Below are positions 1 through 64,000 of a DNA stretch of 64,000 nucleotides, piece by piece. Every line of letters begins with the position of its first letter. Positions within the stretch are counted from its first letter, which is position 1. The position numbers and the translations under genes were made by a program. The notes below the pieces were generated by a model. It was not told the origin of the DNA, searched no databases, and was given only the letters and a program-made list of their open reading frames with translations. Origin of the DNA: Pseudoalteromonas sp. UG3-2 (lineage in GTDB: Bacteria; Pseudomonadota; Gammaproteobacteria; Enterobacterales; Alteromonadaceae); the NCBI RefSeq assembly GCF_037120705.1, contig NZ_JAWLJU010000002.1, forward strand, positions 2,232,001 through 2,296,000, given 5' to 3'.

Positions 1-364
1 AATTGACACCACTACTTCGTCTCTCCAATGAGGCTTTATCAAATAGTTCAACGTCCTCAATAGTTATTTGGGTGAAAATGTGACCTATACTTTCAATTGA
101 TACATAGTCTCCTTTTGAGATATCAGGAATTGTTTCGCAAGGCACTTTGATTCTATTCCTGAACCTATCATCATTTTTCATTTTTAAATTATATTGATAA
201 GTTGATTCAGTTTTAACATCTTTAAAACACTCAAAATATTCAATATAGCCGGATGTATACTTATGATCAGCGACAAAACCTTTTATAATCAAAAAAGCCA
301 TAACAATCATAAGCACAAATGAAAAACCTATGTTTAAATAATCTTTCAGTAAGTTAACTATCAC
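1..364 (-). CDS. Partial small membrane protein downstream of RHS gene
   Basis: An open frame runs leftward from a GTG that overlaps the stop codon of the RHS gene (GTGA) and stays open to the window edge, giving at least 120 residues with no stop. Residues about 11-30 form one hydrophobic segment (GFSFVLMIVMAFLII), followed by a polar, probably extracytoplasmic part. RHS genes are often followed directly by a cognate immunity gene, so an immunity role is possible, but this is position only; the sequence matches no family I recognise. The true start could also be an internal ATG (position about 19 of the frame). The 3' end lies outside the window. Confidence 0.5.
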   Translation of the reverse strand, partial: MIVNLLKDYLNIGFSFVLMIVMAFLIIKGFVADHKYTSGYIEYFECFKDVKTESTYQYNLKMKNDDRFRNRIKVPCETIPDISKGDYVSIESIGHIFTQITIEDVELFDKASLERRSSGVN

Positions 365-2451
365 TTATCTAACTCTTCAATTTGATTTTTTTTAGTAACA
401 GCTTCATTTATATCATTCGCCAAAACTGCACTCTCTCCCCCTGCCGCAATAGCGCCCTTTGTCATACTGCCTGTACCCGAACCAATATTTTTCAGAATAT
501 TTTTCCCGGCGTTTGAAACACCTTTTACTCCAGTGAGGAAATCTCCGGTAGTTGCTAGATTTTCAGCAAGTTTGGGATCATCCGTAATTGCAGATGCTAC
601 TTCTTTAGATAAAGACTCCCCAGACAGACCTTCACCCATTAAAATAACACCTGAAGGAATATTTCCAGTAGCAGCTAAAGCAGCTCCTGCGGCTATTTTA
701 ACAGTATCGCTACCTGATCTTGGAGCAGTGTGTGAAGCATGATTCGCTTTCGCTGCTTTTGAATTTGGAGCCATGGTCACTGACATTCGTTGAGCGCCAT
801 ATGAACTCATTCCTGTTGGATCAGTATATTTATAAGGGTTGTTATTCGCATAAGCGTATCGATTAAAGCCATGTATACCATTCTCAGTATCTAAATGAGA
901 ATAAGCATCAATTGGATCATTAGAGTAGAAACGACCTATGACTGGATCATAGTATCGTGCCTGCATATAACTTAGACCAAGTTCTTTATCAAACTTGTGT
1001 CCCGTATAGCCTACATCGTCCTTTGCCTCCTCTAACGTTTCACCAAACGGACGATAGTGCTGGCGGCTATCTGCCGTTGAGATTGGAATAACATTGCCAG
1101 TTTTAGCAATAAGCTTTTCCCCTAAGTAAATATAATTGATGCCTTCTCCAGTTAATGTGTCGCCTTTTTCACGATACAATAAGGTACCGTCTTGGCTGTA
1201 AAAACTATAACTCGTGCCTTTGGCTTCAACCTGCTTAACTCGACGGTTATGCCCATCATATAAAAAGGTATTTCCTTTCGCTGATACCATTTGATTGGCA
1301 GCATTATAACTAAGCCCAAACGCTCCATTGTGTTTGATGTTACCGCGTACATCGTATTGAATATTGCCATATTTGCCGCTCGTGCCAGTGCCGGTGATAG
1401 AGCTTAATCGGTTATTAGCTCGGTTATAGCTATATGCTAGGTCAGTGTCTTTGCTTTTATACGTCTCAATATTGCCCAGCCCGTCATAAGTAATGGTACT
1501 TTTACCAATTAAATTACCACCATACACGTTGGTCAGACGGTTTAAATCGTCATACACCAAACTAGTCAGACTAAACCCTGGTTACACCATATCTATGATT
1601 TTGGTGACATTGCCATTGTTGTCAAAGCCATAGGTTAAATTGACCACATCATTATTATTGAGTGTATCTTTAATGGTCTTTGGCATTAAACTGATTGGGT
1701 CAATACTCATTGAATGCGTCGCGTTATTACCAAAGGTAAAGCTTTCTAGCATACCATGTGCGTAGTACTTAGCCTCTGTTGCAAACTTGTTTACGATACT
1801 ACCACTTTTATCAATTTCAACCGCTTTGGTGGGCTCACCATATCCATTAGGGCTGTAATACACTTTACTTTGGTCAGGATATTGGGTGTAGGTTTTATGC
1901 TGCAATCCATTGTAGCCATAGGCAACACGGATTGGCGATTGGCCCGAAATAGTGAGTTTTTCTGACTTGATTAAATCTTGATTGGTGTATCCATAGGTGT
2001 GTGTTACCTTGCCTGCGGCTAAAGAAATCACGTTACCATTATTATCCCGAGTGTAAGTCACCGGAGGCGTGCCCGAAGGGGGGTTAAACTGATGGATGTC
2101 ACCTAGGTTATCGTACTTATAACTTGTCGCACCTGCAGGCTTTGTCGTAGTGCACTGGGTGTTGCTAACTCCTTCTTTCTTCCACACTACTTGCCCAAGT
2201 GCATTATACTTTAATACGGTATTGCCAACATCAGGGCGCATAATTAAACATAATTGCTGATGTGCATCATATTTTCGTGTTTCTACCGCGATCACCTCGA
2301 CACTATCAACCCAACTGCGGCCCTTTTGAGTAATTGACTTCACATTGCCCAAGATGTCTACGCCAATTTTTGTGCTCACCCCCTCTGGAGACTCTATATA
2401 CGTTGCAACTTCATAGGCCGGTGCGCCAAACGCCTGGTAAGTGGTGGTGGT
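361..2451 (-). pseudogene. RHS repeat protein, 5'-truncated and interrupted by a stop
   Basis: The leftward frame encodes YD/RHS repeats (many GN.. and Y..GLG motifs) and then a typical RHS core ending (YMQARYYDPVIGRF... NPYKYTDPTG), followed by a polymorphic C-terminal tip of about 150 residues rich in Gly and Ala. The frame is broken by one TAA at 1582-1584; reading through it continues the same frame without loss (IDMV-stop-PGFSLTSLVYDDLNR), consistent with a CAA to TAA nonsense change. The upstream end also stops abruptly: the frame closes at 2454, so the large N-terminal part usual for RHS proteins (often over 1,000 residues in total) is missing. The tip shows no toxin motif I recognise. 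A non-functional remnant is most likely, although the distal part could still be expressed from an internal start. Confidence 0.8.
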
Positions 2452-2695
2452 TTATTATTACGATGCCCCTCAAGGCGTGAGCAATGTAACCTTTACCATG
2501 ACTGGCGGTTCTGGTGATGCCGACATGTACGTGCGAAAAGGCGAGCAACCAACTACCGCCACCTGGGATTGTCGCCCTTATCGCTGGGGTAATGACGAAA
2601 GCTGTAATCAAAGCGATGGCGGCGGCAGATATTGGGTGATGATCAGAGGCTATAATGCATACTCTGGCGTTCAACTCGTTGCCAACCATAATTAA
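2441..2695 (+). pseudogene. Truncated PPC domain (C-terminus of a secreted protease)
   Basis: The 84-residue rightward frame is the end of a bacterial pre-peptidase C-terminal (PPC) domain: YYYDAPQG, GGSGDADMYVRKG, CRPY, NDESC, then GRYWVMIRGYNAYSGV before the stop. Such domains close secreted metallo- and serine proteases of marine Gammaproteobacteria. An in-frame TAA lies directly before the first GTG (2438-2440), and the first beta strand of the domain is missing, so the catalytic part of the gene has been lost. The break coincides within about 10 bp with the break of the RHS remnant on the other strand. Confidence 0.75.
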
Positions 2696-2701
2696 ACCAT
2701 A

Positions 2702-2728
2702 GCGAGCGGGGTGTTCTATCCCGCTCGC
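2702..2728. terminator. Hairpin between convergent genes
   Basis: A perfect 9-bp stem GCGAGCGGG / CCCGCTCGC encloses a 9-nt loop. It lies between the PPC fragment and the stop of the leftward metallopeptidase gene, so it may serve both directions, but there is no strong T tract on either side. Confidence 0.5.
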
Positions 2729-2730
2729 CG

Positions 2731-5538
2731 TTACAGCTGATACCACAGGCTAAACCAAGCACGGTTTTCTCCTGTTAGTTCCCTGCCCTCAACCCGTGCC
2801 GCCCCCATGCTTACACGAAGGTCGGTTAAGCCTGCCGGTGCAAAGTGCACCGCTTTGCCCAATATGCGCTCAGACAAACGCATTGACCATTTGACACCGT
2901 AGCTTTGCGCCACCACGGTACCGTCAAGCTGGTGTTGTTTGTAATATAACTGAGGTTGGCCTTGGCGCCATGACGTCGCAAATTGGTAGCCTAAATAGCG
3001 CTGACCGCTCTGAAAAAAGTGCGGTAACTCGGGAGCGCTTACGGTATCAAAGCTGGCCGGCAAATCGCTACTGGTGGTTCTGCCGCCACCTAAGCTCAGT
3101 GGCATATCACGGCTGTAGCGCTGTTGCACCTGACCATAAAAGGCCACCTGCCAAAGCTTCAACCGAGCATTAACTTGATAGCTGTAGCCTTGAAGCTCTC
3201 CCAACCACTGAGAGGCCGACCAGTTAATCGCCGCACCGTGTAGCTTAGTGTCGCTAAGCCAGCCGCCATCAAAACCATAACTGAGCCCCGACCACTGGGC
3301 GCTGTCACGAACCAAATGGTGACCCCCTAAAGTTGGCGTGATAAAAGCCAAAGGATCGCCAAATCGATAGGCACTCAAAAGGCTGGCTTGTTGCCGATTA
3401 AAGCGGTGATGTGTGGCAAAACTATCTGCACCTGCCTGCTTATCGACTTGCCAGTCTTGATAGGCCACATTGAGTTGGCTTTGCCATTGCCCTTGACGGT
3501 AACTTACCTGCCCATACCCCGCCGCCAAGGCGCTATTGGATATGCTTTGCTCCGCGCCCACTTGCCAAGCCAACTGTTGTAAAACATCCTGTCCCTTCAG
3601 CGCAAGACTCACACTGGCAAACGAGGCGCTATTAAATGCAGCTCCTAAGGCCAAAGAAGTCGCTTGTGGAAGCGCCGAATAGGGCCGCTTCTGTTTTGGT
3701 GAAAGGTCTATGGATGCTGCGGGCAAACGGTGGGGGTGAGGCGCTTTTTGCAATTCAGCTTGGTGATGAACAACATCATTAAGGTTTGTCCAATTCGCAT
3801 TATCGAGCTTATCGACTTTAACTCCGCTGGGGGTAGCATAGCGAGCAAACAGTTGCTCGTCAGGGTTAACCCAAACCTGTTGTAACGGCTTATTACTGGG
3901 TGCCAGCTGCTGCAAAACTCGCCCCTTAGGAGCATACCGTAAGATGTGTAAGTGGCCATCGCGACCAGAAATAAAATAAAGCCAGTCACCGTCATAAGAC
4001 CAATTAAGAGATGCTATATATTGATACTCAGCGGGGAGTTGAATGCTTTCTAACTGCTGACTGGCCATATCATACAAAAAAATCTGCCAGCGCTGATTGG
4101 GCGAGACCTTAGCAAATGCCAATGTCGCTTGGCTTTGACTTAAAACAGGGAAGTCAAAGACATCTCCTAGTTGTGAATCCAGTATGCGACTACTGGTTTG
4201 CTGCGCTAAGTCGATACGCTCGAGCTGGGATAAGCCTTGGCGACTCACCTCAGCAATGAGGGTGTCTTTATCTACAATGGCAAAGCGCCTTACTCCCATG
4301 TGCTGAGTTAGCCGCTTTGTCTCCCCCGTTTCAATATGCCAGACAAATAAATCGTTGATATAAACCTGGTCTGATTGCGGCGTTTTAGCAACGAAATAAA
4401 CGCTATCTTCATCTAACCACTGAGGGTGATAAATACCACCATAATCTCGGGCATCCAATGTTGCCAAACGCTTTTTAGCAAATACTTTGGGAGCGGCATC
4501 AGCAATATCATCTGGGTCGGCAGCCAGTAAAGCTTGATTACCTTCTTCAAAGCGCTTAATCGCCTCGGGATCCGCCGCATTACTGTATACATTGAGCGCC
4601 ATATAGCCCTTTTTATCGCGCTCTACAACTAGAAACTTGTCTGCACTGGGCGCCAAGGCAATGTCGGTAGCCGCAAAGCTAAACTGCTGCCACAACTCAC
4701 TGCTATCCTCTTGCTCTTGTTGCATGGCTGCATAGGTATACTCTGCCACAAAGCGGCGATACAGTGTTTTGGCCGATGCCGCAAAAGCCCCCCGAAAAGC
4801 TTGCTCAAAACTGCGCTCTTTGACAGCCTGAGCTCGGGTCCAGACCGCATCCAGTGTCTGTTCGCCATAATTATCTTCAAGCCAAGCAAGAAAGCGCACT
4901 CCCACTAAGTAGGCCATGGAGCCCGATAAATATTCTTGGTTGTCATTACTGAGTTCGGCGTAGCTAGGCAGCGCACCTTGCTGGGCATAATAGCGAACCA
5001 CGCTTTCGCTGTAATTATAGTATAGTCGCCCACGGCCTGTTAAGCGCGATTCTAACAAGGTGGCATACCCTTCACTTACCCAGCGCGGTAACACCGCATC
5101 GAGTAAATCGCTAATATCATAAAGATCGCGCCAACGCTGTCGCCAAGCATGGCGGCTAGGCTGTGACATATGCACCAAATGAATGTATTCATGTAATATA
5201 AGAAGCTGTTGCCAGCTGCTGTGATTGGCGATCATCGAGTCGGCCTGCGGCGGGGTGACTTGTAGTGCTATCATGGGGTTATCACTGCTGGGCAAAGCAA
5301 AACCATTGGCGAGATTACTGGGGTCATAAATAATGACATCAGCTCGCCCAGGTAATGCTCGGTTTTGCTGCGCTAACACTTGTGTGCGTACCACTTCCAA
5401 CTCAGTGGCAGCAGAATAGGCCCATTGCGACAGTGCTTCGGGAAAATGTACGTTAAAGTGTTGTGTTTGTATTGTTTGCCAAGTGGCCTTGGCATGAAAG
5501 CAGCTTAGCCATAATAAAACCGTTAGTACTATTCGCAT
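2731..5538 (-). CDS. Secreted gluzincin metallopeptidase with TolB-like propeller and C-terminal barrel-like region
   Basis: The 935-residue protein begins with a signal peptide (residues about 1-18, cleavage near HAKA). Residues about 110-160 carry a zinc peptidase site: HEYIH (H116, E117, H120) and, downstream, the third ligand in WVSEGYA (E156), the arrangement of gluzincins of the peptidase MA clan. Residues about 270-600 look like TolB/WD40-type beta-propeller repeats (SYDGDWLYFISGRDGHLHI and similar). The last 300 residues are rich in alternating aromatic strands and end in WFSLWYQL, ending in an aromatic residue and suggesting an outer-membrane barrel or barrel-like domain. The substrate is unknown. 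It stands 78 bp behind the small membrane protein and may be read from the same Fur-type promoter. Uncharacterised family; catalytic assignment rests on the motif. Confidence 0.75.
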   Translation of the reverse strand: MRIVLTVLLWLSCFHAKATWQTIQTQHFNVHFPEALSQWAYSAATELEVVRTQVLAQQNRALPGRADVIIYDPSNLANGFALPSSDNPMIALQVTPPQADSMIANHSSWQQLLILHEYIHLVHMSQPSRHAWRQRWRDLYDISDLLDAVLPRWVSEGYATLLESRLTGRGRLYYNYSESVVRYYAQQGALPSYAELSNDNQEYLSGSMAYLVGVRFLAWLEDNYGEQTLDAVWTRAQAVKERSFEQAFRGAFAASAKTLYRRFVAEYTYAAMQQEQEDSSELWQQFSFAATDIALAPSADKFLVVERDKKGYMALNVYSNAADPEAIKRFEEGNQALLAADPDDIADAAPKVFAKKRLATLDARDYGGIYHPQWLDEDSVYFVAKTPQSDQVYINDLFVWHIETGETKRLTQHMGVRRFAIVDKDTLIAEVSRQGLSQLERIDLAQQTSSRILDSQLGDVFDFPVLSQSQATLAFAKVSPNQRWQIFLYDMASQQLESIQLPAEYQYIASLNWSYDGDWLYFISGRDGHLHILRYAPKGRVLQQLAPSNKPLQQVWVNPDEQLFARYATPSGVKVDKLDNANWTNLNDVVHHQAELQKAPHPHRLPAASIDLSPKQKRPYSALPQATSLALGAAFNSASFASVSLALKGQDVLQQLAWQVGAEQSISNSALAAGYGQVSYRQGQWQSQLNVAYQDWQVDKQAGADSFATHHRFNRQQASLLSAYRFGDPLAFITPTLGGHHLVRDSAQWSGLSYGFDGGWLSDTKLHGAAINWSASQWLGELQGYSYQVNARLKLWQVAFYGQVQQRYSRDMPLSLGGGRTTSSDLPASFDTVSAPELPHFFQSGQRYLGYQFATSWRQGQPQLYYKQHQLDGTVVAQSYGVKWSMRLSERILGKAVHFAPAGLTDLRVSMGAARVEGRELTGENRAWFSLWYQL

Positions 5539-5616
5539 GTCCTTTCCACCTTGCTTGCTTTATCACTGAAGCTTAGCAAGAGATGGTTTGCATTAGTTAG
5601 GTTTTTATTGGCGGCG

Positions 5617-5859
5617 TTACAAAGAGTGATTCATATTTGCTGGGGTGATAGCCAGCTTTAATACCGCAAAGGCAATAATAAACACCATGAGCACCAGTTC
5701 AGTGGTTAAGCCGGAGCGCCACATAGCCAATGCCAGCGAGGCAGCACTACTTAACACCGTCAAGCTCGCAGCGGTTTGCATTTTTTTGCGTCGAGATTTG
5801 GCCAGCTTGGCTGCTATGTAGAAGCTGACAGCGGCGAAGCAATAGAAAAAGAGGGTCAT
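5617..5859 (-). CDS. Small membrane protein
   Basis: The protein has 80 residues if started at the ATG at 5859, which has AAGGAG seven bases upstream; a longer frame up to 5892 lacks such a site. It contains two or three hydrophobic segments: residues about 1-17 (TLFFYCFAAVSFYIAA), a middle stretch after a basic RRKK loop, and TTELVLMVFIIAFAVLKLAI near the end. The family is not recognised. It is the first gene behind the Fur-type promoter at 6011-6038 and precedes the metallopeptidase gene, so a link to iron-responsive expression is possible. Confidence 0.7.
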   Translation of the reverse strand: MTLFFYCFAAVSFYIAAKLAKSRRKKMQTAASLTVLSSAASLALAMWRSGLTTELVLMVFIIAFAVLKLAITPANMNHSL

Positions 5860-5884
5860 TATTAGCTCCTTGCTAAAGTAGACT

Positions 5885-6001
5885 AATACCAATCCGCATT
5901 AATACTTACTCAATTTGAGGGAGCAAATTCGACGCTAACTGCGTTGAAAATTTCTTATTTAGAACAACTAAATAGACCACTTAATTAAGCGAATTGGTAT
6001 A
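5885..6001. repeat. 117-bp intergenic inverted-repeat (MITE-like) element
   Basis: The ends are imperfect inverted repeats: ATACCAATCCGCATTAATAC on the left against the complement of TTAATTAAGCGAATTGGTAT on the right. The inside is AT-rich with no open frame of note. It resembles a high-copy intergenic repeat of Pseudoalteromonas genomes as I remember it; copy number cannot be seen from one window. It lies between the Fur-type promoter and the small membrane protein gene, so it would be transcribed as part of the leader. Confidence 0.6.
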
Positions 6002-6010
6002 ACCTCTTTT

Positions 6011-6038
6011 ATTATATGCTAATGATAATTATTATCAA
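6011..6038 (-). promoter_or_regulatory. Sigma-70 promoter with embedded Fur box
   Basis: Reading leftward there is TTGATA (6038-6033), a 16-bp spacer and TATAAT (6016-6011). Across the -35 and spacer, positions 6018-6036 read GCTAATGATAATTATTATC, which matches 17 of 19 bases of the classical Fur box GATAATGATAATCATTATC. The arrangement predicts iron-dependent repression of leftward transcription into the small membrane protein and metallopeptidase genes. Confidence 0.7.
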
Positions 6039-6046
6039 GTAGGTAA

Positions 6047-6898
6047 TTATAGCCAACGAATTGAGGTGCTTAAGGTGTGGCTTTGCCCAGGCTCTAAATG
6101 CACCGCGTCTTCCATCACATTCGCCGCCTCTAAACACAACATGGTATGGTACTCTTCGTCGTTAAAGTTGCTTAAGCGCTTTGATTTTTCAACCCAAGGA
6201 TTCCAAAGCACGCAAGACTGGGAGTTTTCACGCTTGACCTCTATGATCCCCGCTGGTGTGTTAATCGTTTGCGTGGCGGTTGCTTGGGTATAAACCATGT
6301 CGGTTTCTCTTGCGAATCCCACCACCTCGGTTTGCGCAAATGGCCCTTCACCAAACTCTATGTAACTGGCTCCTTGCAGGCCATCGACTGTGGTGTTGCT
6401 AATTTCTGGGGTAGGAAAATAGGTATGCAGGGCTTGAGTAAGAGTAAACGCTTGCTTGCCCGTATTGGTGTTAGTCAACTTAACCGTGAGTTGCTCAGAC
6501 AGCACAAACTCCACCGCCAGCGTCGATTCATGCGGCCAATACTGCTCATCGACCTGCAGCATTGGCAGGGTTAATTTAACCTTAATCTCTGTGGCTGTTT
6601 CTTCTACGGTATCTGCGCGCCATAGTAAGTTACGCGCTACGCCATGAATTGGCCAGTCACTGTTTTTATGCACTCCAAACCAAGGCCAGCAAATAGGAAT
6701 GCCGCCGCGCACAGGTTTACCTTCCATGTAGTCTTCGGCTTGCGACACCCAGATCAAATTGTTTTTTCCTGCAGGGATAAATTCAGTTAACTGCGCTCCT
6801 TGAAGAAAGATTTTTGCCTGGCAAAGTGATGAGTTTACCGCAAGGTATTCAAGCCCAGACTCAGTGCGCTCAATGGCTACAGAAGGTGATAGTTCCAT
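6047..6898 (-). CDS. yeaD: D-hexose-6-phosphate mutarotase (YeaD family)
   Basis: The roughly 283-residue protein is of the aldose 1-epimerase superfamily, YeaD branch, which interconverts alpha and beta anomers of glucose 6-phosphate and related sugars in the cytoplasm. Recognisable blocks are FIPAGKNNLIWVS, VRGGIPICWPWFG, PIHGVARN (with the active-site His of this fold) and LHTYF, then a C-terminal LCLEAANV.. LEPGQ. The start is placed at the second ATG (6898) because AGGA lies six bases before it, while the ATG at 6904 abuts that site. It is a single gene; nothing around it suggests a pathway partner. Confidence 0.85.
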   Translation of the reverse strand: MELSPSVAIERTESGLEYLAVNSSLCQAKIFLQGAQLTEFIPAGKNNLIWVSQAEDYMEGKPVRGGIPICWPWFGVHKNSDWPIHGVARNLLWRADTVEETATEIKVKLTLPMLQVDEQYWPHESTLAVEFVLSEQLTVKLTNTNTGKQAFTLTQALHTYFPTPEISNTTVDGLQGASYIEFGEGPFAQTEVVGFARETDMVYTQATATQTINTPAGIIEVKRENSQSCVLWNPWVEKSKRLSNFNDEEYHTMLCLEAANVMEDAVHLEPGQSHTLSTSIRWL

Positions 6899-7016
6899 GG
6901 TCATTCCTAGGTCAATTTGATAATAACTTTACCATACCACTTAACGCCGTTGAGTAAACTGTTATCAAAAGAAACTGAAATAGTTTCAACCACATCAGCA
7001 TTAACCGCTCAGCGTG

Positions 7017-8975
7017 TTATACCTTAAACTTACCTACCAACTCCGCGAGCTTATCTGACAAGCTTTTTAGCTGTACTCCATTGTCGTTAGTGTTTGCAGC
7101 AATATCGCTGACGTTATCCGCCGCGTTTTTGATCTCAACCACATTGCGGTTTATGTCTTCCGCTACATGCTGTTGTTGCTCAGCAGCGGTGGCGATTTGG
7201 GTATTTAAGTCGCTGATGTTCACTATCGACTGAGTTATCTCGCTAAACTGTTGCTGCGCCGAGTTGGTTAACTCCACCGTTTGCTCGGTGACATCCAAAC
7301 TCCGCTTCATTTCGCCAGAAACCTGCTCACTCATTTTGCGTAACTTATCGAGCTGAGAGGCAATTTCTTCGGTGGATTCCGAGGTACGCTGTGATAACGC
7401 CCTTACTTCATCGGCCACGACCGCAAACCCTCGACCATGCTCACCGGCTCTCGCCGCTTCGATTGCTGCATTTAAAGCCAGTAGGTTGGTTTGCTCGGCA
7501 ATACCGCGAATGACGCTCAAAATAGACATGATGTTTTCGCTTTCGGAGTCGAGCTGCATGATGTCTGAGGTCGCTTTATTTATTACTTCAGACAAAGACG
7601 CCACGCTATCAACCGATTGAGTAATAACCCTTTGGCCAATTTCAGAAGCTTGCTGCGTTTGCCCTGCCAGTTCAGCTGCATTAGCACAACTTGCCGCCAC
7701 CTCATTTGCCGTGGCCGCCATTTGGTTAATTGCCGTCGCGGCCATTTCCAAGGCTTGCTGTTGTTGATCCGTGGCGCCATTTAATTGCTCTGACTGCTCT
7801 GCCGTAAGCGTGGCAGTGGTGCTTACCTGTTGAGCACACTCATTGATTTGCTTCACCAACTCGGCAATTAGGTTTAAGAATAAGTTAAAGCTGTTGGCTA
7901 ATTTGCCGGTTTCATCTGCGGTTTTAATATTCAGGCGTTGAGTGAGATCGCCGCCCCCTTGAGAAATTTCAGTAAGACCATCACTCACCTCGACAATAGG
8001 TCCAGAGATCAACTTCGAAATGTAGCTGGCTAACAGTAAAAACACCACAATTAATACAATACTGATCAGCACAATGGTAATGGTCATATTATTCGCCGGT
8101 GCCATTACCTCGCTTTGCTCCACTAAACCAATAAACTTCCAGCCAAGCTCCGGAGAAGTATAAATATTGGCATAATAGTCTTTGTCATCGATTTCCAGTT
8201 CAAACAGCCCTTCTCTGTTCTGTGCCAGCTCGCGATAACGACCATTATCGACCTTAGATAATTGTTTAAAACGGTAATCCGCATGCTTTACGTCTACTAG
8301 GACATTACCCGTGTCTTCCACCAGCATCAGATAGCCGGTTTCACCGAGTTCAATATCACTGATAATCTTGGTCAGCCCTTTGAGTGAGACATCCATCCCG
8401 GTAACACCCACCGTGCGGCCACCTTGTTGGATGGCTTTAACGGTAGAAACAATGACCATATCATCGGCAGCCCAGTAGTAGGCGCTGGTGCGTACGGTGT
8501 CTCCTCCGGCCTCTTTACCGGTCATATACCAGGGCCGCTGGCGCGGATCGTAGTTAGCGTTCACATTCCCCTGTGGCCACTGAATATAACCACCTTGCTC
8601 ATTCCCCATGTAAATATAAGCAATGCCAGGATGAGTCTCGCCAAAGTGTTCGAACAACGAAAACGCTTTGCGCTCCGTGTTACTGTTTGCCATGGAGTTA
8701 AGCATGGTGGCCGACGCCGCAGACATATAGGTTTTGACATCTTGTTTTGCCGCTTGAACCCGGCCATGTGATGCTAAATAGTCAACGTCTTTGGCTATTT
8801 CATCAAAAAACATCACGATACCGTTATCGACTTGCAGCGCTTCGCGGTCACTGAGCTGAGAAAAGCTCTCAACAGCCTGTTGGCGCGTTTGATTGATCAC
8901 CAACACCGTAATGATGATCAAAGGAAGGGCGATTGCTGCGGCAAATGAAGCTTTTAATTTGTATGAAATATTCAT
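7017..8975 (-). CDS. Methyl-accepting chemotaxis protein with dCache sensor
   Basis: The 652-residue protein has a first transmembrane helix at residues about 8-28, a periplasmic region of about 270 residues with double-Cache features ([39 protein letters not shown]), a second helix ([19 protein letters not shown]), a HAMP domain and a cytoplasmic signalling domain with the highly conserved hairpin tip [22 protein letters not shown]. It should couple a small ligand, often an amino or organic acid for this sensor type, to CheA/CheW; the ligand is not deducible. The ATG at 8975 is preferred to the upstream start at 9002 because the protein then begins right before the first helix, as in the family. 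It is divergent from the porin gene. Confidence 0.88.
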
Positions 8976-9245
8976 GGATCTACACCGTACCATTGATATC
9001 AAAAATATAGTCTACTGACGGAATAGAGCAAGGAGCGGGCTAAATTGTTAAATTTTCATTATTTATTGGTCAAAATTTGTCTCTGGAAATAGAAAAGTTT
9101 ATGATCTTTCGGGCATAATGCTCCAGAAATTTCAAAAAAGTTCATTTTTTAGGCTATTATTATCCATGCTTGTCATAAGCATTGGAAACATTAACCTTTT
9201 ATTTGTTCGAGATTTTGCGCTCAATCATTTAACAACGGGATATAT

Positions 9246-10523
9246 ATGTTAAAAGTATCAACTATCTCACTGGCGTTGGGTCTAGCTCTTAGCTCTAACT
9301 CAGTGCTTGCCAGCGATTCAGAAATTGACGCTCTTAAACGTCAACTTGCTGAACTTCAACAGAAATTGACGCAGCTTGAAAAGAAAGAACAGGCTCGCAG
9401 TCAAAAAGAGCAAACGGTACAAGCCGAAAAGAAAAAGGTAGAAGTGGCCAAAGCCGACCCTAAACCAACGATTAAGGTTGGCGGCGCGGTGCGCACTAAC
9501 TTCAGCCACACCTCTTACGATGACGACAACAAGAATCGTGGTGGTGATTTCGACTTTGATATTTTCCGACTGAACTTCTCAGGTAATGTTGGTGGTTTTG
9601 GCCTAAACGCCGAGATCCGTTTCTTCGACTACATGAGCGCAGTGAAATACGCCTATTTAGATTATGACTTTGCCGATGTTTGGCAGGCTCAAGTAGGGAT
9701 GACGAAAGTACCTTTCGGTAACTGGCCTTATAACTCTCATAACTGGTTCTTTAATACCACGTATTACATTGGCTTAGAAGATGACCACGACATGGGCGTA
9801 GTGTTTAAGCGTAAGCTAAGCGACAACTGGCAACTCGACCTAGGCTTCTTCAAAAATGATGAGCTAGGCGGCGTAGATGGCTATGTTGAAGACCGCAGCG
9901 ACCGTTATTCGTATGATGTAGTGGGTTTCCGCCAAGCCGGCGATGGCGTGTATGACAACCCAGCGCAGCCAATCGGCGAGTACAACACCTTCGCAGGTCG
10001 TTATGCCTATCACGTAGAACACGATGGCGGCACTACTGAACTGGGTGTTTCAGCGCTAGCGGGCGGTTTGCACGATGGCAATGACCGAGCGGGCGACTAT
10101 AACGCTTGGGCATTACACTTAAACAGCAACATGGGCCCATGGAACATTCAGCTCCAGCACGGTGAGTACAACTACGATATCGATAACGTCAACCGCATGG
10201 CGGTAGGCGCGTATGCGTTCTACGACTCAATCGCAGCAGAAGCCACTATGTCGAACTTTAACGTGGCTTACAGCATGCCTGTGGAGTTTGGCCCAATCAC
10301 TGGTCTGCAGTTCTACAATGACTATGGCATCATCTACGACAAGTCAGATAATTCTGAAGACACTTGGATGAATGTCACTGGCGTTTCTCTAGCAGCTGGT
10401 GCGTTTTTCACCTACGTTGACTTAGTCCACGCGAAAAACCAACCATTTGTGGGTGGCTCTATTGCCGGCGACAGCGACGAAACAGAGCGCCGCTTTAATA
10501 TCAACTTCGGCTATTATTTCTAA
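9246..10523 (+). CDS. Outer-membrane porin with N-terminal coiled coil
   Basis: The 425-residue protein starts with a signal peptide (cut near VLASD). Residues about 25-70 form a heptad-like coiled coil (EIDALKRQLAELQQKLTQLEKK) followed by a lysine-rich linker, then a beta-barrel of about 350 residues with alternating aromatic strands and acidic turns, ending in NINFGYYF, the terminal-Phe signature for the Bam machinery. Coiled coil plus barrel is the layout of trimeric sugar- and anion-type porins; the substrate is unknown. The gene stands alone between a divergent chemoreceptor and a strong terminator. Confidence 0.8.
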   Translation: MLKVSTISLALGLALSSNSVLASDSEIDALKRQLAELQQKLTQLEKKEQARSQKEQTVQAEKKKVEVAKADPKPTIKVGGAVRTNFSHTSYDDDNKNRGGDFDFDIFRLNFSGNVGGFGLNAEIRFFDYMSAVKYAYLDYDFADVWQAQVGMTKVPFGNWPYNSHNWFFNTTYYIGLEDDHDMGVVFKRKLSDNWQLDLGFFKNDELGGVDGYVEDRSDRYSYDVVGFRQAGDGVYDNPAQPIGEYNTFAGRYAYHVEHDGGTTELGVSALAGGLHDGNDRAGDYNAWALHLNSNMGPWNIQLQHGEYNYDIDNVNRMAVGAYAFYDSIAAEATMSNFNVAYSMPVEFGPITGLQFYNDYGIIYDKSDNSEDTWMNVTGVSLAAGAFFTYVDLVHAKNQPFVGGSIAGDSDETERRFNINFGYYF

Positions 10524-10567
10524 TAGCCGGTTTGCACTATTAAGCGAACGCGATAAACGCACATATT

Positions 10568-10605
10568 AAAAAAGGCTGAGCAACTAAGGTTGCTCAGCCT
10601 TTTTT
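10568..10605. terminator. Bidirectional intrinsic terminator
   Basis: A 17-bp perfect stem (AAAAAAGGCTGAGCAAC and its complement) closes a TAAG loop, with A and T tracts at both sides. It can end both the porin transcript and the leftward asparagine synthetase operon. Confidence 0.9.
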
Positions 10606-10648
10606 AATTATTGTTTATTTTGGTTCCGCTCAAGCCATATCATGACAA

Positions 10649-12655
10649 TTACGCAGACCAGCCGAGTGACTCCGCTTGTGCTGCAGCTTGTTGCGGTAAG
10701 TCTGCCGCGATAAACTTGCTGTGCAACACTTGCACCCCAAGCAAGTGATTAATCACGGCATCAAGCTGCACTTTTAAAGAGTCGTCCGCTTCCGGTGAGT
10801 CGTGCAAGTCAAACAGGGCATTAACGGCATCAAAATCAAGTAAGCCTGATGCAGCAATCGCTTCTTGAGATAAATACTTATCAGCAAGTACCCGCATCGC
10901 CGTCCACTTTTTCTCATCGGAATGGGCTGGCGGAGCCATAAAAGCAAACTTCTCACGCTTATAGAGTACTTCAGGCAGTAAGCCTTTCATCGCTTCGCGT
11001 AAAACATACTTTTCTTTTCTATCTTTGATGCGATATTTAGGCGGAATGCTGAAGGCAAATTCTGCGAGATGATGATCCAAAAAGGCCGGTCTGGCTTCCA
11101 TGGAGTTCGCCATATCGACCCGGTCTCCGCCCCAAGTGAGAATTTGCCCCTCTAACATGGTTTTAATCCAAACGTATTGGGCTTTATCTAGGGGGTGGCG
11201 TCCTTCAAGCTGTTTGCTATCTAACGTTTGCGCGATCGCTTTGCCAGGGTCGTAACCCGTTAACGCCTCGCGGTGCTTAGGTGCCACCAGCCGGTGGGCG
11301 AAGTCACTGCAAGACAACCAGGGCTGTAAGCAGCTTGGGGTAAAGCCAACCACCTCATCTAATGCCGCACTGTCATGTTGCTCTCGCGATAGCATGGCGC
11401 CTTTAAACAGCTTATTGCTGTCCTCGAGCATGGCTTGCCACTGCGCTTTTTCATCGCTGTCGAGCTCGTCTAAACCATAGAGAAATAAGTCTTTACGAAA
11501 AGCCGGATAACCGGCAAACAGTTCGTCAGAGCCTTCCCCGGTCATCACCACTTTATAATTGGCTTGATTAACCTGCTGACTCATCAAATATTTAGCAACA
11601 CCTAGGGTGTTATAAATGGTGCGCTCGGTATGCCAAAGGGTTTGCTCGAAGTAGCCATACAGTTCATCACCACTTAATGACATAATATGATGATCGGCTT
11701 TGGTGGCCTCGGCCATTTGTTTGGCAATGGGGGTTTCGTCGTAGTCGGCGCTGTCAAAACCGATGGTAAAGGCCTTAATCGGCGCCTGCGCCGCCGCGGA
11801 AGACAGACCTAAAATAGCGCACGAATCAATACCGCCACTTAAATAGCAACCCACAGGTACATCAGCCGTTAACCTTAGTTGCACCGCCTCCAGAAGCTTT
11901 TTACGTACGCCATCAATGTAGTAGTCTTCTTCTTCGGCGTGGTTATACTGCTCAGCCTGTGGAAAGTTAACATCCCAAAATGGCGTATCGGTAATTTTAA
12001 AACCATCTTCTGAGCGGGTAATACTCACCACATGACCGGGTTTCACCTGATAGACGTTCGCAAATGCCGTGCTTCCCGGCACCATGACTTGGATCAGTTG
12101 GTGAAATAATCCTTCGCTGGAAAAACGGCGTTCCACTTTGGGGTTGGCAAACAATACTTTTAACTCTGAGCCAAACACCACTTCGTCTTCGGTTTCGGTG
12201 TAGTAAAGTGGCTTAATGCCAAATCTATCTCGCACTAAATGCAAGGTATCGGTTTTTTGGTCATATAAAGAAAACGCAAACTCGCCACGTAAGTGCTTGA
12301 GCATGCCCTCTAGGCCATACTGCTGATAGAGGTGAATGGCAATTTCTGAGTCACTTTTACTTTGAAAGCGCGCCCCCTGGGCCACTAGCTCCGCCCGAAG
12401 CCGCGCATAATCATAAAATTCACCATTGTGGGCTAGCATGATGCGGTTGTCAGAGCTTAAAAAGGGCTGTCTGCCGCGCTGTTCATTCAAATCAATAATC
12501 GACAGTCTGGCATGGCTAAAACCTACGCCGTTGACTTGTTTATAACCAAAGCCGTCTGGACCGCGATGGTGTTGAATAGCAGCCATATTAACTAATAGCT
12601 GATTGTCGAGCTCTGTCTGATCATTGTTAGCAAAGATACCCGCGATTCCGCACAT
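10649..12655 (-). CDS. asnB: Glutamine-hydrolysing asparagine synthetase family protein
   Basis: The 668-residue protein begins MCGIAGIF with the nucleophilic Cys2 of class II glutamine amidotransferases, followed by HHRGPDG and AHNGEFYDY of the glutaminase domain (residues 1-210). The synthetase domain has the PP-loop SGGIDS (ATP pyrophosphate binding), GEGSDELFAGYPAF and the C-terminal RPAFLDHHLAEF block. The family converts aspartate, ATP and glutamine to asparagine. It is longer than E. coli AsnB (554 residues), nearer to the longer AsnB/AsnO-type paralogues that sometimes amidate other carboxylates. It is the last gene of the operon, 9 bp after the carbamoyltransferase, so its substrate may be special to this pathway. 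Confidence 0.85.
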   Translation of the reverse strand: MCGIAGIFANNDQTELDNQLLVNMAAIQHHRGPDGFGYKQVNGVGFSHARLSIIDLNEQRGRQPFLSSDNRIMLAHNGEFYDYARLRAELVAQGARFQSKSDSEIAIHLYQQYGLEGMLKHLRGEFAFSLYDQKTDTLHLVRDRFGIKPLYYTETEDEVVFGSELKVLFANPKVERRFSSEGLFHQLIQVMVPGSTAFANVYQVKPGHVVSITRSEDGFKITDTPFWDVNFPQAEQYNHAEEEDYYIDGVRKKLLEAVQLRLTADVPVGCYLSGGIDSCAILGLSSAAAQAPIKAFTIGFDSADYDETPIAKQMAEATKADHHIMSLSGDELYGYFEQTLWHTERTIYNTLGVAKYLMSQQVNQANYKVVMTGEGSDELFAGYPAFRKDLFLYGLDELDSDEKAQWQAMLEDSNKLFKGAMLSREQHDSAALDEVVGFTPSCLQPWLSCSDFAHRLVAPKHREALTGYDPGKAIAQTLDSKQLEGRHPLDKAQYVWIKTMLEGQILTWGGDRVDMANSMEARPAFLDHHLAEFAFSIPPKYRIKDRKEKYVLREAMKGLLPEVLYKREKFAFMAPPAHSDEKKWTAMRVLADKYLSQEAIAASGLLDFDAVNALFDLHDSPEADDSLKVQLDAVINHLLGVQVLHSKFIAADLPQQAAAQAESLGWSA

Positions 12656-12664
12656 ATATACTCC

Positions 12665-13735
12665 TTAAATTACGTCCATTACGGTACTGGCTCGCTGCAC
12701 CATGCAGGTGAGCAACGCTTGGCGCAGAAATACTGCACCACGAGCTTGACTGAAGTACCAATTATGAGGAGTGGCGTCGACACTGGTACATAACTCCTCA
12801 CCACGGGCAAGGGGGTGTAAGACAATGGCGTCTGATTTAAACGGTGAATTAGCGTCTAATTTAAACGACTTGCCATAGGTCTCAAAGCTTTCACCGACCC
12901 AAGCGATTGAGTTGATGTAAACCACATCCAGCTCTGGAAGGACTGAGTTCAGGTGATGGGCAATAGTGACCTTGACACCCGCTTGCTCAAGTTGAGCAAT
13001 TTGCTCTGGCGTCACCGCATCTGCAACACTGTCGTCATACAGCAAGAATATTTCTTCTACAATGCGTGGAAAGTGCACAAACATTTTCAGTAAACTACGC
13101 ACCGTGCGCATTTGACTCGGCACGCCGATAACACCAATTTTAATGGGATTAAAGTTTTCACTATCAGGTAACAGTAAACTGGGTCGCCATTTAAAAATGG
13201 TATACAAATCCGACATCGCCTGAGTGGGGTGCTCGTCAATGCCGTTACCGGCATTAATAATGGGGATCCGTAAGCAGTGGATCATTTCTTCAATGGACTC
13301 CACCGACGTGTCACGTAGCACCACGCAGTCGCCATAGTTATTAAACATTTCCGCCACGTCTTCTAGCGACTCACCTTTGGCGATACCTGTTGATGAGCGG
13401 TCGGTGATCGACATAATATCGCCCCCTAAGCGGTGCCAAGCACTCTCAAACGAGAGGCGAGTACGTGTACTGGGTTCATAAAATGCACTGATCAAGATTT
13501 TCCCGCTCAAAGGCGAGCTAAATCTGGCGGGGTTACTTTCATATTTGGCAGCTAACCGAAACAGCTGGATCAATACGTCTCTGTCTAAATGGTCAACACT
13601 GATAATATGTTTATTCTCTAAACAGTGAAGCCGGTCGAAGTCTTCTTCTATCGTCCTGAGTAGCGCCTTAGGATGTGCATCCCCGTAGACGTCAGGCTGC
13701 GCTCGATTAAACTCTACTTGCTGCGCACTTACCAT
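12665..13735 (-). CDS. Aspartate-carbamoyltransferase-like enzyme, substrate uncertain
   Basis: The 356-residue protein belongs to the ATCase/OTCase family. The carbamoyl-phosphate site is intact: STRTR (residues about 89-93), R141 and HPTQ (about 169-172), and an ATCase-like mobile loop SSTGIAKGES. The C-terminal half has MRTVRSLL, matching the ATCase Arg167 region, and HPLARGEEL. However, the segment that in E. coli PyrB contains the aspartate-binding Arg229 and Gln231 (TRVQ) reads NSIAW here. The N-terminal extension of about 30 residues is also unusual. It may carbamoylate an amino acid other than aspartate, or run in a catabolic direction. No pyrI partner is present. Its start codon overlaps the stop of the 39-residue peptide gene. 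Confidence 0.75.
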   Translation of the reverse strand: MVSAQQVEFNRAQPDVYGDAHPKALLRTIEEDFDRLHCLENKHIISVDHLDRDVLIQLFRLAAKYESNPARFSSPLSGKILISAFYEPSTRTRLSFESAWHRLGGDIMSITDRSSTGIAKGESLEDVAEMFNNYGDCVVLRDTSVESIEEMIHCLRIPIINAGNGIDEHPTQAMSDLYTIFKWRPSLLLPDSENFNPIKIGVIGVPSQMRTVRSLLKMFVHFPRIVEEIFLLYDDSVADAVTPEQIAQLEQAGVKVTIAHHLNSVLPELDVVYINSIAWVGESFETYGKSFKLDANSPFKSDAIVLHPLARGEELCTSVDATPHNWYFSQARGAVFLRQALLTCMVQRASTVMDVI

Positions 13736-13848
13736 AACTGCCTCTTTTTAAGATCTTTTAAGAACATAACGGCAAGGACCACAGGACATAAACAACTCAG
13801 TACAATGGCTATCCAAACCAAGCTTGAAAATGCAGTGAGAGAAATCAT
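13729..13848 (-). CDS. 39-residue single-pass membrane peptide
   Basis: This small frame begins at an ATG that overlaps the symporter stop (ATGA) with GGAGG six bases upstream, and its TAA overlaps the start of the carbamoyltransferase gene (ATGGTAA). It encodes one hydrophobic helix (residues about 6-30) and a basic tail KDLKKRQLW. The exact fit between two stop/start couplings argues strongly that it is translated. Small single-helix proteins often accompany transporters, so it may be an accessory subunit of the upstream symporter; this is inference. Confidence 0.7.
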   Translation of the reverse strand: MISLTAFSSLVWIAIVLSCLCPVVLAVMFLKDLKKRQLW

Positions 13849-15266
13849 ACATCCTCCGCCTTACTCTGAGCGTCCAACTCTTGCCAATGAAACGATTGCT
13901 GACTGGTTCGCCAAGCAACCAAACAAACTACCAAAGACACGGCACACGATGTCAGTGCCGCGACATAAAAACCGATATAAAAATAACCAAACAACCCAGA
14001 TAAGGTGCCCAATAACATTGCCAGCCCAGCACTGTTGCCAGTTAAACGAGCAAAATACAAACCAAACACAATGGGCCAAATGGTGCTGGCCACGAAGGCA
14101 CCAGCAAAGTTCAATAATGCCCCTAGGGTGGCCACTTTGGGTAAGCACAGTAACCAAGTGACAAGCCCCAATCCAACGATAATCCATTTGGCGCTTTTTA
14201 GTCGCTGCTCGTCGCTGGAATTGGGATTAATGTATTGCACATAAATATCTTGGTTAATTAAGTCTGATGTTGCTGCTAACAACGAATCCAAGCTCGACGC
14301 TAACGCCGAGAACACCACAATAAATAAAATAATCGAACCAACGTACCCCAACACTTGGCTCGCAACCAGCGGGCCTACCATGTCGGCACTGGCAGGGTAC
14401 AAGCCCAAAACGGGGGCGGCCAGCGCGATAAAGCCAGTGACAATGGGAATGGGCAACCACAATAATCCCGCGGTTAAATACGCTTTTTTGCCAATGCCTC
14501 CTTTAAAGGCAAACGCACGGGACCACCAGACGTTACTGTGAAATATTTCACCAAGACCAAAGAAGATATTATTGAATAGGAACATCACCGCGGCCGGAAA
14601 CAGTAAGTCGAGTAATTTGGGGTGATCGGCGCTGAGTTTTTGATGAATTGGCTCAAGACCGATGTTGCTAGCCACCACAATGGCTATTCCAACCACGCCG
14701 GCAAGAATAATAACGGCTTGGATAAAATCCGTGGCAATGACCGCCTTCAAGCCGCCAAATAACGTATAAACCACGCACATCAACAGAATGATCGACATCC
14801 CTAAGTGGTAATCTAAACCACTTAAGGTATTAAGTAGAATGCCACCGGCCATCCCCAAGCTCACCAACCAGCTCATGGCATACACAAATGAGATAATTAA
14901 GAACACCCACCATGAAAAGCGCCCAAAGCGCAAACGAATAAAATCGCCACTGGTATAGCCGTGAGGCAAGAGTGTTTTAATGCGCTGACTTAAAGGCGCA
15001 AATAAAATAAGGCCAAAAGCAGCGCAGGCATAACCTATCATACCCCAAATACCAAACTGATAGGTGAGTTGCGGCGCCACCAGCGTAGTATTACTGGTGA
15101 CCCAAGTGGCCATTGCCGTGGCACAGGCAAACGCCAGCCCAACATTGCGCCCAGCTAGAGCAAATTCATTATGAGACTTTACTTTTTTACCGACCCACCA
15201 ACCAAACAAGACCCATAGCAGCGCAAATCCGAGCGCCAACCCCAGCGCCAGAGTGGCATCAATCAT
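13845..15266 (-). CDS. Sodium:solute symporter (SSS family)
   Basis: The 473-residue protein has about 13 hydrophobic segments and the SSS family features: an N-terminal helix, GRNVGLAFACATAMATWV, a GGLKAVIATDFIQ motif like those of PutP and related carriers, and SALASSLDSLLAATSDLINQDIY, the conserved sodium-site region of helix 9. It should import a small substrate with sodium across the inner membrane. Neighbouring hydrolase and carbamoyltransferase genes suggest an amino acid, ureido acid or similar substrate. The start overlaps the preceding gene by 4 bp. Confidence 0.85.
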   Translation of the reverse strand: MIDATLALGLALGFALLWVLFGWWVGKKVKSHNEFALAGRNVGLAFACATAMATWVTSNTTLVAPQLTYQFGIWGMIGYACAAFGLILFAPLSQRIKTLLPHGYTSGDFIRLRFGRFSWWVFLIISFVYAMSWLVSLGMAGGILLNTLSGLDYHLGMSIILLMCVVYTLFGGLKAVIATDFIQAVIILAGVVGIAIVVASNIGLEPIHQKLSADHPKLLDLLFPAAVMFLFNNIFFGLGEIFHSNVWWSRAFAFKGGIGKKAYLTAGLLWLPIPIVTGFIALAAPVLGLYPASADMVGPLVASQVLGYVGSIILFIVVFSALASSLDSLLAATSDLINQDIYVQYINPNSSDEQRLKSAKWIIVGLGLVTWLLCLPKVATLGALLNFAGAFVASTIWPIVFGLYFARLTGNSAGLAMLLGTLSGLFGYFYIGFYVAALTSCAVSLVVCLVAWRTSQQSFHWQELDAQSKAEDV

Positions 15267-15703
15267 AGTGCCCCCTCTTGTTCTGTGTTGTTATTTTTGA
15301 CATGGCCATAGCAGATAAAGGCAACGAGCATGAGAAAAAGAAAGAGACCTAAGGCAAATAAGCTCAGCGCTAGGTTCACCGCATGATGCTCAACCTTGAA
15401 GGTGGTGTTGGCAATAATGGTGTTATTTTCTGTTGCCATTAGCGTGGCGCGGTAGTTGCCATCACTTAAGCCGCTGATGGTGACGGCGCGTTGCTGTGGC
15501 GCAAGATTCAGCGTTAATGAAAAGTCGCTATCAAGGTGTTGAACTTGAATGTGCGGCGGGCTTTTTACTGCAGTATTTTCAACATTAAGAGTGATAAAAC
15601 CCGCCGTTGCTACCTCGTCACTCGCCCTCAGGGAGGCCGCAAGCCCATTGCAGCTCATGGTGATCATAACTAGCATGACTAAACGGGCGATCCACATCCT
15701 CAC
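15263..15703 (-). CDS. Membrane-anchored periplasmic protein of unknown function
   Basis: The 146-residue protein has an N-terminal signal sequence (residues about 5-23), a beta-rich periplasmic domain of about 85 residues with the look of an immunoglobulin-like or FixH-like fold (ATAGFITLNVEN, NYRATLMATENN), and a C-terminal membrane helix (AVNLALSLFALGLFLFLMLVAFICY). It is translationally coupled to the symporter, so it may be an accessory or substrate-capturing partner. The start may be GTG 15703 or ATG 15697; AGGGA fits the latter. The family is not recognised. Confidence 0.6.
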   Translation of the reverse strand: MRMWIARLVMLVMITMSCNGLAASLRASDEVATAGFITLNVENTAVKSPPHIQVQHLDSDFSLTLNLAPQQRAVTISGLSDGNYRATLMATENNTIIANTTFKVEHHAVNLALSLFALGLFLFLMLVAFICYGHVKNNNTEQEGAL

Positions 15704-15709
15704 ATCCCT

Positions 15710-15748
15710 AAAATCAATTATTTCACTATTTGAAATAACCTTGATTTT
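15710..15748. promoter_or_regulatory. Long dyad in the leader of the symporter genes
   Basis: Arms AAAATCAA-TTATTTCA and TGAAATAA-CC-TTGATTTT form a nearly perfect 16-bp inverted repeat around CTATT, seven bases before the start of the periplasmic protein gene. It could be an operator or an RNA hairpin that uncouples the M20 hydrolase gene from those downstream. Confidence 0.45.
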
Positions 15749-15818
15749 CTGTTGTCCAAACTGTTACTAGTAATATCAAAGACTAGTGTATGATTCAAAT
15801 TTGTCCAGAAATCAAAAA

Positions 15819-17066
15819 CTAGCTTGCTGTTTTAGCGGCCTTGTCTAAAACGCATTGAAACAACAGGTTGGCACCGGCCGCGACATCGTGCCAGTGACTC
15901 CATTCATCCGGAGCATGGCTTACGCCGTTTACGGAAGGGATAAAAATCAGCCCGGTGGGGCAAATCTCTGAGAAAAACTGACTATCATGCCCTGCACCGC
16001 TGGGCATCACTTGATAATTGAGACCCAACTCTTCTGCTTGTTTGGAAGTAAAATCAACAATTTCTGGTGTGCACTTCATTGGAGACAACCAGCTAACCTG
16101 CTCATACTCAAACATCAGGTGGTGCTTTCTCGCAATCGCCGAGAGGGTTTTTCTGCAAGCCGCTTCGAGGTTTTGCATTACTGTCTCGTCCATATCCCGA
16201 GCCACCACAGTAAAATCTACTTCACCGGCAATGGTGTGGGCAAAACCCGGTTTAAGCTCGGCCTTACCCACGGTGATCCGGGTGCTCTCTGTTCCCTCTT
16301 CAGCAATAATACGATCCAGTTGGTAAGCAAAGTCAGCCAACCCCATAAAAGCATCGCTACGCATTTCCATTGGTGCAGTCCCCGCATGATCAGCTTTGCC
16401 TATGAGCTTAACGATCCATTTAAAAACGCCAGAGATCCCTTCCACAACACCGATTTGGATACCTTTTTGATCCAGCACAGGCCCTTGTTCAATATGCAGT
16501 TCGTAAAAGCAATGGATCTGATCCGCCTCTAACTTGGCACTAAGCGCCCCCATGGGATCTAACCCTTGGTCTTTCATGGCGTCACTTAGCATGTAGCCAT
16601 CGGCATCGTGGCTGGTGAGTATTTGATGTGGGGTTAATTTTCCAGTTAAGGCTTGAGCGCCAATCATGCCGCCAAAGCGACCTTCTTCCTCACTGGTACC
16701 AATCACCCAAAGGGGACGCTCAAGCTTGATACCGTTTTCTTTTATCACACGCAAACATTCAAGCCCGGCAATCACTCCCAAGGTACCGTCAAACATCCCT
16801 CCTGCAGGAACACTGTCTAAGTGTGAGCCCATCATCACGGCGGGCTGGTTGGCAATATCGGGGTTACTTAGCGCAATAATAACGTTACCCGCGCCGTCCA
16901 TTCGGCTCTCGAACCCCTCGCTTTGTGCCAATTCCATTAACCAATTTCGTGCAGCAAAATCTTCATCAGTAAAACCTTGGCGGTATACCCCTTTGTCTTC
17001 GTGGTTGTAACCAAATTCAGCCAATGCTAATAACGTCGACTTTAATCGCTCTAGATTAATTTCCAT
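15819..17066 (-). CDS. Zn-dependent N-carbamoyl-amino-acid hydrolase (M20/AmaB-HyuC-AllC type)
   Basis: The 415-residue protein belongs to the M20 branch that cleaves N-carbamoyl-L-amino acids, beta-ureidopropionate or allantoate. Metal-site blocks are visible in order: GSHLDSVPAGGMFDGTLGV (H82, D93), TSEEEGRFGG (E127/E128), ELHIEQGPVL, GKADHAGTAPM in the lid domain, and a C-terminal NGVSHAPDEWSHW with the last metal His. It should release ammonia, CO2 and the free amino acid or an equivalent product. It is the first gene of the leftward operon, 115 bp upstream of the periplasmic protein gene. The exact substrate cannot be told from sequence; with a carbamoyltransferase in the operon a carbamoyl amino acid is the best guess. 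Confidence 0.85.
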   Translation of the reverse strand: MEINLERLKSTLLALAEFGYNHEDKGVYRQGFTDEDFAARNWLMELAQSEGFESRMDGAGNVIIALSNPDIANQPAVMMGSHLDSVPAGGMFDGTLGVIAGLECLRVIKENGIKLERPLWVIGTSEEEGRFGGMIGAQALTGKLTPHQILTSHDADGYMLSDAMKDQGLDPMGALSAKLEADQIHCFYELHIEQGPVLDQKGIQIGVVEGISGVFKWIVKLIGKADHAGTAPMEMRSDAFMGLADFAYQLDRIIAEEGTESTRITVGKAELKPGFAHTIAGEVDFTVVARDMDETVMQNLEAACRKTLSAIARKHHLMFEYEQVSWLSPMKCTPEIVDFTSKQAEELGLNYQVMPSGAGHDSQFFSEICPTGLIFIPSVNGVSHAPDEWSHWHDVAAGANLLFQCVLDKAAKTAS

Positions 17067-17250
17067 ACTTTACCCCTATCGTTGCCAGTCGCTCGCTGTT
17101 GTCGTCCACCTCCACTTCTTATTCGCGCGCCACTGATATTCGCCTTTGTTTTAGCTTAGTTGAAAACTCGCGAAATTCAGCCGCTGTGATATGCTTTTAT
17201 ACAGTTGGGTTGAAAACGGCTTTCAGCCTAGGCGTATTTCAAGGGTCGCT

Positions 17251-17643
17251 ATGCGCAAACAAACCGTACCGCTATTTAATCGCTGCTTTTGGCTCCATGT
17301 TGCTGGCATTTTATTTGTTGGCTTAGGTTTTATTGGTATCGCGTTACCGGTCATGCCGACGACCATTTTCTTTATTCTCGCCCTGGCTTGCTTTACTCGC
17401 TCTTCTCCTAAGCTCGAACAATGGCTACTTACTCACCCCAAATTTGGCCCCAGCCTACAGGCTTGGCGTCAATACCAAGTGATCCCAATCAAAGGTAAAA
17501 TTGGCGCCACACTGGGAATGGCCATTGGGCTTGTGGCACTTGGGCTCAGTAGCGCACCCGTTTGGGTGGTGTGGATAGTCGCGGGCATTGAGGTGATTGT
17601 ACTGGCTTACATTTATTCTCGACCTTCTTTTGCACCTGTGTAA
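17251..17643 (+). CDS. ybaN: YbaN family inner-membrane protein (DUF454)
   Basis: The 130-residue protein shows the DUF454 pattern: an N-terminal helix, GIALPVMPTTIFFILALACF, then PKLEQWLLTHPKFGPSLQAWR and two more hydrophobic segments. The function of the family is not established. The ATG at 17251 has AAGGG upstream and gives the usual family length; the longer frame from 17191 adds residues with no family match. Divergent from the M20 hydrolase gene, with a 184-bp gap. Confidence 0.8.
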   Translation: MRKQTVPLFNRCFWLHVAGILFVGLGFIGIALPVMPTTIFFILALACFTRSSPKLEQWLLTHPKFGPSLQAWRQYQVIPIKGKIGATLGMAIGLVALGLSSAPVWVVWIVAGIEVIVLAYIYSRPSFAPV

Positions 17644-17796
17644 AGTTAGTTTATGGCTCTCAACTAAGCATACGAATAGGCCATCAGAACAGCACTACTA
17701 TCACACTGCAATATATTCATACCTCAACTATATTTATTCTTACTGCTTGCATCGTTTGTAATCACCTAAAGGTATGCCAAAAGCGTAATAGTAATA

Positions 17797-18489
17797 ATGA
17801 CATTGATGAAACTGCTTTTAGGTCTGAGCATGTTAGGCCAACTGACCACCACTACGGCAACACACACTCCAACTCAGAGCGTTGTATTAAGTTACCCAAC
17901 CGGCGGCTATCCTCCTTATACCACAGCCGCTGGCAAAGGGCTTATTGTTGATAAGGTGCGCACGTTGGCCAATAAGCTGGGTTATCAACTAGAAATAGTT
18001 CAATTACCCGCAGCTAGAACCGATTCCTTTTCGCAGTTTCAAATAGACTGTCGCACCAAGTCTAAGGCGCTAGTGACGAACCCAGAACAATACCTTTGGA
18101 GTGAACACCTAGTTACCATGAATGATGTTCTGGTTACCTCGGCGAATAGCCGTTATAGCGCAACCAATGTGCACGAATTTGCAGAAAAAGGGGGGTTGCT
18201 GGGTTTAGTTAATGGCTTCAGCTACCCACAATTAGAGTCCATACTGCCAAGCATAGACTTTACTCGAGCGGGTGATGTTCAAAGTGTGGTTGCAATGTTG
18301 CTGCGCCAACGTGTCGACGGCATCATTATTGATGAACGGGTGTTTTTGCATCAGCTTAATCTGCGCGATCTCAGCCCACTTGATTTCACCCTCAGTCCAC
18401 CACTTGCCAGTTATTCATTTCGTTTACAGTGCGCTAAAACCGCAGCTGCAGAAGCTTTTATAAAGGCGCTAAATGCGCAATTACCTTAA
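17797..18489 (+). CDS. Periplasmic solute-binding-like protein (SBP family 3 type)
   Basis: The 230-residue protein has a short signal peptide and a bacterial extracellular solute-binding (family 3) layout: VLSYPTGGYPPYTT near the start, GLIVDKVRTLANKLGYQLEIVQLP, and later VVAMLLRQRVDGIIIDERV. Stand-alone proteins of this kind without an ABC permease are common in Alteromonadales and their role is unclear. The gene converges on the ancestral glmS end; the shared terminator lies just beyond. Confidence 0.7.
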   Translation: MTLMKLLLGLSMLGQLTTTTATHTPTQSVVLSYPTGGYPPYTTAAGKGLIVDKVRTLANKLGYQLEIVQLPAARTDSFSQFQIDCRTKSKALVTNPEQYLWSEHLVTMNDVLVTSANSRYSATNVHEFAEKGGLLGLVNGFSYPQLESILPSIDFTRAGDVQSVVAMLLRQRVDGIIIDERVFLHQLNLRDLSPLDFTLSPPLASYSFRLQCAKTAAAEAFIKALNAQLP

Positions 18490-18527
18490 CGACTTTTTAC
18501 TTCCAAATTACATTGAATCGTCTATAA

Positions 18528-18549
18528 AAAAGGCGCTTACGCGCCTTTT
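18528..18549. terminator. Bidirectional terminator, ancestral glmS terminator
   Basis: Stem AAAAGGCGC / GCGCCTTTT with a TTAC loop has A and T tracts on both sides. It ends the binding-protein gene. Before the transposon entered it stood about 60 bp behind glmS and would have ended that transcript too. A second palindrome, CGCACTTAATAAGTGCG (18555-18571), lies next to it and runs into the target duplication. Confidence 0.8.
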
Positions 18550-18568
18550 CGTCCCGCACTTAATAAGT

Positions 18569-18573
18569 GCGTA
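18569..18573. repeat. Left target-site duplication GCGTA
   Basis: GCGTA immediately precedes the left terminal TGT of the transposon and is repeated directly after the right end at 33905-33909. Five bases is the duplication length made by Tn7-type transposition. Confidence 0.92.
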
Positions 18574-18718
18574 TGTCGCCCTGCAATAAAGTTTCATACT
18601 GAGCAGGGCTATAGGGCCTGTGCTTTGGTTTGGGGATTTGAGGTTGAGAAAATAGAGTTTCATACCAGGTTTAGTGAGTGATCTAAAACCGCTGAGATAC
18701 TAAATAATAAAGTTTCAT
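18574..18718. repeat. Left end with three TnsB-type binding sites
   Basis: CAATAAAGTTTCAT at 18584-18597, AAATAGAGTTTCAT at 18650-18663 and TAATAAAGTTTCAT at 18705-18718 are three well-separated copies in the same orientation, spaced 66 and 55 bp. Separated sites at the left and abutting sites at the right are the pattern of Tn7. Confidence 0.88.
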
Positions 18719-18729
18719 CCTTTAGTAAC

Positions 18730-19245
18730 TTAAGTATTGTTATTTTGATGTAGATGCAAGCTGTATTGATGGGATACTTGAACTGGCTTCAATCTTTTTC
18801 CACTGTGCTTCTGTTCTTCATTTCTCCCAGTCACAAAAGGGACAATGAACTGCCCCATGACAGAGGGTAAAGAAGGATCATTTGTGTGTTTGAGCTGCCC
18901 GATACTTTGGTCCCATTTAAATACACTAAATAACTTCTTGTCTTGATTAAATATTTTGAGTTTTCCAAAACGGACCTTCCAGTAAGCCTCATTATGGTTT
19001 TTGCCTTTACCTATATTTCCATCGTTTTCAAAAGTTATTTCTTTCGCATGGGGTTGCGTTTCCCCAGCAAAGTGTAAATATAAGCTCCTATTTTGTAATA
19101 CGTGCAGGATCTGCCCTGAGCGATGCTTCAATGTGAATAACCAATACAATCCTGCAATAAGAGAGGGTATCAATAAGGTCAGTATAATTTTAACAAGTTC
19201 TGTGATAAAAAACTTATGATCTAATAGTTTTACAACTTCTTCCAT
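18730..19245 (-). CDS. Cargo membrane protein, last gene of protease operon
   Basis: The 171-residue protein has one strong N-terminal membrane helix (residues about 16-37, LVKIILTLLIPSLIAGLYWLF) and a cytosolic beta-rich domain (GQILHVLQNRSLYLHFAG, YWKVRFGKLKIFNQDKK, QFIVPF). It is not a family I recognise. It starts 8 bp after the stop of the preceding gene with TGAGG in the gap, so it belongs to the operon of the AAA ATPase and subtilase. An effector or membrane-attached sensor role in that system is a guess from position. AT-rich compared with the host genes. Confidence 0.6.
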   Translation of the reverse strand: MEEVVKLLDHKFFITELVKIILTLLIPSLIAGLYWLFTLKHRSGQILHVLQNRSLYLHFAGETQPHAKEITFENDGNIGKGKNHNEAYWKVRFGKLKIFNQDKKLFSVFKWDQSIGQLKHTNDPSLPSVMGQFIVPFVTGRNEEQKHSGKRLKPVQVSHQYSLHLHQNNNT

Positions 19246-19253
19246 TAACTACC

Positions 19254-19985
19254 TCATTTGATATAGTTTTTTGATTTCTCGTTCATTTTTGAAGCGAGAT
19301 ATTTCTCACTTAGTCCAAACAGGGCTCCTAATGCGAAGTACTTCGACATGTTATTCGTCAAATCTTCCGTTGTGAGTCCACCAATCTTAAGAACTATTAC
19401 TTCTGAGGTAAAAAGAGACAAACATATGGTAGTTAACAACAGCACAAACACACAGCGCATTACAGGAGAACCAAAATCACTAAGCTGATGGCTTATTTCC
19501 TCAAATGAGATTTCCTTAACCCTAATTGCCAATGAAACCCAAGAACTCAATAACGAGCCATATATGCAAAAAACGTATGGAGCGAAATCAATAGATAAAA
19601 CAAATTGACGAGACAATTCCAATAGTACGCAAAACCCCATAACTGCTATGCCGTATCGGATTAACATTTTATCTCTAATTTTTGACCACGATCTAATGAG
19701 CACATCACTCTTCAATTGCTCAAAACTACTCCGAGCAATTATCAAATCATCTTTACTCCCTGCTAAACCAAGCTTTGCGAGATTGAATAGTTGATCAAAG
19801 TAAAGGCTCCAACTTGAGCTATTTTTCGCATATAGGGCATTAATGGTCAGTAAAAATACTTCCACATCAGACTTGAAGGAGAGAAAATCTTTATGGATCT
19901 TCTCTGTCCCAACAGGAGTAAAAGCGATATCACTAGGCTTATCATCTGATGGATATTTCTGTACATCAAAAAGTAAACTAGCCAT
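19254..19985 (-). CDS. Cargo multi-pass membrane protein of protease operon
   Basis: The 243-residue protein has a soluble N-terminal half of about 105 residues and then three clear hydrophobic segments (about 108-124, 133-154 and 176-199) with a possible fourth near 216-230. No family was recognised. Its ATG overlaps the stop of the 69-residue gene (ATGGCTAG), so the two are translationally coupled. A membrane-acting effector controlled by the operon's protease is an attractive but untested idea. Confidence 0.6.
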   Translation of the reverse strand: MASLLFDVQKYPSDDKPSDIAFTPVGTEKIHKDFLSFKSDVEVFLLTINALYAKNSSSWSLYFDQLFNLAKLGLAGSKDDLIIARSSFEQLKSDVLIRSWSKIRDKMLIRYGIAVMGFCVLLELSRQFVLSIDFAPYVFCIYGSLLSSWVSLAIRVKEISFEEISHQLSDFGSPVMRCVFVLLLTTICLSLFTSEVIVLKIGGLTTEDLTNNMSKYFALGALFGLSEKYLASKMNEKSKNYIK

Positions 19986-20187
19986 CTACAAGCACTCTTT
20001 TTTTGCAAATTCCACAATTAGAAACGCTCTTCCTCGCCAAAGTTATTGACGGGTTGATTGATTTACATTTATTACCTACCACATCTAACAGTGTTATTAT
20101 CTGCTCGATTTCCGAGGCACAAGAACTCTCCGACACACTGAGTTCATGTAGATATTGCTTTATAACAGTTAAATCTCTGTGTGGCAT
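19978..20187 (-). CDS. Small cargo protein with CxxC motif
   Basis: The 69-residue protein is mostly helical and ends in SNCGICKKRVLVDG, with a CxxC pair and two further cysteines (residues about 23 and 41), possibly a metal-binding or redox knuckle. The ATG follows the subtilase stop directly (TAAATG), with AAGGG inside the subtilase end as ribosome site. Coupling on both sides supports expression; the function is unknown. Confidence 0.55.
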   Translation of the reverse strand: MPHRDLTVIKQYLHELSVSESSCASEIEQIITLLDVVGNKCKSINPSITLARKSVSNCGICKKRVLVDG

Positions 20188-22686
20188 TTAGTCACCCTTA
20201 ACTTTCAATCTTTGATCAACTTCTATTGGCATGACTTGCACACCACTAGATATAAGTGATTGATTAACTTCATCAAAAACACGATGTGACTTTTTTTGAT
20301 CGTCTTCTATCGTCAGCATTGCACAGAACTTAACCCCTTCCGATGGAAAGCTACCAGCTTCTCTTTCAAGTGAGTCAACTTTTAACCTCCAGTTACGAGA
20401 TTTACCGACTCCTGATTTTGAAAATTGAACGAACTTTTTAATTGGCCACCATTTAAGCCCATGCTCTATGCGATGTTTCTCACTCGACTCTTTGGATACA
20501 GGGGTTCGAGAAACCCACACAGAATCCCCTTTTTTCCTAAATCTCCATTCATCACTAGGCTTTAAATAGGTATTTTGCTGTAAGGTAGCATTCACATTTA
20601 CTCTACAATATTCTGAACCAAACTTAGTGTTCACAATTGGATCATAGGCTAGAGTCAAAGTTGCTTTACCGCGGCATTTCCCTTCATCAGTGATCAAACT
20701 ACTAGGCCAATCAAAGTAAAATTCGGCGTCTTGCCTAATTTTTAGCTCCCCTTCAAAAGCAATTGTAATTGCATGATCATCAGTCAACAACATCTCTTCA
20801 GAAGGAGATGGCTTGCCAAATCCAACAAAACGCCTCATAACTTCTTTCGTCACACTTTTAACATTTACGGCTTCTGGTAAATTAGAGTGATGGATCAACA
20901 TTGCCAACAAAGTATTTCTAGAGACTGTTCTATTTAAACGGTGCTCAATAGCTGCTAATGTTTTTGCGACCAGCGGAGCAGCAAAACTGGTTCCAGCATC
21001 ATGCAGAATTTGCTCGGTAGAGTTTTCCGAAAACAACCCTGTGCCACTGTTGTCAGAAATAAAGCCCCCGTAGTGGACTACATCAGGCTTTACTCCCGTT
21101 CCAACACCTGGACCTCGTCTAGAATAAATAGTAGGTGATCCTGGCTCTATATCAGGAGTTCCTGGAGGGTTGATTGCACCAACTGTAACAGCACTAATTG
21201 CCTCTGCTGGCTGCTGAATTCTGTCAATATCCGATATAATCGAAGACTGCGTAGGCCACTTGGAGCGATAATCAATGGGATCAAGGTTTCCTGCAGACAC
21301 TACAAAAATAACATCGTGTTTCTTAGAAATTCGATCTACCTGCGAGGCTGCGAAGCTGTAACTATCATCTTTAACCAGCTCTCTTAGATTCACGCTAAAG
21401 TTAAAGATTCTTACTCCTTTTCTTCTTGCAGCTCCCACTTCAGCATCAAGCCAATCAAAAAACTCACCGTACCCATCAAAGTATTGATGAAAACTGTTTC
21501 TCTCGAGATGTATTGGAGCCCAAATATCGTATATTTCACAACCATCGTCTTCGATTCCCTCTAAATGAGAGTTCATTCGCTTCGCTTTTACCAACAAGCT
21601 CGCAACTTGCGACGCATGGTTTGGATCACAGTCTCTCTCGTTAAATCCTATCGAGTCACCAATTACCCAAGTTTGCAAATTGCGACTTCTGATGCCTGAA
21701 TCAATCAAACCCACTTTGGGATAAGACTCAGAATCGGCTTTCTCTATTACCTCTACTTTCTCACTGCTTAAAATATGAGATGATTCTGATCTCGATAGTT
21801 TGGGCGGCAAAGACACCTTTTTAACTAAAGGATTTTTAAGTAAAATTTGTAATAACAGCTCATGTCGCGAGAAGTCTTCATCAAACAAGTCAAAATCGAG
21901 GTGCTTCATCCGTTTTACATTGTCGAAGTCAATATGGGCTTCACAAGCCCAAGGCTTGTAAAGCCTTATATATATAATATTAGAGTTTTCAATTGCTTCA
22001 CTTGCTTTTGATGCCACGACCCCAGCCCCTAATCGCAACAGTGATTGATATAGCTCATATCTACAATCTAAGACTTTTGAGGAACTAATAGAATATTCAG
22101 GTCGAACATTGTCAGAATATTCAAATAGCTCAACGAAATACCCCTTTCCTATCGTATTTCCCTCCGCCAACCACTCTTCTGCGCTTTCTAATGGGAAGCC
22201 TAATCTATCCAAACTTTCGTATACAGATATCTTATCTATTGCACCAACTTCACTTCTTTCAGCGGAAGGCTTATATTTCTTTTTTCCAGTAGATTTGTCT
22301 TCCACTAAATTAGATAAATCTTCTGCCAAATCAATTTTATACTCTAACCACTCTATCGATTTGCTGGATACCTGAAACAACATCGTACCAATCTTAGTTC
22401 CGCCAATGTGAGGCGATTTGTTATGCGGAAAAAGTCGATCAACTGGTCGATGTGATTTAGCAAGTGCTGAAGGGTTTAGTTCAACTTTTAGAACAGCCCC
22501 TCCAACACTACCATTTTCTACAACTCTCTTCGCGTACTCGACTTGCCTCAACAAAGATGCTCTATGCACTTTAAACTCGTCATCCTTACCACCGTAAAAG
22601 TCCTCGTAAGAACCATTTGGATTAATCTCACGAGGACCAATATAGCGCTGAGGATTCAGAACAACTTGGACTGGGTTATGTTTCAT
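20188..22686 (-). CDS. Subtilisin-like (S8) serine protease, IetS-like
   Basis: The 832-residue protein carries an intact S8 catalytic set in the right order: D329 in VGLIDSG, H357 in NHASQVASLL, the oxyanion N467 in VVSAGN and S567 in GTSFAAP. There is no signal peptide, so it works in the cytoplasm. The first 300 residues and the last 230 are specific to this family. It lies 32 bp behind an AAA+ ATPase gene, the arrangement of the ietAS pair, described first as a plasmid stability system of the Ti plasmid and later as an anti-phage system (Gao et al. 2020). The three extra genes that follow are not part of the two-gene system as I know it. The substrate is unknown; a downstream membrane protein is a candidate. 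Confidence 0.85.
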   Translation of the reverse strand: MKHNPVQVVLNPQRYIGPREINPNGSYEDFYGGKDDEFKVHRASLLRQVEYAKRVVENGSVGGAVLKVELNPSALAKSHRPVDRLFPHNKSPHIGGTKIGTMLFQVSSKSIEWLEYKIDLAEDLSNLVEDKSTGKKKYKPSAERSEVGAIDKISVYESLDRLGFPLESAEEWLAEGNTIGKGYFVELFEYSDNVRPEYSISSSKVLDCRYELYQSLLRLGAGVVASKASEAIENSNIIYIRLYKPWACEAHIDFDNVKRMKHLDFDLFDEDFSRHELLLQILLKNPLVKKVSLPPKLSRSESSHILSSEKVEVIEKADSESYPKVGLIDSGIRSRNLQTWVIGDSIGFNERDCDPNHASQVASLLVKAKRMNSHLEGIEDDGCEIYDIWAPIHLERNSFHQYFDGYGEFFDWLDAEVGAARRKGVRIFNFSVNLRELVKDDSYSFAASQVDRISKKHDVIFVVSAGNLDPIDYRSKWPTQSSIISDIDRIQQPAEAISAVTVGAINPPGTPDIEPGSPTIYSRRGPGVGTGVKPDVVHYGGFISDNSGTGLFSENSTEQILHDAGTSFAAPLVAKTLAAIEHRLNRTVSRNTLLAMLIHHSNLPEAVNVKSVTKEVMRRFVGFGKPSPSEEMLLTDDHAITIAFEGELKIRQDAEFYFDWPSSLITDEGKCRGKATLTLAYDPIVNTKFGSEYCRVNVNATLQQNTYLKPSDEWRFRKKGDSVWVSRTPVSKESSEKHRIEHGLKWWPIKKFVQFSKSGVGKSRNWRLKVDSLEREAGSFPSEGVKFCAMLTIEDDQKKSHRVFDEVNQSLISSGVQVMPIEVDQRLKVKGD

Positions 22687-22718
22687 ATATATCCTTTATA
22701 AGCCTTTAAAAACCTTAC

Positions 22719-23906
22719 CTAAGTCAGGCTTTTAACAAAATCATTTATACTTTTAGATACCCTAGAAAGAGATGTTTCAAATACTCGAGAAATTTCCCTT
22801 TGGGTGAAACCAAACTCTTTATTCAATTTATACATAACTTGAGAAGTATCACCTTCTCGAATTAAAAGGATCAACTCTGAATGTTTACTAGAGTTGATCA
22901 CAAACAGCGACTTAATCCTATCGATGAATGACATCTTCTGATTTGATAAAACCATATGTCGCTTATAGTTTTCCGACAACAGCTCTAAATCAGAGCCGCA
23001 AAACTCTTCTGTAACTAAACTAAGAAACTTAGACTGCTCTTCCGGCAAATTAAGTGGCAACATATACTTTTCAATGATCTTGCACCTCGCTTCTAAATTA
23101 GGCTTAGGTACATACATTCTGATATCAAATCGTCTCCAAACAGCAGGATCTAACAAAACTTCGTGATTAGTAATAGCAATAGTCAGTCCTAGTTCTGCTC
23201 TTTCATCTATACACTGCAATAACGTATTCACTACTCTCTTTATCTCACCAACTTCATGAACGTCATCTCGAGCTTTTGCAACAGCATCGAATTCATCCAA
23301 GAGCAGAATACATTGATGCTGAGATACAAAGTTAAATAAGTTATTTATATTTCTGGCACTGGTCCCAAGTAACGAGGAAACCAATCCATCTAGCTTTGCA
23401 ACAACCACTGGTAAACCCATTTTTTTCGCAATGTATAGTGCTAGTTGTGTTTTCCCAGTTCCTGGTAGACCGTATAGTAAACAACTAAATGAAGGTTTAA
23501 CCCCCACACTCTCCAATTTGTCTATGCTATTCCACTCATCTACCAGCTGATTAACAGCGCTATCAATTTCTGTTGGGAAAATAGGTATATCAATATTATT
23601 AAGAGTATCTTGAAAAATAACTCTCGCTAACGGTGAGCCACTATCTTTATCAACTGGCAATTTAGAGTTTGGAGTTAATATCTGACCCTTTATCAAAGCC
23701 GCTTTTGACAGTTTCAACTGGGATGGTTCTATAATCGCTTTTCGATTTGCTTTCTCAATTAACCTTTTAAGAGCAATAGCTTCATCTTCATACCCAGAGT
23801 CAGCTAAAGCTTTTTCCAGCCTTTCCATTTGAGTTACTGCATCTGACGATGGACCATCTTTAATTACTTGGCGACACAAGGCAGAGACAATATGAAAGTT
23901 TTCCAC
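22719..23906 (-). CDS. AAA+ ATPase, IetA-like, with C-terminal helix-turn-helix
   Basis: The 395-residue protein has a helical N-terminal domain (1-90), a Walker A GLPGTGKT (146-153), Walker B LLLDEFD (D204, E205), sensor Asn in ITNHE (N247) and an arginine finger pair in VWRRFD (R258, R259). Its last 40 residues look like a helix-turn-helix (FGFTQREISRVFETSLSRVSKSI), which could bind DNA and control the operon. The GTG start has TAGGAA upstream. It leads a five-gene operon and should act with the S8 protease as regulator or substrate-loading ATPase, as proposed for IetA/IetS. The promoter region just upstream holds a 21-bp-periodic repeat array. Confidence 0.82.
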   Translation of the reverse strand: MENFHIVSALCRQVIKDGPSSDAVTQMERLEKALADSGYEDEAIALKRLIEKANRKAIIEPSQLKLSKAALIKGQILTPNSKLPVDKDSGSPLARVIFQDTLNNIDIPIFPTEIDSAVNQLVDEWNSIDKLESVGVKPSFSCLLYGLPGTGKTQLALYIAKKMGLPVVVAKLDGLVSSLLGTSARNINNLFNFVSQHQCILLLDEFDAVAKARDDVHEVGEIKRVVNTLLQCIDERAELGLTIAITNHEVLLDPAVWRRFDIRMYVPKPNLEARCKIIEKYMLPLNLPEEQSKFLSLVTEEFCGSDLELLSENYKRHMVLSNQKMSFIDRIKSLFVINSSKHSELILLIREGDTSQVMYKLNKEFGFTQREISRVFETSLSRVSKSINDFVKSLT

Positions 23907-23962
23907 GTTTTCCTACTTAATACTGTATAAATGATCACTAAGGTTCATTATAGCCAACAAAA

Positions 23963-24055
23963 GAAACAAAACAATGCTTTCCAGAAACAAAAAGTCTATA
24001 TACAGAACAAAACAACCATAAACACGAACAAAACCGCCAAAATGTAGAACATTAC
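23963..24055. repeat. 21-bp-periodic direct repeats upstream of the AAA ATPase
   Basis: GAAACAAAAC (23963), GAAACAAAAA (23984), GAACAAAAC (24005) and GAACAAAAC (24026) begin at exact 21-bp steps, and a weaker GAACATTAC continues the register at 24047. The array fills the 153-bp gap between tnsE and the ATPase gene, where the operon promoter must lie. Two-helical-turn spacing puts all copies on one face of the DNA. Confidence 0.8.
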
Positions 24056-24059
24056 TTAT

Positions 24060-25673
24060 TTAAAGCTTATTCGTGAACCTCTCACCCCATGCTTGAATCT
24101 CTTCCTCACTCAATCTACCTTCATTCTTCGAAGGTTGATGCGAAACACTTTTGTGATTGCCTTCTCCAACCAGTGCATCAAAGTATTTCTTTGGCCAGCA
24201 GAATTGGTTACTGAACAACCTTCTTTCTATCTCCGGTATAAAGTCTCGTAACTTGCCTTTTGGCGCTAATGCTCGCGCTGAAATGACTTTGGTGGCAATG
24301 GAAGCTTTGCCATCTGAGGTATCCACCTCTAATAAGAAATACCCTTCGCTTTGATGTTCAATACGCACAATGGTCATGCACCTTGGAGACCCGTCATCCA
24401 TAAAGTGTCTTTTGCTGCGGCCAACTTCTGGTAGCTTACGAACGATGGGCTTACTTTGCTTAACACCGTACTCTTGCTCTAATATCTCCAACATTCTGAA
24501 GAAACCATCGAATTTACTGAGATGCGAATCGGCATTATCGGTTTGGTCGTCTAAGCCATCGATAGCAGCTCGGGGTGTATCGCCTCGCGAATTTGGGTCG
24601 TCGGTGCTTACGTCTGATGGTAGGGTGTCGGGTTTATCTTCATCTTCTTTACCGCCAGAGGTTTTTCTAGTCTTTGCATCGACTTTACGAGTACGTGGCA
24701 CTCTGTTGTATATACGCTGTGTTGCATCACAGAATATCAATGCCGACTCGTTATCTTCGCTGCCGTCGCTGTTTTCGTCGATTTCTCGCTGTGTAGGCAG
24801 TTGTGGGTAGGTACCGCCTTTTCCTTTACCCGAACCTGGTTTGTTTTCGGTGAAACCTGGATGTGAAAAGCCAATATCTGATATATCAGGGAAGAACAAA
24901 CCATCCAATAATTCTATTCGGTTGATAAACCAAGTGCTTTCATCACGTGATTTCCAGCCTCTTGCCGCTACTTTTACACCCTTGAGCTGAGGTGGGTCGA
25001 ATCGAAACGTCCAACGCTCTACGTTAGGTGCCCTAACTCGCTCTTGCGAAAAATACTGATAGATACTGTTAAACGAGTTTTTAATGTCACTGTTTAACAA
25101 TAACCAAGCAATTTGATGTCTAAATCCTTCATTATCAAACAGTACTTTCGGGCATAGTGTTGTTGGTAAAGCGTTGATCACGAGCTCTACAGGAAACTCT
25201 CTATCATCGTTGTTTGGGTGGTGGTCAACGTCAAACTCTAAGTCGAGTGCACTGTTAATGAGTGCGGCGTTTGCCAAATAGTTGTTTGTAAAAAATAAGG
25301 CTCTGGCTAGCTCCAACTGCGGTAAATAAATGGTTTTGCCTGCACTTTCAAACACAAAGCATTTTTGCGATTGCTCTTCGCTCAGCTTATAGGTCACTAA
25401 GCCGCTGTCGCCCACCGTGGCGGTTTGCCAAAATGCACGGTCGGGTAAGGTAAATTCAATCGGGAAGCCTGGAGGGATGGCATCAACAGTTTGGTTTAGT
25501 ACGACTTGTCGGCTTAAATAGGGGAGCTGGCTAAATTTAAGAGCCTTGCGAGTGGATTGCTTAAAACGAACACCAATATCCCACGTTTTGCGGTCATTGT
25601 ATTTAAACAGATTACCTATCGCCTGTATTCTGGCGTTGTCTGGTAGCGTTTTAAATCTATCAACTTGGTTCAT
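24060..25673 (-). CDS. tnsE: TnsE, targeting protein for replicating/conjugal DNA
   Basis: The 537-residue protein matches the TnsE family in size and in blocks of the C-terminal region (the FFRMLEILEQEYGV helix, RCMTIVRIEHQSEGYFLLEVDTSDG, and FCWPKKYF). TnsE directs TnsABC to lagging-strand DNA and conjugal plasmids through 3' recessed ends and the sliding clamp, favouring horizontal spread. The middle (residues about 285-385) is a low-complexity acidic linker. The start overlaps the tnsD end by 14 bp. It is the last of the tns genes. Confidence 0.88.
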   Translation of the reverse strand: MNQVDRFKTLPDNARIQAIGNLFKYNDRKTWDIGVRFKQSTRKALKFSQLPYLSRQVVLNQTVDAIPPGFPIEFTLPDRAFWQTATVGDSGLVTYKLSEEQSQKCFVFESAGKTIYLPQLELARALFFTNNYLANAALINSALDLEFDVDHHPNNDDREFPVELVINALPTTLCPKVLFDNEGFRHQIAWLLLNSDIKNSFNSIYQYFSQERVRAPNVERWTFRFDPPQLKGVKVAARGWKSRDESTWFINRIELLDGLFFPDISDIGFSHPGFTENKPGSGKGKGGTYPQLPTQREIDENSDGSEDNESALIFCDATQRIYNRVPRTRKVDAKTRKTSGGKEDEDKPDTLPSDVSTDDPNSRGDTPRAAIDGLDDQTDNADSHLSKFDGFFRMLEILEQEYGVKQSKPIVRKLPEVGRSKRHFMDDGSPRCMTIVRIEHQSEGYFLLEVDTSDGKASIATKVISARALAPKGKLRDFIPEIERRLFSNQFCWPKKYFDALVGEGNHKSVSHQPSKNEGRLSEEEIQAWGERFTNKL

Positions 25674-27177
25674 ACTTTACTGCAAATCCTAGCAACTGCG
25701 ACGCGAGTGGTCGGGTCCTTTTTTCGTTTAGCCCTGCCATACGTTCAATTCGCCAATCTTTGAGTATTTGATGTTTTGCAACACAACGAATACATGCCAC
25801 AGCGATACGACGGCATTGGTATTCCTCTATAGTTTCACAATATTTATTAAAAAACAATTTACATAAGGGCAACTTTTCTAGGTATTTGATCTGAGACAAA
25901 GGAATGTTTGCATGGGTTGCCAGCCAAGTTACTGTTAGACGGCTTAAATCTAGCTGAGTTTCTACTTTATTTATCAATGAAATAAGCTGCTTTACGTACT
26001 GCTTGTCTCGTTTTGACCAATCAACTCTGCCTTTTTTTGCAACTGTGGGTTTTGTAGAGCTTTGATTAAATTGCATTAGCCATTGATTATCATGCCGATA
26101 TAACCAAGCGTAAAGGTATGCAAAACAGTTTTGCCTTGCGCCTTTAACGCCAAATTTAGCCGCAGCACGTTGCCACTTCGCACGACGAGTTTGGTCTACC
26201 AACGCAGGCTCGGCATATACAGGAATATCATCATATGGGGTGTGCGGTAGTGATGATACAGTGCTTAGTATGTTCGCTATATTCAACTGCTGCTCATAAC
26301 ACGCTTGCCACACCAATAGGTGCTGAAGGTAGCTAAATGATTTTCTGTGTTTTCTAAACAAACACTTCAACCAATTAGAGTCTTCTGCCTTGTTTATATT
26401 GAGCCCGAAGCTTTCGAGGGCATGGCCGCCCCAATACCCTAAAACCAATTGTGCGATCAGCTCGTGTTCAACCTGTTTACCCCTAACAAACCCTAACTGA
26501 TAAGCCAAATGATGATAAAAATAACCCCATTGTAATGGATGTATATATTGCTCTGGTATGTTCAGTAACTGCTGCACATATTCTGTTAGAAGTGTGATTT
26601 TGTGGTGTGTTTGATTTGGATTTGAATGCAAAAGCACATGAGGACTTAGCGCTATAAATTGGTGCCTATGTGCCTCGCTGATCATCACAGGGCTGTTGAT
26701 CAGCTGCATGCTATGTTCCGCGCATACAGATAGACCAGGAAGTTGCCAGCGCCGAGTCCAAAAGGGTTCTCCATATTGCTCTATTTGCGCTGTGACGCAT
26801 AAATGGCAGTAACGCAGGTAGTTTGGGCTTTTAACTTTAGAGGCTGCTTTACCTAACTGTACTTCTGCTGAGTGTCTGCAATCAGTCAGTAGCTCATGTT
26901 TAGCTTGAGCAGCAATGTTAGGATGCACAAAAGGTGAGTATAACGGAAAAAGTGTGTGCCTCTGTAACAGCTTATATGGCGTTAAATCAGTATTACCTTG
27001 ATAGTGTGCAGAGATCTGAGATAAATGCCCTTGAAAAGCTACTGAGGCGATTATTTGGCGGTTTTGGAATACCTCATCAAGCAATTGCTTGGGTGACGTG
27101 ATGCCTGCATGTACGCCGTACCTTGCAATGACGCTATACAGCAGCTCATCAGGGTAAGGTATGGGTAAACAGGCCAT
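25660..27177 (-). CDS. tnsD: TnsD (TniQ family), attTn7 recognition protein
   Basis: The 505-residue protein begins with a TniQ domain (PYPDELLYSVIARYGVHAG) and has the zinc motif CxxC...CxxH at C124, C127, C152 and H155. TnsD binds the 3' end of glmS and brings TnsC there. The insertion beside glmS in this window fits a functional TnsD. The C-terminal helical half, residues about 340-500, is expected to contain the DNA-reading region. The start follows the tnsC stop within a few bases. Confidence 0.92.
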   Translation of the reverse strand: MACLPIPYPDELLYSVIARYGVHAGITSPKQLLDEVFQNRQIIASVAFQGHLSQISAHYQGNTDLTPYKLLQRHTLFPLYSPFVHPNIAAQAKHELLTDCRHSAEVQLGKAASKVKSPNYLRYCHLCVTAQIEQYGEPFWTRRWQLPGLSVCAEHSMQLINSPVMISEAHRHQFIALSPHVLLHSNPNQTHHKITLLTEYVQQLLNIPEQYIHPLQWGYFYHHLAYQLGFVRGKQVEHELIAQLVLGYWGGHALESFGLNINKAEDSNWLKCLFRKHRKSFSYLQHLLVWQACYEQQLNIANILSTVSSLPHTPYDDIPVYAEPALVDQTRRAKWQRAAAKFGVKGARQNCFAYLYAWLYRHDNQWLMQFNQSSTKPTVAKKGRVDWSKRDKQYVKQLISLINKVETQLDLSRLTVTWLATHANIPLSQIKYLEKLPLCKLFFNKYCETIEEYQCRRIAVACIRCVAKHQILKDWRIERMAGLNEKRTRPLASQLLGFAVKYEPS

Positions 27178-27178
27178 G

Positions 27179-28849
27179 CTACACGCTTTGTTTAAGCCAA
27201 GCGGTCATATCAAAAACCTTTCCTTGTTGTTTGTAGTATTGGTATAGCTCACCCGGTTGCTTTTTGTGTTGAGAATAGCCAAAACGTAAATCGTCACTAG
27301 GCAATGTATGCCAGTCCTTGAGCTTGATGATTGCGGGTTTCTCTTTGACATCCTCCACTTCATCTGGTGCTTGCTCATACCATTCAAGAACGATTGGAAT
27401 AAGCCCTCTTACTTGTAGGTTTGGGTGATCTTTAATGGCTTTTTGCACTAACGGTACCAATAACTCAGATTCACACCCCATACCTAGCAAAAGGTTATAA
27501 AGCCTCATGGCCTCTGAGTCGCTAGCAAAAGGGAGTGTGTCTGATTTAACAGCTGCAACTTCAGAGATCTGCTGGCTGAGCTCCAACAACCGTTTATCTA
27601 TCTCTTTGTATTGTAAGTCTGAATACTTGGCGATGCTTTTTGCTTTACCAGACTTGAGCGCTTCAATCATGGGATGGATCGGCTGTAATTCAGATTCATA
27701 TACCTTCAAAAATAGCTTTGAAGATAACCGTTCAACACCTGTAATAATGGCGCGAAGTTGTGCAAGTACAAATAGCTTAACCACAATATCGAGCACCCCT
27801 TGTGACAGCTCAAACCAAGTATTGCGGACTTCTTCTGTGAGCGGTTCATCGCGGTGAATAAGCCACTGATACTGCCAAAGCTTGTCAGTTAACAATCGCC
27901 ACTCTGTGGGTTTTGGTTTACCCGTTGCTGTATCGATTCTATTTTTGTGCTGTGGCAGGGGCGCCCACACCATAGAGCCAATGCCAGTACTGCGCCTTGC
28001 TGATTGTAACTCTAGCTCAAATATCGGCCTTGCTTTGGGGGTGCCAACTAAAATCACCGGCACGCCAATAATATTCACCAAAGCCACAAAAAACTCGAGC
28101 ATGCGTTCTTGCCCTTCTTTTTGTTTGCGGCCTAAACGCTGTATTTCATCAATTACTAATACACCAATGGCATATTGGTTGGCGACTTGTCCCATAAATG
28201 ACAGTAGTACCTCAGTACTATGACGCTTGCGCCCATACCTTTCAGTGAGGTCCGTGTGCAGATGTTTATCGACCTCCTGAAAGAAATTTAAGCAGAGGCT
28301 TTTTAACGACCCATCCACTGGGCACTCTATACGTAAATAAGTGAGCTGGTATGTATTATATTTTTCGTGATAAATCGTTTGTGGGTAGGTGGCCAATATT
28401 CGCAGCACACTGGAGCTTTTACCACATCCAGAGCAACCAATAAGTGATAAGCAACGTGCCGTAGAGGGCGCTTCGGCAAAACGAAAGCTACTTATGTCTC
28501 CCGTCATCAAGCGTTCGTAGCCGTTTTGTAAGTGTTGCTGTAGCTGACCAGTTGCAATGTTTCTGGCAACATAGCCGCCGCGGATCATCAACGCTATTTT
28601 TTCCTCAAGCGCCACATGCATCGACAAAGGTTGAAAGAAGTCATCAAGCAAACCACATAACTCATGAGCACGCTCTCTGGCGTCTAAATAACCTGCCGCG
28701 GGGTTGTATTTTACTTTGCCCTCCAGCTTAGTTTTCAGCTCTTCTACTTTGCTCACTCTAGGCAGTGCTTCAATAAACGGATTGCCTTTGTAACGCTCAA
28801 TCTCAGACTCCTTATACACTGCACGGTAGATATTTGAGGGTAAACTCAT
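27179..28849 (-). CDS. tnsC: TnsC, AAA+ regulator of transposition
   Basis: The 556-residue protein has Walker A GCSGCGKSS (about 138-146) and Walker B GVLVIDEIQRLG (D234, E235), with VILVGTPKA as sensor region. TnsC is the ATP-dependent switch linking target selectors TnsD and TnsE to the TnsAB transposase and enforcing target immunity. The length matches canonical TnsC (about 555 residues). ATGA overlap with tnsB. Confidence 0.93.
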   Translation of the reverse strand: MSLPSNIYRAVYKESEIERYKGNPFIEALPRVSKVEELKTKLEGKVKYNPAAGYLDARERAHELCGLLDDFFQPLSMHVALEEKIALMIRGGYVARNIATGQLQQHLQNGYERLMTGDISSFRFAEAPSTARCLSLIGCSGCGKSSSVLRILATYPQTIYHEKYNTYQLTYLRIECPVDGSLKSLCLNFFQEVDKHLHTDLTERYGRKRHSTEVLLSFMGQVANQYAIGVLVIDEIQRLGRKQKEGQERMLEFFVALVNIIGVPVILVGTPKARPIFELELQSARRSTGIGSMVWAPLPQHKNRIDTATGKPKPTEWRLLTDKLWQYQWLIHRDEPLTEEVRNTWFELSQGVLDIVVKLFVLAQLRAIITGVERLSSKLFLKVYESELQPIHPMIEALKSGKAKSIAKYSDLQYKEIDKRLLELSQQISEVAAVKSDTLPFASDSEAMRLYNLLLGMGCESELLVPLVQKAIKDHPNLQVRGLIPIVLEWYEQAPDEVEDVKEKPAIIKLKDWHTLPSDDLRFGYSQHKKQPGELYQYYKQQGKVFDMTAWLKQSV

Positions 28850-30930
28850 ACGTCGTCATCCTCCTTAAACAACTGATCAGAAAAGTCAGGAAAATCCAGA
28901 TCGTCATCAGGCTCAGAGAGATAATGCACTTCCGCTGATTTACTAGTGTCGATGTCCACAGGCTTGTAGGCGCGCTCTTTACGCTCTTTGCTTTTTTCTT
29001 CTGCTCGATTGCCACGAATATTGTGAACCCGCTCGGCATCCGACAAACCAATATGTTTTGGCGCGGCCTTTTCTGCCTGTTTCACTACCTCTATCACTTG
29101 TCGTTCCAAGGCTCGCTTTTGCTCGTCTGCTACCAACTTTGCTTCCGCCTGAGTCTGTTTTAACTCATCATTTTGCTGCCACACATCCCAAAAGCTTGCG
29201 CCTGAAAACTGTCTTGAACGTGTGGCTAACTGGCACACAAAATAGTCATTGCTGTTAGGGCCGTGATAAATGTAGATGTAGTCTGCCGTTGCTAAGTCAT
29301 AGGCAACTTCCACACTTTTAGGGCGCTTCACTTCCTTACCCCGATGCATCCAGCCTAACTTTAAAAGCTCTGCGCTGGTGTAATACACGCCAAATACACA
29401 AACCCCCGAATCAGATATCGTTGCCCAAGTTCTTAGCATCAATGCCACGCGAAGATGCTCAATTGCTGGCTTTTTTAACCGACCAGTACGATTTTGCAAG
29501 CCCCAATTCCATATCGCCAGTGGGTTATTTGGTAGGTCTGTTGGCATATCAGCGGCTTTATCGTAGTCTTCAATCACGTGATATTGATTGTGATAAAGTA
29601 CTGAAGCTAAAATGATTCGAGTAAACTCTTGGATCGTAAGCTTAGCATCTAAGCGGTAATCTCTATCGCCTTGTTTTTTAATTTTGGTACCAGTGACCAC
29701 ACCAGGTGCAAACGGTTTGAATGCTTGTTGAAAGGTGAGAAACGCTCGTTCGACAACCCCTTTGGCCTCGCTTCTAAATGGTGGCGTATTTTCAACGCGC
29801 ACACCAAAGCCCTTTTCAAGACATTCAATTTGATGGCCCATCAGCTCGCCTCTATCGGCTAACAGTGCTGAAGGCAAGCCAATACACGGCCATTGCTGTG
29901 GGGTTATATCAAAACCAAATTGTCGGCAGTAGTCTGATTTATCCGTCGTGGCCATATGTATTGCCTGAATGGCAGCGGCATATGAAGGGTTTTCAAAACC
30001 AACATAAAACCCAGCCACCATACGGCTAAATACGTCAATAACCATGTAAATCACTGGGCGACCGACGATGTTGCTTCTTTGAGAGTCAGACACTAAATAA
30101 ATATCTGCGATTGTGGCATCAATTTCATAACGCATGCCAGGCCCTAAAACATCTGCTGCGGCGGTACCTGTAAGCGGTCGAATATCTTTCTTTCGTTTTA
30201 TTTCACCCGCCTGCGCTTCTATTTTGTCTACTTGGCGATATTCACGTTTGTAGAAATGCTCCATTTGCCTGAGTGTTGGTAATTCTTCTTCGGGTAGATC
30301 TGGAAAGTACTGCTCATAAATATCTTTGAGCCTGTTGTGCGCATATCTAAATGATTTGCCTTTGTCGGTTAACAGGTGTCGTTCAATCGCTATGCGGAAA
30401 AGCTTCTCTGCGAAATCATCAATTAAAGCGCCAGTGCCTGGCATGTATTTGCGCGGTCGCCCTAACTTTGTTGTAGCACGACGCTTTTGGCCCTTGGCAC
30501 CTGAGTTTTTATAATCGGGTAATAATGCGTTGGGGATCTGGCCACGTTGCCAGTATCTTCGAGCAAAACGATAAATAGACTGTTTGGTTTTTCCCGTCTC
30601 AACCATTATTTGATTAACCACTTTGCCACGCGCTTTCGGTTCATAGCAGTTCTCAAGCTCTACCAATGGCTTAATTGCGGCATAGTTTTCATCACGTTTT
30701 AACTGAGCGGTAGAGCCAGCTTCTGGTATTACGGTGGCAATATCGCTATATGGGTCGGCTGCACGTTTGAGCACTTCATCTTGAAAGCCCTGTTCTAACT
30801 CAGCTATTTCAACAAGCTCAGGGAAGGCTTTGTCATCGTGTACTTTTATCCAGAGCACGTAATAATCAAATACTATTAAAATGCGATACAAGGTTTGTTC
30901 GTATCGCAATACTTCATTGATTTGAAACAC
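28846..30930 (-). CDS. tnsB: TnsB, DDE transposase
   Basis: The frame is open from 31011, but the GTG at 30930 has a perfect AGGAGG seven bases upstream inside the end of tnsA, and gives 694 residues, close to canonical TnsB (702). With this start the catalytic triad is D271 (YEIDAT), D359 (LLADRGEL) and E394 (VVERAF); the spacing of 88 and 35 residues equals that of Tn7 TnsB D273, D361 and E396. TnsB binds the end sites, joins 3' ends to the target and acts together with TnsA. C-terminal charged region about 610-694 is the usual TnsC contact. Confidence 0.94.
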   Translation of the reverse strand: MFQINEVLRYEQTLYRILIVFDYYVLWIKVHDDKAFPELVEIAELEQGFQDEVLKRAADPYSDIATVIPEAGSTAQLKRDENYAAIKPLVELENCYEPKARGKVVNQIMVETGKTKQSIYRFARRYWQRGQIPNALLPDYKNSGAKGQKRRATTKLGRPRKYMPGTGALIDDFAEKLFRIAIERHLLTDKGKSFRYAHNRLKDIYEQYFPDLPEEELPTLRQMEHFYKREYRQVDKIEAQAGEIKRKKDIRPLTGTAAADVLGPGMRYEIDATIADIYLVSDSQRSNIVGRPVIYMVIDVFSRMVAGFYVGFENPSYAAAIQAIHMATTDKSDYCRQFGFDITPQQWPCIGLPSALLADRGELMGHQIECLEKGFGVRVENTPPFRSEAKGVVERAFLTFQQAFKPFAPGVVTGTKIKKQGDRDYRLDAKLTIQEFTRIILASVLYHNQYHVIEDYDKAADMPTDLPNNPLAIWNWGLQNRTGRLKKPAIEHLRVALMLRTWATISDSGVCVFGVYYTSAELLKLGWMHRGKEVKRPKSVEVAYDLATADYIYIYHGPNSNDYFVCQLATRSRQFSGASFWDVWQQNDELKQTQAEAKLVADEQKRALERQVIEVVKQAEKAAPKHIGLSDAERVHNIRGNRAEEKSKERKERAYKPVDIDTSKSAEVHYLSEPDDDLDFPDFSDQLFKEDDDV

Positions 30931-31741
30931 GAAACACCTCCTGAATTTGCTCAACGTTACCCAATTTAAGATGGCCCACTTGCAGCTTTTGTACTGGCGT
31001 AAAAATATCAAAGGTAAAGTAACGGTCAGCTAACAAAGCTCTTATCTCAAACAACGACTCTCCTAAGTCTAGTCCATAGGCGGTATCTATCTCTTTGCAG
31101 GCGTTTATAAGGCTTTTAGCTGGGTGTTTTGTAAAGTAATCAGCATAGAATCTAGCTTGCTCAATAGCGGAGTCTGAAGCTTCTTCATGCTCACCTTGCA
31201 ATGGATAAATCCATTCAACATTCGCTTTAACGACTTTTGGGATCTCTTGCTCAGTGACTATTTGCCAAGGGATCTGCTTTTCATGCCAAAAGCGTTTCTC
31301 GAGTTCAAGTATTTCTATCTTGCGGTGTTCTTCAAAAGTGCTGACATATTTGGCTTGTAACGCAAAATAAGGCAAATCTCGTGATGTTGTTTCAACTAGA
31401 AAGTCGCTCGAAAGGTATTGGTCAACGCCTCGAACATTTGGGTGCTTGATGCCAGCAGATTCAGCTAGCTCTAATGTTATCTCGCGCTCTAGCGGAAACT
31501 GCTCTTTGACTTGCAGCACATCCTGCCGCCACTCGAGCAAATAGAACATGGATAGTTCGAGATCGGATAATAAATGGTGGCTTCGCTTAGATTTATAACC
31601 AAAGACTCGATGTACACGGCCATCAGATGGCGCATCATAAACCGTTAACCAAGGCTTGTAATCCTGATACTCGCCAGTACCGCGCCCCTCTTTAATCCAC
31701 TTACGATATTGCGCCTCAGTGTGGCCAATCTTCCTAGACAT
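30914..31741 (-). CDS. tnsA: TnsA, endonuclease subunit for cut-and-paste
   Basis: The 275-residue protein carries the restriction-enzyme-like site E62, D113, Q129-x-K131 and E148, one residue offset from Tn7 TnsA E63, D114, Q130, K132 and E149. TnsA cleaves the 5' ends so that the element moves by cut-and-paste and does not form cointegrates. All residues are present, so the system should be active. First gene of the tns operon; the promoter must lie in the 31742-32058 gap. Confidence 0.93.
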   Translation of the reverse strand: MSRKIGHTEAQYRKWIKEGRGTGEYQDYKPWLTVYDAPSDGRVHRVFGYKSKRSHHLLSDLELSMFYLLEWRQDVLQVKEQFPLEREITLELAESAGIKHPNVRGVDQYLSSDFLVETTSRDLPYFALQAKYVSTFEEHRKIEILELEKRFWHEKQIPWQIVTEQEIPKVVKANVEWIYPLQGEHEEASDSAIEQARFYADYFTKHPAKSLINACKEIDTAYGLDLGESLFEIRALLADRYFTFDIFTPVQKLQVGHLKLGNVEQIQEVFRVSNQ

Positions 31742-32058
31742 AATATACCGCTATAACTGATTGAAATTTCAGCATAGCTCTTTTTAAGAACGATGTAACT
31801 ATTATAGGTCTACTTTGTCCTGTAGGTTGGCATTTCTGGTGATAAGCTAGCTATTCGTGACATTTTGTGTTGTAAGACTGAGAATTACAGTCTAATGTAT
31901 GTAAAGCGAGGTCATATTGCTGAAATTTAAACCACACTATTGATTTCGCTGGTCAAGAGCTGTTAAAGTACCGCTTAATTTTAAAGCAATTCCTCGCTGA
32001 AAATGAAGAGCTGTAGTCGAGGCCTGACACAATTCATCGTTCGGAGATAATCATATAT
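31742..32058. other. Non-coding gap upstream of tnsA
   Basis: This 317-bp gap between the leftward tnsA and the rightward 80-residue gene must hold divergent promoters. I see no convincing -35/-10 pair or operator. A 25-codon stretch ending at 32015 (DFAGQELLKYRLILKQFLAENEEL) reads like the tail of a lost helical protein, but it has no start codon. Confidence 0.4.
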
Positions 32059-32301
32059 ATGTACTTCTGGTACTTAGTCATAGCTTTAGTTGCCTCTACA
32101 ATTATACTCGTTCAAATTACAAGCATAGTTGGCGACCATAAGCTGAGAAAGAAAATGAAGTCCACTGAGAAAAACTTAGAGAAGGCGGGGATTCATCCGT
32201 TTGGTTCTACTCTATCTCATGGCATGTATGTTAATAAAAAGACGAGGAAAATAAAGGCAGACCAAAAACACTCTACTATCTGGTATAAAAGACTATCCTG
32301 A
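32059..32301 (+). CDS. Small cargo membrane protein
   Basis: The 80-residue protein has one N-terminal helix (residues about 3-24) and a basic cytosolic tail with GSTLSHGMYVNKKTRK. The family is not recognised. A perfect terminator follows at 32333. It is rightward, toward the transposon end, and belongs to the AT-rich cargo. Confidence 0.55.
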   Translation: MYFWYLVIALVASTIILVQITSIVGDHKLRKKMKSTEKNLEKAGIHPFGSTLSHGMYVNKKTRKIKADQKHSTIWYKRLS

Positions 32302-32332
32302 TAGCCTGTCAAATTTTCACACCGTTTAAAAG

Positions 32333-32352
32333 AGCTCACCTTAAGGTGAGCT
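32333..32352 (+). terminator. Intrinsic terminator after the 80-residue gene
   Basis: AGCTCACC / GGTGAGCT with a TTAA loop, followed by TTTTATTTT. Confidence 0.75.
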
Positions 32353-32374
32353 TTTATTTTGAAGGATTAGTAGT

Positions 32375-33775
32375 TTGAGCAATAAATACTCTCACATCGC
32401 TTGGGTTCCATGTATTAATGGTCATTTGGATTTTGGACTAATGCTTCCAGGGATTATTGGAGGTTTTACCAATGAGGAATTCGAGGATAAATGTACATCA
32501 AACATTAATTACGGATATATCAAGCAACTTGACCATCACGCCAGAAGAATAATCATACAATCAAAGGTTGATTGGAGAGACACCGATCATGACGACTATG
32601 ATGGTCAATTTAGAGTTATTTTAGTCGCTCAATCCGATGAAAGCGCAAACCTAGACGACAGAAACCTTAAGGGAAAGATAGTAATTTACCCTACCTCCGA
32701 AGAAGCAGAAAACCGTGAAGATAGGGAGAAACTGCCATGGTTTGAGCTAATACACACAGCAAAAAGTAAGCTAGAAATATATAAATCAAGCAGAGACCAA
32801 TGGGAAAATTCTCGCAAAGAGTTGAATGAGAAATATGACGAACTAGATCGTTTTCTTACTCATAACAACATGAAAAACCACATAAATAATCATTTTCACG
32901 CAGTTCATTTTGAAGTTAGCCCTCAGGGCTTTGCCAAACTTGGGATAGATTCTGATGAAACATCTATAGATGAAGAAGAAAAGTATGTTGTTTTACGTCA
33001 AGCATTTTATTACTTGAAATATTCTATCCACTTTCATAAACATCACCATCAAAAAGAAGACTCACTCACAACTATAATTCCGCTCGAGCAGTGTGGTGAA
33101 TGTGATGCGTGTAAAGGCAAAGAGAAATGTGTAAAAAGTAATAATATAGAAGGCTTAAAAATGCTAGGTCAGCTAAAGAGAGAGCTGACTCATCTAAAGC
33201 GAACTTATTCAAGCGGCGGACAGAAAGCCTATGGTGAAGAGCTGGGTATTTTATCATACATGGGCTCTTTGTGTGCATCCTTAAAGCATGCCAATTACCT
33301 GTGTAATGATACATATGAAAGGGAGTGCAAATATATTGACTCACTTACAAGTTCCTTCAACGTTCAAGCTAACAAAAGAGATAAATCTGAGAAGTGTATC
33401 GAGGACATAAACTCAACATATAGAACTTATGTTGCATGGGCTTTTTCTTTCATAAGCATACTATGGCTGATTGTCATAAAGGGATACATAAAATATTCGG
33501 AAAACAACCAAATAGACTTTACATTTGATATCTACAGAAGCTCAGCCCTAATTATAATTGCGATCTTATGCTCAATATCAGCTTACAAGTACTTGGTGAG
33601 AAGAAGGATAAATAAGACAATTGATGAGAAAGGTTTCAAATCTTGGGTAGAAAAATATTACATCATCAGTGACCAACAATATAATAAAGATCTTATTCAT
33701 AGAATTCTTAAAGTCATATTTACTGCAGTAGTATCAATTGCTTTATGCTCTGCAGTTTATTGGATATTTAAATAA
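32375..33775 (+). CDS. Unknown cargo protein with cysteine cluster and C-terminal membrane helices
   Basis: The 466-residue protein starts at TTG with GAAGGA eight bases upstream. Residues 1-340 are soluble, with a coiled segment at about 125-160, a His-rich stretch near 219-225 (HFHKHHH) and a cysteine cluster C240-x2-C243-x2-C246-x5-C252 resembling a metal knuckle. Three hydrophobic segments follow at about 352-370, 390-407 and 445-464. No family was recognised. Its place between tnsA and the right end, strong AT bias and membrane-tail layout fit a mobile accessory gene; a defence role is possible but unsupported by motif. Confidence 0.6.
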   Translation: MSNKYSHIAWVPCINGHLDFGLMLPGIIGGFTNEEFEDKCTSNINYGYIKQLDHHARRIIIQSKVDWRDTDHDDYDGQFRVILVAQSDESANLDDRNLKGKIVIYPTSEEAENREDREKLPWFELIHTAKSKLEIYKSSRDQWENSRKELNEKYDELDRFLTHNNMKNHINNHFHAVHFEVSPQGFAKLGIDSDETSIDEEEKYVVLRQAFYYLKYSIHFHKHHHQKEDSLTTIIPLEQCGECDACKGKEKCVKSNNIEGLKMLGQLKRELTHLKRTYSSGGQKAYGEELGILSYMGSLCASLKHANYLCNDTYERECKYIDSLTSSFNVQANKRDKSEKCIEDINSTYRTYVAWAFSFISILWLIVIKGYIKYSENNQIDFTFDIYRSSALIIIAILCSISAYKYLVRRRINKTIDEKGFKSWVEKYYIISDQQYNKDLIHRILKVIFTAVVSIALCSAVYWIFK

Positions 33776-33840
33776 TCATAAAAAACCGAAAAATATTTGC
33801 GTTAAGTTACCCTCATTGCAACTTCTGAGAGACGCTAAGT

Positions 33841-33904
33841 ATGAAACTTTATTGTTTTGGATGATACTTTATTGTATAGGGTGAAACTTTATTGTTCACC
33901 CACA
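33841..33904. repeat. Right end with three phased TnsB-type sites
   Basis: ATGAAACTTTATTG (33841), ATGATACTTTATTG (33861) and GTGAAACTTTATTG (33881) repeat at exact 20-bp steps, inverted relative to the left end, and are followed by TTCACCCACA, the terminal ten bases. Closely packed sites mark the right end of Tn7-type elements. Confidence 0.92.
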
Positions 33905-33909
33905 GCGTA
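33905..33909. repeat. Right target-site duplication GCGTA
   Basis: Second copy of GCGTA, 21-25 bp behind the glmS stop codon, identical to 18569-18573. Confidence 0.92.
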
Positions 33910-33929
33910 TTGAAATTAAAATCAGAACC

Positions 33930-35750
33930 TTACTCCACAGTCACTGACTTGGCTAGGTTCCTAGGCTGATCCACGTCAGTGCCTTTAATCACGGCCACAT
34001 AGTAGGAAAGTAGCTGCAGCGGAATGGTATATACCACAGGGGCAATGATATCTTCTACGTGGTTAACGTTCATCACTCGCATTGTCTCGTCCGACTCAAA
34101 GTGCGAGTCTTTGTCTGCGAATACGTAGATGATGCCGCCACGAGCTCGCACTTCTTCAACGTTTGATTTTAGCTTTTCAATCAGGTCGTTATTTGGAGCG
34201 ACCACGATGATTGGCATGTCAGCATCGATTAGCGCTAAAGGCCCGTGCTTTAACTCACCAGCCGCGTAAGCTTCGGCGTGAATGTATGAAATTTCTTTGA
34301 GTTTTAACGCACCTTCCATTGCGATTGGGTATTGCGAGCCGCGACCTAAAAACAGTGAATGGTGTTTATCGGCAAACTCTTCAGCCAGTACTTCGATGCC
34401 CTCAGCCATGCTTAAGGCTTCTTCTAACTTGGTTGGCAGCGTTTTAATGGCGTTAACAATAGCACTTTGATCACGACCTTTCTCCTGTGCAATCGACGCT
34501 GTTAACATCAATAAGCCCACAAGTTGCGTAGTAAATGCCTTGGTTGATGCCACGCCAATCTCGGCACCGGCTTTGGTCATAAAGGCCAAATCGGATTCAC
34601 GTACAAGGGATGACCCAGGCACATTACAAATGGTCATTGATGCCATGTAGCCTTGCTCTTTCGCTAGGCGCAAAGCGGCAAGTGTATCGGCCGTTTCGCC
34701 CGACTGCGAAATAGTCACTAACAGGCTGTTTTCGTGGACAAAAGACTCGCGATAACGGAACTCTGAGGCGATTTCAACATTGCAACTCACGCCAGCCATT
34801 TGCTCTAGCCAATAGCGCGCCACCATACCGGAGTGATACGAGGTACCACAGGCAATGATTTGCACATGCTTCACTTGTTGGAAAATATCGTTCGCCTTGT
34901 CGCCAAATGCATCGATTGTGACGCGATCATTATCTAAACGACCTTCTAAGGTATTGCGCACGGCCATTGGCTGCTCGTAAATCTCTTTCAGCATATAGTG
35001 GCGATATTCGCCTTTACCCGAGGCATCTTGGCTAATATTGGACTCCACCACTTCACGCTCTACCGGGTTGCCGTCGGCATCAAAAATTTCGACGCTTTCA
35101 CGGGTGATCCGCGCTACATCGCCTTCCTCTAGGAAGATAAAGCTACGAGTCACTGGCAACAGCGCCAGCTGATCGGAAGCAATAAAGTTTTCTCCCAGAC
35201 CAAGGCCTATGACCAATGGGCTTCCTGAACGTGCGACAATGATTTCATCTTGCTTGGCTTTATCGAACAATACCGTGCCATAAGCGCCTTCAAGCTGCTT
35301 TACTGCAGCTTGCACGGCTGCCAGTAAACTATCGTGTTGTTGTCTAAGTTGGTGAATTAAGTGCACCATGACTTCGGTGTCGGTGTCAGAAAGAAATTCG
35401 TAACCATCTTCTTTCAGTGCCGAGCGCAAGCCTGCATGGTTTTCGATAATGCCATTGTGCACTAAGGCAATTTCGCTGTTTGATAGGTGTGGATGAGCGT
35501 TGGCTTCGGTTACCCCACCATGAGTGGCCCAGCGGGTGTGAGCAATGCCTGTGGTGCCGGTTACGGCCGCATTTTCAAGCGCAGACTCTAAATTCACCAC
35601 TTTACCAACCGCTTTCACGCTGCTTAGTGTGCCTTTATCGCACAGTGCAACTCCTGCAGAGTCATAGCCACGGTACTCAAGGCGTTTTAGCCCCTCAATC
35701 AGAATTTTGTTTACTGGACGCTCAGCAACGGCGCCAACGATTCCACACAT
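33930..35750 (-). CDS. glmS: Glutamine-fructose-6-phosphate aminotransferase
   Basis: The 606-residue protein makes glucosamine 6-phosphate from fructose 6-phosphate and glutamine, the first step toward UDP-GlcNAc for peptidoglycan and lipopolysaccharide. After the start, MCGIVGAV supplies Cys2 of the glutaminase domain; HTRWATHG and the two SIS domains ([27 protein letters not shown]) follow, and the end is [13 protein letters not shown]. The ATG at 35750 is required for Cys2; the longer frame to 35816 is not used. The 3' end is the TnsD recognition site, and the transposon sits just beyond. Confidence 0.97.
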
Positions 35751-35778
35751 AATCTCTCCATTATTTGCACGTTGTGTG

Positions 35779-36552
35779 TTATTGCGTAACCTCAGCACAG
35801 ATGAGTTGAATACCACGCGCTTTGATCGCTTGGATAAGTGACTCAGCCAAGTTGTTGTCGGTGATCAAAGTGGTGATCTGTGCCCAAGGAATTTCTAAAT
35901 TCGGTATTTTTCTGCCAATTTTATCTGACTCAACCATGACAATGACCTCACGAGCCGATTGCGCCATCACTTGGCTTAGACCTATGAGTTCATTAAAGGT
36001 GGTGGTACCACGCTCAACATCAATGCCGTCGGCACCAATAAATAGCTGATCAAAATCATAAGATTGTAGTACGTGTTCAGCCACTTGGCCTTGAAATGAC
36101 TCAGAGTGCGGGTCCCAAGTTCCACCGGTCATCAATAATGTCGGTTCATTTTCTAACGACAATAAGCGGTTAGCGATATTCATGGCATTGGTCATCACCA
36201 CTAAGCCATGCTTTGTCGCCAGCTCTGGGATCAAGGTTTCTGTGGTTCTGCCACTGTCAATAATGATGCGGTTATGATCTTTAATCAGCCCCGCAGCCGC
36301 TTTGGCAATGGCAGTTTTACGTGCCGAGTCTTGCGCATCTTTACTGCTGGCGGTGATCTCTTTTGGCAACGCAATGGCACCACCATAGCGGCGCAGTAAT
36401 AGCCCGCTTTTTTCTAAGGCCGTTAAGTCTTTACGGATCGTCACTTCTGATGTTTCAAACTCAGCGGCAAGCGACTCAACACTGACTTCGCCATACTCAT
36501 TAACCCAAGAAAGTATGGTGTGTCGGCGCTGCTGAGTGTTTCGTTTGGTCAT
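35779..36552 (-). CDS. DeoR/GlpR-family transcriptional regulator upstream of glmS
   Basis: The 257-residue protein has an N-terminal DeoR helix-turn-helix ([31 protein letters not shown], then LLRRYGGA) and a C-terminal sugar-phosphate sensor domain with DSGRTTE and IGADGID. It lies 28 bp before glmS in the same direction, so it probably senses an amino-sugar phosphate and controls glmS and itself. A TTTCG-type dyad lies just upstream of its start. Confidence 0.85.
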
Positions 36553-36560
36553 CCAATAAG

Positions 36561-36595
36561 TTTCGTTTCGAAATTTAAAAACATTATAAACGAAA
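36561..36595. promoter_or_regulatory. TTTCG dyad, probable DeoR-family operator
   Basis: TTTCGTTT (36561-36568) and AAACGAAA (36588-36595) form an inverted pair with 19 bases between, directly upstream of the regulator gene. DeoR-family operators often contain TTTCG repeats, so autoregulation is likely. Confidence 0.5.
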
Positions 36596-36703
36596 TTTAG
36601 CTCCTCGCAATACGCTAATTTTGACTAACCGGCACTTTTTTATGGCAATTTTATAAGCAACCCTGTATTTTTACCCGAAACAGGTAAATAAAAGGATATT
36701 GAG

Positions 36704-38632
36704 ATGAAAAGTTTACTAAGGATAACTTTTTTGTGTTTAGGTTTAGTTGGCTGCGGCGGCTCCGGCTCTTCTAGTAGTGAACCAAACCAACCGACAACTG
36801 AGCAACCCACTGATGATAGTTCTCAAACGGACAAAGACGGTGGTAATAACTCTCAAACAGATAAAGGCGGTGATGATTCATCATCTAAGGACAGTACGCA
36901 AACCTCAAAGCCAGTGGCTCAGATACAAGCTAATTCTAATGCAGTGGTTGACGAAACTGTACAACTCAATACCTCTGGTAGCACTATACCTTCCGGGGCA
37001 CAAATAAGCTGGTCTTGGCGCTCTAGGCCAGCGTCAAGTAACGCACAGTTTAGTCAACTTAACGCTCAACAAACCACTTTTACCCCAGATGTCGCAGGTA
37101 CATATGACATTGGTCTGACAATCACCGCAGGTGATGTTGAGGCAAAGGCAACGTTTATCGTAACAGTGTCGCAACCAACTCCGCCACCATCTGATAATAC
37201 GCCCCCTGTTGCCGACTTCGCCATCGCTAAAGATGAAATTGCTACCGCAGAAAGCTTAACGTTAGATGCAAGCAGTAGTAAAGACGCTGACAATGACAGC
37301 CTAAGTTACCAATGGCAGGTAACCGCCCCAAGCAATGCCAGCGAATATACTTTGGTTAGCCCCAAGAATGTACAAGCCTCTTTTGCCTCTGATTTTCCTG
37401 GTGAGTATATCATTAACTTGGTTGTTTCTGACGGACGCGCTAGCCACAGTAAATCAGCTACAATAAACGTTGTTGCGGATCCACAACCGTCTCCTCTGCA
37501 AGCTGTGATCACAGCGCCTAAAGAGGTCGAGATGAGTGAGAATACCCAAATAAGTCTGAAGGGTGAAGATAGCACTTATACGTCCGCTTCTGGCATTGAG
37601 TTTTTATGGAGCTGGGATAGCAAACCACAAGATAGTCAGGCCAAATTTACGCACCCACTCGGACTCTCAACGGTCGCGGAGCTCGATAAGGCCGGAGAAT
37701 ATACGGTGCGGTTTAGTATAAAAGACAACCAAGGCCGATTAAGTGAAGCAATGCACACTTTTAACGTTGTTGAAGGGGAGCCAAACAAACCCATAGTGCA
37801 CATAGACGCGCCCGACTCGGGTAGGGTGAATGAAGCCATAGAGCTTAGCGCCAGAAGAAGTCGTGATATTGATGGCCGCGCCCTTTCTTATACTTGGACA
37901 GTTGAGCCTAAAACAGCAAACTTAGATTACTCCACCAGTAACGAACACACCGATACAATGACATTCACGGCTCACAGCGAAGGCTTTTATAGCTATTCAG
38001 TATCAGTGAGCAATGGAGAGTTAAGTCAATCTAGCAGTGGTTTCATACAAATCCACCCAGACAACTTTGCCCCCACTGTCTCAATTACCCCCAAAGCCTC
38101 TAACAGCGTGGTAGGAAATACGCAATCCTTTATCGCCACTGGTGAAGACAAAGATGGTGATACACTGACTTACGAATGGCTGTTAGATAGCCAGCCCAAT
38201 GGTAGTCAAGCCAGCTTAATAAGCCAAGGCAAAACTGCGGAGCTTACCTATGATGAACCGGGAAATTATGTCGTAATTGCGAAGGTATCAGATGGTAAAA
38301 AAAGCGCCACAGATGTGGCCTTAGCGAGAGTCAGTGAAGCACAGAATAATGCTACGACCATTGCTGGTATCACCCACACTGGTCTAATGAAAGTCAACAA
38401 TATGGTTCGTGTTCATGCAGAGGTAATGGATAACGACAGTGCCCCTGAAGCACTCACCTACTTTTGGAAAATACAGGGACCAACCGGGTATTTAAGCCAC
38501 TTAGCGCAGTCTGATAAACACAGTGTCTCATTTACCCCGAAGCAGTCAGGCCGCTATGAAGTGTTCTTGCACGTTGTTGATAAAAACTCTGCGACAGTTG
38601 CAACGCAAGCTACCAGTCTGATTATTTTATAA
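36704..38632 (+). CDS. Surface lipoprotein with PKD-like repeats
   Basis: The 642-residue protein begins with a lipoprotein signal (lipobox LVGC, Cys17), followed by a low-complexity Ser/Asp/Gln/Thr linker to residue about 65 that contains a small repeat (SQTDKxGG twice). The rest is five or six tandem PKD/Ig-like domains of about 90 residues, each with patterns such as LDASSSKDADNDSLSYQW and YTVRFSIKDNQG. No catalytic domain is present. Such proteins are usually anchored in the outer membrane and act as adhesins or spacers. Isolated gene. Confidence 0.8.
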   Translation: MKSLLRITFLCLGLVGCGGSGSSSSEPNQPTTEQPTDDSSQTDKDGGNNSQTDKGGDDSSSKDSTQTSKPVAQIQANSNAVVDETVQLNTSGSTIPSGAQISWSWRSRPASSNAQFSQLNAQQTTFTPDVAGTYDIGLTITAGDVEAKATFIVTVSQPTPPPSDNTPPVADFAIAKDEIATAESLTLDASSSKDADNDSLSYQWQVTAPSNASEYTLVSPKNVQASFASDFPGEYIINLVVSDGRASHSKSATINVVADPQPSPLQAVITAPKEVEMSENTQISLKGEDSTYTSASGIEFLWSWDSKPQDSQAKFTHPLGLSTVAELDKAGEYTVRFSIKDNQGRLSEAMHTFNVVEGEPNKPIVHIDAPDSGRVNEAIELSARRSRDIDGRALSYTWTVEPKTANLDYSTSNEHTDTMTFTAHSEGFYSYSVSVSNGELSQSSSGFIQIHPDNFAPTVSITPKASNSVVGNTQSFIATGEDKDGDTLTYEWLLDSQPNGSQASLISQGKTAELTYDEPGNYVVIAKVSDGKKSATDVALARVSEAQNNATTIAGITHTGLMKVNNMVRVHAEVMDNDSAPEALTYFWKIQGPTGYLSHLAQSDKHSVSFTPKQSGRYEVFLHVVDKNSATVATQATSLIIL

Positions 38633-38640
38633 CTACAGCA

Positions 38641-38672
38641 GTGAGAGTTAGGTACAAGGCACTAACTCTCAC
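38641..38672. terminator. Inverted repeat between convergent genes
   Basis: Perfect 11-bp arms GTGAGAGTTAG and CTAACTCTCAC with a 10-nt loop stand between the stops of the PKD lipoprotein and the leftward 104-residue gene. No strong T tract. Confidence 0.5.
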
Positions 38673-38685
38673 TCACCCACTGTGC

Positions 38686-39000
38686 TTATGCATTTGCGTT
38701 AACTAGGTTTCTTATTTCCATATTGCTTATGTGCAAACTGCTAGAGTCTTCCGGTCCCATCTCATCATAAGCAGACTCTAAGCGCAAAAAGGCATGAGTC
38801 GCGCCTAGCTCTGCTAACTTGGCTTCGGCTTCTCGTAGCGAGTTGAAAGACTCTAACTTTCCCGCAGGATTGGTTAATATGTGTAAATCACCAACAGCGT
38901 CTTGGCCACCAGCAAGATAGTGATTAGAATCGGCATAGCTTAATACGATGGCAGACAACTCTTGTGTGGCAATTTTTTCTTTCAATACTGCGGCTAGCAT
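38686..39000 (-). CDS. Conserved hypothetical protein, about 100 residues
   Basis: A 104-residue soluble protein with no signal sequence or membrane helix. It has the look of a small alpha/beta domain (YLAGGQDAVGDLHILTNPAGKLESFNSLREAEAKLAELGATHAFLRLES) similar to what I recall of the DUF6482 family, but that match is tentative. Ribosome site GAGGAGAGCG precedes the ATG. Function unknown. Confidence 0.6.
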   Translation of the reverse strand: MLAAVLKEKIATQELSAIVLSYADSNHYLAGGQDAVGDLHILTNPAGKLESFNSLREAEAKLAELGATHAFLRLESAYDEMGPEDSSSLHISNMEIRNLVNANA

Positions 39001-39192
39001 AACGCTCTCCTCGTTTTGTTATTAACCTACATTTAAACGCACTAAAGTGACTCAAGGTTCATTGCTTTGTGCAAAAACCAACCAACACCTTATTCAGCAA
39101 TGCACGGTAAAGCTTGTTCACATAACACTGAGCACAAACACTGGCATGAGCGCGCATTTCTGATAGGGTAAAACAAAAACTAGGATCGCATT

Positions 39193-39675
39193 ATGATAAA
39201 ACCTTACGCCATCGCTTTACTTGGGCTGTTAAGTTCAACCGCCAGTATGGCCAAACCTGAGCATATTTTTTTATTACGCCATGCGGAAAAAGCCGCAGGA
39301 CAAAATCCGTCATTAACCGCTCAAGGGCAATTAAGAGCTAATGCCATCGCCAAACAGCTCAGCCCATGGCAACCTAATCACCTCTTCAGTAGTAATTATA
39401 AGCGCACCCAAGAAACCCTTGCGCCGCTAGCGAAAATGACGAAACAAGAAGTGAGTATTTACAATGCTAGAAAGCTGTCTGCATTTGCAACTGAGTTACT
39501 CGAGCATAACGGCGTTGTCGTCGTTGCCGGCCACAGCAATACCACACCTGAGTTACTGGCTAAGCTTTCAGGGTACAAAGTGATGATCGCCGAAGATGAG
39601 TTTCACAAGCTGTTTGAATTGCGCTTACATAATGGCGAATACCAATTAATAAGGCATCAAAGCGAAAGTGAATAA
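39193..39675 (+). CDS. Periplasmic histidine phosphatase family protein
   Basis: The 160-residue protein has a signal peptide (cut near SMAKP) and a phosphoglycerate-mutase/histidine phosphatase fold: LLRHAEK with the phosphorylated His, FSSNYKRTQETL, and the second His in VVAGHSNTTPELL. It should remove phosphate from a small or protein substrate in the periplasm. A terminator follows directly. Confidence 0.82.
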   Translation: MIKPYAIALLGLLSSTASMAKPEHIFLLRHAEKAAGQNPSLTAQGQLRANAIAKQLSPWQPNHLFSSNYKRTQETLAPLAKMTKQEVSIYNARKLSAFATELLEHNGVVVVAGHSNTTPELLAKLSGYKVMIAEDEFHKLFELRLHNGEYQLIRHQSESE

Positions 39676-39681
39676 CGCAAA

Positions 39682-39713
39682 ATGACCTACCACTTGCGGT
39701 AGGTCATCTTTTT
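39682..39713 (+). terminator. Intrinsic terminator
   Basis: ATGACCTACC / GGTAGGTCAT with a 6-nt loop, followed by CTTTTTT. Confidence 0.85.
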
Positions 39714-39742
39714 GGTCGTAGTTGGATTAATTATCCTTGTCT

Positions 39743-42139
39743 TTACTCATATCGTAATATTAACGATGGTCGTGTGCTGGCGGCTTTAAAAGCAAGAGTG
39801 GCAACCGTAAGCCAAGTAATGCCAGCTACCACCAACGCCGCAATACCATAAACCCACACTGCTTGCTCTACTCTGTCGTTAAAGTTGGCGAGCCAATCAC
39901 CGACTAACCAGTAGGTGACGGGATAAGCAATGGCGACGCTGACCGCCACTAAAGTCAGGAACTCTTTGGCTAAAATATTAACAATGCTAAAGCGCGAAGC
40001 GCCTAACACCTTACGCACCGCCACTTCTTTTTGGCGACGGACGGTGGCAAAAGATGCTAGACCAAATGTCCCCAAGCAGGTTAAGAATACCGCAAGGCCT
40101 GTGAAGATCTGTACCACGTTAGAAATGCGTTTATCACCGCTTAGCACCGCCTGATAACTCTCAGAGAGTAAGTTAATCTCGGGCTCATACACATTCGCTG
40201 TTTTTGCCAGTACGCTAACCAATTCTTGCCTAATCTGCATTAGCTGCTGTGGTTCTATGGTTAAGATCACTTCAGAGGTTGGGTTAAAGTAAGTAAATCC
40301 CAGCAAGAACATAATATTAGAGTTCGCTTCTTGGGCATTGCCCACTTTGACATCGGCAACCACTCCCACCACTCGCATTTCTACGTTGCGGCCAGTGTCT
40401 TTAATGGTTTTGCCAATGATATCGACAACATTACTGTAGCCGGCCTGCTTAGCAACCGATTCTGTAATAATGGTGCCTACGGTTGTAACGCCATTATTTC
40501 GGCTTGCCCAATCACCTGCAAACTCGCGACTAAAATCTCGACCAGCAAGTAGCGTTAAGCCTAACCCTTTAACTACCTCATAGCTTGTGCCAATCACTGG
40601 CGTTAGGGATTGTGACTGTTCACCATTAGGCCAAGTCGGTACTAAGGTATTATTGATTGAGCGCGTCAACTGGGTATCGATGACACTTACGTGTTTCACC
40701 CCTGCAACCGCTGAAAACTGCTTAATTAGTGATGTTGGCTCTTTGGTGAAAGCGGATTTTACCGGCACTTCTGAGACCACCAAGCGTTGACCCGTTTCAT
40801 AACCTAGCGGTAAGTTTTGTAAATGTGCTAACTGAGATTGCAGCGTTACCGACGCAATAATTAACCCGATGGCCAGACCTGCCTGTAAAGTAAGTAAGCT
40901 CTTACGTACCAATATCGCTGTGTTTCCACGTTGTAAGTCACCACTTAGCACACGCTTGGCACTGAAAGATGAGATAAAGAACGCCGGGTAAAGACCAGCT
41001 AATAAGCCCACCGCGATAGCAACCACGACCACAACAACGCTAAAAGCAGAAGCATAATCAATACTGAGCGCGCGACCAACTAAGTGATTAAAACTAGGTA
41101 GTAATAACTCCACTAAAGCACAAGCAATGAGCATCGATAACACAGACACCAACACAGACTCAGATAAAAATTGGGTTACCAATTGCGGTTTACTGGCACC
41201 AAGCGCTTTACGCACTCCCACTTCTTTTGCTCGCTTCGCCGATTGTGCCACCGTCATATTAATGAAGTTGAAAGCCGCAATGAAGATCAGCAACACGCTT
41301 AAACCAGCACAGATCATCACCACTTGCTTGGCTCCCCCCACCTTCATTTCAAACGGTGACTTTGCGGTAAAATGGAGGTCGAGTAAGGGGTGTAGCTGCA
41401 GCGATAAGCGGCCTTTAAAATCACCAAAATAGTATTTGTCAGTCAGTGTTTTTTCCAATGCAGCGACATCCGTTTGCGGCGCCAATCGTAAATACACATA
41501 GCTTGAAGTAATGTCCGTGTTGACTGGATCATGCTCTACAGAAACCAGGTTTTTAAAGCCAAAGTGGGTATTTTCAGGTAAGTCAGTAAATACCGCGTTT
41601 ACCGTATATTGGCCATTTTTATGCTGCAGGGTCTCGCCAATCACATCAGTGCGACCAAAAATACGTTGTGCCTCTGAACCACTTAAGGCGATGCTATTTG
41701 GCACACTCATGGCATTTTCAAGATTGCCTGCCAGCGTTTTTATATCAATAAAGTTTTCAATATTGGCCGTGGCACCATAGAGATCGTTCAGTTTAAAGCC
41801 TTGATTTTGCACTTTGACATCGACCTCGGCTTCGCGAGTAAACTCCACCATCGTCAGTGCAAATACTTCTTCAACCTGACTGTATTCCAGTGCTCGAGTA
41901 CCGTTGATGTAGTTAAACACAGGCACAACGCCCAGCCCTAATTGCGAATAGTCTTGCGCAATTCGATACACGCGCTCAGCATGAGGCTGTTGGCTATCGT
42001 ACGACAATTCATTTTTGGCAAACAGTGCCACTAAAATAGCCGCCGCTAGGCCTACGCTGAGCCCTAACACATTGAGTATAAAGTGCTGTTTTTGCTGCTT
42101 AAAAGCACGCAGTGCCGTAATAAGATAGTTACTCAACAT
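39743..42139 (-). CDS. ABC transporter permease (MacB/FtsX type)
   Basis: The 798-residue protein has an N-terminal membrane helix, a large periplasmic domain, and two FtsX blocks: helices at about 280-420 (FNFINMTVAQSAKRAKEVGVRKALGAS) and at the C-terminus (TCLGTFGLASFATVRRQKEVAVRKVLGAS). The duplicated VRKxLGAS motif marks MacB-type exporters with two permease halves in one chain. It begins 2 bp after the ATPase stop and forms a tripartite system with that ATPase and the upstream adaptor. Peptide, antibiotic or lipoprotein export are all possible. Confidence 0.88.
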   Translation of the reverse strand: MLSNYLITALRAFKQQKQHFILNVLGLSVGLAAAILVALFAKNELSYDSQQPHAERVYRIAQDYSQLGLGVVPVFNYINGTRALEYSQVEEVFALTMVEFTREAEVDVKVQNQGFKLNDLYGATANIENFIDIKTLAGNLENAMSVPNSIALSGSEAQRIFGRTDVIGETLQHKNGQYTVNAVFTDLPENTHFGFKNLVSVEHDPVNTDITSSYVYLRLAPQTDVAALEKTLTDKYYFGDFKGRLSLQLHPLLDLHFTAKSPFEMKVGGAKQVVMICAGLSVLLIFIAAFNFINMTVAQSAKRAKEVGVRKALGASKPQLVTQFLSESVLVSVLSMLIACALVELLLPSFNHLVGRALSIDYASAFSVVVVVVAIAVGLLAGLYPAFFISSFSAKRVLSGDLQRGNTAILVRKSLLTLQAGLAIGLIIASVTLQSQLAHLQNLPLGYETGQRLVVSEVPVKSAFTKEPTSLIKQFSAVAGVKHVSVIDTQLTRSINNTLVPTWPNGEQSQSLTPVIGTSYEVVKGLGLTLLAGRDFSREFAGDWASRNNGVTTVGTIITESVAKQAGYSNVVDIIGKTIKDTGRNVEMRVVGVVADVKVGNAQEANSNIMFLLGFTYFNPTSEVILTIEPQQLMQIRQELVSVLAKTANVYEPEINLLSESYQAVLSGDKRISNVVQIFTGLAVFLTCLGTFGLASFATVRRQKEVAVRKVLGASRFSIVNILAKEFLTLVAVSVAIAYPVTYWLVGDWLANFNDRVEQAVWVYGIAALVVAGITWLTVATLAFKAASTRPSLILRYE

Positions 42140-42141
42140 AG

Positions 42142-42849
42142 TTACGCAACCTCGCTGCTGTGAAGGGTGTTTTGCTCATTAGCCTTGTCTAGCATGATTT
42201 GGCCATCTAATAGGCGCACCAGTCTATCGGCGTAGCTGCCCTCTTTTTCCGAGTGCGTCACCATGATCACTGTGGTGCCTTCACGGTTGAGCTCACGTAA
42301 CATGGCCATAACTTCTTCACCATTTTTCGAGTCCAAGTTACCGGTGGGCTCATCGGCTAAAATCAGTTTTGGATTAATCACCAAGGCTCTGGCTACGGCT
42401 ACACGTTGCTGCTGACCACCAGAAAGCTGTTGCGGCAAGTGCTCGGCACGGTGGTCAATGGCGACACGTTTTAAAATCTCTTCTACGCGCTGTTTGCGTT
42501 CACTTTTTGAGATATTTTGGTATTGCAGCGGTAGCTCGACGTTCTCAAATACGGTTAATTCATCGATAAGGTTAAAGCTTTGAAAGACAAAGCCAATGGC
42601 GGCTTTGCGCAGCTGTGATAACTGCTTCTCGCTGTAGCCTGCGATGTCTGTGCCAGCAAATTCAAACTGACCAGAAGATGGTGAGTCCAACATCCCCAGA
42701 ATCGAAAGTAGCGTCGATTTACCACAACCAGAAGGGCCCATAATGGCCACAAATTCGCCTTCGTTAACGGTTAAATTAATCTCACTTAGCGCAGTTGTTT
42801 CAACGTCTTGAGTACGAAATACACGGTTTAAATTAGTTAACTTTATCAT
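42142..42849 (-). CDS. ABC transporter ATP-binding protein (MacB/LolD type)
   Basis: The 235-residue ATPase shows Walker A GPSGCGKST, signature LSGGQQQRV and Walker B LILADEPTGNLDS, typical of the LolD/MacB branch. It powers the adjoining FtsX-type permease. It lies 10 bp after the adaptor gene. Confidence 0.93.
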   Translation of the reverse strand: MIKLTNLNRVFRTQDVETTALSEINLTVNEGEFVAIMGPSGCGKSTLLSILGMLDSPSSGQFEFAGTDIAGYSEKQLSQLRKAAIGFVFQSFNLIDELTVFENVELPLQYQNISKSERKQRVEEILKRVAIDHRAEHLPQQLSGGQQQRVAVARALVINPKLILADEPTGNLDSKNGEEVMAMLRELNREGTTVIMVTHSEKEGSYADRLVRLLDGQIMLDKANEQNTLHSSEVA

Positions 42850-42859
42850 TCTTATGTCC

Positions 42860-44113
42860 TTAGAAATTTAGCTGTTGCGCTTTGTCGAAGTTGCTGTAGC
42901 TTGAGGTGATCACTTGCTCACCAGGCGATAGGCCATCTAACACTTCGTAGTAATCTTGATTCTTCTTGCCTAGGCGAATGTCGCGACGTTCAGCGGTTTT
43001 ACCATCACTTGTCAGTACATAGACCCAGTTACCACCGGAGCTGGTAAAAAAGGCGCCGCGTTTTAGCAATAATGCATTTTCTTTGTTGCCGCCCAACATT
43101 AGCTCTACGTCGATGCTTTGGCCGCGTTTAATATCGTTTTGGCCAGTTGGCAGTGCCACTTCGATTTGAAATTGTGACTGCGTTACTCGGCTATCAATTT
43201 TGCTCACTTTAGCGGTGACAATGCCACTATCTAGCATCACATTCACCGCCATATCAGGTTGTACTTGGTTTAGGTAAAACTCATCAAGTCGCACCACTAG
43301 CTTGTATTCATCGGGAATGTCAATTTGCCCGAGGCGTGCGCCTTTTTGCTTTGAGGCGCCGATTTCGACGTCCAGCTCACTCAAATAGCCAGAAACAGGT
43401 GCCTTGATCAGTAGGTTTTCGAGGTTTTTACGCGCAAATTGTAGGTTTTTTTGCAGCATTTTGGCACTGTCTTCCAACTGCTCAACTTGCACTTTGCGAA
43501 TGGAGTTTTCTTGAGCCTGGCGCTCTAGCGTTAACTCTTTACGAGCTTTGTAATACTGTAAATCCTCTTCAATTTCCGACAAGCTATCAGTTGCTAGCAC
43601 GCCTTTTTCAACCAGCGGTTTAGATTGCTTATAACGGCGCTCCAAGTGGCTTATTTTTAGGTCGATTTCCAGTAAGTCACGACGTAAATTAAGGCGACTC
43701 GTTGCCATCGTCATTTGCGTATTGCGCAAGAAGTTAAGCTGCTCGGTGACCTGTGCTTCGCGGCTCATGACATCCAGCTGTAAACTGGTGTTACTTAATC
43801 TTACCAGTGGCTGACCCGCTTCAACGTACTCACCTTGCTCTACCAAACGTTCTTCTACCTGACCACCAGCGATGGTATCTAAGTAAATGGTGGTTTTTGG
43901 CACCACTCGACCGCGCAGACTCAAAGCATCCACGAATGCGCCCTGCTTTACTGTGCTGACGGTTAAATTACTCAGCTCTAGGTTTTGGCTACGACCCGAC
44001 GAAGCGGTGTTATTAAATGCCACAGCCGCGGCTGCAATACCAAGCAGTACCCCAGCCACAACGGCTTTTTTAAGGTGTTTTTGTAATCCTGAACGCTCTA
44101 TTTTCTTATCCAT
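42860..44113 (-). CDS. Periplasmic adaptor (HlyD/MacA-like) of ABC exporter
   Basis: The roughly 417-residue protein has one N-terminal membrane helix (about 17-35), a lipoyl half-motif (VEERLVEQGEYVEAGQPLVRLSN), a long coiled-coil hairpin (about 115-225), the second lipoyl half (LIKAPVSGYLSELDVEIG) and a beta-barrel domain. It bridges the inner-membrane permease to an outer-membrane channel. The ATG at 44113 is chosen over the GTG at 44119 because AGG lies seven bases before it. A sigma-54 promoter stands upstream. Confidence 0.88.
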   Translation of the reverse strand: MDKKIERSGLQKHLKKAVVAGVLLGIAAAAVAFNNTASSGRSQNLELSNLTVSTVKQGAFVDALSLRGRVVPKTTIYLDTIAGGQVEERLVEQGEYVEAGQPLVRLSNTSLQLDVMSREAQVTEQLNFLRNTQMTMATSRLNLRRDLLEIDLKISHLERRYKQSKPLVEKGVLATDSLSEIEEDLQYYKARKELTLERQAQENSIRKVQVEQLEDSAKMLQKNLQFARKNLENLLIKAPVSGYLSELDVEIGASKQKGARLGQIDIPDEYKLVVRLDEFYLNQVQPDMAVNVMLDSGIVTAKVSKIDSRVTQSQFQIEVALPTGQNDIKRGQSIDVELMLGGNKENALLLKRGAFFTSSGGNWVYVLTSDGKTAERRDIRLGKKNQDYYEVLDGLSPGEQVITSSYSNFDKAQQLNF

Positions 44114-44171
44114 AATCACGCCTATTGTGCTTTATCTGTTGAATCGTTGTTAGCGAATATGGGTAACTATA

Positions 44172-44187
44172 ATCAAGGGCTATGCCA
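44172..44187 (-). promoter_or_regulatory. Sigma-54 promoter for the ABC exporter operon
   Basis: Leftward, TGGCATA-N4-TTGA matches the -24/-12 consensus TGGCACG-N4-TTGC at most positions, with the GG and TTG elements in exact spacing. It lies about 60 bp before the adaptor start and is flanked by upstream sites and a divergent NtrC-type regulator gene. Confidence 0.75.
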
Positions 44188-44249
44188 AAGTGTAATTTTC
44201 ATTTAAAAACATAAGGTTAACCTTTTTCATTGTTATTCAGGATCGACGA

Positions 44250-44301
44250 GTGTCCGGAAATAGAACACATTAACATCAGCAAAGTGTCCATAAATGAACA
44301 C
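44250..44301. promoter_or_regulatory. Two dyad upstream activator sites
   Basis: GTGTCC-N7-GAACAC (44250-44268) and GTGTCC-N6-GAACAC (44284-44301) are two copies of one dyad, 34 bp apart, 63 to 129 bp upstream of the -24/-12 promoter. They fit binding sites for the NtrC-type regulator encoded at 44363. Confidence 0.65.
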
Positions 44302-44362
44302 TTTTTGTAGACGAGATGTAAACGGTTGCGGTACGCTAAAAGAAAAATAAAGCGATTAGGGT

Positions 44363-45775
44363 ATGAAGCAGGAAGGCACCATATTAATTGTCGACGACAA
44401 CAGCGATGTATTAATTGCTGCAAAGCTATTGCTAAAAAAGCATTACCAAACCATCATCACCACAGATAACCCTTTCGATATAGAGGCGCACATTGCAGCG
44501 CAACAAATAGACGTTATCTTACTCGATATGAACTTTAGCCAAGACGCCATCAGCGGCAAAGAAGGCTTTTATTGGTTAAAGAAAATCGTCGCACAAGACC
44601 CCAGCATCGTGGTGTTATTAATGACCGCCTATGGCGACATTCAACTCGCTGTTGATGCCATCAAAGCCGGGGCCGCAGACTTTATCGCTAAACCATGGCA
44701 AAACGACCAACTTTTAGGAGCCGTTGCCGCCGCACTTGCTCACGCCAAAGACAAGCAACAAGTGGGTAAGCTTACTCGTCAAACACAAGGCTTAAACCAA
44801 GCGCTAAACCAGAGCAGTGGCACCCAGCAATTTGCCTTTTTAGGTCAAAGCACTGCCATGCAAAACGTATTTAGCACCATCGAGCGTGCGGCGCTCACCG
44901 ATGCCAACATTTTGCTCACCGGAGAGAGTGGCACAGGTAAAGAACTGGCGGCCCACGCCATTCACCAAGCTAGTATGCGTCGCGATAATGCCTTTATCAG
45001 TTTAGATATGGGGGCTATCTCCGACAATTTGTTTGAAAGCGAGCTATTTGGTCATAAAAAAGGGGCATTTACCGACGCCAAAAGCGATAAGGTCGGCCGC
45101 TTTGAGCTCGCACATAAAGGCAGTTTATTCTTGGATGAGTTGGGCAACCTGCCCATAAACCAACAAACCACCTTGCTTGCAGCCCTACAGAATCGACAAG
45201 TGACTCCTGTGGGTGGCAACAAGCCCATCGCGGTAGACATACGACTGATCTGTGCCACCAATGACAACCTGCAACAAGCGGTTGAGGAAGGGCGATTTCG
45301 GCAAGATTTACTCTATCGCATCAATACCGTGGAGATCCGTCTTCCGCCGCTGCGTGAGCGTGTCGATGATATTCCACTGCTAGTAAACTACTACTTAGAA
45401 CACTTTTGCCATAAGTACAAGCGCCAACTTGAAGTGCAAAGCAGCGACATGCAAAGACTGCAAGCCTACCCGTGGCCAGGTAATGTCAGAGAGCTTGCCC
45501 ATGCAATTGAACGTGCGGTGATTTTAAGTGACAGCGAGCATTTAGATATTAGTACCGTGATTGCTACTAACCACACAACAACGCCTGCCAATCTGAAAGA
45601 TAGTGCGCACACAAGTATACCCACTGTCGAAGGCACCTTTAACCTTGAAGAAATTGAACAACGTACGGTTCGCGCGGCGCTCAAGCACTATCAGGGAAAT
45701 GTTTCAAATGCCGCCAAAGCACTCGGACTAACCCGAGGTGCCATGTATCGCCGCTTAGAAAAATACGATTTGTAG
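44363..45775 (+). CDS. Sigma-54-dependent response regulator (NtrC family)
   Basis: The 470-residue protein has a receiver domain with acidic pair D11/D12, phosphoacceptor D55 (ILLDMNF) and IAKPW, then an AAA+ domain with GESGTGKE (about 187-194) and a sigma-54 contact loop reading GAFTDA (234-239) where the usual sequence is GAFTGA, and a C-terminal Fis-type helix-turn-helix (NVSNAAKALGLTRGAMYRRL). It should switch on the divergent ABC exporter operon when phosphorylated by the kinase 9 bp downstream. Confidence 0.92.
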   Translation: MKQEGTILIVDDNSDVLIAAKLLLKKHYQTIITTDNPFDIEAHIAAQQIDVILLDMNFSQDAISGKEGFYWLKKIVAQDPSIVVLLMTAYGDIQLAVDAIKAGAADFIAKPWQNDQLLGAVAAALAHAKDKQQVGKLTRQTQGLNQALNQSSGTQQFAFLGQSTAMQNVFSTIERAALTDANILLTGESGTGKELAAHAIHQASMRRDNAFISLDMGAISDNLFESELFGHKKGAFTDAKSDKVGRFELAHKGSLFLDELGNLPINQQTTLLAALQNRQVTPVGGNKPIAVDIRLICATNDNLQQAVEEGRFRQDLLYRINTVEIRLPPLRERVDDIPLLVNYYLEHFCHKYKRQLEVQSSDMQRLQAYPWPGNVRELAHAIERAVILSDSEHLDISTVIATNHTTTPANLKDSAHTSIPTVEGTFNLEEIEQRTVRAALKHYQGNVSNAAKALGLTRGAMYRRLEKYDL

Positions 45776-45784
45776 GATGACAAA

Positions 45785-47110
45785 ATGACTCGCCTTGCTC
45801 ACCACCCTAGCGTTGTTTTTTTCTTTACTATCATCGCGCTAATCACCGTAAGTGGACTGTCACAATATTTGTATATACAAGATGGATTTTCGGCAACTTG
45901 GCTGTTACTTACCCTTCTTGCCATGGCGTTTATTGCAGCTTTATATTTGCAGTTTAACAAGCAAAACAAGCACATGACTTTTGTGCTTAAGTCTCTAGCC
46001 AATGGCGATAGCTCTTTGGGGCTGAGCCAACATCATCCCATGCGGCAGCACTTAGAAGAAATTAAAACCCGGTTCCAAAGCGCGCGGTTAACCGCCGAGC
46101 AGCAGGCGCACTTTTTACAAACCCTACTGGTGCATATCGACTTGGCCGTGTTGGTGTTCGACAGCGACGGTAATGTGATTGAATCAAATCCAGCAGTCGC
46201 TCGGTTGCTCGGCAAAACCATCAATCACAGCGAAGAGTTAGAAAACATCGCGCCACTGGTTAAAGCCTGTGATAACAGATTGAAAACCATTGCAAATTGG
46301 CAATATGGCGAGCAGCAAGATAACTTGTCTATACAAATTACATCAGCACAAATTCAAGGGCAAATTCGTAAAATCGTCACTTTACAGTCCATTCGAGATG
46401 CCTTACAAAATAAAGAGCAACAGGCCTATAAGCGCCTCACCAAGGTACTGACCCATGAGGTGGCGAACTCTATCACTCCGCTGTCGTCCATTGCCCAAAC
46501 CTGTGCGGGGTTACTTCCTGAGACATTATGTTTTGACGAGGAAGAAGATAAACAAGACCTGGCTTTAGCGCTGCAAACACTGGCCAAACGCACAGAGTAT
46601 TTAGGTGATTTTATCGCGCGCTTCAGACGCGTCAGTAATTTACCTAGTCCGGCTTTGCAGCCCACCCAGCTTGCGCCACTGTTAGAAGGGATTTATCAAT
46701 TACAGCAACCAAGCTGTGCTGAAGCTGGCATCGACTTGCAACTCGATATCAGGCACTCGCAGCTGGTGATGTTAGATGCGGCTCAAATTGAGCAAGTACT
46801 GATTAACTTAAGCAAAAATGCCATTGAAGCGCTGCCAAAAGACAATGGCTTAGACGAACAAAGTACTCGCCAAGTGATGTTAAAGACTGGAGTAAATAAT
46901 GCCGGCCAGCATTACATAGAAATTAGCGATAATGGCCCCGGTGTCGCCGAGCATGTGGTAGACATGATTTTCGTGCCATTTTTTACCACTAAACAACAGG
47001 GCTCCGGGATCGGCTTAAGTCTCTCACGGCAGGTCATGATTAATCATGGTGGCGATTTAATTTATCTTAAACGCCAACAAGGCGCCTGTTTTCGCTGTGT
47101 GTTTGGTTAA
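45785..47110 (+). CDS. Sensor histidine kinase (NtrB-like)
   Basis: The 441-residue protein has two N-terminal membrane helices (about 9-28 and 38-56) with little periplasmic sequence between them, a PAS-like region (about 110-200), the phosphoacceptor in VLTHEVANSITPL (H224), and an ATPase domain with LINLSKNAIEAL, DNGPGV and GSGIGLSL. The short periplasmic loop suggests that it senses a membrane or intracellular signal, such as envelope stress. Partner of the preceding regulator. Confidence 0.92.
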   Translation: MTRLAHHPSVVFFFTIIALITVSGLSQYLYIQDGFSATWLLLTLLAMAFIAALYLQFNKQNKHMTFVLKSLANGDSSLGLSQHHPMRQHLEEIKTRFQSARLTAEQQAHFLQTLLVHIDLAVLVFDSDGNVIESNPAVARLLGKTINHSEELENIAPLVKACDNRLKTIANWQYGEQQDNLSIQITSAQIQGQIRKIVTLQSIRDALQNKEQQAYKRLTKVLTHEVANSITPLSSIAQTCAGLLPETLCFDEEEDKQDLALALQTLAKRTEYLGDFIARFRRVSNLPSPALQPTQLAPLLEGIYQLQQPSCAEAGIDLQLDIRHSQLVMLDAAQIEQVLINLSKNAIEALPKDNGLDEQSTRQVMLKTGVNNAGQHYIEISDNGPGVAEHVVDMIFVPFFTTKQQGSGIGLSLSRQVMINHGGDLIYLKRQQGACFRCVFG

Positions 47111-47137
47111 CACCCTGCAAAGGGGGCACCAGCAAGT

Positions 47138-48337
47138 TTATGTAATGCGCATTATTAGTGGCAGCAACAACACACACCCAAAGAGCCATAGCCATTTATT
47201 TCGCGTCAAAGTGTGGCTGCGATAGCCCATTATTAGCCCTATTGAGCCCAATCTGGGTGTAAGCCGATATAAAAGCCAAGAGAACAGTCCCGTGCCTAGC
47301 AGTACCAATAAGCCTTCCAACACACCACCTAGGTGATACTGATTTAACCATAACGCTAAAGCTATGATCACGCTTTGATGCCATAGATAAATGGGAAACA
47401 CCGCTTTGTTAAGTCTCGCCAGCAACGGATGAGGGCGAGTAAGGTAGCGAGCAGCCAATGCAAGTAGCAACAAAACGGCACACACGCGCTGCAATACCAA
47501 GACAATACCACCGCCCCAAACAATGATAGGGGAAAGCGAGCCTCGCAACCAGTAAAAATGATATAAAAGCAGTATAATCAAAGTATTGGCAGCACAAATC
47601 CATAGTAACACTGTACTGTGGTGAGCCAGCCAGACCCAAAATTGTTGCTGTTTGGCCAATAGGTAACCTGCAAACAAAAACACAAAGCCTTGCAACTCTC
47701 TTTGGTTATCTCCCTCTAACGCTAACTGAGCCCAGAGTAAACTTAGAACAGCAAGGGCACTCAAGAGGTAAGGTGCTCCCGGTAAGACTATCCCACGCAG
47801 CAACATGACTTGAAGCTTAGAGGTAAAAACAATATGCAACACAGCGAGAAGCAGAGTAAAGCACCATAACTCTCGCAAGTACCAAAGGTGATTAACATCG
47901 ACATGGGGCCAAATGCCACTTTGATACTGATTAAACAGAGGGCTATTAAGGTCAATAAACTGCTTATAAAAGTCGACATACCCTAGCGTCATGCCAGCAT
48001 TTTGCTGCATTTCGGCATAAAGTTGCACAGGCACAACAACCCAGACACCAAACAGTAATGGCAGTAATAGCAAAGGGGTACGAAAAAGCATTGCGGTACA
48101 TGCCCCTTGTTTGTCAAAAATGTATCTAAGGGCTACCCCCGAGATAAACCAAATAAGCAACATCCGCCACGGTGAAAGCAATAGCATCAAATACTCTAGC
48201 CAAACCGCAGTGTAAGCGCTCTTGTAGTGAAACTCCCAGTTGGGCACATACAACATGGCGGTGTGATAAAAAATGAGTACTGCAAATGCAATGACACGCA
48301 GCCAGTCTAGCTCCACTCGCCGGTTTAAATGCTCCAT
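47138..48337 (-). CDS. Acyltransferase 3 family membrane protein (OpgC-like)
   Basis: The roughly 399-residue protein has about ten membrane helices and acyltransferase-3 marks: RVELDWLRVIAFAVLIFYHTAM near the start (with the conserved His), SGVALRYIF and LWHQSVIIAL in the last third. These proteins move acyl groups onto sugars or glycans across the inner membrane, for example succinyl groups in OpgC. The ATG at 48337 places the family start correctly. Divergent from the LytTR gene. Confidence 0.8.
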   Translation of the reverse strand: MEHLNRRVELDWLRVIAFAVLIFYHTAMLYVPNWEFHYKSAYTAVWLEYLMLLLSPWRMLLIWFISGVALRYIFDKQGACTAMLFRTPLLLLPLLFGVWVVVPVQLYAEMQQNAGMTLGYVDFYKQFIDLNSPLFNQYQSGIWPHVDVNHLWYLRELWCFTLLLAVLHIVFTSKLQVMLLRGIVLPGAPYLLSALAVLSLLWAQLALEGDNQRELQGFVFLFAGYLLAKQQQFWVWLAHHSTVLLWICAANTLIILLLYHFYWLRGSLSPIIVWGGGIVLVLQRVCAVLLLLALAARYLTRPHPLLARLNKAVFPIYLWHQSVIIALALWLNQYHLGGVLEGLLVLLGTGLFSWLLYRLTPRLGSIGLIMGYRSHTLTRNKWLWLFGCVLLLPLIMRIT

Positions 48338-48506
48338 GTTTAATTTCTTTTTGGCAGTAAACGTACTTTTAAACTGCTCCAGTTCGGTGTCTAAACAAAC
48401 CAAAATTTGCTTATATAACAACGACGAGGGATAAACCGTGGATTAGTGGGATAAAAGAAGTGACCACTTTGCTTCCACTTGCTAGAGTAAAAGAAAAACT
48501 TAAACC

Positions 48507-49370
48507 ATGATGTTTTCACGTACCTTTATTCAGCAATACCATCCGTTGATGGCCATGCTTTTACTCGCGCTCTTTCTGGCAATTAATAACACCTTAAACG
48601 CCATTACACAGATCATGGATGCCAAACGAGATGCGCAGCTCAACTTTGCGCTGTGGGAACCTTTTGTATGGGAATATACCAGCGCCGCGGCCAGTTTGGC
48701 TTTAATTCCAGCTATATCATGGTACTTGAGTACTTTTCCTTGGCTTTGGCACAAGCCTTTTAAGGTCGCAGCGCGCTTTTTTATTGCTTCACTGATATTT
48801 TGTATTAGCCATGTTGGCATCATGGTGCTATTACGTGAAACGATTTATTTTAGCTTGCAACGAGAGTACAACTTCCACCTTTCCTGGTTTGAACTTATCT
48901 ATGAATATCAAAAAGATGCCTGGAGTTTAGTGTTCTTTATTGCACTCATAAAAGGGTATCAATTTAGTGTATCCCATATGCTTGGCGAGGCGTCACCAAT
49001 AAAACAAGAAAGTGAAGAAGGTGACACACCTTCTAAACCTATTCATCATTTATTAGTACGTAAGCTTGGTAAAGAATTTATCGTTAAAGTTGAAGAGGTT
49101 GAATGGTTACAGTCGTCTGGGAATTACGTCAATTTGCACTTAAATGGCCGCATTTACCCGCTACGTTCAACGCTTACTTCGTTATGTCAGCGCTTAGATC
49201 CCGTGGGCTTTGTGCGCGTTCATCGCTCTTTTGCCATTAATGTTGCAAAGGTGGTGAGTATCACCCCGCTTGCCAGTGGTGACAGTGAAATAGCATTGCA
49301 AAGTGGGAAAGTAATAACGCTTTCAAGAACCTACAAAGCACAATTTAAGCAGCAACTGCGTCTTGAGTAA
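48507..49370 (+). CDS. Membrane-bound LytTR-family transcriptional regulator
   Basis: The 287-residue protein has four hydrophobic segments in its first 160 residues and a C-terminal LytTR DNA-binding domain (about 180-285: VEEVEWLQSSGNYVNLHLNGRIYPLRSTL, FVRVHRSFAINV). LytTR regulators with a membrane sensor and no receiver domain respond directly to a membrane or extracellular signal. The divergent acyltransferase gene is a plausible target. Confidence 0.88.
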   Translation: MMFSRTFIQQYHPLMAMLLLALFLAINNTLNAITQIMDAKRDAQLNFALWEPFVWEYTSAAASLALIPAISWYLSTFPWLWHKPFKVAARFFIASLIFCISHVGIMVLLRETIYFSLQREYNFHLSWFELIYEYQKDAWSLVFFIALIKGYQFSVSHMLGEASPIKQESEEGDTPSKPIHHLLVRKLGKEFIVKVEEVEWLQSSGNYVNLHLNGRIYPLRSTLTSLCQRLDPVGFVRVHRSFAINVAKVVSITPLASGDSEIALQSGKVITLSRTYKAQFKQQLRLE

Positions 49371-49603
49371 ATAATTACTAGACGCTCACTAAGCAACCGC
49401 GTGCTATTGCGAGAAATCTATTAATCAATGCTAAATACTGTAACTCAGAAGTTCATTTTGTATCCATTTCATCGCCCTACACTAGCCAACCACAACTGCT
49501 ATCATGCTGATTTTTGCATTTGCACCGAACTTATATACAATCTTATGTGGTTCAGGCCTGCGACATGGACTGCATAATAATAAAAGGATAATAAAAAGGC
49601 GTT

Positions 49604-50890
49604 ATGAAAAACCTCATTACACCACTACTTGTTGGTATTTTGCTGTTAAACGGCTGTAGTCAAATACAGCCAGCACCCCCTCAGCATTCAGCATCGACAA
49701 ACCCTCAACAGGTAGCTAAGGAGCCACAGCCAACCTCTGTTGCAAGCACATCAAACGTTGAGCTAACCCCCTCCTTTGATCCGCTTGCGAGCGACAATTT
49801 ATGGCTAAGAATAAAGGCACAACTGAGCTTTGCTGACTCTAATGACCCTCGGGTAAAACGTCGTATTGAGTGGTATTTAAAACACCCAAACTACATGCAT
49901 ACCATCAGCGAGCGCGCTGCCCCTTTGCTGTATTATTTGGTGGAGCAAGTTGAGCAGCGTAACATGCCTATTGAGCTGGCCTTAATGCCGCTAATAGAAA
50001 GCGACTTTAATACTCAAGCTTACTCACACAAGCATGCGTCGGGTTTGTGGCAACTTACCCCTCTGATTGCCAAGCACTATGGCGCTAAAATTAATAACTG
50101 GTACGACGGTCGCCAAGATATTGTTGACTCAACCCGTGTTGCATTGGATTTTTTGCAATACTTACATAAGCGTTTTGATGGTAATTGGTATCATGCTATT
50201 GCCGCTTATAACACTGGAGAGGGCCGAGTGGCGGCTGCCATTGCCCGCAACAAACGCGCAGGCAAACCCACCGATTTTTTTCATCTTAAGCTACCGCGAC
50301 AAACTCGCCATTATGTACCAAAGCTACTGGCGGCCGCGCAGCTGCTCAAACATGATTTAATGGAGTTTCCTGCCATCGCTAACCAGCCCACGCTAGAGGT
50401 GATTAAGCTACAACAAGGAGCCATTCTAACTGACTTGAGTAGCTGGCAAGAGATTGCAACGTTGAATCCAGGCTATGCCCGCTTTCCGGCTTTATTGGGC
50501 GGGCCTAAGCACGTTGTGGTGCCGGCTAAGCGCGTTGATGAGTGGCATGCGATGCTCGCCGACTTGCCCAAAATACCCGCCGGTACCTGGCAACAATACA
50601 CCATACGCCGTGGCGATAGCCTCAGTACCATCGCCAAGCGCTATCAACTTTCGGTGGCCGAACTAAAAGCATTTAATCGTCTCAAAAGCGATCGCATCCG
50701 CGCTGGTAAGCAGCTTATCCTGCCTATCTTGGCTGATAAACAGCTAGATTATAAGGTGAAGCGGGGAGATAGCTTATGGCGTATCGCTAAGCAGTTTAAT
50801 GTCACCGTGGCTAAGCTCAAGCAATGGAATCAGTTGTCTCACAATCGTTTAAAGATTGGTGAAACCCTCCAGGTGTTTTTATCTCCGTAG
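49604..50890 (+). CDS. mltD: Membrane-bound lytic transglycosylase D-like lipoprotein with two LysM domains
   Basis: The 428-residue protein has a lipoprotein signal (LLNGCSQ, Cys18), a GH23 lytic transglycosylase domain (residues about 115-235, catalytic Glu in PLIESDFNTQAYSHKHASGLWQL, then AAYNTGEGRV) and two LysM peptidoglycan-binding domains (YTIRRGDSLSTIAKRY and YKVKRGDSLWRIAKQF) at the end. It cleaves peptidoglycan strands with formation of 1,6-anhydro ends. Shorter than E. coli MltD mainly in linkers. Confidence 0.9.
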   Translation: MKNLITPLLVGILLLNGCSQIQPAPPQHSASTNPQQVAKEPQPTSVASTSNVELTPSFDPLASDNLWLRIKAQLSFADSNDPRVKRRIEWYLKHPNYMHTISERAAPLLYYLVEQVEQRNMPIELALMPLIESDFNTQAYSHKHASGLWQLTPLIAKHYGAKINNWYDGRQDIVDSTRVALDFLQYLHKRFDGNWYHAIAAYNTGEGRVAAAIARNKRAGKPTDFFHLKLPRQTRHYVPKLLAAAQLLKHDLMEFPAIANQPTLEVIKLQQGAILTDLSSWQEIATLNPGYARFPALLGGPKHVVVPAKRVDEWHAMLADLPKIPAGTWQQYTIRRGDSLSTIAKRYQLSVAELKAFNRLKSDRIRAGKQLILPILADKQLDYKVKRGDSLWRIAKQFNVTVAKLKQWNQLSHNRLKIGETLQVFLSP

Positions 50891-51071
50891 GAAAACGAGA
50901 TGTCCGAACCAAACACAACATTTTTACCATGCCTAAAAGCACTTTTAATCAGAGGCTGTGGGATAAAATAGACCATGCTAAAAAGAATTTTAAAGCGCAG
51001 GCCTGTTACTGTTCTATACTTAAGAAGTGCTATGTCACCAATGAGAAATCGGTCATCACGGAGGTGTCACA

Positions 51072-51728
51072 TTGCTCAACCGACCCAACCGCTTCTACAA
51101 AGGGGTTATAAAACACCTACTGCAATTTGAAAGCGAAGTACTGTACCTTCACTTAGACCTTGATGGTATTCCCAGCATTGGCATGGGCTTTCGTCTCCCC
51201 AATAAGGAAAGGTTCTGTAAATTACCACTGATAGACAGGCGCTCTAAGCAAACGGCTACCCTACAACAGAAGCTCGACGAATATCACACCATCTCACAGC
51301 AGCCACAGGGCCATAAAGCTTCATGGTACGCACAACACACCAAATTAACTCTGGCACCAAAGATCTCCAAAGCGTTATTAACAAGGCGACTCAAACATTT
51401 TGAGCGTGTACTAAGCACTTTACTAACGAAACAATCAGTGACCGGCATTCCCTATAAAGCGTTACCCACACCAGCTAAAACGGCGTTACTGGAAATGGCC
51501 TATAACATTGGTTGTGACGCCTTACAGGCAAACTTTTCCGAGCTACTTACCGCCATTGTTCAGCAAGACTGGCAAGCCGCAGCCACAGCGTGCCGCCGGC
51601 ATGGCATTAGCCCCAGCAGAAATGAGGCAACTCAGGCATTATTTTTACAATGTGGTAATTATCCGCGAGTGAAACTCTCTTGGTTTGAGTTAGTCACTAG
51701 GCGACTAAAACGGCTATTGACCATCTAG
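51072..51728 (+). CDS. Phage-lysozyme-like (GH24-type) protein
   Basis: The 218-residue protein starts at TTG with a strong GGAGGT five bases upstream. E20, D29 and S35 have the same spacing as the T4 lysozyme triad E11, D20 and T26 (GIPSIGMGF corresponds to the GxxTIGxGH region), and the C-terminal part (LLEMAYNIGCDALQANFSELLTAIVQQDW..GISPSRNEATQ) follows the lysozyme helical domain. The Thr of the triad is Ser here. No signal peptide is present. It may be a domesticated prophage lysozyme or a cell-wall enzyme exported by another route. Confidence 0.65.
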   Translation: MLNRPNRFYKGVIKHLLQFESEVLYLHLDLDGIPSIGMGFRLPNKERFCKLPLIDRRSKQTATLQQKLDEYHTISQQPQGHKASWYAQHTKLTLAPKISKALLTRRLKHFERVLSTLLTKQSVTGIPYKALPTPAKTALLEMAYNIGCDALQANFSELLTAIVQQDWQAAATACRRHGISPSRNEATQALFLQCGNYPRVKLSWFELVTRRLKRLLTI

Positions 51729-51829
51729 CTTACCACTTGCTTATACCTTACCTAGCGCGTTATTAGCCACAAGCTAAAAAATTTGAAAGTAATAGACTTT
51801 CATGCCAAAGCTCAAAGCCAAGATAAGGG

Positions 51830-52348
51830 TTACTGTAGAAAAAAAGACGCGATGGGTTCGTACACCAGACCTTGCTCATTGCGGTGTGAATGATAAAGAT
51901 GAAACTTTTTAACACTCAGGCTAAAAGGTGTAATCGCTTGCTCTACCTGTGGTTCAGACTTACAGCCGCGAAATAGCGTAATGTGGGGCGAAAATGGGTG
52001 GGGGTCGTGATACAGATCGCTTTTTTGCGCCAAGGCCCGCAAAGGATTAGCAAGATCCAACAGCGGTTGTGGCTTTTGCTCAGGCTTGAGGTAAAAAATG
52101 CCATTGTGCTGCCAGTAGCCGTGACCACTGAAGCGCAATTCAAATTTTGGCACCGTTAACGCGCTGGCAAAGTCACATAAGGTATCGACTTGAGACTCCT
52201 CTACCAGCGCCAAAAAGGCTAAAGTCAGATGCCAATTGCGCGGCAAGGTACTGGCTTTGGTTGCCACAACATCGTCCACCAGCCACTGACCAATATGCTC
52301 TCGCGCCGAGTCGTCGACGCCAATGCCAAAGAATAATCGCTGCTGCAT
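51830..52348 (-). CDS. thpR: RNA 2',3'-cyclic phosphodiesterase
   Basis: The 172-residue protein has the two HxTx motifs of the 2H phosphoesterase family: HLTL (in NWHLTLAFL) and HITL (in SPHITLFRG), with RLFFGIGVDD at the start as in LigT/ThpR. It opens 2',3'-cyclic phosphate ends of RNA. Stand-alone gene. Confidence 0.9.
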   Translation of the reverse strand: MQQRLFFGIGVDDSAREHIGQWLVDDVVATKASTLPRNWHLTLAFLALVEESQVDTLCDFASALTVPKFELRFSGHGYWQHNGIFYLKPEQKPQPLLDLANPLRALAQKSDLYHDPHPFSPHITLFRGCKSEPQVEQAITPFSLSVKKFHLYHSHRNEQGLVYEPIASFFLQ

Positions 52349-52422
52349 ATTTTCGCCTCGTAATCGTGCCTTGGGGTTGAAAAATGAATGATTGAGATAG
52401 CTCGCTTAGCTCTTGAAAGCGG

Positions 52423-52941
52423 TTATTTAAACTTTACCGCTTTATCGCTGCGTTGGTAAACCCGAGCTTGGGGCTTGGTCCATTCGCCGTTTTTAAGGTA
52501 TTGGGTAGTCACGGTAAACTGGCCATCAGCAAAGCGACTGGTGGATTTCACTTTGGTAATACCATCTTTATTATTGCTCACGTCTTCATAAGCAACAAAC
52601 TCAGTATCGCTAATGGCTTCCATGGTGCCTTGGGTATAAAAGCCGGCGGTGGTGAAGTAGTAAAAAACCAGGCTTTCTTTGCTGTTATCCCAAAAAATTA
52701 AAGACTCACCGCCATACATGCCGTCATTAATGGAATGCAAAGTCCGCACTGCGGTACCATTAAGTGCACGTTGCCACTGACTGACATCAACCATGGCCGG
52801 CTTGCCCTCAGTCGCAGGAAACTCAGCTTCCCAAGTACCCAAATAACGGGAAAAGACTTTCAACTCATCATTTAGTGGCAATTTAGCCCATACCGAGCTG
52901 CTCAGTAAGAGCAGCGCTATAGCCAAATAGGCTTTACACAT
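52423..52941 (-). CDS. Periplasmic lipocalin-like hypothetical protein
   Basis: The 172-residue protein has a signal peptide (cut near VWAKL) and a beta-rich domain with YLGTWEAEFP, SLIFWDNSKESLVFYYFTTAGF and TVTTQYLKNGEW, resembling DUF1579/lipocalin-like domains. No catalytic residues recognised. Separated from the lanthipeptide cluster by a terminator, so probably not part of it. Confidence 0.65.
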   Translation of the reverse strand: MCKAYLAIALLLLSSSVWAKLPLNDELKVFSRYLGTWEAEFPATEGKPAMVDVSQWQRALNGTAVRTLHSINDGMYGGESLIFWDNSKESLVFYYFTTAGFYTQGTMEAISDTEFVAYEDVSNNKDGITKVKSTSRFADGQFTVTTQYLKNGEWTKPQARVYQRSDKAVKFK

Positions 52942-53011
52942 TTTCTACTCCATGGTGATTGCTGTTTCGCTTGGCGATAAGTATAGACTTAATTCAATAA
53001 TTTGCTGTTAA

Positions 53012-53036
53012 CGCAAAAGGCAGGCCGCAGCCTGCC
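53012..53036 (-). terminator. Terminator of the lanthipeptide operon
   Basis: GGCAGGC / GCCTGCC with a 4-nt loop is followed on the leftward strand by TTTTGCGTT. It lies just behind the lanB stop. Confidence 0.75.
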
Positions 53037-53046
53037 CATTTGTTGC

Positions 53047-56000
53047 TCAGTGCGACACATGCTGTGAAGAAAAATACTTTCTTCTCAACATATCGTGGAT
53101 CACCAACTCCTGCTCTCTGCCATAAGCTTTAAACATGCGATTGTTGTGCATATGTAATAGTGAGCCCATTAAGGTGTCTTTACTGCAGTTAAGCTGACCC
53201 CGCTCGATTAAGTCATGAATGCTATTGATTATGGGCTCAGCCTGCTGCTGCCAAGCCTGCAATAAGGCTAACATGGCCTGCTGGCTTTCATCGCATTGCG
53301 CCAGCTCAGACAGCTGAATGTGTGCAAAATCCGAATCGAGCTGCGGCTGGTAATCGCGATAGCGTTGCCCGAGTTGCTTGCGCAGTGCACTAGTTTCATT
53401 AAATTCACGGCCAAAAGCGGCACGCAAAGAAGAAAGCAACTCGAGTTTTTGCGCTTGGCTGTAGCCAAATAACGTTAACAGCCTATCGCTGCACTGCAGT
53501 ACTAAACGCCAGCGAATGTCTTCACCATACTCTTCCACCAGCTGACAAGCTCTTGCGATTAATTCGCTGTCGGCCATAAAGAGTGATTCCACCAAAGCCA
53601 TCGACTCAGGACCACCGTAGCGCTCAACTTCACGCTCATAGGTCATCAGCTCAACCTTATGCAACTGCGTACTTTCCACCATTGGCGCCAACAGCTGATT
53701 GAGCTTTGGCAGCAGCTCACCACACAACACTTCTGGCTCACCATAAAAGCGCAAACGTAGATGCCAGTCAGGGTCGCCATAGCGGATAAAAAACCATTTC
53801 TCAAACAACGAGCGATTGGCTTCAATGAGCCCTAATAAATGCTCGAACAATAACTGCTCTAAGACCGTGTTGCCCGAATATATTTTAAAGCTAAGCCACT
53901 GTGAACCAGCACTGAAGCGTCGCGTTAATGGTGTAGCCGTTATGTTCTCCAACGGTTTTTCAGAGTAATGGCGATATGGGTTAGCCTCTTCATTGAGCAA
54001 AGGTACAATGATTTCATTAGCGTAGTGTCTCCCCTGATCATCTTGAACACGCGGAGCAAGTTGAGATGTCAGAGCTTCGTTCAGCTCTACCATTCTTCGT
54101 CCTTTGGTTTCCATTAAAAGAATTTCCAGCATGGCACTTTGTCTTAAATTCAGTGTCAAAACGTTATCTCCAGCCGCAAAGGTCACCCAATCATCTAGTA
54201 AATACTTTTCTTTAAGCTGACTGAATTTAATGCTATCGACCTGCTGATTAACCAATAAAACTTCTAGCTCCTTACGCTCAATGCGCCACGTTTTTTCACT
54301 TAAGATCATATTATCTAACATGATACGAGGAACATAGGCTGCATTGGCTAACCCTGATGGTAAAGAAAATCTCGGTATATCGGTTTCTTGATTTTGGAGC
54401 ATACAGAGGAATTTATACGCGCTTAAACTTCTTGCTGAGAAGTTATGGGCACTTGATAGCCTTGGAATAACCCGTTTATCTAAACGTTTACTCCACAGTT
54501 TCACCTCTCTATTTTCAACCCACACATAGAGATCATGGAGCGGAATTTGATACTCCAGGTCCAGGGCACTGTCTGCCATAAAAACAATTTCATATTGCCT
54601 TAAATGGGGTCGCGCGATGACATTGCCTGGGCGCCCCTCCGGCATATGCACGATTTCTGCAAAAATCACGTCTTTACTGTGGTTTTGCTCTTGTTCTAAA
54701 TGCTCAATTACCGAAGTTTTTAGATTTTCATCTAAGTGACAAAAACGTCCTAAAAGGTTCGCTGCAGAAGGACCGTAGCAGCCATTTAACTTCATAATGG
54801 CTTGCGACTGTTCATCTTCAAACAAACTAAGCATGACGGCCATTGAACTTGGAAAATTACACTTCGTTTGTTTTTTTACTCGTTGCTTTAGGTCGCTGCT
54901 TTTAAGCACTATAGTGGCTTTACCCAAATTACTCGGCAAAGAGACTGCTTGTTCAATAATGAAGTCTAGCTCAGACTGCTCTTGGTCGCTTGGCTGTATA
55001 TGACCTGCTCGACCCAGTTGTAAACCAGCGACTAATGGCGCATCATAACCAGTCTCGGTTGAGACGCAGATACCTGACTCATCATCTAGCACCACATCCA
55101 AGGGAACAAACTGCCCTTCAAAGCGGGCATTAAACTCATTAATGAAGTTTTCTAAGGGGTTATGCTTTTTGCGTTGACTCAAGCTGGCAATGAGTTGAAG
55201 TTGTTTATTGACTCTTTGTAGTTCTTGCTGAGAAAGTTCACACAGAGAAAATGCACGATAAGTATCTGACTGGAACAGCATGTTTTCTTTTACTTTAACT
55301 GGCAGCTCAGATAAATACCGATAAATATTATGATATTGCTCGGGGCTGGCTTCTCCCGCCTTATCTAATACAGCAAGATCGGCAATCGCATGCTCTAGTT
55401 TTGCAGTGATCTCTGCTGGTGCAAACTTTTTTAACGCTTTGATTAGGGCAACATCAGGACTTTCCCCGGTCAGTGGTAACGGAATGTTCGCGACGATTAC
55501 CCCTTCTTTAATTAACGCCTCAAGATAGTCGCATACTTCATCATATTCAGCTTCCTCATACTGCCGCATAAACTGCTTAACGAGCTGCGGAAAGCTTATC
55601 CCCTGTTTTGCCAAGTTTAACATGGTGCGAAAATGTTCATCACTATCAATCGCACTCAATCGATATTGCATAGTGTCATCTGACAAGTAGGTTTCAATAT
55701 AACGACACTGATCGGCAATAAAGTAGTGGGATGGGTTTGGTAAATAGGTTAATTGCTCCGACTTAGCCTTTACTTCAGCTACATGCGAGCGAATGGCTGA
55801 GAGCAAAAACATGTCTAGACGCGTTTTACGTTCATCTTGCTGCGCACTTTTACTGACCAGACGTGTTTCGGTTGCTATTTTACCGGTGTGGATCCCTGAG
55901 AAAAGCCCAAATGGTGTGGGACGAGACGACATACGGATCAAATATCTCAGCAAGGCAAGCGCAACTTTTTTACCCTGCTTTGAGTTGGGCTTTTCACGCC

Positions 56001-56178
56001 ACTGCTCGAGTCGTTCTAGCAACGAGGGACTGGCCACATAAAGCGCTTCTATCACGCCAGGTGCTGACAGCCAAGCACCAAGCATCTCATTAATATCTTG
56101 TGTACCAAAAAGTGTTTCAACTGGCAGTTTTGGTGCTCTTAGTACAAAAAAAGAGTCTGTTTTTATTGTTGCCGGCAT
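53047..56178 (-). CDS. lanB: Class I lanthipeptide dehydratase (full-length LanB)
   Basis: The 1,043-residue protein is a full-length LanB. The N-terminal 750 residues are the glutamylation domain (ALLRYLIRMSSRPTPFGLFSG is the characteristic early motif) and the C-terminal 280 residues form the elimination domain (SpaB_C type: WLSFKIYSGNTVLEQLLFEHL, WFFIRYGDPDWHLRLRFYG with the conserved His and Arg residues). It uses glutamyl-tRNA to dehydrate Ser and Thr of the precursor. The ATG at 56178 has AAGGA upstream; the longer frame to 56205 overlaps lanC. Last gene of the operon. Confidence 0.93.
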   Translation of the reverse strand: MPATIKTDSFFVLRAPKLPVETLFGTQDINEMLGAWLSAPGVIEALYVASPSLLERLEQWREKPNSKQGKKVALALLRYLIRMSSRPTPFGLFSGIHTGKIATETRLVSKSAQQDERKTRLDMFLLSAIRSHVAEVKAKSEQLTYLPNPSHYFIADQCRYIETYLSDDTMQYRLSAIDSDEHFRTMLNLAKQGISFPQLVKQFMRQYEEAEYDEVCDYLEALIKEGVIVANIPLPLTGESPDVALIKALKKFAPAEITAKLEHAIADLAVLDKAGEASPEQYHNIYRYLSELPVKVKENMLFQSDTYRAFSLCELSQQELQRVNKQLQLIASLSQRKKHNPLENFINEFNARFEGQFVPLDVVLDDESGICVSTETGYDAPLVAGLQLGRAGHIQPSDQEQSELDFIIEQAVSLPSNLGKATIVLKSSDLKQRVKKQTKCNFPSSMAVMLSLFEDEQSQAIMKLNGCYGPSAANLLGRFCHLDENLKTSVIEHLEQEQNHSKDVIFAEIVHMPEGRPGNVIARPHLRQYEIVFMADSALDLEYQIPLHDLYVWVENREVKLWSKRLDKRVIPRLSSAHNFSARSLSAYKFLCMLQNQETDIPRFSLPSGLANAAYVPRIMLDNMILSEKTWRIERKELEVLLVNQQVDSIKFSQLKEKYLLDDWVTFAAGDNVLTLNLRQSAMLEILLMETKGRRMVELNEALTSQLAPRVQDDQGRHYANEIIVPLLNEEANPYRHYSEKPLENITATPLTRRFSAGSQWLSFKIYSGNTVLEQLLFEHLLGLIEANRSLFEKWFFIRYGDPDWHLRLRFYGEPEVLCGELLPKLNQLLAPMVESTQLHKVELMTYEREVERYGGPESMALVESLFMADSELIARACQLVEEYGEDIRWRLVLQCSDRLLTLFGYSQAQKLELLSSLRAAFGREFNETSALRKQLGQRYRDYQPQLDSDFAHIQLSELAQCDESQQAMLALLQAWQQQAEPIINSIHDLIERGQLNCSKDTLMGSLLHMHNNRMFKAYGREQELVIHDMLRRKYFSSQHVSH

Positions 56179-56186
56179 AACTATCC

Positions 56187-57389
56187 TTAACTCATTAATA
56201 AGCAATCAGTCCAATCTAGATTGTCGTCTAGCACACCAATCAATGCTAAGCCAATACCAGAGTAACCCATTAAGAAACCAAAATTTTCTTGGTATGCTTT
56301 GTCAAATCCATTGTAAAAATACAGCGCTTCCAAACCACTTTTTTGATATTTATTTAGACCATACTCCAGCCATTCTTTAGCTGCCTGATCCAGTTTAGGG
56401 TGTGGTATAATCTTGTTGAGTAATTGATAAATTGTCACTAAACCAAAGAAACCATGGCAAAGCCCCGCATCGAAGACATGGCCATGCTTTGCGTCTCTAT
56501 TGACGTTGAACAGTGCAATTTCCTGAGCTTGCTCAACATAACTTGGCAACTCTAAAGCTCGCCCAACCCTTGCAAGCGTCAATGCAATTGTTAAATCACC
56601 GTAGCACCACCCCAAACGAGAATAGTTATCTCCACCAGCACATGAGCCAAAGCAAGATTGCTTGTCACCAGCTTGGTTCTGTTGCTCAAGCAGCCAATCA
56701 CAACTCGATATAATAAGCCTCTTTGCCCGAGCAGCCATATTTTCATCTTCCAGAGCTGGTATTAAAGCCGCAATAATGCCAGGCACGCCATGTGCAAGGC
56801 CAAGGTTAAACTCATATTGCTCAGTGCTTTCTTGTTCAAACCGGTAACACGAGTGTTTTGGTTGAGACCAAGTCAGTTGGTCTCCAGCTAAGTTGATAGC
56901 GATAGACTCATAACCTGTAACGAGTCGATCAAGCAAGATAGTCTGATTCGTCCTCTTGGCTCTGCGAGAAATGTAAGGCGCGTATCCGGCTAACCCAAGT
57001 ACCATTTCTATTTCACCAGCCCAAGGAAAAGCGTCTAGTGCCGAAGCAAAGTAGTTGTCTATTTCCTCAAGCAACTCTGGATCGTAATCTTCATCGCTTA
57101 ATTGATTTAAATACTCCAGCACCCAGGCTTGACCAGCGAGTCCTGAACTTAATTCAGGTGTTTGCTCTGCTAATTCACTTTGTAACTTATTAAGTGCTTG
57201 GTTAAACTTTTGCTCATCGACCCAACCACTATGGTAGCTAGCAGCTTGATACAAAAATAATAAGTGGCCAGCTAAGCCACTAAGGAGACCATTAGTAGGG
57301 ACATTTTCCAAGTCCTTTTCCACTAGTCTCGCGAGTTCAGCCACTAATGACTCAATGTTTTGCTTTTGATTATCGAGTGCTTTCAGCAT
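56187..57389 (-). CDS. lanC: Lanthipeptide cyclase LanC
   Basis: The 400-residue protein has the LanC alpha-toroid repeats (GLLSGLAGHLLFL, SSGLAGQAWVL, LGLAHGVPGI) and the zinc ligands C262 (WCYGD), C311 and H312 (LCHGFFGLV), with H200 of the LAHG motif in place of the catalytic His region. It adds cysteine thiols to dehydrated residues to form (methyl)lanthionine rings. It lies between lanT and lanB; the 194-bp gap upstream shows no further gene. Confidence 0.92.
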   Translation of the reverse strand: MLKALDNQKQNIESLVAELARLVEKDLENVPTNGLLSGLAGHLLFLYQAASYHSGWVDEQKFNQALNKLQSELAEQTPELSSGLAGQAWVLEYLNQLSDEDYDPELLEEIDNYFASALDAFPWAGEIEMVLGLAGYAPYISRRAKRTNQTILLDRLVTGYESIAINLAGDQLTWSQPKHSCYRFEQESTEQYEFNLGLAHGVPGIIAALIPALEDENMAARAKRLIISSCDWLLEQQNQAGDKQSCFGSCAGGDNYSRLGWCYGDLTIALTLARVGRALELPSYVEQAQEIALFNVNRDAKHGHVFDAGLCHGFFGLVTIYQLLNKIIPHPKLDQAAKEWLEYGLNKYQKSGLEALYFYNGFDKAYQENFGFLMGYSGIGLALIGVLDDNLDWTDCLLMS

Positions 57390-57583
57390 ACTTATCCCTG
57401 TTTTGACTATTATCTAATAGTACCTATTTTGCAGATAGCACAAAATAACCTTTTGGCAAATAAAATTCAAACTATAGAAACAATAAAGCAACATAACGGC
57501 ACTCTAAACCTAATCAGGACAGAGCCGATATGTTGGTCTAACGATAATAACCAGCTTTTTGGTCACGCCATTATTCGCTTCAC

Positions 57584-59728
57584 CTATTGAGACTCCGATG
57601 TTGAGGTTTGCTCATCTTTCTCATGAAGCTCTGGCTTCTTGAGTTTTATTTCTCTATCTGCCGAGGCTATGGTTTCTTTGCGGTGAGCGATGATCACCCG
57701 AGTGATCTTTAACCGTGATACCGCTTCATTAATGTCTTCTTCAAGGCCAGTATCGAGGTGGCTGGTTGCCTCATCCATAAATAATATTTTCGGGTCCTTA
57801 TACAGGGCTCGAGCTAAAATAATACGCTGTTTTTGTCCGCCAGATAGGCTCGACCCCATATCGCCTATTAAGCTGTCATAGCCCATAGGCATGTCACTTA
57901 TATCATCATGGATGGCGGCCAGTTGGGCGCAGTGCACCACTTTTTCCATATTGATTGGACTGTCAAAAAAGGCGATGTTGTCGGCCACTGTACCAGAGAG
58001 CAACTCATCATCTTGCATCACCGCCGCGATTTGCTGGCGATATTGCCGTGCGCCAATTTGGCTTAGCGGTACACCATCAATCAGTATTTCACCGCTGGAG
58101 GGTTGGTTTAATCCTAGCATCAGTTTCAGCAAGGTTGATTTGCCACACCCAGAAGGCCCAGTAATGGCAACCGACTCACCGGCTTCGACTTGTAAATTGA
58201 GTTTATCAATGACATTGGGCGTCGCGTCTGAATAAGCAAAGGAAACGTTCTTCACGGTTATTTTGCCGTCAATGTTAAGCTTGCGGTATTTATCCGGCTG
58301 TAGCTCTTCTTTATCCGTGAGGGCAATGTCGGCAATACGATCAAAGTGTAAACCCAGCATCTTAAACTCAATGAGCTTTTCGATAAGGTTTGCGGTTTTG
58401 TCCATAAATTGGCGCTTATAAGACATAAACGCGAATAGCATGCCGGTACTAAAGCCACCGGCAATGACTAAGTGTGCCGCCAAATACACCACAATAATAT
58501 TTTCAATGCCAAATAAGGCGCGATTAATAGCGTCATAGCCAATATTAAAGTTCCCCAGACGAATATTATGGTTAATGGCGTTGGCATAGCGGTTTTGCCA
58601 CTGCCCTTCGCGCTTCACTTCAGAGCCAAATAACTTAATGGTTTGAATGCCGCGTACCGTTTCCATAAAGTTAGAGTTTTCTTCTGCCCGCGCCATGATC
58701 TCTTGCTCACTAATATTGCGAAACGGCTTGTACATTAAGACTCGGATAATGGCATAAGCAATCACCGCAACAAGCACCACCACTGATAGCATAGGGCTGT
58801 AGAAAAAAATCATGGCTAAGGTGATAATCGCCATTAAGCCATCAATGATGGCCTCTATCACTCCTGTGGTCAGTAATTGCTTAACCTGTTGTAACGAGCC
58901 AAAGCGGGAAACCACATCCCCCATATGGCGCTTTTCAAAGTAACTGATAGGCAAGCGCACTAAGTGATGAAAAAGGTTCGCCCCTAATTGAATATTCATT
59001 TGGTTACCAAAGTGCAGCAAGGTAAAGCCACGCAGCGCATTAGTGGCGATTTCAAACACCAACACCATAAAAAATCCAACAGCCAGTACCGTGAGTAACG
59101 AGGTATCTCCGGTCAAGATGACATCATCGATCACCAATTGAATGTAATAAGGTGCGGCGAGGGTAAAAACTTGCAATAAAATTGATAGGGTAAATATCAG
59201 TAATAAGGAGCGTTTAAGGCCGGTGATGCGACTCCAGAAATCTGAAAACCTAAGCGTTGGCTTTTTCTCTTCTTTTTCAAAGTCTTTTGTCGGCGTGAGC
59301 TCCAATGCCACGCCAGTAAAATGCTTTGATGCCTCCTCTATAGAGAAGGTTTTTTCACCACCAGCGGGGTCATGGATCACGATGCGCTTAGCATTGGCTT
59401 TTTTAAGCACCACAAAATGGTTCATATCCCAATGCAAAATAGCCGGTGTTTGCAGCGCATCCAGATCGTCGAGCTCAATTCTCAAAGGCCGAGTGGTTAA
59501 ATTGAGCTTTTCAGCAAAATGCATAATATCGAGCAATGTGCAGCCTTCAATTGAAATGCTGAAACGCTGTCGCAAGCGGGTGAGATCAGTATGATAACCA
59601 TGGTAACCTGCAACCATGGCGAGACTGGCTAGACCACATTCAGCGGCTTCCGATTGAATAATCACTGGCAGTGATTTGCGCGACCAGAACTCTAACTTGC
59701 TCGCGGTGCCTTCGTGTTCCATTTCCAT
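57584..59728 (-). CDS. lanT: Peptidase-containing ABC exporter (LanT)
   Basis: The 714-residue protein begins with a C39 peptidase domain: Q25 and C31 in QSEAAECGLA, H104 in HWDMNHFVVL and D120 in HDPAGG, all intact. Six membrane helices follow (about 170-430), then an ATPase domain with GPSGCGKST, LSGGQKQRI and ILFMDEATSHLD. It removes the leader after the double glycine and exports the peptide with the HlyD partner encoded upstream. Start ATG has AAAAGGG at good spacing. Confidence 0.93.
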   Translation of the reverse strand: MEMEHEGTASKLEFWSRKSLPVIIQSEAAECGLASLAMVAGYHGYHTDLTRLRQRFSISIEGCTLLDIMHFAEKLNLTTRPLRIELDDLDALQTPAILHWDMNHFVVLKKANAKRIVIHDPAGGEKTFSIEEASKHFTGVALELTPTKDFEKEEKKPTLRFSDFWSRITGLKRSLLLIFTLSILLQVFTLAAPYYIQLVIDDVILTGDTSLLTVLAVGFFMVLVFEIATNALRGFTLLHFGNQMNIQLGANLFHHLVRLPISYFEKRHMGDVVSRFGSLQQVKQLLTTGVIEAIIDGLMAIITLAMIFFYSPMLSVVVLVAVIAYAIIRVLMYKPFRNISEQEIMARAEENSNFMETVRGIQTIKLFGSEVKREGQWQNRYANAINHNIRLGNFNIGYDAINRALFGIENIIVVYLAAHLVIAGGFSTGMLFAFMSYKRQFMDKTANLIEKLIEFKMLGLHFDRIADIALTDKEELQPDKYRKLNIDGKITVKNVSFAYSDATPNVIDKLNLQVEAGESVAITGPSGCGKSTLLKLMLGLNQPSSGEILIDGVPLSQIGARQYRQQIAAVMQDDELLSGTVADNIAFFDSPINMEKVVHCAQLAAIHDDISDMPMGYDSLIGDMGSSLSGGQKQRIILARALYKDPKILFMDEATSHLDTGLEEDINEAVSRLKITRVIIAHRKETIASADREIKLKKPELHEKDEQTSTSESQ

Positions 59729-59800
59729 AGCGACCCTTTTACTTCTTCTTTGTCACAACACGGTTATGACATAACCGCTGAGTTGGCTTTAATACCGCGC

Positions 59801-61045
59801 TCATAGCTGTCCCTTAATACTGAATACAGGATCAAATAACCAACGTAATAATGAGCGCTCTTCTACTACAATATCAGCGTCCAGCGTCATGCCAGCTCGC
59901 AGCGCCGTGTCTTTGCCATACGCTTTTACTGTTTGCTGTGCTAGAGCGACAACCACACGGTAGGCAGGCTCCTGGATTATACCGGGCATACTGGTCTCTT
60001 CAGGAAGGATCACACTATTGCTTAGCTCAATAATTTGCCCTTCATAAATACCAAACTTTTCATAGGGAAACGCATGATAGCGCAGCTTGGTTGATTGACC
60101 TTCTTTAATAAAACCAAAGGCAGATGTCGGAATATACACCACAGCTTGCATTGAACTGTTTTGTGGTATGAGGGTTAATAGGTGCTGTCCAGGGGCGACA
60201 TTCTTACCCACTTTTGCCAACAGGCCTGTCACCACACCACTTTGTGTCGCGCGCACCTCACCTAAGCGTTGCTGCTCTATAGACGAGATTTGGATCATCA
60301 AATCCGCTTGTTGCGATTGCAGTTGTGAAATACGGTTTTGTTGCTCAATAGGCAGTTTAGCCAACTGATTTTTAATGTTTTCGAGTTGCGCCTCTAGGGC
60401 AATACGCTCGGAGCGGATCGCTGAGGATTGTTGCTCAAGCGACAGTAAGGTATCTTTTTGCCGCTGTAACTCCAACTCCGAGATGTAGCCTGTGCCTTTC
60501 AGCGTCGCAATTTGTGAGACCAAGTCTTGATTAAGCAATAAACGTTGTTGGAAAGTACTGGCTTGGCTTGCCAGTTCGGTTATTTTCGCCTTGGCAGTGT
60601 CTCTTTGGCGCTGAAGCTCTTGCAAATCTAATTTATGCTGACTACGCAGCTGCTCGATTTGTTGTGCTAGGTTACGTTGTTGAAAGCGATATTGATTTAA
60701 TAGTGCCTGGTTGAGTTCGGTGGCTTCTGTACTGTGCTTGGCCGAGGCAATTCTCAACAGCGGCTGCCCAAGCTCAACCTGCTCCCCTTCTTTTACTAAT
60801 ACCTCTGATATAACGCCCTGCTGTCCTGACGCCACACGTAACAGGCCACCACTGGGTTCAATGACACCTGAGACTCTTTCTTTTCGGGTATAACTGCCAG
60901 CAGACAAAAATACTAGGCTTAAAATAACAACCACTAAGATAAGCAAGCCGAGTACTTTAAATACGGGAGGTTGAATTAAGCTGATCGTGCCTTCAAGCCG
61001 GTGCTGTTTATGCTCTAGCACCTCGCGGCGAAATAAGTTTTCCAT
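59801..61045 (-). CDS. HlyD-family adaptor of the lanthipeptide exporter
   Basis: The 414-residue protein has an N-terminal membrane helix (residues about 30-52), a lipoyl half (GVISEVLVKEGEQVELGQPLLRIAS), a long coiled coil (about 105-255, rich in Q and L) and a second lipoyl/barrel part (TQSGVVTGLLAKVGKNVAPGQHLLTLIP). It links the LanT exporter to an outer-membrane channel, as in bacteriocin export of Gram-negative bacteria. First gene of the leftward operon, divergent from the precursor. Confidence 0.9.
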   Translation of the reverse strand: MENLFRREVLEHKQHRLEGTISLIQPPVFKVLGLLILVVVILSLVFLSAGSYTRKERVSGVIEPSGGLLRVASGQQGVISEVLVKEGEQVELGQPLLRIASAKHSTEATELNQALLNQYRFQQRNLAQQIEQLRSQHKLDLQELQRQRDTAKAKITELASQASTFQQRLLLNQDLVSQIATLKGTGYISELELQRQKDTLLSLEQQSSAIRSERIALEAQLENIKNQLAKLPIEQQNRISQLQSQQADLMIQISSIEQQRLGEVRATQSGVVTGLLAKVGKNVAPGQHLLTLIPQNSSMQAVVYIPTSAFGFIKEGQSTKLRYHAFPYEKFGIYEGQIIELSNSVILPEETSMPGIIQEPAYRVVVALAQQTVKAYGKDTALRAGMTLDADIVVEERSLLRWLFDPVFSIKGQL

Positions 61046-61136
61046 AGCACTTACTGAGTAATATTGTTGTTAATTTTTTTATTGGATGAACAATGTACCA
61101 TGAGTAGCTACAGAAAGAAACGCGGTAAAATGGCAT

Positions 61137-61196
61137 ACATTTCGCTAATACTTTTGTAGCGAATATGTTGACAAAACACTCCCTGTTATATTAACT
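61137..61196 (+). promoter_or_regulatory. Dyad operator and promoter of the lanthipeptide precursor
   Basis: ACATTTCGCTA and TAGCGAATATGT form an imperfect dyad (core TTCGCTA-N9-TAGCGAA, 61141-61163) ending at the -35 hexamer TTGACA (61168-61173), which is followed by an AT-rich TATATTAA stretch serving as -10. The dyad lies between the precursor and the divergent export operon, a natural place for a shared regulator. Confidence 0.6.
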
Positions 61197-61234
61197 TCGT
61201 AACCAGTTAACAACAAAGCAAAAGGATATTAACT

Positions 61235-61390
61235 ATGAAAAAGTTAGCACTACAAAAAAAGCAGCTTAAAAACCTTTCTTTTGAAGGAAAAACATTGGAG
61301 CAAAACGCTACACCACTAGTTGGTGGAGCAAGCCCTGGTACTCAAGTTTGCATTCATACACCACAGATCCAATGCCGCACAGTGAAATAA
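61235..61390 (+). CDS. lanA: Class I lanthipeptide precursor peptide (LanA)
   Basis: The 51-residue peptide starts at an ATG with AAGGA eight bases upstream. Residues 1-31 are a leader (MKKLALQKKQLKNLSFEGK, then TLEQNATPLVGG) with the LxxLS-type recognition block and a Gly30-Gly31 cleavage site suited to the C39 peptidase of LanT. The core, residues 32-51, is ASPGTQVCIHTPQIQCRTVK: two Cys (39 and 47) and four dehydratable residues (S33, T36, T42, T49). Two rings, for example S33 or T36 to C39 and T42 to C47, are plausible. It was missed by length-based gene calling. Confidence 0.9.
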   Translation: MKKLALQKKQLKNLSFEGKTLEQNATPLVGGASPGTQVCIHTPQIQCRTVK

Positions 61391-61423
61391 CAGCGCTTTA
61401 ATAAATATAAGCCTGTAATACTT

Positions 61424-61455
61424 GGGCGCTTATTAGCGCCCTTATGTATATTTAT
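61424..61455 (+). terminator. Terminator behind the precursor gene
   Basis: GGGCGC / GCGCCC with a TTATTA loop, followed by TTATGTATATTTATTTTTT. It also faces the convergent glmU end. Confidence 0.8.
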
Positions 61456-62810
61456 TTTTTCTTTGGTCTCTGCCAACCATCAAGATTGCGTTGTTTACCG
61501 CGGGCTACCGCCAACTGCTCATTTTTAACCGTTGCCGTGATCACAGAGCCTGCACCTATGGTTGCGGTAGAGCCGATTTCAATCGGTGCCACCAAAGACG
61601 AGTTAGAGCCTATAAAGGCGTTATCGCCAATGATGGTTTTTGATTTGTTAACACCGTCGTAGTTACAGGTGATGGTGCCAGCACCAATATTCACTTTTTC
61701 ACCCACTTCCGCATCACCTAAATAGGTTAAATGATTGGCTTTTGAGCCTTTGCCTAAGCGTGACTTTTTCATTTCGACGAAATTGCCAACATGGGAGTCT
61801 TCTTCCATTACAGCGCCAGGACGTAAACGGGCAAATGGCCCAAGAGTACATTTATCGGCAACTTGAGCATCTTCAATCATGGTATTAGCTTTAACCACCA
61901 CACCATCACCGATTTTACAGTTTTTCAACACGCAGTTAGGGCCAATCACAACGTCATTACCAATCTCAACTTGGCCTTCAAACACCACGTTGACATCAAT
62001 TTGAACATCTTGCCCAGTAACTATTTTACCGCGAACATCCACTCGCGCAGGGTCGGCAAGGCTGGCGCCATTAATCATTAACTCTTCGGCTTGCCAGGTT
62101 TGGTAAGCACGCTCTAGGGCTGCTAATTGCACACGATTGTTCGCCCCTTCAACTTCCATGGCATGATCAGGTTGTGCTGAAGTGATTTCTATCCCCTCAG
62201 CATGTGCCATAGCAACAATATCGGTCAGGTAATACTCGCCCTGAGCATTGTCATTCGATAACTGTCCCAACCACTTTTTCAATAGGCCACCATTGGCCGC
62301 CATGATCCCAGTATTAATTTCTGTGATTGCCAACTGCTCTGGCGTAGCATCTTTTTGTTCAATAATGCCCACCAGTTTGCCATTTTCTCTTAGCATGCGG
62401 CCATACCCCGTTGGGTTAGGCAAATCGACCGTTAATACCGCCAGGCCATTATCAGGAGTGACATCCAGTAAACGTTGCAAGGTGCTTTGCTTAGTCAGTG
62501 GCACATCACCGTATAGAATCAGTACTTTGTCATCATCAGCAATATGCTCTTTTGCAACTGCCACGGCATGACCTGTACCGAGCTGCTCGGCTTGGTGCAC
62601 CCAGTTCACTTGATTATCTGCAAGCGTAGCTTGTAATTTCTCGGCACCATGGCCATAAACTAGATTAGTTTTTTTTGCACCTAATGAGATGGCATTATCG
62701 ATTACATGCTGCACCATCGGCTTACCGGCTATTGGATGCAATACCTTAGGCAGTTGCGAGCGCATGCGAGTACCTTTACCTGCAGCTAAGATGATTGTAT
62801 TTAATGGCAT
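61452..62810 (-). CDS. glmU: Bifunctional UDP-GlcNAc pyrophosphorylase/glucosamine-1-P acetyltransferase
   Basis: The 452-residue protein has an N-terminal uridyltransferase domain ([20 protein letters not shown]) and a C-terminal left-handed beta-helix of hexapeptide repeats ([31 protein letters not shown]) for acetylation. It makes UDP-GlcNAc after GlmS and GlmM. ATG 62810 and GTG 62816 both sit behind AAGGA; the ATG is given here. Essential core gene next to the lanthipeptide cluster. Confidence 0.95.
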
Positions 62811-62831
62811 GAACACAGGATCCTTTTTCTT

Positions 62832-62860
62832 GTGTTGAAAACAAACGTACTGTTCAACAC
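62832..62860. promoter_or_regulatory. Perfect inverted repeat in the glmU leader
   Basis: GTGTTGAA and TTCAACAC with 13 bases between, 22-50 bp upstream of the glmU start. Either an operator or an mRNA hairpin near the ribosome site. Confidence 0.45.
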
Positions 62861-63220
62861 TCTTGTCTTTAATTCAGTCACTTCATTGTACACTGAAATA
62901 CCAAACGCAATGTAGCAGACAATAAGTACTTACTTAGTACAATTTGAGCAACATTGTAACGGGATTGCGAATGAAATATAAGAGTTAACAGAGAGAAATA
63001 GTGGTGCCAAGTAATCAGGCGATTGTCGGCGATTTTACCGCAACCCCTAGACCGTCATTCTGCTTATAACCCGCCATATTCAACTCACCCAACTCTACAT
63101 TAGACAAGTAGCATGAAGTGACTTTCTGACGCTTGAATCTATGAGGAATGAGGCGATTACACTATTAGGTACCAGGTGCAGACAATATTCCAATGTATAT
63201 CATCTGCACTATTATATCGA
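62861..63220. other. Intergenic region without a recognised gene
   Basis: This 360-bp stretch between the glmU leader and the RND gene end contains no credible frame or RNA gene that I can see. The glmU promoter should lie in its left part. Confidence 0.4.
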
Positions 63221-64000
63221 TTACTCTTTGACTGCAAGAATATGTTGATACCTCTTCAGTGGGCTCAAGCCGCTGATTCTCGGTTTCACTCTCAGCCCAA
63301 TAACATACAATATGGGGACTAAAAATAGTGTTACTAATGTCGATACCAATACAGCAAAGCCAAGTGAAATTGCCATTGGAGAAACAAACTTCGCTTGTAA
63401 GCTTGTTTCAAACATAATAGGTAACAACCCCAAAAAGGTTGTGAGTGACGTTAGTAAAATGGCTCTAAACCTTTCATGTACCGCCTGCTTAATACACTCC
63501 TCGATGGCAAGGTTGCCGTTCATTTTCTCATTTATTCTGTCCACTAAAATAAGGCTGTCATTCACAACAACTCCAGCAGCCGCGATCAGACCAAAAATGG
63601 AAACTAAACTAAAATCCTCCGCAAATATCCAGTGTCCCCATATTGCACCGACAATACAAAAAGGAATGACGGACATGATCAGTAGTGGTTGGAAGTAACT
63701 TTTCAAAGGGATCGCCAGTAAAATATATACAGCCAGCAAAGAGGCAACAAAGAAAGTTAACATTTGATCCTTTTCACTGCTAACCTCTTTCACTTTTCCA
63801 CCTAGATCAGTTGTGACTGATGGATACTTAGCTTTTACTTTGGGTAGCAGTTCGGACTTTACATGCTCCATAACTCGAGCGCCATTCACTTGTTGGTGAT
63901 CAATTGAAGCAAATACGTACAAGCTACGCTTACCTGCTTCTCTGCGCAGGGTCGTCACCGCCTGCGACTCTTTAAAGTTAACAACATCTCCCAAGAAAAC
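63221..64000 (-). CDS. RND efflux transporter, C-terminal part (cut by window edge)
   Basis: The frame is open to the window edge (VFLGDVVNF...), so this is the last 260 residues of a larger gene. It shows the end of the second periplasmic domain and the last six helices of an RND (AcrB/HAE1-like) pump: LAVYILLAIPLKSYFQPLLIM, FGLIAAAGVVVNDSLILVDRINE and HERFRAILLTSLTTFLGLLPIMFE. The VVVNDSLILVD version is typical of the divergent RND branch common in marine Gammaproteobacteria, where Asp replaces the usual GLL..NAILIVE pattern. Confidence 0.88.
   Translation of the reverse strand, partial: VFLGDVVNFKESQAVTTLRREAGKRSLYVFASIDHQQVNGARVMEHVKSELLPKVKAKYPSVTTDLGGKVKEVSSEKDQMLTFFVASLLAVYILLAIPLKSYFQPLLIMSVIPFCIVGAIWGHWIFAEDFSLVSIFGLIAAAGVVVNDSLILVDRINEKMNGNLAIEECIKQAVHERFRAILLTSLTTFLGLLPIMFETSLQAKFVSPMAISLGFAVLVSTLVTLFLVPILYVIGLRVKPRISGLSPLKRYQHILAVKE

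Follow-up and report, generated by a model that had tools for sequence, protein, structure and literature searches.

Introduction

The closest described relative of the locus analysed here is IetAS (ietA/ietS, known as sgiA/sgiT on SGI1 and as 'IteAS' in NCBIfam), in which an ATPase gene is followed by the gene of an S8 protease and which is carried by mobile elements. For the homologous pair of SGI1, a study in E. coli describes the protease as a toxin and the ATPase as its antitoxin, two genes being sufficient: the protease is reported to be toxic when expressed alone and to be neutralised by the ATPase (PMC5006074). The ietAS pair is also listed as a phage-defence system, for which a 2023 paper still gives the mechanism as undescribed (PMC9958689). 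Other bacterial systems associate a protease with a separate effector. Bacterial gasdermins encoded beside caspase-like proteases are described as protease-activated effectors (PMC9612521), and a pro-nuclease is reported to have been acquired repeatedly together with its protease in bacterial defence (PMC12799240).

In Pseudoalteromonas sp. UG3-2, within the 64,000-nt stretch of DNA that was analysed as a whole (hereafter the window), an IetAS pair lies in an operon-like run with the genes of a membrane module, which allows a direct test of whether IetS can be connected with a membrane effector. A preliminary description of this DNA had read the five genes of the run as one extended IetAS system. 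The data presented below rather indicate that two or three independent units, IetAS and a separate CxxC/membrane module, are probably carried in one transcript direction as cargo of a Tn7-like transposon at attTn7.

A five-gene run carried by a Tn7-like transposon

The ORF listing of the window contains five tightly packed minus-strand ORFs at 18730-23906, transcribed in the order IetA, IetS, CxxC protein, 243-aa protein, 171-aa protein:

22719-23906, minus strand: IetA, AAA+ ATPase, 395 aa, GTG start
20188-22686, minus strand: IetS, S8 (subtilase) protease, 832 aa
19978-20187, minus strand: CxxC protein, 69 aa, the small partner of the 243-aa protein, with a near-C-terminal CxxC (end CGICKKRVLVDG)
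19254-19985, minus strand: 243-aa membrane protein, with an N-terminal strand pair bearing a DIxF motif
18730-19245, minus strand: 171-aa protein, one N-terminal hydrophobic helix followed by predicted beta strands

A gap of 32 nt separates IetA from IetS, so that these two genes are close, not coupled. The IetS stop codon abuts the start of the CxxC gene (TAAATG), the CxxC gene shares 8 nt with the 243-aa gene, and 8 nt lie between the 243-aa and 171-aa genes; the tail of the locus, from IetS on, is therefore packed in an operon-like manner. All five ORFs are where the preliminary description had placed them, on the minus strand, and the operon-like layout that it proposed holds behind IetS, the two first genes being merely close. 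The G+C content of the cargo genes is 36.9% for IetA, 40.5% for IetS, 38.6% for the CxxC gene, 36.7% for the 243-aa gene and 36.4% for the 171-aa gene, and that of the tns genes (42.6-44.7%) lies above this 36.4-40.5% range. This shared low G+C fits a joint acquisition of the cargo genes.

The run belongs to the following element:

18574-33904, no strand: Tn7-like transposon, 15331 bp, recognised from its ends, repeats, target duplication and Tns domains
18569-18573 and 33905-33909, no strand: GCGTA 5-bp target duplications, the matching flanks of the transposon
24060-31741, minus strand: TnsE, TnsD, TnsC, TnsB and TnsA in order of increasing coordinate, from domain matches; TnsB is of the Mu type
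32375-33775, plus strand: other cargo gene, at the TnsA end, 466 aa, with the cysteine-rich stretch CGECDACKGKEKC
33930-35816: glmS, read as such from its SIS and GATase domains

The insertion lies 25 bp past the glmS stop codon, which is the known attTn7 position. The transposon has TGT...ACA ends (TGTCGCCCTGC... and ...GTTCACCCACA) with repeated AATAAAGTTTCAT-like sites. Three AATARAGTTTCAT sites are found at one end (0 mismatches) and three at the other (0, 1 and 1 mismatches), and the whole window holds 14 such sites with two mismatches at most, for 5.4 expected. With TnsABCDE, terminal repeats resembling binding sites and a 5-bp duplication, the element is complete, and the Tn7-like carrier earlier assigned to the operon is confirmed. 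No other sizeable gene accompanies the 466-aa gene at the TnsA end; the 466-aa product has hydrophobic segments towards the C-terminus and no match in Pfam or PADLOC. An 80-aa ORF with a hydrophobic start (32059-32302, plus strand) is also present between tnsA and this gene.

The first two genes form an IetAS pair

IetA matches the PADLOC model PDLC02195 with 504.6 bits over residues 1-388, i.e., nearly its full length, as well as Pfam AAA (8e-28), and the alignment reads a Walker A motif GLPGTGKT and a Walker B motif ILLLDEFD. IetS matches PDLC02199 with 930.6 bits over residues 1-830, again nearly full length, and Pfam Peptidase_S8 (1.9e-21). Judged by these sequence models, the matches to both families greatly exceed chance. 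Residues D329, H357, N467 and S567 of IetS are invariant in 14 of 14 aligned sequences, namely that of the window and 13 picked among 120 relatives listed. The locus thus has the composition by which PADLOC defines IetAS, an IetA-type AAA+ ATPase with, directly downstream, an S8 protease bearing Asp/His/Ser and the oxyanion Asn. Both the ietAS layout and the catalytic residues had been proposed from a first inspection of the DNA, and both stand.

In a search covering the proteins of the window, the NCBIfam IteA and IteS equivalogs (NF042959 and NF042956) gave 266.5 bits against a curated cut-off of 510 and 321.3 bits against one of 900, respectively; because these scores are so far below, the pair is a divergent IetAS subfamily, outside the NCBIfam equivalog. 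Within the order, the IetS model matches 53 of 394 genomes at E 0.001, 15 of them at 1e-20 or better (including the genome of the window), the rest being weaker and mostly partial S8 matches. Partial IetS-like protease matches, at 24-30% identity, are also found in five phage records (H41-H45).

We take IetAS to be self-sufficient here, since the SGI1 pair is reported to act from two genes (PMC5006074) and ietAS is listed as a defence system (PMC9958689). As a standard IetAS pair, this first unit would consist of a protease, IetS, that the AAA+ ATPase IetA keeps restrained. When the cell is infected or the element is lost, the balance between the two would be upset and IetS freed, which would then digest essential proteins and stop cell growth. 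The expected outcome would be phage defence together with maintenance of the element.

The CxxC protein and its membrane partner

The 243-aa protein has three clear hydrophobic segments in its hydropathy profile, and its structural model (pLDDT 73.2) displays three soluble helices and four membrane-length helices, in agreement with its initial description as a multi-pass membrane protein. The model is helical and gave no clear fold match, so that an effector activity is proposed here from topology. DIxF is kept in nine of nine aligned membrane proteins of the family, corresponding to seven distinct lineages when the sequences of the window, P0001 and P0002 are counted as one. In five of six loci (the window and four of the five distant ones described below), the small ORF directly upstream of the membrane gene carries a near-terminal CxxC, the ORF at this position in genome G973 being without it. 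As a background, a mechanical scan found a CxxC-ending upstream ORF at six of 253 genes, four of these six being members of the 243-aa family; the scan passed over the gene of G1097, displaced by a longer antisense ORF, and this case was read directly. The CxxC protein could bind zinc or sense the thiol state, and may meet the membrane protein at the conserved N-terminal DIxF region of the latter.

Neither protein of the pair in the window has a match in Pfam, PADLOC, NCBIfam or PHROG at E 0.001, and the search for gasdermins in Pfam, with E up to 10, gave no match for the 243-, 171- or 69-aa proteins. By the libraries searched, and by a literature coverage of open-licence papers not queried by a name for the pair, the CxxC/DIxF-membrane pair is a candidate new family. 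Some of its loci have mobile or defence-type genes nearby, and these libraries contain no annotation for it.

Three relatives of the 243-aa protein, at 97, 86 and 40% identity, came from a word-based search across 5.8 billion proteins, and more distant ones were reached afterwards by profile searches. Among 395 genomes of the family, two carry it, that of the window and G312. A scan of genome contigs revealed a relative in Sphingomonas sp. Leaf230, an earlier contig scan having given none. Four matches were obtained among 398 genomes of the phylum (G973, G912, the genome of the window and one false hit) and three among 249 genomes of the family of G973 (G1097, G973 and a decayed fragment in G1313); 297 genomes of the order of G912 and 149 of the class of G973 gave already-known members only. 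The distant matches span 186 to 237 residues or positions, with E-values of 1e-11 for G312, 3e-30 for G912, 5e-33 for G973, 5e-42 for G1097 and, relative to candidate stretches only, 3e-17 for Leaf230. As far as these sequence searches go, the gene pair is rare and thinly spread across Proteobacteria.

Gene neighbourhoods of the pair are diverse. In Leaf230, the pair is directly followed by an Eco57I-type N6 methylase gene, which is overlapped by a 275-aa ORF of no recognised family (L046:10847-13292); this ORF is perhaps the restriction partner of the methylase, and a resolvase, an EAL/GGDEF gene and a Fic gene lie nearby. In G912, an IS1595 transposase gene adjoins the pair. The neighbours are a DEAD helicase, a RIO kinase and a glyoxalase in G312, and a DNA methylase, RNase HII, an oxidoreductase and a kinase in G973; these two sets are of housekeeping type. 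A YgjP-like metallopeptidase gene is found about 3.8 kb from the pair in G312, on the other strand and not adjacent. The pair could be a toxin-antitoxin-like unit independent of IetAS, with the membrane protein as toxin and the CxxC protein as its cytosolic restraint. Its two-gene organisation, with a small upstream partner near or overlapping the membrane gene, and the mobile genes present at some loci are consistent with this variant of the separate-unit reading; the toxicity is putative and the window's proteins match none of the families in the four libraries at E 0.001, so that we regard this as a tentative possibility.

A different association is seen in G1097, where four same-strand genes encode a caspase-like protease, a protein with a signal-peptide-like N-terminus, the CxxC protein and the membrane protein. 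The first two occupy L057:5094-7071, the start of the protease gene at L057:5094 being chosen within a longer ORF (4755-5942) and the signal-peptide-like start of the second protein being judged by eye. The caspase-like protein matches Pfam C14 (2.4e-16) and the PADLOC caspase model (2.3e-8), and contains SGHG and DSCHSG motifs. On the opposite strand, a muramidase gene follows some 2.5 kb past the pair. A protease gene thus lies directly upstream of the pair at two of six loci, the subtilase in the window and the caspase-like protease in G1097, from two unrelated families; among those neighbouring ORFs of the other four loci that were searched against Pfam, none adjoining the pair was recognised as a protease. 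Two of six loci being too few, no coupling of the pair to proteases is claimed. That the CxxC/DIxF module has been recruited repeatedly as the membrane arm of unrelated defence proteases, the IetAS subtilase and the G1097 caspase-like protein, while also working alone, is a doubtful proposition, and one that we hold somewhat below the toxin-antitoxin variant.

Are the small genes part of IetAS?

The preliminary description had suggested checking whether homologues of the 243- and 171-residue proteins always lie next to those of IetA and IetS. At the five distant 243-aa loci (G312, Leaf230, G973, G912 and G1097), tblastn at E 0.001 revealed no relative of either IetA or IetS in the 15-21 kb of DNA searched per locus (30 kb in two pieces for G312). 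The sole match of the IetS model in G312, a weak one of S8 type, lies 1.7 Mb from the 243-aa locus of that genome. Conversely, the family profile detected no 243-aa member in the flanks examined of 25 other independent IetA+IetS loci, 13 from genomes of the order (about 1.5 kb of flank) and 12 from plasmids (about 6 kb), the latter drawn from 107 plasmid records with an IetS match. The downstream neighbours of the plasmid pairs vary and include, among others, genes for a Shedu nuclease and an abortive infection protein as well as toxin-antitoxin genes and transposases. At the plasmid loci L032, L034, L036 and L042, two-gene IetAS lies near other defence-type genes, annotated as an abortive infection family protein, Shedu nucleases and a caspase family protein. 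Given these counts of 0/5 and 0/25, the CxxC and 243-aa genes occur apart from the ATPase/protease pair in the DNA examined, an outcome that the preliminary description had itself named as refuting its proposal. What remains of the extended system first proposed is the IetAS pair itself, the operon-like layout and the Tn7-like carrier; its part that made the three small genes a module of IetAS is not supported. Beyond these 25 loci, the closest relatives of IetS (43-57% identity) may share a lineage-specific five-gene version.

In such an extended IetAS, activated IetS would cleave one member of the pair, either the 243-aa protein or the CxxC protein, after which the former would permeabilise the inner membrane. 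The packing of the five genes, the protease upstream of the pair at two of six loci, that of G1097 included, and the precedents reported for gasdermins (PMC9612521) and for the pro-nuclease (PMC12799240) speak for this scheme, and a proteolytic link of the pair by analogy with either is possible. The extended system is nonetheless unlikely, given the four loci with no protease recognised beside the pair, the 25 IetAS loci with no 243-aa member in the flanks examined, and the reported toxicity of the SGI1 protease alone, which the ATPase neutralises in E. coli (PMC5006074).

The 171-aa gene is a separate matter. The same word-based search found three close relatives of its product, at 85-96% identity and two of them partial, and no relative was found in the other 107 genomes searched of the genus. 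One further match in the genus was rejected as antisense to a histidine-biosynthesis gene. The structural model (pLDDT 52.9) is too poor for a fold search. A contig of 13709 bases is given both for an IetS with 97% identity and for a 171-aa relative, which suggests that these genes remain linked in close relatives. The 171-aa gene would be a passenger within the cargo. That all the small genes are unrelated passengers, clustered passively and with no role tied to IetAS or defence, would agree with the close relatives only of the 171-aa gene and with the housekeeping-type surroundings of the pair in G312 and G973, but is the least probable reading, since abutting or overlapping start and stop codons and the fact that the CxxC and 243-aa genes recur together argue for a selected function.

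Separate units thus remain the preferred explanation. Its grounds are the identities of the proteins, the conserved residues, the gene order, the carrier, and the occurrence of the CxxC/membrane pair without IetAS nearby; against it stand the operon-like packing of the five genes, the shared low G+C of the cargo, the suggested linkage of IetS and the 171-aa gene among close relatives, the flanks of only about 1.5 kb at 13 of the 25 IetAS loci and the CxxC-less ORF of G973. Considering topology and gene order, the CxxC/243-aa pair is most likely a membrane effector or stress module of its own, probably with the CxxC protein as a small cytosolic partner, appended to IetAS in this element.

Comparison with known systems

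Compared with bacterial gasdermins and their adjacent proteases, which would offer a working model if the 243-aa protein is protease-triggered, the window encodes a helical multi-pass protein with no Pfam gasdermin match, and four of the six loci have no recognised protease beside the pair. The nuclease-protease pairs described in PMC12799240 involve a nuclease instead of a membrane protein, and the comparison is drawn from two loci; the S8 and caspase-like partners suggest, as for those pairs, that an effector module has moved between defence systems of unrelated kinds. The element as a whole shares with Tn7 and Tn7-like transposons TnsABCDE, the 5-bp duplication, the terminal repeats and the insertion 25 bp past glmS, and differs from Tn7 in its own cargo, IetAS and the small genes at the TnsE end and the 466-aa gene at the TnsA end. 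From IetAS, finally, the locus differs by the small genes behind the pair, the 243-aa family being absent at the 25 other IetAS loci examined, and it shares with that system the order of ATPase and S8 protease genes, the nearly full-length PADLOC matches, the catalytic residues and carriage by a mobile element.
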